Below, in pieces: positions 1 to 21,434 of a stretch of 21,434 nucleotides of DNA. The stretch's first letter is position 1; each line of letters opens with the position of its first letter. Made by a program: the position numbers and the translations under genes. Under the pieces are notes generated by a model that worked only from the letters and a program-made list of their open reading frames with translations, searched no databases and was not told the origin of the DNA. Source of the stretch: a virus; the IMG/VR virus record IMGVR_UViG_3300004457_000964, positions 1-21,434 of that record. One strand, 5' to 3'.

Positions 1-28
1 TGTCTGAGTAGTTAATTGTATATGCCAT
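1..28 (-). CDS. 5' end of a downstream gene, cut by the window edge
   Basis: Only nine codons are present, reading M-A-Y-T-I-N-Y-S-D, with no stop before the edge. The ATG (28-26) overlaps the TAA of the 203-aa gene (30-28) in a TAATG junction, the same arrangement seen at two other junctions here, so it is very probably a real, translationally coupled start. A G-run (GGGG) lies about 11 nt upstream as a weak ribosome-binding site. From memory, short structural proteins of T4-like marine phages begin with a similar MAYTIN- sequence, but nine residues cannot establish a function. By position it would be another baseplate or tail-appendage gene. Confidence 0.6.
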
Positions 29-639
29 TATTCGTTAAACCCCGATAAACTTTGTACACGCACAGTATAATCAATTTGAATAAGTCTATTCAAACTCTTT
101 TGTACTGGGTGGAAAATTACATGTGTTAACAGTCTACCTTGTCCTGATGGTAGGTAACTTACTAATCCTAATTCATCAAATACATATAAACTATTAGCGT
201 TAGTTGCGTTATCAACAGCGTCTTGTCCACTAGGTTCACCGTAATCAAGTAAACAACTAACAACAATATCTGTGTAGTTAGTACCACTTACGTGTCTTGA
301 TTCAATTTTGTTTCTTGCAGGATCAGTGTTATTAACACTTCTGTCATCAACAACTTTAATGAATGTTTGGTTATAAAGACTAGCATTAGTACCTGTACTG
401 TTAGGTGTTAGGTATGTAATAATTCCAGTAGGGTCAATACTAGTTCCTCCGTTGCCAAACGCCATTTGATAAATGGTACCTTGTCCTGCATTAGCTAAAC
501 TTTCTGCAAGTGAAATACTCATATTTTCATAGTGGATAGCATTACGTTTATCGACTATAACTTCGCCCGTTTCAGGGTTAGAAATTTTAATATGTCCTTG
601 GAGCATTACTCCGTTCTCTTCTTTTATGTTATCAATCAT
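28..639 (-). CDS. Conserved structural protein of T4-like marine phages (203 aa), probably baseplate-associated
   Basis: This 203-aa protein follows the giant baseplate gene and is probably part of the outer baseplate. Its N-terminal part carries a 'G.I.I.NPETGEVIVDKRNAIHYENMS' type segment (about residues 15-41), followed by a Gly-rich 'MAFGNGGTSIDPTG' stretch (59-72). I associate this combination with uncharacterised structural proteins of T4-like marine phages. The rest looks beta-rich, with no signal peptide, membrane segment or cysteine-rich motif. The ATG has an AGGA ribosome-binding site at 647-650 with a 7-nt spacer. A late-promoter motif lies immediately upstream, so this gene can start its own transcript. 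Its stop overlaps the next start (TAATG). In T4 the equivalent position is held by gp8 (334 aa), but the length differs and I cannot show homology, so no gene symbol is assigned. Confidence 0.8.
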   Translation of the reverse strand: MIDNIKEENGVMLQGHIKISNPETGEVIVDKRNAIHYENMSISLAESLANAGQGTIYQMAFGNGGTSIDPTGIITYLTPNSTGTNASLYNQTFIKVVDDRSVNNTDPARNKIESRHVSGTNYTDIVVSCLLDYGEPSGQDAVDNATNANSLYVFDELGLVSYLPSGQGRLLTHVIFHPVQKSLNRLIQIDYTVRVQSLSGFNE

Positions 640-646
640 ACCTTTT

Positions 647-650
647 TCCT
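647..650 (-). promoter_or_regulatory. Ribosome-binding site AGGA of the 203-aa gene
   Basis: AGGA on the minus strand lies 7 nt before the ATG at 639. A second AGG (643-641) is only 1 nt from the ATG and too close to work. This supports the annotated start. The site sits just downstream of the predicted late-promoter motif, so the mRNA leader would be very short. Confidence 0.5.
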
Positions 651-651
651 A

Positions 652-664
652 TACTGTATTTATT
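652..664 (-). promoter_or_regulatory. Phage late promoter motif upstream of the 203-aa gene
   Basis: The minus strand reads AATAAATACAGTA here. The ATAAATA core matches the T4 late promoter -10 element (TATAAATA), recognised by the gp55 sigma-like factor with the gp33/gp45 machinery, and the NATAAATA form reported for cyanophages. The same 13 bp occurs upstream of the gp6-like gene. Its first bases contain the TAA stop of the giant gene (662-660), so promoter and stop codon share sequence. Transcription would be expected to start near 650, giving a leader of roughly 10 nt. Confidence 0.6.
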
Positions 665-3600
665 TGGGTAGCTCCACCTTTTCCGCCTTAAAGAAACGTG
701 CTACTAAACTTTCCGCATCATTAAGTGAAATTCCTGGATCTGTCCAGCGTTTTCCTTGTCTTCTGACAACTTTTACCTTCGCGTTCACTGCTGGTGTATT
801 TAACAGAGTTACGTTTGCTGTTGTACCATCTATTGAAAACTCTGCTAGTGCTGTTTGATCAGCTTCAGGAGAGTCTTGATCTAGTGCAGGATTAAACAGT
901 TGAATTGCATTTTTACGCAATCTTTTACCTGCAACAAACACTTCAAACTCATTTATACTTGTAGGAGTAAATGATAATGGAAATACTGCTGTTGATCCGT
1001 CACCTATTTGTTCGTCTACAATAGTTTGATCCATATAAGGTGCTGTTTGTGTTGGTCCTTGGTTGTATATATCACTTCCTGATTCATGCACACTAGGAAC
1101 ACCTGTACCTAATGTACCTCTTTGTATTTGACGTAATACATTACCTTGCTTAATTAAATATTCAATACGTTCACCGTTGATAAACAAAATACCTGGAATA
1201 CTGCTGTTCTTATCAGGTTGACTTAAATTACTTGCATCATCTAAGAATATTTCTTTATCAAACGTTGCTAAATCTTTTGCAAGTTTAAGTGGTGCAACAT
1301 CTCCAAGTCTTTTGTAAATATTTCTATTTAAAATATCTTTAAACTGACTAAATCCAAACTTAGGTGTAACTTCGCCAGTAGCACTAAATTGTATAACTTC
1401 AACTACATCATTATCTACAAATGATCCGTTATACTTAACAAAGTTCTTGTCGTCTGTTAACTTATAATCAACACTTGGCGTTTGTAATATACCGTTAACT
1501 ATTACCCAAACATATTGTGCATCAATTGCAGGATACCTTAGTTTAACTAATCCTGCTTTAATATGATTGAACTGTATGTGGTCTTCGGTGCCAACTGAGA
1601 TAGTAGATCTAGTAACAATATCAAAGTTTTGTCTTTCAAAGTCCATACTATCATGTTTATTAAATGTGTATACTGTAAGTTTTTCGCCGTCTATAGGTGC
1701 TGTAGTTAACTGTAAATTTGCTCCGCTGTCAACCCAAGTATTCTGATTGTTGATAATTTGTATATCACCAAATGCATATTCGCCATCTGTTTTTAGATAT
1801 ACTTCTAATACATCGCCGTCAACACCAATCCCTGGTTCAAGTATAACACTACTGTTTGCAGGACGAATATTATATTCAACTGCAATAGTAAGTTCTACAC
1901 CATTAAGCAATACTAATAAGTCTGAGTTATCAAAACTACCAATTGGTGTTTGCCATATTTCTAAATAGTATTCTCTTGCTAGTGCTGTTACTGCAAACTG
2001 TTGATTGTATCCAGGATTTAAAATTTTATTACCTTGCTTAACAATTACATTATGACTGTTTGGTAATGCACTGTACGGAGTTTTTGCTAGTGCAAATATT
2101 TTAGTACTTCCGTCACCTACAAATTCTGTTGTTTCAATTTTACTAAAACTATCAACTGCTGTATAAATTGCATAGTTAATTACGCTGTTGTCTGGTGGCG
2201 CCTTACCAAATACAATCATTGCTTTTGGATCTTTGTCTGTACTATCACCGCTAGATGTTAGTACTGATTCAACTGGTTCTCCGTTAACTGTTGCATAATA
2301 GTCTAACTTTTTATCATAGTGTATTTTAGTAATATATGCATTTGTGCTTCCATCACCTTTAAATTCATTTTGCTCTAAGGAATTCTTACCATTGCCACTA
2401 ATTGATAAAATGTTTACATCTTGATTAATATTAGGTACTGTATTAAAAGTAACTGTTTTAGTTCTATAATCAACAGTATATAAAGACTGTGCTTGAATTG
2501 TATCATTAAGTTTAACAATTAAGCCTTCTTTGTTTTGTGGTTGAATGCCAAAGTTATAAGATCCTATTACACCATCTGTTCTGTAAGAGTTGCTTGACAA
2601 TATACTACCACCATCTTTTGGTCTATGGAACACTCTAATGTTAACAGTATCTAATACTTGTCCTGGAACTTGCTCTTCAGGACCTTTACTTGTTGTTGGA
2701 GAAACAAAGTCATCACCATCGATAATAATTTCTTCGGGGTTAATACCTCTTGCTGTACTAAATGCTAAATCGCCTCCAGTTAGTACAGTATCATATGATC
2801 TTGGATCTGGTAAAAATGCTCCGTCGGAAGTAGTTTTTCTAAATACAAGTATATCTCCTGATCCAGTTGGAATATTTTCTTCATCAAATACAATTATACT
2901 ACTTGCTAAATCTCCAGCATCATCAAACAATGCAACACCAGTTTGTCCTGCACCTGTAATACTTGTCATCTTAGCATTTACATTTTTTTGGTCTGCTGTC
3001 ACGTAATTAGGATCATCAATTCTTATACCGTTTTTGTAAATATTATAAACTATTCCTGATACTAATGGACTAGCAAAGTTTAATACTCGCGTACTATCAT
3101 CACCAATTTGGAAAATTTCATCTTCAAATGTAGTATCAAATGTATCGTAAGTTGTTGTAAACCATTCATCTGAATCCCAACCACTACCTGTACCAAAGTC
3201 AAAACTGCTAACTTCTACTCCGCCGTAATCAATACCTTCCATTAACTGTCCAAGATCGTTTCCGTACATTCCTGTAGTTACGTTATAGTATAAATTAATT
3301 CTATCTTGTGCTTGCAATAGCTCTGGTGCTTTGTTATATTTTACAACAACTGTTTTATTTACTGCAAGTGCATTAGTGAATGCAATACGTCCTACACTTC
3401 TTGTATAACCTTTAGTAGTATCTTGAACATTACTAAACTTATATTCACTACGCAATGATTCTAATCCGTCAACTGTGACTGTAATTTCTGTTGACTTTAA
3501 CTGCATTGGCCATTTTAGATTAAATATTTGTTGATCTATAGTTGAAGTAAATGTTTCAGTTTCAGCCAGTGTTTGAAATAAGTATGTTCCTGTAACTCTA

Positions 3601-6600
3601 TCAAATTTACATCTAATGTGTGCAGATCTTGCTTTACCTTTACCAAGAACAGGACTTAGTCTAGTAACTGTTCCAGTATCTCCAAATGATCCTATAATTT
3701 GTACAGTAGGGCTTGTTAAATAACCACTGCCTGTATTTGTAACTTTAACACTTGTTACTTTACCAGATGTACCAACAAATGCTTCTGCTGTTGCCCCTGT
3801 GCCGCCACCGCCGGTAATAATAATCTTAGGAGGAGTAGTATAACCACTTCCTGCATCTGCAATGTTAAACGATACAACTTCAAAACCTACAGTATCAATC
3901 CAATGTTTGCCTGGATATGTTAAAACGTTTGCATCACCTACTGAAATTTTTCCATTAACAATTTTAACATCTTGTGGTATAATTTTTCCTTCTTGATCAC
4001 TATAGAACGGTGAAAGATCAAAGTCTGTTATAACATTACTTGCTGGATCAACTTTTTCATAAGAACTTAAATATTCTCTAATCTTAGTTTTGTAAGGTTT
4101 CATTTCTTCAACATACTGTTGATAACTAGGCAAGTTATCATTTTGGAATGTAACTTTTTGTGTTAGCTCACCAATATTATGTTTTGCTTTTACGAAACTT
4201 GTTTTAAATACCCAGTCAACATTAGGTTGCTCTGAAAATACATAGCGTATACCTGCAAAGAATAACTCATTCCAATGAACTGCAAGATTATCTACAAAAA
4301 TATCTGATTTTAAAATTTCAAGTATTTTTCTAAATTCTGTATTTGGTTCTGTATCATAAAATATTTTATCAAAACTTGCGCCATCAAATGCTGTGTTACT
4401 TGAATTAACATCGTAAAGACTATTTTTAAATACAATGGTTCCGTTTTCTCTACCAATTGTTTGATAACTTAACGTATAGTCTTGTGCATCTGTATTACTA
4501 ATTTTTCTTAGTAATAACCAACCGCCTGTTCCAACATTATTAATTTTAATAACATCATCAATTTGATCATCGAGTGCATAAATTTGATAACTAGAATCAA
4601 TAGTATGATTTACAAATGTAAATTGATTGTATCCCGATAAGTACCAGTCTATATAATTCCAGTATAAATTAACATCATAACTTTGTGTTAATGTTCTTAA
4701 ATATTCTGTGCCATTCCATTGGTATATACTCCACTTACTACCAATAGTTTCGTCGCTCTTAACAAGAACTGCAAATTTTCTAACAGTAATTAATACATTA
4801 CTTGTATAATCTCTGCCGCCATTAACAATATTAACAGCTGATATTGCTCCATTAGCATCAAGTGTAAATTCTAATACTGCACCAGAGCCTTCTGTATCTG
4901 TAATTTTATGCGTAGGCACATTAATGTACCCTGTACCTGCATCATTAATTAACACATTAATAATAACGCCGTTTTCAACTTCTAATGTTAGGCTAGCAGG
5001 TTTAACTCTAGCAACACTAACAAATCCTATCTCAGCATAACTGTCAGATGTTGTATCATATAATCCTGTTGCTATAGTAGGTCGAGGATCAAATCCAGTT
5101 AATTTAGTTAAATTAAAATCATCAACAATTAAATGCTTGCTTAGTGTATTGTTTGTTCTTTCAATAAACTGTTTACGTGCTTCTGTTCTATTAACAAACC
5201 AACTTTGTCTTGGGTCATTTAACGCACCGTACTTCTCTTTAGTTGGCAAATTAATATCTGGTACTGGTCTGTCATTCTTGTCAAACCCAACTAAACTATC
5301 AAACCATTTTTGTTCAATTTCAGCATTAGGCACACTTGACTCTAACCCATCAGTAACTAATTGATACTGAAGGTGTGTAGGTTGTTGTTGGTTTTCAATT
5401 GTCCACCAGTTAAAGCTAATTGCAGTATCTCTGTCGTTAACAAATGCTTGACAATTATGTAACGCATATCTATTAGATCCTAACATAGCAACAAATTTAT
5501 ATCCTAATCCTGCTGGATCTGAAATTAGTCTAGATACATTAGATGCACTTATTGATCTATTCTCTACATTTGGTTTTGTTGCTTTGTTTAATACCCAATA
5601 GTAATAATATGTTGTAAATGTTTGAGATATTTCGTCAAACTTTCTTCTAACACTGTATGCTCCGTCGCCGTATAATGTAGTTCCGCTAATGCCTTGATCA
5701 AGAGCCGCTGTAGATCCTGTTTCAGCGTCCCATGCACTTGGTAATAAAGTAGATTCTACCCATTCATAAACATTAACTGTTGTTCCTGGAAAAAGTTTAT
5801 TAAATGTTGCTGATGCTTCTGTAATATCGCCTTGATGATGATTAATAAACTTAGCACTATCAATATCCCACCATAACTTACCAATCCATTTATCGCTGGT
5901 GTAGTCTGAATTTGCAGTTATTGTAGAAGCTGTTGTAGTGTTTGAATATCTTGCTGGGTCATAGCTTGTTTTAAAAGTAATTTCTTGTTCTGCTGGTCCT
6001 GCTATTTTTCCTTGTATCGGATCAATGTAATCTAGATATGTAAGTAAGCTATTAGTATTTACATCATATAAGTATACACCTTTAAACTTACTAGTATCTG
6101 CTGGAAGTATTGGCGATCTTGTAATTGACCAAGATGCTGTGTTTATTGGTTTTCTGTACTCAGCAACTAAGCCTTTATCAATTACACTACTATTTGGTAC
6201 TTGCTGTTTTGGTAATCCAATGTAAACATGGTTATTATTTACAAGCATCCTACTACCAAAATCTTGTGTATCTAAATCATATCCAAAGTCTTGACTGTAC
6301 AGTAGCGTATTATTAACTGTTTCGTATAAACTTACAACACCGCTTCCTCTATCAGTAACTTTAAATGATGTTGAAGCATTATCTAATGAAGTAGTATTAG
6401 AGTCAAATGTTGTTGCTGTGACAATATCTCCGCCTCTTGATGTAACTGCAAGTGTATTACCATCAAAATCTAATTTAAAACCAAACTGTGTATTAGGTTG
6501 CGTTGTTACCGGTCGAATAGTTTGACTATAACTAAATGTTGTTCCATTTTGTGTATAAATGTAAACTGCACCAGCATTGGATTCTATTTCGCTATTTAAT

Positions 6601-9600
6601 GGAGCGCCAACTGCAATCTTAGTACCGTCATTTGATACTGCAATAGTAGTACCAAAATCTTCAGTTTGATTAAAAGGTTCTAATATTTGCGAATATTCAT
6701 AATTTGAACTGTTAAGTCTGTATACTACAACTTTTCTATTTGCAATACTACTATCTAATCCTATTACTGCATCTCCAGATTCAATTTCGTACACACTTGT
6801 ATACATTGAATTGGCAATTAATACTTCTCCGTCTGTACTAACATCAAAATCAGTACCAAATGCTTCTAAGTTTCCTTGATCAAGTGTACTTTCAACTAAC
6901 GAGAAGTTTGTGTCATTAGGCACATACCCTAGTAAATCTAATCCAGTAGTTTGTGCAGTCCATTGACTAACATTAAACACTCCAGGTATTAAATTAGTAT
7001 TTGCTTTATATACTGTTTCTCCAAATCTAACATATTCGTTTTCAAAATAAGTTGCTGAAGTTCTAAAGTTTCCTCTATAAGTTTTCTGTACAGATAATGC
7101 CCAATCTTCTGTAGAATTTTTATTTATAAAGTATATTCTACCCTGGTTAGCTTCTGTTCCATCACCTTCAGCATGAACATAAAGTTTATAACTAGAAGAA
7201 TCTGGTTGTACAAATCTTAATTTTGTTCCTAATTTTCTATTGTCAGCACTATTAGGTACTGTAAAATAATTAATAAGACTGTAAGTAACACCTTTCATTT
7301 CATAAACTGCAAATGTACCTTGTTCACTTAACCCTGTTCCGTAGCCTTCTGCAACAACAGGAAGATTATATACTCTTGTCCAGTCTAAGTTAATTGATGA
7401 TGGAGGATTAGCACTATCAGTAATACCTTCAATAGTATTTGAAGAATAAATCCAGTACTCTAACTCTCTTAAATAATTTGTGCCTCCAACAACTACAGGA
7501 ATATTAACTGTATTATCAATAACCAGTATAGGTCCTGATATAGTATTTTCCATATGTGCTGAATTAATAGGACCAATAGTTCTTACAGTTGAATCGTTTT
7601 CAATAAATGTTGCATTTGAATTTGTACCAAAGTCTGATCCTACTGCCCAAGTTCCGTTTCTATTCTTAACATAAATTTTTGCTGTAGCAAATGATCTTTC
7701 AATAAATGCAATTTCAGCTCTTGAGTTTGTTGCAGTGTCTGTTAGAATGTCTCCAACATTTGGAATAAACGGATCTCCATTTAAATCAAAGTTTGTTAAT
7801 CTAACTTCTACATAACCGTTCCATACATCATAAACAGTATGCTCTGTATCATTAATATATGTTGATGTTAAGCCAATAACTGAAGGGTCTTGCACTAATC
7901 CATTAACACGAATGTCATTTAACCAAATTCTTGTTTTATCACCTGATGTAATACTGTTTCCGTGTGCTAGTGGTGTTCTAATCCACCACTTGCTATCAAG
8001 TACTTGTACGTTACTCTGTCCTTGTGTATGAGAAAGTATACCAAATTCGCTAACTTTTGTTGGTTGTAAAATATTTTGTAACTGTTTAGTGTCTAAAATA
8101 TTGCTAAAGTAAGGACTGTTAACTACGTTACCTTCTAATGTAATATTTTGTATTACTAAATTTGCATTTTTTTCTGTTAATTCTGATGAAGTAAATGTTG
8201 ATCCAGCATTAACATACCACCAGCCTGTATGATAATCATCAGTAATTTGAAGTACTTCTTCATATTGTCCAACTAAGATACCATTTGCATATATTGATCC
8301 TGATCCTGTAAATGATCCGTTTACATTTTTAATATAAACTTGCATTTCATTTTCATCATTAATTCTTCTATAAGCTAATGTTGCTCTACAAGTATCAGTT
8401 GTTATTTCGATACCTGCCGCAGGTACTGATAATGCACTTTGAATGTGTGCAATGTGTTGTACCTTTTCAACAATAGTATGTTGTCCATTAATAAGTGCTT
8501 CAGTAATTACGCTACTGTTGTTAAAAGGTAGTGTACCTACTTGATTACTAGTTGTATATTTGTTCCATTTAAGAGTTAATATATCTCCAGGCTTAGTTCC
8601 TTCAAACTGTTCTTTTTCAGCTCTAATTAAAATATGATCTGTGTCTGAACTAGTGCCTAATGTATAGTCCCCTCGTACAATATACTCAATATCTGGATAG
8701 CTTTGAGTATTACTTACATAATCGTTACCTTTAGCTTGAACATTAGATGAATGATTTTGATATAGTTGTAAAGCGTCAGCTTCTATATTTCTTGCCGCTT
8801 TCCACAATTGATCTGAATATAGCACAACATCGTTTTGTACGTAACTAATGTTATTTTGGTAATCACCTTTTAGCTTGCTTTTAACATTTGAAGCATGTGG
8901 TGAGCCAATTGCAAGATATTTGCCATCTGGACTCATTGCAACACTTTGACCAAATCCGCCATTTGAATCAAACAAGAATAGTTGTTCATCTATTTGCTGT
9001 AAGAATCCAAAGTCTGTATTATCACTAGGTCTTTGAAAAACATAAACACTACCATTTAAGTCTTTAGGTGCAGTAATTGCTATACGGTTATTATTTTTTG
9101 CTACACTAACTGCACTACCAAAGTCTTTTTCAGTAGAATCTAGTAGCCCGGCCGCAGTATTAACAATATTAGGTTTTAATTCAAAAACTTGTTTATTCTT
9201 TAGAACAATCCACTTACCTGTGTCGTCATCGTCAACCCAAATTGTATTAGTTGCATTGTTATTTCCACTTAGACTAAACAGATTGTTTGGGTCTTTTTTA
9301 ATACTATCATTAGCTAGTGATAATGTAGAAAGTCTTGCTAATTTAAATTCTGTAATAAATCCATTTACTACTGCATCAGCTTCTGTTGCTTCAATATCTT
9401 CGCCTTCAACGGATTCTAGTTTAACAACGTCAAGTTCAATACTATCAACTTTGTAATATCCATTAGTTGCATCTGATACATTATGAATTCCAATAATTTC
9501 ACCTTTTACAAAGTTGGATTGTTTATCTAAAGTAACTGTAAATATATTTGATTGGCTTTCACTTACTGCTATAATTTTATATTCTGTTGTCTGTGACTTA

Positions 9601-12600
9601 TATACTCCCCATGTTTGTTGAGTTTTATCTGTAGCAGTCCAAATATAACTACCTGAGGAATATAAAGGTTGATCTAAAATAGCGTCATATGATACCAGCG
9701 ATGCTGTAATGTCCGTAGGATTTACATAACCTGCTGTTTTAGTATAACTGTTATTATCATTAAAGTATTTTGTAGGTAAAGGCTTATGATCATAGTTATC
9801 TGGTTTAACATATACACTATTTCTATCTAATCTATAAATTAAACTTGTATCTTGAGGATTAATTGAATCAACTAATTCAATTAGTTGAGGTTCTTGTCTA
9901 TATCTTGCTTCGTCAAGTATTAAATCAAACTGCTCATCACCTGTTGTTGCTCCGTAACGTCCTACACGTACAGCCCATTCTTCAAAAAATTCTAAACTAT
10001 CTTTATTAGCACTTCCTAGTTTGTCAAAAAGTTTTGTAAGAACATTTTTTGTGCCTTTGTCTGCAATCGCTCCTTGGTAAAATTTATACTGACTTACATC
10101 ATCATTAATAATGTTTTCAAGATACTTACGCTTTTGATATCCTGTTAAATGTTGTGCTAGTTTCTGTTGTTCACTGTCAAAATTATCTGAGTCAAGATCG
10201 TAAAAGTCTGCAAACTGCCTTGCTTTATAATCAAAATTAGGTAGTAGTTGTTGTTCAGGCTTTTCATTTAATCTTACAAAGTTTGCATTTGTAAATTTTT
10301 CTGTTCCGGTTACCTTTTTTGTAGCAACATAATAAAACTGCTTATGTTTTACTAATGCTCCAATTGAGTAATCTTGCCAAGAAGTCCATTCAACTGGTTT
10401 TGCATCATCAAAGATAAATCCTGGAATATTATAAGAACCGTTCCATTCATCTGAACGGTAACCTTTAACCTTAATTCTTTCTTGTCTATATCCTTGTGCT
10501 CTATTATAAATTACGTCACCAAATACAGTACTGTTATCAATAATAATTGCATGTTCGTGTTGTATTACTGGAATCTTAAGATGATATATTCCATCGTTTG
10601 TATTTCTTACAAAAATTCCAAAATCATTTGTATTATCACGCTCGGTTGTTGCAAAATCTGCAAGTAATCTTTTGCCATCTGCTTTTAATAAACTATAATC
10701 ATAAAAATTATCGTATATGTCATCAACTACAACATAAGGTTTTGTAAATTCAATTTGTCTAGCACTCGGACTTAATGTTAGTATGGTTCCGCTATCCCAA
10801 GCCTGTGTGGTCCAGAATAAAAATTCTTTAGCACTTAGTACCCAGTTTTCAACTTCTTCAATGTCTTGGTTAAAGTTATTAAAACTAAATCCTACACGAG
10901 TTAAGTATTCTTGATACCCAAGTAATAGATCAACTACCTCTTGTTTTTCTCTAAGCAGTGTACCGTACTGCATTTCTTTTAACTCTTTTTCAAAGTTTGT
11001 TCTTATATATGCTGATGCACCGCCTTCTTCAGGTAACTCAGCTAATTTTTGGAAATTATCTTGGTTAAATGCATCGCCTGCTGTATGAGATAGTTTTACT
11101 CTATAATACGAATCAGCTATTTCAACAATTTGTCCTGCTTGATATGTTTTTCCTGTTGTCCAGACTAAAAAGTTTTCACTAACACCGCCAACTGTTATTA
11201 CCCGATCACTATTCTTTGTTCTAACAGGATAATGTTTAAATACTGGATTATCTTTGTCATATCCTTTAACAATATACCCGCCTGGTGCAATTTCAACTAT
11301 AACACCACTATAAGAATATACATCTAAAGGAATACTTTTAGTTAAGTGTATTTTATAGTTTTCTTCTGGTACAAAAACATTACCTTCATTTGTTGGCGTT
11401 CTTGAATCTAATATTAATCTAAATTTAGATTTTTGTGTAAAGCCACCAATTTTAGACCCTAGTTTATTTTCTATTGCTTTTAAATTTTTTGTGTACTCAT
11501 TAAATCTAAGTGTGTCATTTTCAATTAGGTATCCTTGCATATAGTTTACAATACCTGCTGTAAATACTCTTGATGCATCAGTTGCACTATTTGGAAATAC
11601 TAATTTGTTTAATTCAATACGTTTACTTGTATCTTTATAGACCAACTGCTCTGCACTATTACGTACAATTCTACTTCTATCAAATGCTAAACCAAAAAAC
11701 TGTGCTGGTTGATTTAATGCCCAAGATATCATTAAACTAAACGGAAAATGTGAACTTCTGCGCCAAGCAGTTTCTACTGGTCCTTCATCTCCAAATGCAA
11801 ATTCATTGCCATTTGTATTAGGAATATTACCTACAGCATAACCAGTTGCACTTGGTGCTAATAAGTTTCCATTAGCATCAGTTGGGATATACTTGTAAAT
11901 ATCTTCGTTTTTAAATTTATTTCTGTAAGTTACTTTTGATCCTTCTACACCTCTTACAATACCTTTAGACAAATCTTCCCAAAGTAGTAAGTTACTATTT
12001 GTATACGGTGCTGTACCATACTCAGTGTCAAACCAAATTGGCTTTTCTTTAAACCCAAGTACTTCCCACGGATGACTATGAGGTCTATCTGTGTTATAAA
12101 AGTCTTTGTATATTGATCTCCAAAAACCAGTTAATGGTTTTCCGTTTGGATCTCCTGCTGATGCATAGTTATATGTAAATCCGTCGCCATTCCTATAAAA
12201 TGTATTAGATACATAGTCTGGTGTTCCTACAGTTTCTAACCAATTATTAAATTCTGAAATCATTGTTTTAGAAACTTGTCTTCTAGTAAAGCCTGTTGTT
12301 CTAGATTTACTAGGAATGTAGTCTACAATATCTAATACATTTTCGTTGTACGGAAGTTTTAAGTTGTTATAAATTCTTTTTTCAAGATCTAACAATAAGT
12401 TATCTCTAAAATCTCCAAAACATCTCCACAAAGATCCATCATGACCTTGTAGCATTGGTCTTGCACCTTCATACTCGTTATATGTTTGACTGTCATTAGT
12501 AGCATGATTCATTGTGCCGTTTGGCATATAAAATAATGTATTAGTTCCTGCAAATACATGAACGTGTGCTGTACCGTTTCCGCTTGCGGCAAGGTCTGCT

Positions 12601-15600
12601 TGTTGTGCTGATACTTCATCTGTATACAGAGGATAGTACCAACCTAGTTTATTATAATAGGTTTTATCTGTTTGTGTATCTCTACCGTATACTTTCCAAG
12701 GACCTGTTACGTCTGTTGGTGTTTTAATATAAGTATCGTCTAAGAAAATTTCTGGAGTAAACTTAGGATATAGTCCTAACTTTGTAGGTGTAGGTGGCAC
12801 CCAGCAACCGTCAGTTGACATGTATTCGTAAACATCTAGTACATCTCCAGCTGTTGGAGAATTTAATAATGTTAAAAATCCATCTGTACTAACTGTGTAG
12901 TCTTTGCCAAGTACTAGTTGTTTTTCATTTAGGTATGCTAATACTGCTTTCTCAGATAACATTGTAAAGTCAATACCACGTGTTAACGAAAATATTGTTT
13001 GGGATTGATCTTCAATGTTATGCTTTACTGATGTTTCGCCGCCGTTGGCTAACATGTCACTAAAGTAAAATGAATCTTTATTAGTTTTATTTGAGTTAAG
13101 CTCTGTAAGTACTTTATCAACATGTACTTTATCAAATCCTTCGAATCCTAATTCATTTGATACTTTTAAAAATTCTCTTTTGAACTTAATGTATTCAAAT
13201 GCCGACCATTTCATTGCTTCAATAGCATCGTAGTCTTTATCTGTTAAATTATATAACGCAAGGTTAACTGGGCCACTATGTTGTACAAATTTTAATCCGT
13301 ACTGTGATGAATTACCTAAATCACGTAAATTACTAACACCAGGATATGTACCTTTAAATCCAGTTACATTGTCAACAATACTATTAACATGATCTAAAAC
13401 TTCTCCTAAAGTAAATGTATTAACATTTTCGTTTTGAGGATTCTTTTCAAAGTTAATTGGAAACTCATAATGCCCTAATCCGTTTAGTTTTTTAGCACTA
13501 GATGTTGTTTTTAAGACTAGTTTATCGTTTACTACTAAATTTGTGTAAAATGCAACATACGCATATCCGTTGACACGGTTAATAGTATAATCAACTCCAT
13601 CTCTTTTACGAGTACTGTTTACATAAACTTTGATTTCTAAATCATTTAAATCACCACTATTATTATAAACATCAATAATAAAATTATTAGTTCTATCTGC
13701 TACTGTAAACTGATCAACAACAGGCTGTGTAGATTTTTTTGGTGCTTTAGTCCAACCCGATACGTTTGCATACGAAGTTCTGTTAGTATATTGTCTTAGT
13801 AATGCTGTGTCCGTACTAACTGTATACACATCTGCTAATTCATCATATTGATAAGTGTCTGATAATAAATTAAAATCAAAAACAATATCACCACTATTTT
13901 CAATAGTTCTATAACTTAAAGGAAATCCTAGTTCAGTATCATTAGTTCCTGTACCAACTTTATAACTAAACACTTTGTTACCAGTAAATGTACTTGACTC
14001 TAATGTAGACAACTGTGTGCCTGCATCATTGTATAAATCAAACAACGGTTGTTGATTAACTTTTGTTTTGTCTTGTGTTTGTTTCCAAGTAGTTCCGTTG
14101 TAGTAAAAGATCTTACCTTTATAATTTGTACCTGATTTTACAAGAACTGTTTCATTTGTTAATGGTGTAGTGTCTGTAGTTTCTTTTAATGCAAGTTGAG
14201 TTTGGCCATTTTGGCTAATAAAACTAACTTGATAGATTTTGCCAGAAACAAAACTATCTGGATCTGCTGTAAACAATACACGCATTCCTGACACAAGTTC
14301 AACGCCGTCAACAAAGTAACCTGCTTGTCCTTCAATATCTGAAAACACATCTTTAGTAACTGTATCAACTAAATCAACTGCTGTTTTTGCTTCGGTACCA
14401 AAATTATAAAGTTTTAGTCCTGCATCAAATTCAATAATTGGTCTTGTAGCTCTGTAGTTTTGATCTAAAACTACAGGAACATTATTAATTTCCGCAATAG
14501 TTTCAATAACACTTTTATGTGTCCATTTGTTATAACGTGACCATTGATTACTATCTTTAGATGATCTATTAATAACAATGTAATCTTTTAATATAGCATA
14601 TGACGTTGCATCATCAAATGGTAACGAACTAAATCCTTGTGCATCAAATTCAGTAGAAATATCAGTTAAGTAATCAGCAGTAATAACTAAATCTTCTTCT
14701 GCTATTAGTTTAATAGAGTCGCCGACTCCTTCAACATACCAATTTCCTTTACCGTATTTGGCTGGTGTAATTGTTCCGTAAAACTTTACTTTCATACCAT
14801 TGGTTAATTCATAACCAGTTTGCATAGTATAAGTTTTTTTACCTATAATTTCATCGCCAACATTTAATTGAGTATTGTCTCTAACATCTTTGATAATAAT
14901 AAGTCCTGATGCCTCAATATCGTTTCCGTTTGCATAATATAAAGTATCTGGTGATTCTAATCCTACAGTCCAAACAATAATACCTTGTTCTACTTTTTGT
15001 TGACTTACACCAACATTATATAAACTTGTGTCGTCATCAATAGTATTAGTAGTTCTAATACTAAAAGGCATATCAATACAATCAATATCAAAGTTATATG
15101 TTTGACCTCTGTATAGAGTAATTGTTGGATTGCTTACTTTATTTTCTTTACTAAAGATATAAGAGTTATTATCTATATTGTCTTGGCGCTGTACTGCGAA
15201 TGTACTAGTAATATTCCTTGCTGTTCCGTAAACTGGAATTTCATTAGGGCCTGCCGGTAACCAGTAGTATTCTCTAAAGTTTACAAACTTGTCCCAATTA
15301 ACATGTGGGTTCCAAGCATAGTATTCTTGCGAACTATACATACTATGATTATCATTATCTGTATTTCTAATTTTACTACTGTTTACACGATCTCGATAAT
15401 CACCATAGTAAGTTGTATTACCTAAGTTATCAGTAACGGTAGCAATTGGTTCAAGTTGATAATTTTCTCTGTCTGCACTAACATCAGCAACATAGTTGTC
15501 CGTAGCTTTGAATGCTTTTGCATCTCTACGTCCAATATACCCATCAACTTTTTCAATCGATCCTGGCTGAGTTAGCTGATCAATTGTACTACTTAGAAAC

Positions 15601-15698
15601 TTTTTATTTGCTGTTGTTCTAAAATATCTTGGTAGTAAGTCAGCTGTTCTTCTTTTTGCATCCCCGCTTGTTGGGATTGGACTTTCATCTTGTGCCAT
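660..15698 (-). CDS. Giant multi-domain baseplate wedge protein (5012 aa), at the T4 gp7/gp8 position
   Basis: This single uninterrupted reading frame of about 15 kb encodes roughly 550 kDa (at 110 Da per residue); T4 gp7, its positional counterpart, is 1032 aa. The N-terminus has the 'LLPRYFRTTANKKFL' and 'GYIGRRDAKAF' segments (about 20-65) and a 'NWDKFVNFREYYWLP' segment (about 130-150), which I recall from large marine T4-like structural proteins. In order follow: a cupredoxin-like region (188-270), CBM5/12-like segments (near 1511, 1770, 2275 and 2873), an alpha-helical conserved block (1821-1972), FG-GAP repeats (2185-2270 and 2940-3165), G-x-GY repeats (3575-3640 and 3943-4011), a helical 'YQQYVEEMKPYKTKIREYL' block near 3860, and C-terminal GDGST beta-domains (4447-5012). 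Near 4800-4870 is a 'GILFINGERIEY...RGTLGTG' segment. There is no signal peptide or membrane span. The ATG overlaps the gp6 stop. The role as outer wedge and scaffold is inferred from gene order. Confidence 0.85.
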   Translation of the reverse strand: MAQDESPIPTSGDAKRRTADLLPRYFRTTANKKFLSSTIDQLTQPGSIEKVDGYIGRRDAKAFKATDNYVADVSADRENYQLEPIATVTDNLGNTTYYGDYRDRVNSSKIRNTDNDNHSMYSSQEYYAWNPHVNWDKFVNFREYYWLPAGPNEIPVYGTARNITSTFAVQRQDNIDNNSYIFSKENKVSNPTITLYRGQTYNFDIDCIDMPFSIRTTNTIDDDTSLYNVGVSQQKVEQGIIVWTVGLESPDTLYYANGNDIEASGLIIIKDVRDNTQLNVGDEIIGKKTYTMQTGYELTNGMKVKFYGTITPAKYGKGNWYVEGVGDSIKLIAEEDLVITADYLTDISTEFDAQGFSSLPFDDATSYAILKDYIVINRSSKDSNQWSRYNKWTHKSVIETIAEINNVPVVLDQNYRATRPIIEFDAGLKLYNFGTEAKTAVDLVDTVTKDVFSDIEGQAGYFVDGVELVSGMRVLFTADPDSFVSGKIYQVSFISQNGQTQLALKETTDTTPLTNETVLVKSGTNYKGKIFYYNGTTWKQTQDKTKVNQQPLFDLYNDAGTQLSTLESSTFTGNKVFSYKVGTGTNDTELGFPLSYRTIENSGDIVFDFNLLSDTYQYDELADVYTVSTDTALLRQYTNRTSYANVSGWTKAPKKSTQPVVDQFTVADRTNNFIIDVYNNSGDLNDLEIKVYVNSTRKRDGVDYTINRVNGYAYVAFYTNLVVNDKLVLKTTSSAKKLNGLGHYEFPINFEKNPQNENVNTFTLGEVLDHVNSIVDNVTGFKGTYPGVSNLRDLGNSSQYGLKFVQHSGPVNLALYNLTDKDYDAIEAMKWSAFEYIKFKREFLKVSNELGFEGFDKVHVDKVLTELNSNKTNKDSFYFSDMLANGGETSVKHNIEDQSQTIFSLTRGIDFTMLSEKAVLAYLNEKQLVLGKDYTVSTDGFLTLLNSPTAGDVLDVYEYMSTDGCWVPPTPTKLGLYPKFTPEIFLDDTYIKTPTDVTGPWKVYGRDTQTDKTYYNKLGWYYPLYTDEVSAQQADLAASGNGTAHVHVFAGTNTLFYMPNGTMNHATNDSQTYNEYEGARPMLQGHDGSLWRCFGDFRDNLLLDLEKRIYNNLKLPYNENVLDIVDYIPSKSRTTGFTRRQVSKTMISEFNNWLETVGTPDYVSNTFYRNGDGFTYNYASAGDPNGKPLTGFWRSIYKDFYNTDRPHSHPWEVLGFKEKPIWFDTEYGTAPYTNSNLLLWEDLSKGIVRGVEGSKVTYRNKFKNEDIYKYIPTDANGNLLAPSATGYAVGNIPNTNGNEFAFGDEGPVETAWRRSSHFPFSLMISWALNQPAQFFGLAFDRSRIVRNSAEQLVYKDTSKRIELNKLVFPNSATDASRVFTAGIVNYMQGYLIENDTLRFNEYTKNLKAIENKLGSKIGGFTQKSKFRLILDSRTPTNEGNVFVPEENYKIHLTKSIPLDVYSYSGVIVEIAPGGYIVKGYDKDNPVFKHYPVRTKNSDRVITVGGVSENFLVWTTGKTYQAGQIVEIADSYYRVKLSHTAGDAFNQDNFQKLAELPEEGGASAYIRTNFEKELKEMQYGTLLREKQEVVDLLLGYQEYLTRVGFSFNNFNQDIEEVENWVLSAKEFLFWTTQAWDSGTILTLSPSARQIEFTKPYVVVDDIYDNFYDYSLLKADGKRLLADFATTERDNTNDFGIFVRNTNDGIYHLKIPVIQHEHAIIIDNSTVFGDVIYNRAQGYRQERIKVKGYRSDEWNGSYNIPGFIFDDAKPVEWTSWQDYSIGALVKHKQFYYVATKKVTGTEKFTNANFVRLNEKPEQQLLPNFDYKARQFADFYDLDSDNFDSEQQKLAQHLTGYQKRKYLENIINDDVSQYKFYQGAIADKGTKNVLTKLFDKLGSANKDSLEFFEEWAVRVGRYGATTGDEQFDLILDEARYRQEPQLIELVDSINPQDTSLIYRLDRNSVYVKPDNYDHKPLPTKYFNDNNSYTKTAGYVNPTDITASLVSYDAILDQPLYSSGSYIWTATDKTQQTWGVYKSQTTEYKIIAVSESQSNIFTVTLDKQSNFVKGEIIGIHNVSDATNGYYKVDSIELDVVKLESVEGEDIEATEADAVVNGFITEFKLARLSTLSLANDSIKKDPNNLFSLSGNNNATNTIWVDDDDTGKWIVLKNKQVFELKPNIVNTAAGLLDSTEKDFGSAVSVAKNNNRIAITAPKDLNGSVYVFQRPSDNTDFGFLQQIDEQLFLFDSNGGFGQSVAMSPDGKYLAIGSPHASNVKSKLKGDYQNNISYVQNDVVLYSDQLWKAARNIEADALQLYQNHSSNVQAKGNDYVSNTQSYPDIEYIVRGDYTLGTSSDTDHILIRAEKEQFEGTKPGDILTLKWNKYTTSNQVGTLPFNNSSVITEALINGQHTIVEKVQHIAHIQSALSVPAAGIEITTDTCRATLAYRRINDENEMQVYIKNVNGSFTGSGSIYANGILVGQYEEVLQITDDYHTGWWYVNAGSTFTSSELTEKNANLVIQNITLEGNVVNSPYFSNILDTKQLQNILQPTKVSEFGILSHTQGQSNVQVLDSKWWIRTPLAHGNSITSGDKTRIWLNDIRVNGLVQDPSVIGLTSTYINDTEHTVYDVWNGYVEVRLTNFDLNGDPFIPNVGDILTDTATNSRAEIAFIERSFATAKIYVKNRNGTWAVGSDFGTNSNATFIENDSTVRTIGPINSAHMENTISGPILVIDNTVNIPVVVGGTNYLRELEYWIYSSNTIEGITDSANPPSSINLDWTRVYNLPVVAEGYGTGLSEQGTFAVYEMKGVTYSLINYFTVPNSADNRKLGTKLRFVQPDSSSYKLYVHAEGDGTEANQGRIYFINKNSTEDWALSVQKTYRGNFRTSATYFENEYVRFGETVYKANTNLIPGVFNVSQWTAQTTGLDLLGYVPNDTNFSLVESTLDQGNLEAFGTDFDVSTDGEVLIANSMYTSVYEIESGDAVIGLDSSIANRKVVVYRLNSSNYEYSQILEPFNQTEDFGTTIAVSNDGTKIAVGAPLNSEIESNAGAVYIYTQNGTTFSYSQTIRPVTTQPNTQFGFKLDFDGNTLAVTSRGGDIVTATTFDSNTTSLDNASTSFKVTDRGSGVVSLYETVNNTLLYSQDFGYDLDTQDFGSRMLVNNNHVYIGLPKQQVPNSSVIDKGLVAEYRKPINTASWSITRSPILPADTSKFKGVYLYDVNTNSLLTYLDYIDPIQGKIAGPAEQEITFKTSYDPARYSNTTTASTITANSDYTSDKWIGKLWWDIDSAKFINHHQGDITEASATFNKLFPGTTVNVYEWVESTLLPSAWDAETGSTAALDQGISGTTLYGDGAYSVRRKFDEISQTFTTYYYYWVLNKATKPNVENRSISASNVSRLISDPAGLGYKFVAMLGSNRYALHNCQAFVNDRDTAISFNWWTIENQQQPTHLQYQLVTDGLESSVPNAEIEQKWFDSLVGFDKNDRPVPDINLPTKEKYGALNDPRQSWFVNRTEARKQFIERTNNTLSKHLIVDDFNLTKLTGFDPRPTIATGLYDTTSDSYAEIGFVSVARVKPASLTLEVENGVIINVLINDAGTGYINVPTHKITDTEGSGAVLEFTLDANGAISAVNIVNGGRDYTSNVLITVRKFAVLVKSDETIGSKWSIYQWNGTEYLRTLTQSYDVNLYWNYIDWYLSGYNQFTFVNHTIDSSYQIYALDDQIDDVIKINNVGTGGWLLLRKISNTDAQDYTLSYQTIGRENGTIVFKNSLYDVNSSNTAFDGASFDKIFYDTEPNTEFRKILEILKSDIFVDNLAVHWNELFFAGIRYVFSEQPNVDWVFKTSFVKAKHNIGELTQKVTFQNDNLPSYQQYVEEMKPYKTKIREYLSSYEKVDPASNVITDFDLSPFYSDQEGKIIPQDVKIVNGKISVGDANVLTYPGKHWIDTVGFEVVSFNIADAGSGYTTPPKIIITGGGGTGATAEAFVGTSGKVTSVKVTNTGSGYLTSPTVQIIGSFGDTGTVTRLSPVLGKGKARSAHIRCKFDRVTGTYLFQTLAETETFTSTIDQQIFNLKWPMQLKSTEITVTVDGLESLRSEYKFSNVQDTTKGYTRSVGRIAFTNALAVNKTVVVKYNKAPELLQAQDRINLYYNVTTGMYGNDLGQLMEGIDYGGVEVSSFDFGTGSGWDSDEWFTTTYDTFDTTFEDEIFQIGDDSTRVLNFASPLVSGIVYNIYKNGIRIDDPNYVTADQKNVNAKMTSITGAGQTGVALFDDAGDLASSIIVFDEENIPTGSGDILVFRKTTSDGAFLPDPRSYDTVLTGGDLAFSTARGINPEEIIIDGDDFVSPTTSKGPEEQVPGQVLDTVNIRVFHRPKDGGSILSSNSYRTDGVIGSYNFGIQPQNKEGLIVKLNDTIQAQSLYTVDYRTKTVTFNTVPNINQDVNILSISGNGKNSLEQNEFKGDGSTNAYITKIHYDKKLDYYATVNGEPVESVLTSSGDSTDKDPKAMIVFGKAPPDNSVINYAIYTAVDSFSKIETTEFVGDGSTKIFALAKTPYSALPNSHNVIVKQGNKILNPGYNQQFAVTALAREYYLEIWQTPIGSFDNSDLLVLLNGVELTIAVEYNIRPANSSVILEPGIGVDGDVLEVYLKTDGEYAFGDIQIINNQNTWVDSGANLQLTTAPIDGEKLTVYTFNKHDSMDFERQNFDIVTRSTISVGTEDHIQFNHIKAGLVKLRYPAIDAQYVWVIVNGILQTPSVDYKLTDDKNFVKYNGSFVDNDVVEVIQFSATGEVTPKFGFSQFKDILNRNIYKRLGDVAPLKLAKDLATFDKEIFLDDASNLSQPDKNSSIPGILFINGERIEYLIKQGNVLRQIQRGTLGTGVPSVHESGSDIYNQGPTQTAPYMDQTIVDEQIGDGSTAVFPLSFTPTSINEFEVFVAGKRLRKNAIQLFNPALDQDSPEADQTALAEFSIDGTTANVTLLNTPAVNAKVKVVRRQGKRWTDPGISLNDAESLVARFFKAEKVELPK
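989..2358 (-). repeat. Three GDGST beta-domain repeats at the C-terminus of the giant protein
   Basis: Three segments beginning with the GDGST motif lie at codons near 2358-2344, 2117-2103 and 1003-989 (about residues 4448, 4528 and 4899). Each is followed by an aromatic/hydrophobic strand (the third reads GDGSTAVFPLSFTP) and, about 20-30 residues later, by a 'V.V.G' type strand. The pattern is common in phage tail and appendage proteins as small beta-sandwich repeats. Between copies 2 and 3 lie similar but degenerate units, for example around 'VWVIVNGILQTPSVDYKL'. The repeat exists at protein level; the DNA copies are too diverged to be recombination substrates. Confidence 0.6.
3665..3875 (-). 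repeat. Paired G-x-GY beta repeats (second block) in the giant protein
   Basis: Two half-repeats are visible: 'DAGSGYTTPPKIIITGGGG' then, about 37 residues on, 'NTGSGYLTSPTVQIIG', separated by 'GTGATAEAFVGTSGKVTSVKV'-like strands. The pattern is G-x-GY, then 'P.(V/I).I', a glycine turn and an alternating Ala-rich strand. I recognise it as a recurrent module of marine phage and bacterial surface proteins. Function is unknown; a structural beta-solenoid or sandwich spacer is likely. Confidence 0.6.
4778..4975 (-). repeat. Paired G-x-GY beta repeats (first block) in the giant protein
   Basis: 'DAGTGYINVPTHKITDTEGSG' is followed by 'AVLEFTLDANGAISAVNIV' and then a degenerate 'NGGRDYTSNVLITV', the same alternation as the block at 3665-3875 but less regular. 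About 370 residues of predicted mixed helical sequence separate the two blocks, so they are probably a dispersed duplication within the protein. Confidence 0.5.
6203..6878 (-). repeat. FG-GAP (integrin-alpha-like beta-propeller) repeats, second cluster, in the giant protein
   Basis: Four repeats can be read: 'AFGTDFDVSTDGEVLIANS', 'DFGTTIAVSNDGTKIAVGAP', 'QFGFKLDFDGNTLAVTS' and 'DFGSRMLVNNNHVYIGLP', each followed by a 'vyvY' type strand such as 'GAVYIYTQNG'. This FG...(N/D)G..LA(V/I)G.P pattern defines FG-GAP blades. Known FG-GAP domains form seven-bladed propellers used for adhesion or protein contacts. Together with the cluster at 8888-9143 about six blades are visible, so a complete propeller would require the segment between them to be looped out. 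Confidence 0.65.
6948..7081 (-). other. CBM5/12-like segment 4 in the giant protein
   Basis: Residues about 2873-2917 read 'YRGNFRTSATYFENEYVRF' followed by 'GETVYKANTN' and, after a proline-containing gap, 'VSQWTAQT'. This matches the layout Y..G..V.Y.g..Y.A......W..., typical of chitin-type carbohydrate-binding modules 5/12 (about 45 residues with aromatic ligand residues). Here the first conserved Trp is replaced by Tyr/Phe. Sugar binding is inferred. Confidence 0.45.
8775..8876 (-). other. CBM5/12-like segment 3 in the giant protein
   Basis: Residues about 2274-2308 read 'KGDYQNNISYVQNDVVLYSD' then 'QLWKAARNIEAD', matching 'G.W...Y..GD.V.Y....W.A'. It follows the first FG-GAP pair directly. 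It is the clearest of the four for the 'Y..(N/G)DVV.Y...(W/Y).A' core but lacks a clear closing Trp. Confidence 0.45.
8888..9143 (-). repeat. FG-GAP repeats, first cluster, in the giant protein
   Basis: Two blades are visible: 'DFGSAVSVAKNNNRIAITAP' (with 'GSVYVFQR' as the next strand) and 'GFGQSVAMSPDGKYLAIGSP'. These are close to the FG-GAP consensus and match the cluster at 6203-6878, about 700 residues later in the protein. Confidence 0.65.
10260..10388 (-). other. CBM5/12-like segment 2 in the giant protein
   Basis: Residues about 1770-1812 read 'WTSWQDYSIGALVKHKQFYY' then 'VATKKVTG' and 'FTNANFVRLNE', matching W....Y..G..V.....(Y/W).A.......(N/W)F..L. It directly precedes the conserved helical block at 1821-1972. 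Confidence 0.5.
11033..11163 (-). other. CBM5/12-like segment 1 in the giant protein
   Basis: Residues about 1511-1555 read 'WTTGKTYQAGQIVEIADSYY' then 'RVKLSHTAGDAF' and 'NQDNFQKLAEL'. The W..G..Y..G..V....(Y/W).. pattern with a closing F..L is the best match of the four to the carbohydrate-binding module 5/12 layout. Confidence 0.5.
14888..15134 (-). other. Cupredoxin-like beta-sandwich segment near the N-terminus of the giant protein
   Basis: Residues about 188-270 begin 'ITLYRGQTYNFDIDCIDMPF' with 'SIRTTNT', then 'YNVGVS...', a 'WTV' strand, 'PDTLYYANGNDIEASGLIII'. This order (RG.TY.F ... PF.I.T ... G(V/I) ... P..LYY ... SG.I.I) is the cupredoxin-like layout I know from marine phage tail proteins. 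The usual copper ligands (His in the HPF-type turn, Cys/His near the LYY strand) are absent here: Met-Pro-Phe replaces the His, and Asn/Ala/Gly occupy the ligand loop. If the fold call is right, it is a structural, metal-free version. Confidence 0.4.
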
Positions 15699-18600
15699 TA
15701 GTATCCATAACCTCCGCCGCCGCCGGAGCTTCCGCTTCCGCCGCTTGATCCTGAACTACTTGAACTACTTGAACTACTCGAACTACTTGAGCTTGTTGTA
15801 GTTGTTGTAGTTGTAGTACTTGTTGTCAACGCTTGACTCTTAATTCCAGTATTAATAGTTCCTGTTGATGTAACTACATTTCCTGCCGATTGTATTCTAG
15901 ATGCTGTAACAGAGTCAATAATTTCAATATCGTCAACTGTTGCATCATTAATAAAAATTTCATTATTTTCTGCTTTAACTTCGTATAAACTTCCAAATCC
16001 TTGTGTAGCTTGTTTAGGTACTAATAAAATATTAACAACATCTGGTGCTACTCTATTCATAATGTGTGTTGCAAGTTCGGTAAAATGGAATGAGTCTCCA
16101 AAGTCCCAATTTTGTAATGCAAAGAATGAATTAATTGCTCCAATTACTTGTGTTTTTACTTGGTTATTATTAACTACTTCGCCGCTATTTTTTACAATTT
16201 TAAATGTTGCTTGCAAATTGTCTTGTGCATGTTTTCCAAACAAAGGCTTGTACTCTACTGAGTGATAAATTACTTCATCACTAATTGATTTATACTGACT
16301 AATTTGCTCACCATAATTTTGGAATAATTCGTCTGTACTTGCTGGAAGCGGTTTACTAGCAATTGAACCAGTAATGTAATTTCTAAAGTTAGTATCATAT
16401 GCTTGAGTAAGCATGTATACATCAATAATATTACTTGCACTTGGATCAATTCTGTTGCCGTCATCTGCACTGTGTACATACTGAAATTTAAGATCTGATC
16501 TACCAACGTGTGCTTTATAATCTGCTGTTACTACAAGGACATTATTAGTTAGTACCTTAAAGTTATTGTTATCAATAATATAAAAAGCCTGGCCTGTTGA
16601 ATACTGACTATATGCTCCAATTTCAGTTTCTGTTGTAACAGTTCTAATTGCAGTTCCTGCATTATAATAATTGTATTTGTTAAATCCCTGATCTGATGAT
16701 TCTTTCTTTAAGAAAATATATTTTGTAGATGCATTTGTTAAAGGAGCAACTACAGCATCAAAAATATCCGGATCGTCAATACTGCCATCATCATTTAAAT
16801 CAAAAAAGCTAACTTCAACTTTTTTACTATTAATGTATCCATCTGCGTTTCTAAATGCATTTACAATTTCCCAATTAATATCATTACTAAAAGGTAAAAG
16901 GCTGTCAGGCTGAGTATTAAAGTTCATAACTGCAACTTTATCTTTTACTAATTGTCCTGTTTGCGAATCATAAATTTTGTTTTGTCCATCAAAGTAAAAA
17001 CTAAGTTCTTTATCACTTTCAAAAATATATCTAAGGCCTCTGTTTGTAACTGTATACTTTTCACCATTTGTTTCAAATAGTATTAACCAACTCGAATCAA
17101 GTTGATTATTTGTTACATCTCCAGTTTTACCGTTACTAAAAACATCTACTGTGTTTAAGTTTTCGTTAATAATAACACGCCAGTTTCTTGTAACTTGGTC
17201 GTATCGTAATCCAAACGTTTTATATGCAAATACTTGATCAATAATTTGTGATCTAACATCTGTTGAAATGTCTTTTACTAGTTTTGGTTTAACTTCTTCT
17301 AGTATACTATTTGCAGGTAGTATTTCGTTAAACACAACAGGACCAGTACCAGTTGTAGTACTAACACTTGTACCTGCACCGTCTACGCTTATAACTTTAA
17401 CCCATTTATAACTACTTGCACCTTTTGCTGTACTGTTACTTGTAAGTTCTCCATCACCTATAAAATAAAATCCAGCTGGTGGTTTAAATTTAAGTAATGC
17501 GCCAGCTTCTACATATTTTAATGAACCGCCAGTAAATGTTCCAAGTTGATATGCAACGTCATTTATATTCTTTAATAATCCTGTTGAACTATTAGTTGTC
17601 TTTGTTGACTGGGTCCACGTAGCATTAAGATCACTAACAATAATTTTAGCATAGTTTGCAAAGTAAAAATTACTAATTGCTCTGTTTTGTATAATAGGTA
17701 ATATTGAATTTTCGATTGTACCTTCAATATCTGTTTGAGTAGCAAACGTAAATGAAGTTTTACTTTCGTATGGCTCTCTATAAAGGATACCATCACTACC
17801 ATATAAATTTGTGCTGGAATATTTTCCAGTAGCATCTTTAAGATCAAAGTATCTACTAATACCACTAGCAACTCTATTTGTTGATTTAACTTTAATAATT
17901 TCTTGATTAGTAGTTAGAGGAACAATATTATAATCTTCGCCTGTAACCATTCTATTTTGTGTATAATAAGTTTGCGGAGCATTAGTTCTAATACTAGATG
18001 TTGTTTCGCTAGTAGTAGCATTAGTTACTGCTGTTTTAAGTTCTAAACCAACAGTCATTGTTTCTGATGTTCCTGCTTTAGAAACATAAGGGAAACTAAT
18101 AGTAATATCTGTTAAGTCAGCTGGATTAATACTTAATGTTCTATTAGCACTAGTTCTATAATAAAGTCTAAATCCGCCTTGTGGCAAGTTTCCAAATGTT
18201 CCGTCTGCAAATACTAAACTAATCTCATCATTAGATCTTGTTTGTACAACATAAAAGTTTTTAATTTTTTTATTTAAACTATTGTAGATTGCATTGTTTC
18301 CTTCAGTTGAACTAACTTTTGTCCAAATATTTGTAGGAATTCCGTTACTGTTTAATTCATAAAGCCAAACATCAGAATCGTTAATATTTTCTGCTTCAAT
18401 AGAGATTCTTTGATTAGCTGTAGGACTAGAAATATCAAATGCATTAGACTTTAAACTACCTTGTCTAAAGTGCAAGAAATACCCTGAGTTTGAGCTTCCT
18501 GATCCTCGGCCATCTTCTCTATATAAAAATGCTAAACTGTTTCCTGGTACTGGATTTTCTTCTGTTATTACATTAAAGTCAGTATCAATTCCAGTTGACA

Positions 18601-19243
18601 CAATTTCAAACTGTGTTGAAGAACCATTAACTGATTTTGAAAACGTATATACAGGAACATCACTACCTACAGATGTAAATCTATATTGCTGTGTAAGTAC
18701 TCCATTAATTGCTTTAGATATAGCCGGTTTACCAACAGTGCCATTTTGCGGAAGTGCAGAGTTTAATACACGTCTAAATTGTTCTGACCAATTAGCATTA
18801 CTAGGATCATTCCAAATAATTGTTTGATCTGCTAAGTTAGTGCCGTTACTGTCAATTAAATTTTCTGTAGTACTTACTGTCTCAAATTTAAGTAGTCCAT
18901 TTGCCGCTTGATTACGCTTAGGATTATATGATAGCATACGAGCTAAACGGAGAACTGATTCTCTACGCTCAGCTAGTTCTAAAAAGTTTTCTCTTGCGTT
19001 TAAGTCAACTCTGTAACTGATATTTTGTCCTAAGAACGCAATCATATCAATAAGAGCAAGGTACTCTGATGTATCTACATAGTCGTTAAAATCTTCTGGG
19101 TAATTCTGTCTTAGATAGGTAATCATCGCCCGTCTAAGTGTGTCAAAGTCGTAACTACGGAATTCCGCATTACGATAGCTTTGATATACTTTTTGCCAAT
19201 CTTCTGCAAGTAGCAATCTATTTTGTCTGTCGGTTGATGACAT
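15698..19243 (-). CDS. gp6: gp6-like baseplate wedge protein (1181 aa) with a Thr/Ser/Gly tail
   Basis: In T4 a gp6 dimer forms the inner wedge ring of the baseplate, joining gp25/gp53 to gp7. The N-terminus here has the family's most recognisable segment (about residues 60-118): 'YLALIDMIAFLGQNISYRVD' followed by 'LNARENFLELAERRES' and 'LARMLSYNPKRN'. The C-terminal core (about 1035-1117) has 'NWDFGDSFHFTELATHIMNR' and 'EIFINDATVDDIEI', also as expected for the gp6/baseplate-J-like group. At 1181 aa it is nearly twice T4 gp6 (660 aa); the extra length is a beta-rich middle. The last 39 residues are low-complexity: Thr 1143-1150, Ser 1151-1164, then a Gly/Ser/Tyr end. The ATG has AGAAGG 7 nt upstream and a late-promoter motif. 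The stop overlaps the giant gene's start (TAATG). Confidence 0.85.
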   Translation of the reverse strand: MSSTDRQNRLLLAEDWQKVYQSYRNAEFRSYDFDTLRRAMITYLRQNYPEDFNDYVDTSEYLALIDMIAFLGQNISYRVDLNARENFLELAERRESVLRLARMLSYNPKRNQAANGLLKFETVSTTENLIDSNGTNLADQTIIWNDPSNANWSEQFRRVLNSALPQNGTVGKPAISKAINGVLTQQYRFTSVGSDVPVYTFSKSVNGSSTQFEIVSTGIDTDFNVITEENPVPGNSLAFLYREDGRGSGSSNSGYFLHFRQGSLKSNAFDISSPTANQRISIEAENINDSDVWLYELNSNGIPTNIWTKVSSTEGNNAIYNSLNKKIKNFYVVQTRSNDEISLVFADGTFGNLPQGGFRLYYRTSANRTLSINPADLTDITISFPYVSKAGTSETMTVGLELKTAVTNATTSETTSSIRTNAPQTYYTQNRMVTGEDYNIVPLTTNQEIIKVKSTNRVASGISRYFDLKDATGKYSSTNLYGSDGILYREPYESKTSFTFATQTDIEGTIENSILPIIQNRAISNFYFANYAKIIVSDLNATWTQSTKTTNSSTGLLKNINDVAYQLGTFTGGSLKYVEAGALLKFKPPAGFYFIGDGELTSNSTAKGASSYKWVKVISVDGAGTSVSTTTGTGPVVFNEILPANSILEEVKPKLVKDISTDVRSQIIDQVFAYKTFGLRYDQVTRNWRVIINENLNTVDVFSNGKTGDVTNNQLDSSWLILFETNGEKYTVTNRGLRYIFESDKELSFYFDGQNKIYDSQTGQLVKDKVAVMNFNTQPDSLLPFSNDINWEIVNAFRNADGYINSKKVEVSFFDLNDDGSIDDPDIFDAVVAPLTNASTKYIFLKKESSDQGFNKYNYYNAGTAIRTVTTETEIGAYSQYSTGQAFYIIDNNNFKVLTNNVLVVTADYKAHVGRSDLKFQYVHSADDGNRIDPSASNIIDVYMLTQAYDTNFRNYITGSIASKPLPASTDELFQNYGEQISQYKSISDEVIYHSVEYKPLFGKHAQDNLQATFKIVKNSGEVVNNNQVKTQVIGAINSFFALQNWDFGDSFHFTELATHIMNRVAPDVVNILLVPKQATQGFGSLYEVKAENNEIFINDATVDDIEIIDSVTASRIQSAGNVVTSTGTINTGIKSQALTTSTTTTTTTTSSSSSSSSSSSSSSGSSGGSGSSGGGGGYGY
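15701..15826 (-). repeat. Low-complexity 3' end of the gp6-like gene (Thr, Ser and Gly codon runs)
   Basis: Eight Thr codons are followed by fourteen Ser codons and then a Gly/Ser/Tyr run ending G-G-Y-G-Y. The Ser part includes four near-identical tandem 9-bp units (plus-strand gaactactt, 15753-15788, one with a single change). Each unit is three codons, so slippage would change tail length without breaking the frame. The terminal glycine codons also create the GGAGG ribosome-binding site of the next gene. Confidence 0.8.
15711..15715 (-). promoter_or_regulatory. GGAGG ribosome-binding site of the giant gene, inside the gp6 glycine codons
   Basis: GGAGG lies 12 nt upstream of the giant gene's ATG (15698), a long spacer. 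A weaker GGAT is at 15706-15703, only 4 nt away. Because the two genes overlap (TAATG), re-initiation by terminating ribosomes probably contributes. Confidence 0.4.
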
Positions 19244-19250
19244 AGGTTAT

Positions 19251-19256
19251 CCTTCT
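19251..19256 (-). promoter_or_regulatory. AGAAGG ribosome-binding site of the gp6-like gene
   Basis: AGAAGG lies 7 nt before the ATG at 19243, an ideal distance, and fixes this start. Confidence 0.6.
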
Positions 19257-19264
19257 TTATACTC

Positions 19265-19277
19265 TACTGTATTTATT
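19265..19277 (-). promoter_or_regulatory. Phage late promoter motif upstream of the gp6-like gene
   Basis: AATAAATACAGTA on the minus strand is identical over 13 bp to the motif at 652-664. The ATAAATA core fits the T4/cyanophage late-promoter element. Transcription would be expected near 19264, about 20 nt before the ATG. The 63-bp gap holding it (19244-19306) is the longest intergenic space in the window, so it probably starts a gp6-giant transcript. Confidence 0.65.
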
Positions 19278-19306
19278 GAAACCAATAATACTAGTGGTTA
19301 ATTGTG

Positions 19307-19741
19307 TCACGATAATCCAACGCTTTTATCAAACTGTAACTTTAATTGTTCACTAATATTATAGTCTAAGTACATTAATGTACATTCTATTTGTAGTCCA
19401 CTTTCGTACTCTGAAACTTGCACACTTGCGGCTCGAGTTCTTGGATCATAGTTTACAATATTTGTAACATTTGCTGTGATTGCGTCTTTTAGTTGTGCTG
19501 TTAACGGCTCATATAAGGCATCCCAAATAATACAACCAAATCTAGGATCAGATAACTTCTCTCCTTGACGAATATTAAGATGATTTAATAAGTTTTGTTT
19601 AATTAATGAAATATCAAACTGTTGAAAGGAATTATTTTCCGGATTAACAGTACTAAACCCTCTGTATGCTTTTTGTGCTACAGGTGGTTTCTTGTCTCTT
19701 TTAGGAGTAATTTTAATTGTTTTATATAAATCTGTTGCCAT
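19307..19741 (-). CDS. gp25: gp25-like baseplate wedge protein (144 aa)
   Basis: T4 gp25 (132 aa) is a small core-wedge protein that contacts the sheath and belongs to the GPW/gp25 family. The family signature is seen at about residues 56-80: 'NIRQGEKLSDPRFGCIIWDA' followed by 'LYEPL', containing the GE..(x)P.FG motif; the following 'IV.YDPR' (96-101) and 'L.YL.YN' strands also fit. The length is normal. The N-terminal 40 residues are Lys/Pro-rich and less conserved. The ATG is preceded by AAGG with a roughly 10-11-nt spacer (19752-19755). The gene starts 18 nt after the PAAR gene's stop and ends before the 63-bp gap with a late promoter, so it is probably the last gene of the spike transcript. 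Confidence 0.9.
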   Translation of the reverse strand: MATDLYKTIKITPKRDKKPPVAQKAYRGFSTVNPENNSFQQFDISLIKQNLLNHLNIRQGEKLSDPRFGCIIWDALYEPLTAQLKDAITANVTNIVNYDPRTRAASVQVSEYESGLQIECTLMYLDYNISEQLKLQFDKSVGLS

Positions 19742-19759
19742 ACTAATATTTACCTTATT

Positions 19760-20056
19760 TTATCCACCGGCGAAAACTTCGTTAAAGCCTGTTGCTACAC
19801 TTGTACATCCTGCAATAGCATCACCAATACGTCCACAGCCTTTGCCATTTATAAACACAGTAGTTGACCCTACTGCAATTGGTGCGGCATGACTTGGACA
19901 CGGTACTGGTGGAAGTAAATGTGATGTATTATTATCACCTTGCCGTGATACTCCTGTTCCGTCTACAAAAACGTCACCGCTACACTGATCTCTTAGTGGA
20001 GTAGAACAGTGTGCTACATCAGAATCTACACTATTTCCTCTACAAACTGCGGGCAC
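19760..20056 (-). CDS. PAAR-domain spike tip protein (98 aa from the GTG start)
   Basis: PAAR proteins form a sharp metal-bound cone on the tip of phage spikes and type VI secretion needles; T4 has gp5.4. The C-terminal half shows the signature: 'VGSTTVFINGKGCGRIGD' (about 62-79) ending 'GCTSVATGFNEVFAGG', with Cys and His residues (H16, C17, C53, H56, C74, C84) that could bind zinc. The frame allows TTG at 20062 (100 aa), but the GGAG at 20067-20064 would be 1 nt from it; GTG at 20056 has a 7-nt spacer and gives the family-typical 'MPAVCR' start, so I choose GTG. The start lies inside the 67-aa gene (17-bp overlap). No toxin or other C-terminal extension is attached. Confidence 0.88.
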   Translation of the reverse strand: MPAVCRGNSVDSDVAHCSTPLRDQCSGDVFVDGTGVSRQGDNNTSHLLPPVPCPSHAAPIAVGSTTVFINGKGCGRIGDAIAGCTSVATGFNEVFAGG

Positions 20057-20243
20057 GTTCAATCTCCATTAGTTGTTGTAATTTTCCATTCCATTGTTCT
20101 ATTTCTTGGTGCTGTTCTTCTGTATGAGGCTCTGGTGGTATCTCAGGCAAAAATTCAATCATATGGTCAAAGTCTAGAGGAATATCCTCAAAATTTGTGT
20201 ATGTAAAAAGTTCATTGTTTTTCATTATTACAAATTTATGCAT
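20040..20243 (-). CDS. Conserved small phage protein between spike and PAAR genes (67 aa)
   Basis: This 67-aa acidic protein has a central 'DIPLDFDHMIEFLPEIPPEP' segment and a helical, Gln/Glu-rich C-terminus 'QWNGKLQQLMEIERARSL'. I recall similar small proteins at the hub/PAAR position in T4-like marine phages, with no assigned function. It has no signal peptide or membrane span. The ATG overlaps the upstream stop in a TAATG junction and has a weak AGG 7 nt upstream (20253-20251). Its 3' end carries the PAAR gene's ribosome-binding site and overlaps its start. Position and coupling suggest a role in spike assembly, for example as a small chaperone or connector, but this is inference only. 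Confidence 0.75.
   Translation of the reverse strand: MHKFVIMKNNELFTYTNFEDIPLDFDHMIEFLPEIPPEPHTEEQHQEIEQWNGKLQQLMEIERARSL
20064..20067 (-). promoter_or_regulatory. GGAG ribosome-binding site that decides the PAAR start
   Basis: GGAG lies within the 3' end of the 67-aa gene (in its 'MEIERAR' codons), 7 nt before GTG at 20056 and 1 nt before TTG at 20062. Only the GTG has workable spacing. Confidence 0.6.
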
Positions 20244-21434
20244 TATTGTACCTGTGATTTTCCTGCGCCTGTGTCAATAGGTGTAGTTGTTGTTAAACTT
20301 GCTAATGGCGTTAGTTCATTATTAATAATCTTTTGATAAAAACCTTTTCCTAGACCAATTCTGCTTGCTGTGTTTGATCCGCCAGCATCTGCGTATCCTA
20401 CTGCTTTTTTAAACTCTGTACCTAAAGCATTAAAATCTGTACTTGTCCAAGTAACACTTTTGCTCTTTAAATATGCTACTGCAATTTTTGTAGCAACTGT
20501 AGGATCGTTTGCCATATCAGCATTATTGTAAATATCAACTCCGGCTTTGCCGCCGTATGTTCTATAATTGTTTGTTCCTGTAATTTGTATGAGGCCTCTA
20601 CCTCTGTATCTAAACCCGTCCCCAGATTCTGCAGGGCCGTTGCCCATTCTATTTCCGTATACTGAGTTTGCAATAGCAGGTGGTCCACCTGCAACAAGTG
20701 TTTCAGCTTTACGTTTGCCTGCATCTCCACCAAATCTATTTGGCCATACACGCTGTAATGTAGATACTCTATAGTTCATGTTTTCTGATCTTGGTTCAAA
20801 GTTACATTCTTTTTGTACTTGGGCACACGCCATTGCTAGTGCATGTGCGTTTGATTTCCATGTAATTGGATCTAGTCCTAACCCTTTAATAAGTTCGCTT
20901 AAAAAGAAACGTTGCATATCATCAACTGGTACTGGGTCTGCTGGTTGTTTACCTGCTAGATTATCTGTATTTTTAGTTGGAATTTTGTCAGCATCAAACG
21001 TTTCTTTTACACGCTCACCTGTAACTGGATCTCGAATGAATGCCTCTTGTGCATTGTATATGCCTGAAGTTGCTGAATAGTCAGGTATATCACTGTCTTT
21101 ATCAATCTGTGGTGATTGTGATCTGACCTCTGGTGATGGCGCTAGTATACTTGCAGTCGCACTAGGAGTATGTCCTTGTGGATTAATATTTTCGTGTGCG
21201 TCCCAAGGTTCATGTTTTGGAATACGTCTTGGTCTAGTAGCTGTTGCCGCAACACTTGCACGTAACGCATCCGAACTTACTGAAACTGTTAAATCTACTC
21301 CGGTAGAGCTAAGTGTTTTGTCTTCAGTGTCGCTTGTTACTGGGGCGGGAAATGTATCACTAATATTATCTGCACCCAACGCTTCTTGTGATGGACTATT
21401 CATATGAATTTGTGCCGCTGTTTCTTTATGGGTT
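20243..21434 (-). CDS. Probable gp5-like spike/hub protein with C-terminal GH19 hydrolase domain (5' end outside the window)
   Basis: A GH19 (chitinase/lysozyme-type) domain cleaves beta-1,4 links in peptidoglycan or chitin. It spans about residues 160-365, counted from the ATG at 21403. The first region 'QVQKECNFEPRSENMNY' has Glu199 and Glu207 as likely catalytic residues, and 'YGNRMGNGPAESGDGFRYRG' (249-268) then 'RGLIQITGTNNY' is the family signature. The frame is open upstream of that ATG to the window edge (11 more codons ending A-A-Q-I-H), and the ATG has no ribosome-binding site, so the gene probably begins outside. 'RIPKHEPWDAHENINP' (60-75) resembles the segment after the spike region in T4-like gp5. 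T4 gp5 carries a different (T4-type) lysozyme in the middle. A separate endolysin remains possible. Confidence 0.7.
   Translation of the reverse strand, partial: THKETAAQIHMNSPSQEALGADNISDTFPAPVTSDTEDKTLSSTGVDLTVSVSSDALRASVAATATRPRRIPKHEPWDAHENINPQGHTPSATASILAPSPEVRSQSPQIDKDSDIPDYSATSGIYNAQEAFIRDPVTGERVKETFDADKIPTKNTDNLAGKQPADPVPVDDMQRFFLSELIKGLGLDPITWKSNAHALAMACAQVQKECNFEPRSENMNYRVSTLQRVWPNRFGGDAGKRKAETLVAGGPPAIANSVYGNRMGNGPAESGDGFRYRGRGLIQITGTNNYRTYGGKAGVDIYNNADMANDPTVATKIAVAYLKSKSVTWTSTDFNALGTEFKKAVGYADAGGSNTASRIGLGKGFYQKIINNELTPLASLTTTTPIDTGAGKSQVQ

Follow-up and report, generated by a model that had tools for sequence, protein, structure and literature searches.

Each of the six baseplate wedges of T4 contains two copies of gp6, which gp7 links together. 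In T4 the slot after gp6 holds gp7 (1032 aa) and gp8 (334 aa), as a sequence-only reading of the DNA described here had stated. Giant gp7 proteins of cyanophages (PHROG 2885, 701 and 4406) occupy the same place after gp25 and gp6. The lengths of the proteins in this slot, calculated from annotated coordinates, are 5195 aa in P-SSM2, 7312 in P-SSM4, 6198 in S-RIM14, 6076 in syn9, 4314 in S-CAM7, 3891 in S-8S55 and 3516 in ACG-2014j. Cyanophage gp7 shows that a gp7 protein can be giant, and its core matches T4 gp7 in profile-profile comparison (probability 92%). T4 gp7 has also been described as missing in pelagi- and cyanomyophages, with a VrlC protein suggested as its substitute (PMC7029224), which leaves the gp7 assignment in marine phages unsettled.

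The window, which is the whole of a viral contig of 21,434 bases, carries a giant gene in the same slot. Its genes lie on the minus strand in the order GH19 protein, PAAR protein, gp25, gp6, 5012-aa giant and 203-aa protein:

20243-21433, minus strand: GH19 (chitinase/lysozyme-like) protein, reaching the contig end
19760-20062, minus strand: PAAR protein, 100 aa, whose frame opens with TTG
19307-19741, minus strand: gp25-like wedge protein, 144 aa (PF04965, E 1.4e-9)
15698-19243, minus strand: gp6-like baseplate wedge protein, 1181 aa (PHROG 10646 at 1e-286; PHROG 219)
660-15698, minus strand: predicted giant virion protein of 5012 aa in the gp7 slot, a member of PHROG 10938 (open frame, PHROG match, dN/dS, homologues)
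28-639, minus strand: 203-aa downstream protein (PHROG 11259, E 8e-72)

The gp6-like protein, which has matches in 94 phage records, is the likely partner of the giant. It is far longer than T4 gp6 (660 aa), and its C terminus (15698-15830) is a low-complexity tail of Thr, Ser and Gly that contains two short tandem repeats built from 9-base units. The PAAR frame opens with TTG both in the window and in the relative L173 (2622-2924, plus strand), and may therefore use a TTG start. The GH19 protein, with matches in endolysin and tail-fibre families, is possibly the tail lysozyme.

The giant (calculated mass 560.6 kDa) is encoded by a single 5012-codon frame that begins with ATG and has no internal stop in the ORF listing and translation. 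At its junction with gp6, ACTAATGGCA, the gp6 stop codon TAA and the ATG of the giant overlap by one base (TAATG). Purifying selection is uniform along the frame: in comparison with L054, dN is 0.05-0.09 and dS 0.46-0.77 in 10 of 10 blocks of 500 codons (dN/dS ~0.1 per block), and comparison with L081 gives a similar picture. Because this pattern holds in all blocks, the whole frame represents one gene under selection. Collinear, uninterrupted copies are present in 25 further contigs, some of them near-duplicates of each other, and these copies, the dN/dS values and the 15-kb length place the frame far beyond chance. The intact copies and the low dN/dS throughout also rule out an assembly or gene-calling artefact, to which we assign a negligible probability. 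The uninterrupted 15-kb frame that the sequence-only reading saw directly after gp6 is thus borne out. Self-BLAST detects no internal repeats in the giant.

A length of 5012 aa was at first placed at the very long end for such proteins, but the proteins in this slot are 5195-7312 aa long in P-SSM2, syn9, S-RIM14 and P-SSM4, and the cyanophage lengths as a set put the giant in mid-range. Marine relatives abound in IMG/VR, where our profile scan yields at least 599 matching stretches. In the near marine clade, the 25 complete homologues besides the window protein (some of them near-duplicates) are all 4979-5033 aa long, and a wider set of complete homologues spans 4452-5294 aa. A length common to most homologues, which had been named as evidence against unusual growth, is therefore found inside the marine clade, but not across the whole family. 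Giant baseplate proteins of phages form a large family that has been catalogued before, and the window protein is an ordinary example of it, with a length that is common to its clade and exceeded in known phages.

This family is PHROG 10938, which the two halves of the giant match with E-values of 3.3e-227 (four stretches) and 1.9e-82; the best stretches cover profile positions 810-1464 and 1807-2470 of 3324. The tblastn matches of the giant fall in 87 and 85 phage records. Isolate homologues in jumbo phages are 3326 (RaK2), 3340 (CBB), 3323 (phAPEC6), 3771 (Vibrio 2.275.O), 3857 (the PA5oct-group phage Cassandra) and 4449 aa (Atu_ph07) in length, and each lies after gp6, as in the window. The complete order gp25-gp6-giant is kept in L173, Cassandra, Atu_ph07, RaK2, CBB and phAPEC6. 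Among these isolates, Salicola phage SCTP-2 is the only exception to the position directly after gp6: its 3807-aa homologue is located ~90 kb from the gp6 homologue, beside another protein of 3096 aa. In alignments with the isolates, the likeness amounts to homology over residues ~1-2000 and 3200-4000 of the giant, and the C-terminal part shows weaker similarity.

Two members of the family have been detected in purified virions by mass spectrometry. These are phAPEC6 gp245 (381.88 kDa; 17 unique peptides; PMC7247149) and CBB_236 (21 peptides; PMC5259590). According to gene positions, the former adjoins the gp6-like wedge protein gp244 and the latter adjoins the wedge protein CBB_237. Virion detection concerns these CBB and phAPEC6 homologues only, which are shorter and occupy the same locus, and the window phage is known from its 21.4-kb contig alone. 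A wedge role for the giant is supported by gene order, by full-length conservation and by the presence of these homologues in virions, and the proposed baseplate role at the gp7 position accordingly agrees with synteny in many phages and with published mass spectrometry. We consider it probable that many jumbo-type phages with contractile tails form a large group in which this wedge protein takes over the place of gp7.

A competing explanation, which we regard as unlikely, is that the giant has no relation to gp7 and follows gp6 by chance; it would then be a scaffold of the baseplate or tail fibres, and some other protein would form the gp7 core. The separation of the gene from gp6 in SCTP-2 is in keeping with such a scaffold, as is the catalogue entry for PHROG 10938, an unspecified virion structural protein in the category head and packaging. 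The gp25-gp6-giant order in most of the phages speaks against chance placement. Further evidence on both sides comes from features within the protein:

14799-15155, minus strand: LYRGQTY..PFSIRT module, residues 182-300 (tblastn, occupancy)
11055-11162, minus strand: CBM5/12 module (chitin-binding type), residues 1513-1548 (PF02839, E 2.5e-6)
9896-10256, minus strand: candidate gp7-like core, a strongly conserved stretch predicted to be helical, residues 1815-1935 (FYQGAIADKGTKNVLTKLFDKL; hhalign versus cyanophage gp7 core)
6099-9698, minus strand: length-variable middle with FG-GAP repeats, residues ~2001-3200 (occupancy table, PF14312)
9036-9128, minus strand: FG-GAP repeat, residues 2191-2221 (PF14312, E 6.5e-5)
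6555-6662, minus strand: FG-GAP repeat, residues 3013-3048 (PF14312, E 1.5e-6)

The giant does contain several unrelated domain types, as had been noticed from the letters: a CBM5/12 module, a fibre-like module, GSGY repeats and two FG-GAP repeats. Residues 182-272, within the fibre-like module, are 36% identical to a P-SSM2 tail fibre-like protein (tblastn). The GSGY repeats, near residues 3940-4005, are common to the giant and cyanophage gp7 (hhalign), and match a depolymerase tailspike in a profile search of PDB sequences. Such searches with four blocks of the giant returned only chitin-binding modules, this tailspike match and chance hits. AlphaFold2 models comprise residues 1090-2012 and 3185-4012, about one third of the giant. 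In the first of these, Foldseek aligns the CBM5/12 module to chitin-binding modules (probability 1.00, rmsd 1.7 Å) and also to the baseplate receptor complex of Agrobacterium phage Milano (8fqc, 2.9 Å). The second model (pLDDT 78.8) has no PDB match by Foldseek. Structure prediction of the two regions, a check proposed with the initial reading, therefore confirmed the CBM5/12 module but gave no gp7-like fold match. The modules held in common with tail fibre proteins and a depolymerase tailspike are also compatible with a scaffold that has no relation to gp7.

Alignment occupancy shows a main length-variable region at residues ~2000-3200 and a second one at about 180-300, and the difference between the isolates (3323-4449 aa) and the window protein lies mostly in these two places. 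The middle region (~2001-3200) is largely missing in the RaK2 and Vibrio 2.275.O homologues. The LYRGQTY..PFSIRT module is mostly missing in RaK2-like homologues, with an occupancy of 0-0.06 in L004 and L005 over residues 201-300. RaK2-type homologues thus largely lack the 182-300 module as well as the FG-GAP region, as would be expected if modules had been gained here or, alternatively, lost in the other line. Growth by domain gain, as first suggested, is thus consistent with the occupancy map relative to the shorter jumbo-phage homologues, but the unusual length it was meant to explain is not upheld.

The window giant and the giant gp7 of cyanophages are both made of beta modules, among them the GSGY repeat, and the cyanophage proteins are of similar or larger size, but no overall homology between them was found: when the two were aligned over their full length by hhalign, only the GSGY repeats and two-column artefacts matched. 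T4 gp7 (PHROG 964) is found in the same place after gp6 and is five times shorter than the giant, which it does not match significantly as a whole in either sequence or fold. PHROG 964 has no match in the giant, and neither BLAST, profile-profile comparison (PDB) nor Foldseek of the two modelled regions detects a whole T4 gp7 domain. This lack of full-domain similarity in sequence or fold is a further point in favor of a scaffold unrelated to gp7.

A more local resemblance points the other way. We divided the giant into blocks of 91 residues and aligned each by hhalign to the cyanophage gp7 core. The block containing FYQGAIADKGTKNVLTKLFDKL (match at ~1875-1911) scored best of the entire giant, with 25.7 versus a shuffle mean of 11.9, and 0 of 150 shuffles reached its score. 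The match is short (~37 columns, probability 24%) and contains the motif FY..KGT. That this block ranks first in the entire protein is evidence against an unrelated scaffold. With the T4 gp7 profile the alignment falls at the FY..KGT motif too, but without significance, since 13 of 150 shuffles are as good. The giant may share with T4 gp7 a core that has an FY..KG motif and then a helix, plus a similar post-core beta module. Blocks ~2386-2476 and 2611-2701 of the giant, in the variable region, resemble this beta module (0 of 100 shuffles each), although beta modules of the post-core type may be widespread. AlphaFold2 predicts residues 1815-1935 to be helical with a pLDDT below 50, a value that we would expect if the core folds solely together with gp6.

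On this sequence evidence, gp7 identity of the giant is plausible, and the conserved candidate core with its predicted helices and FY..KGT motif suggests a gp7 that has grown in both directions, which the structure predictions failed to confirm. The core is N-terminal in cyanophages, whereas the candidate core of the window giant is near residue 1880. Tentatively, and at slightly less than even odds, PHROG 10938 proteins could be true gp7 homologues with the core in mid-chain. By this account gp7 would have become giant twice independently, and residues 2000-3200 and 182-300 would represent modules for docking to receptors or fibres that can be exchanged.

The genes downstream bear on another explanation of the length, a gp7-gp8 or gp7-gp8-gp10 fusion in which the frame absorbed adjoining wedge genes. 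No gp8-like gene follows the giant in the window, as a fusion would predict, and the next gene encodes the 203-aa PHROG 11259 protein. A 203-aa ORF likewise follows the giant in L173, and genes of 198-201 aa, compared by size and position alone, lie shortly downstream of it in Cassandra, SCTP-2 and Vibrio 2.275.O. By BLAST, neither the giant nor the 203-aa protein shows similarity to gp8 of T4 or P-SSM2, and T4 gp9, gp10 and gp11 have no match in the giant. Moreover, a separate gp8 is retained beside the giant gp7 of the cyanophages P-SSM2, S-CAM7 and ACG-2014j. We therefore judge a fusion to be highly improbable.

If the giant does replace gp7 as a wedge protein, its candidate helical core (~1815-1935) would join two gp6 copies in each of six wedges in the manner of T4 gp7. 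The long N- and C-terminal arms of beta modules would then form the outer part of the baseplate, where they would bear or anchor elements that bind carbohydrates and fibres. The length of 5012 aa probably arose from modules gained mainly at 2000-3200 and ~180-300, and is stably kept within the marine clade.

Proteins of 3300-7300 aa in the gp7 slot are common, not rare, in marine and jumbo myophages. The annotation of PHROG 10938, now an unspecified head-and-packaging virion protein, could be improved to baseplate wedge. The candidate core near residue 1880 is a concrete place to test for shared ancestry of the two giant families and T4 gp7. If the PHROG 10938 family does descend from gp7, gp7 would have been enlarged C-terminally in cyanophages and on both sides of its core in jumbo-type phages.
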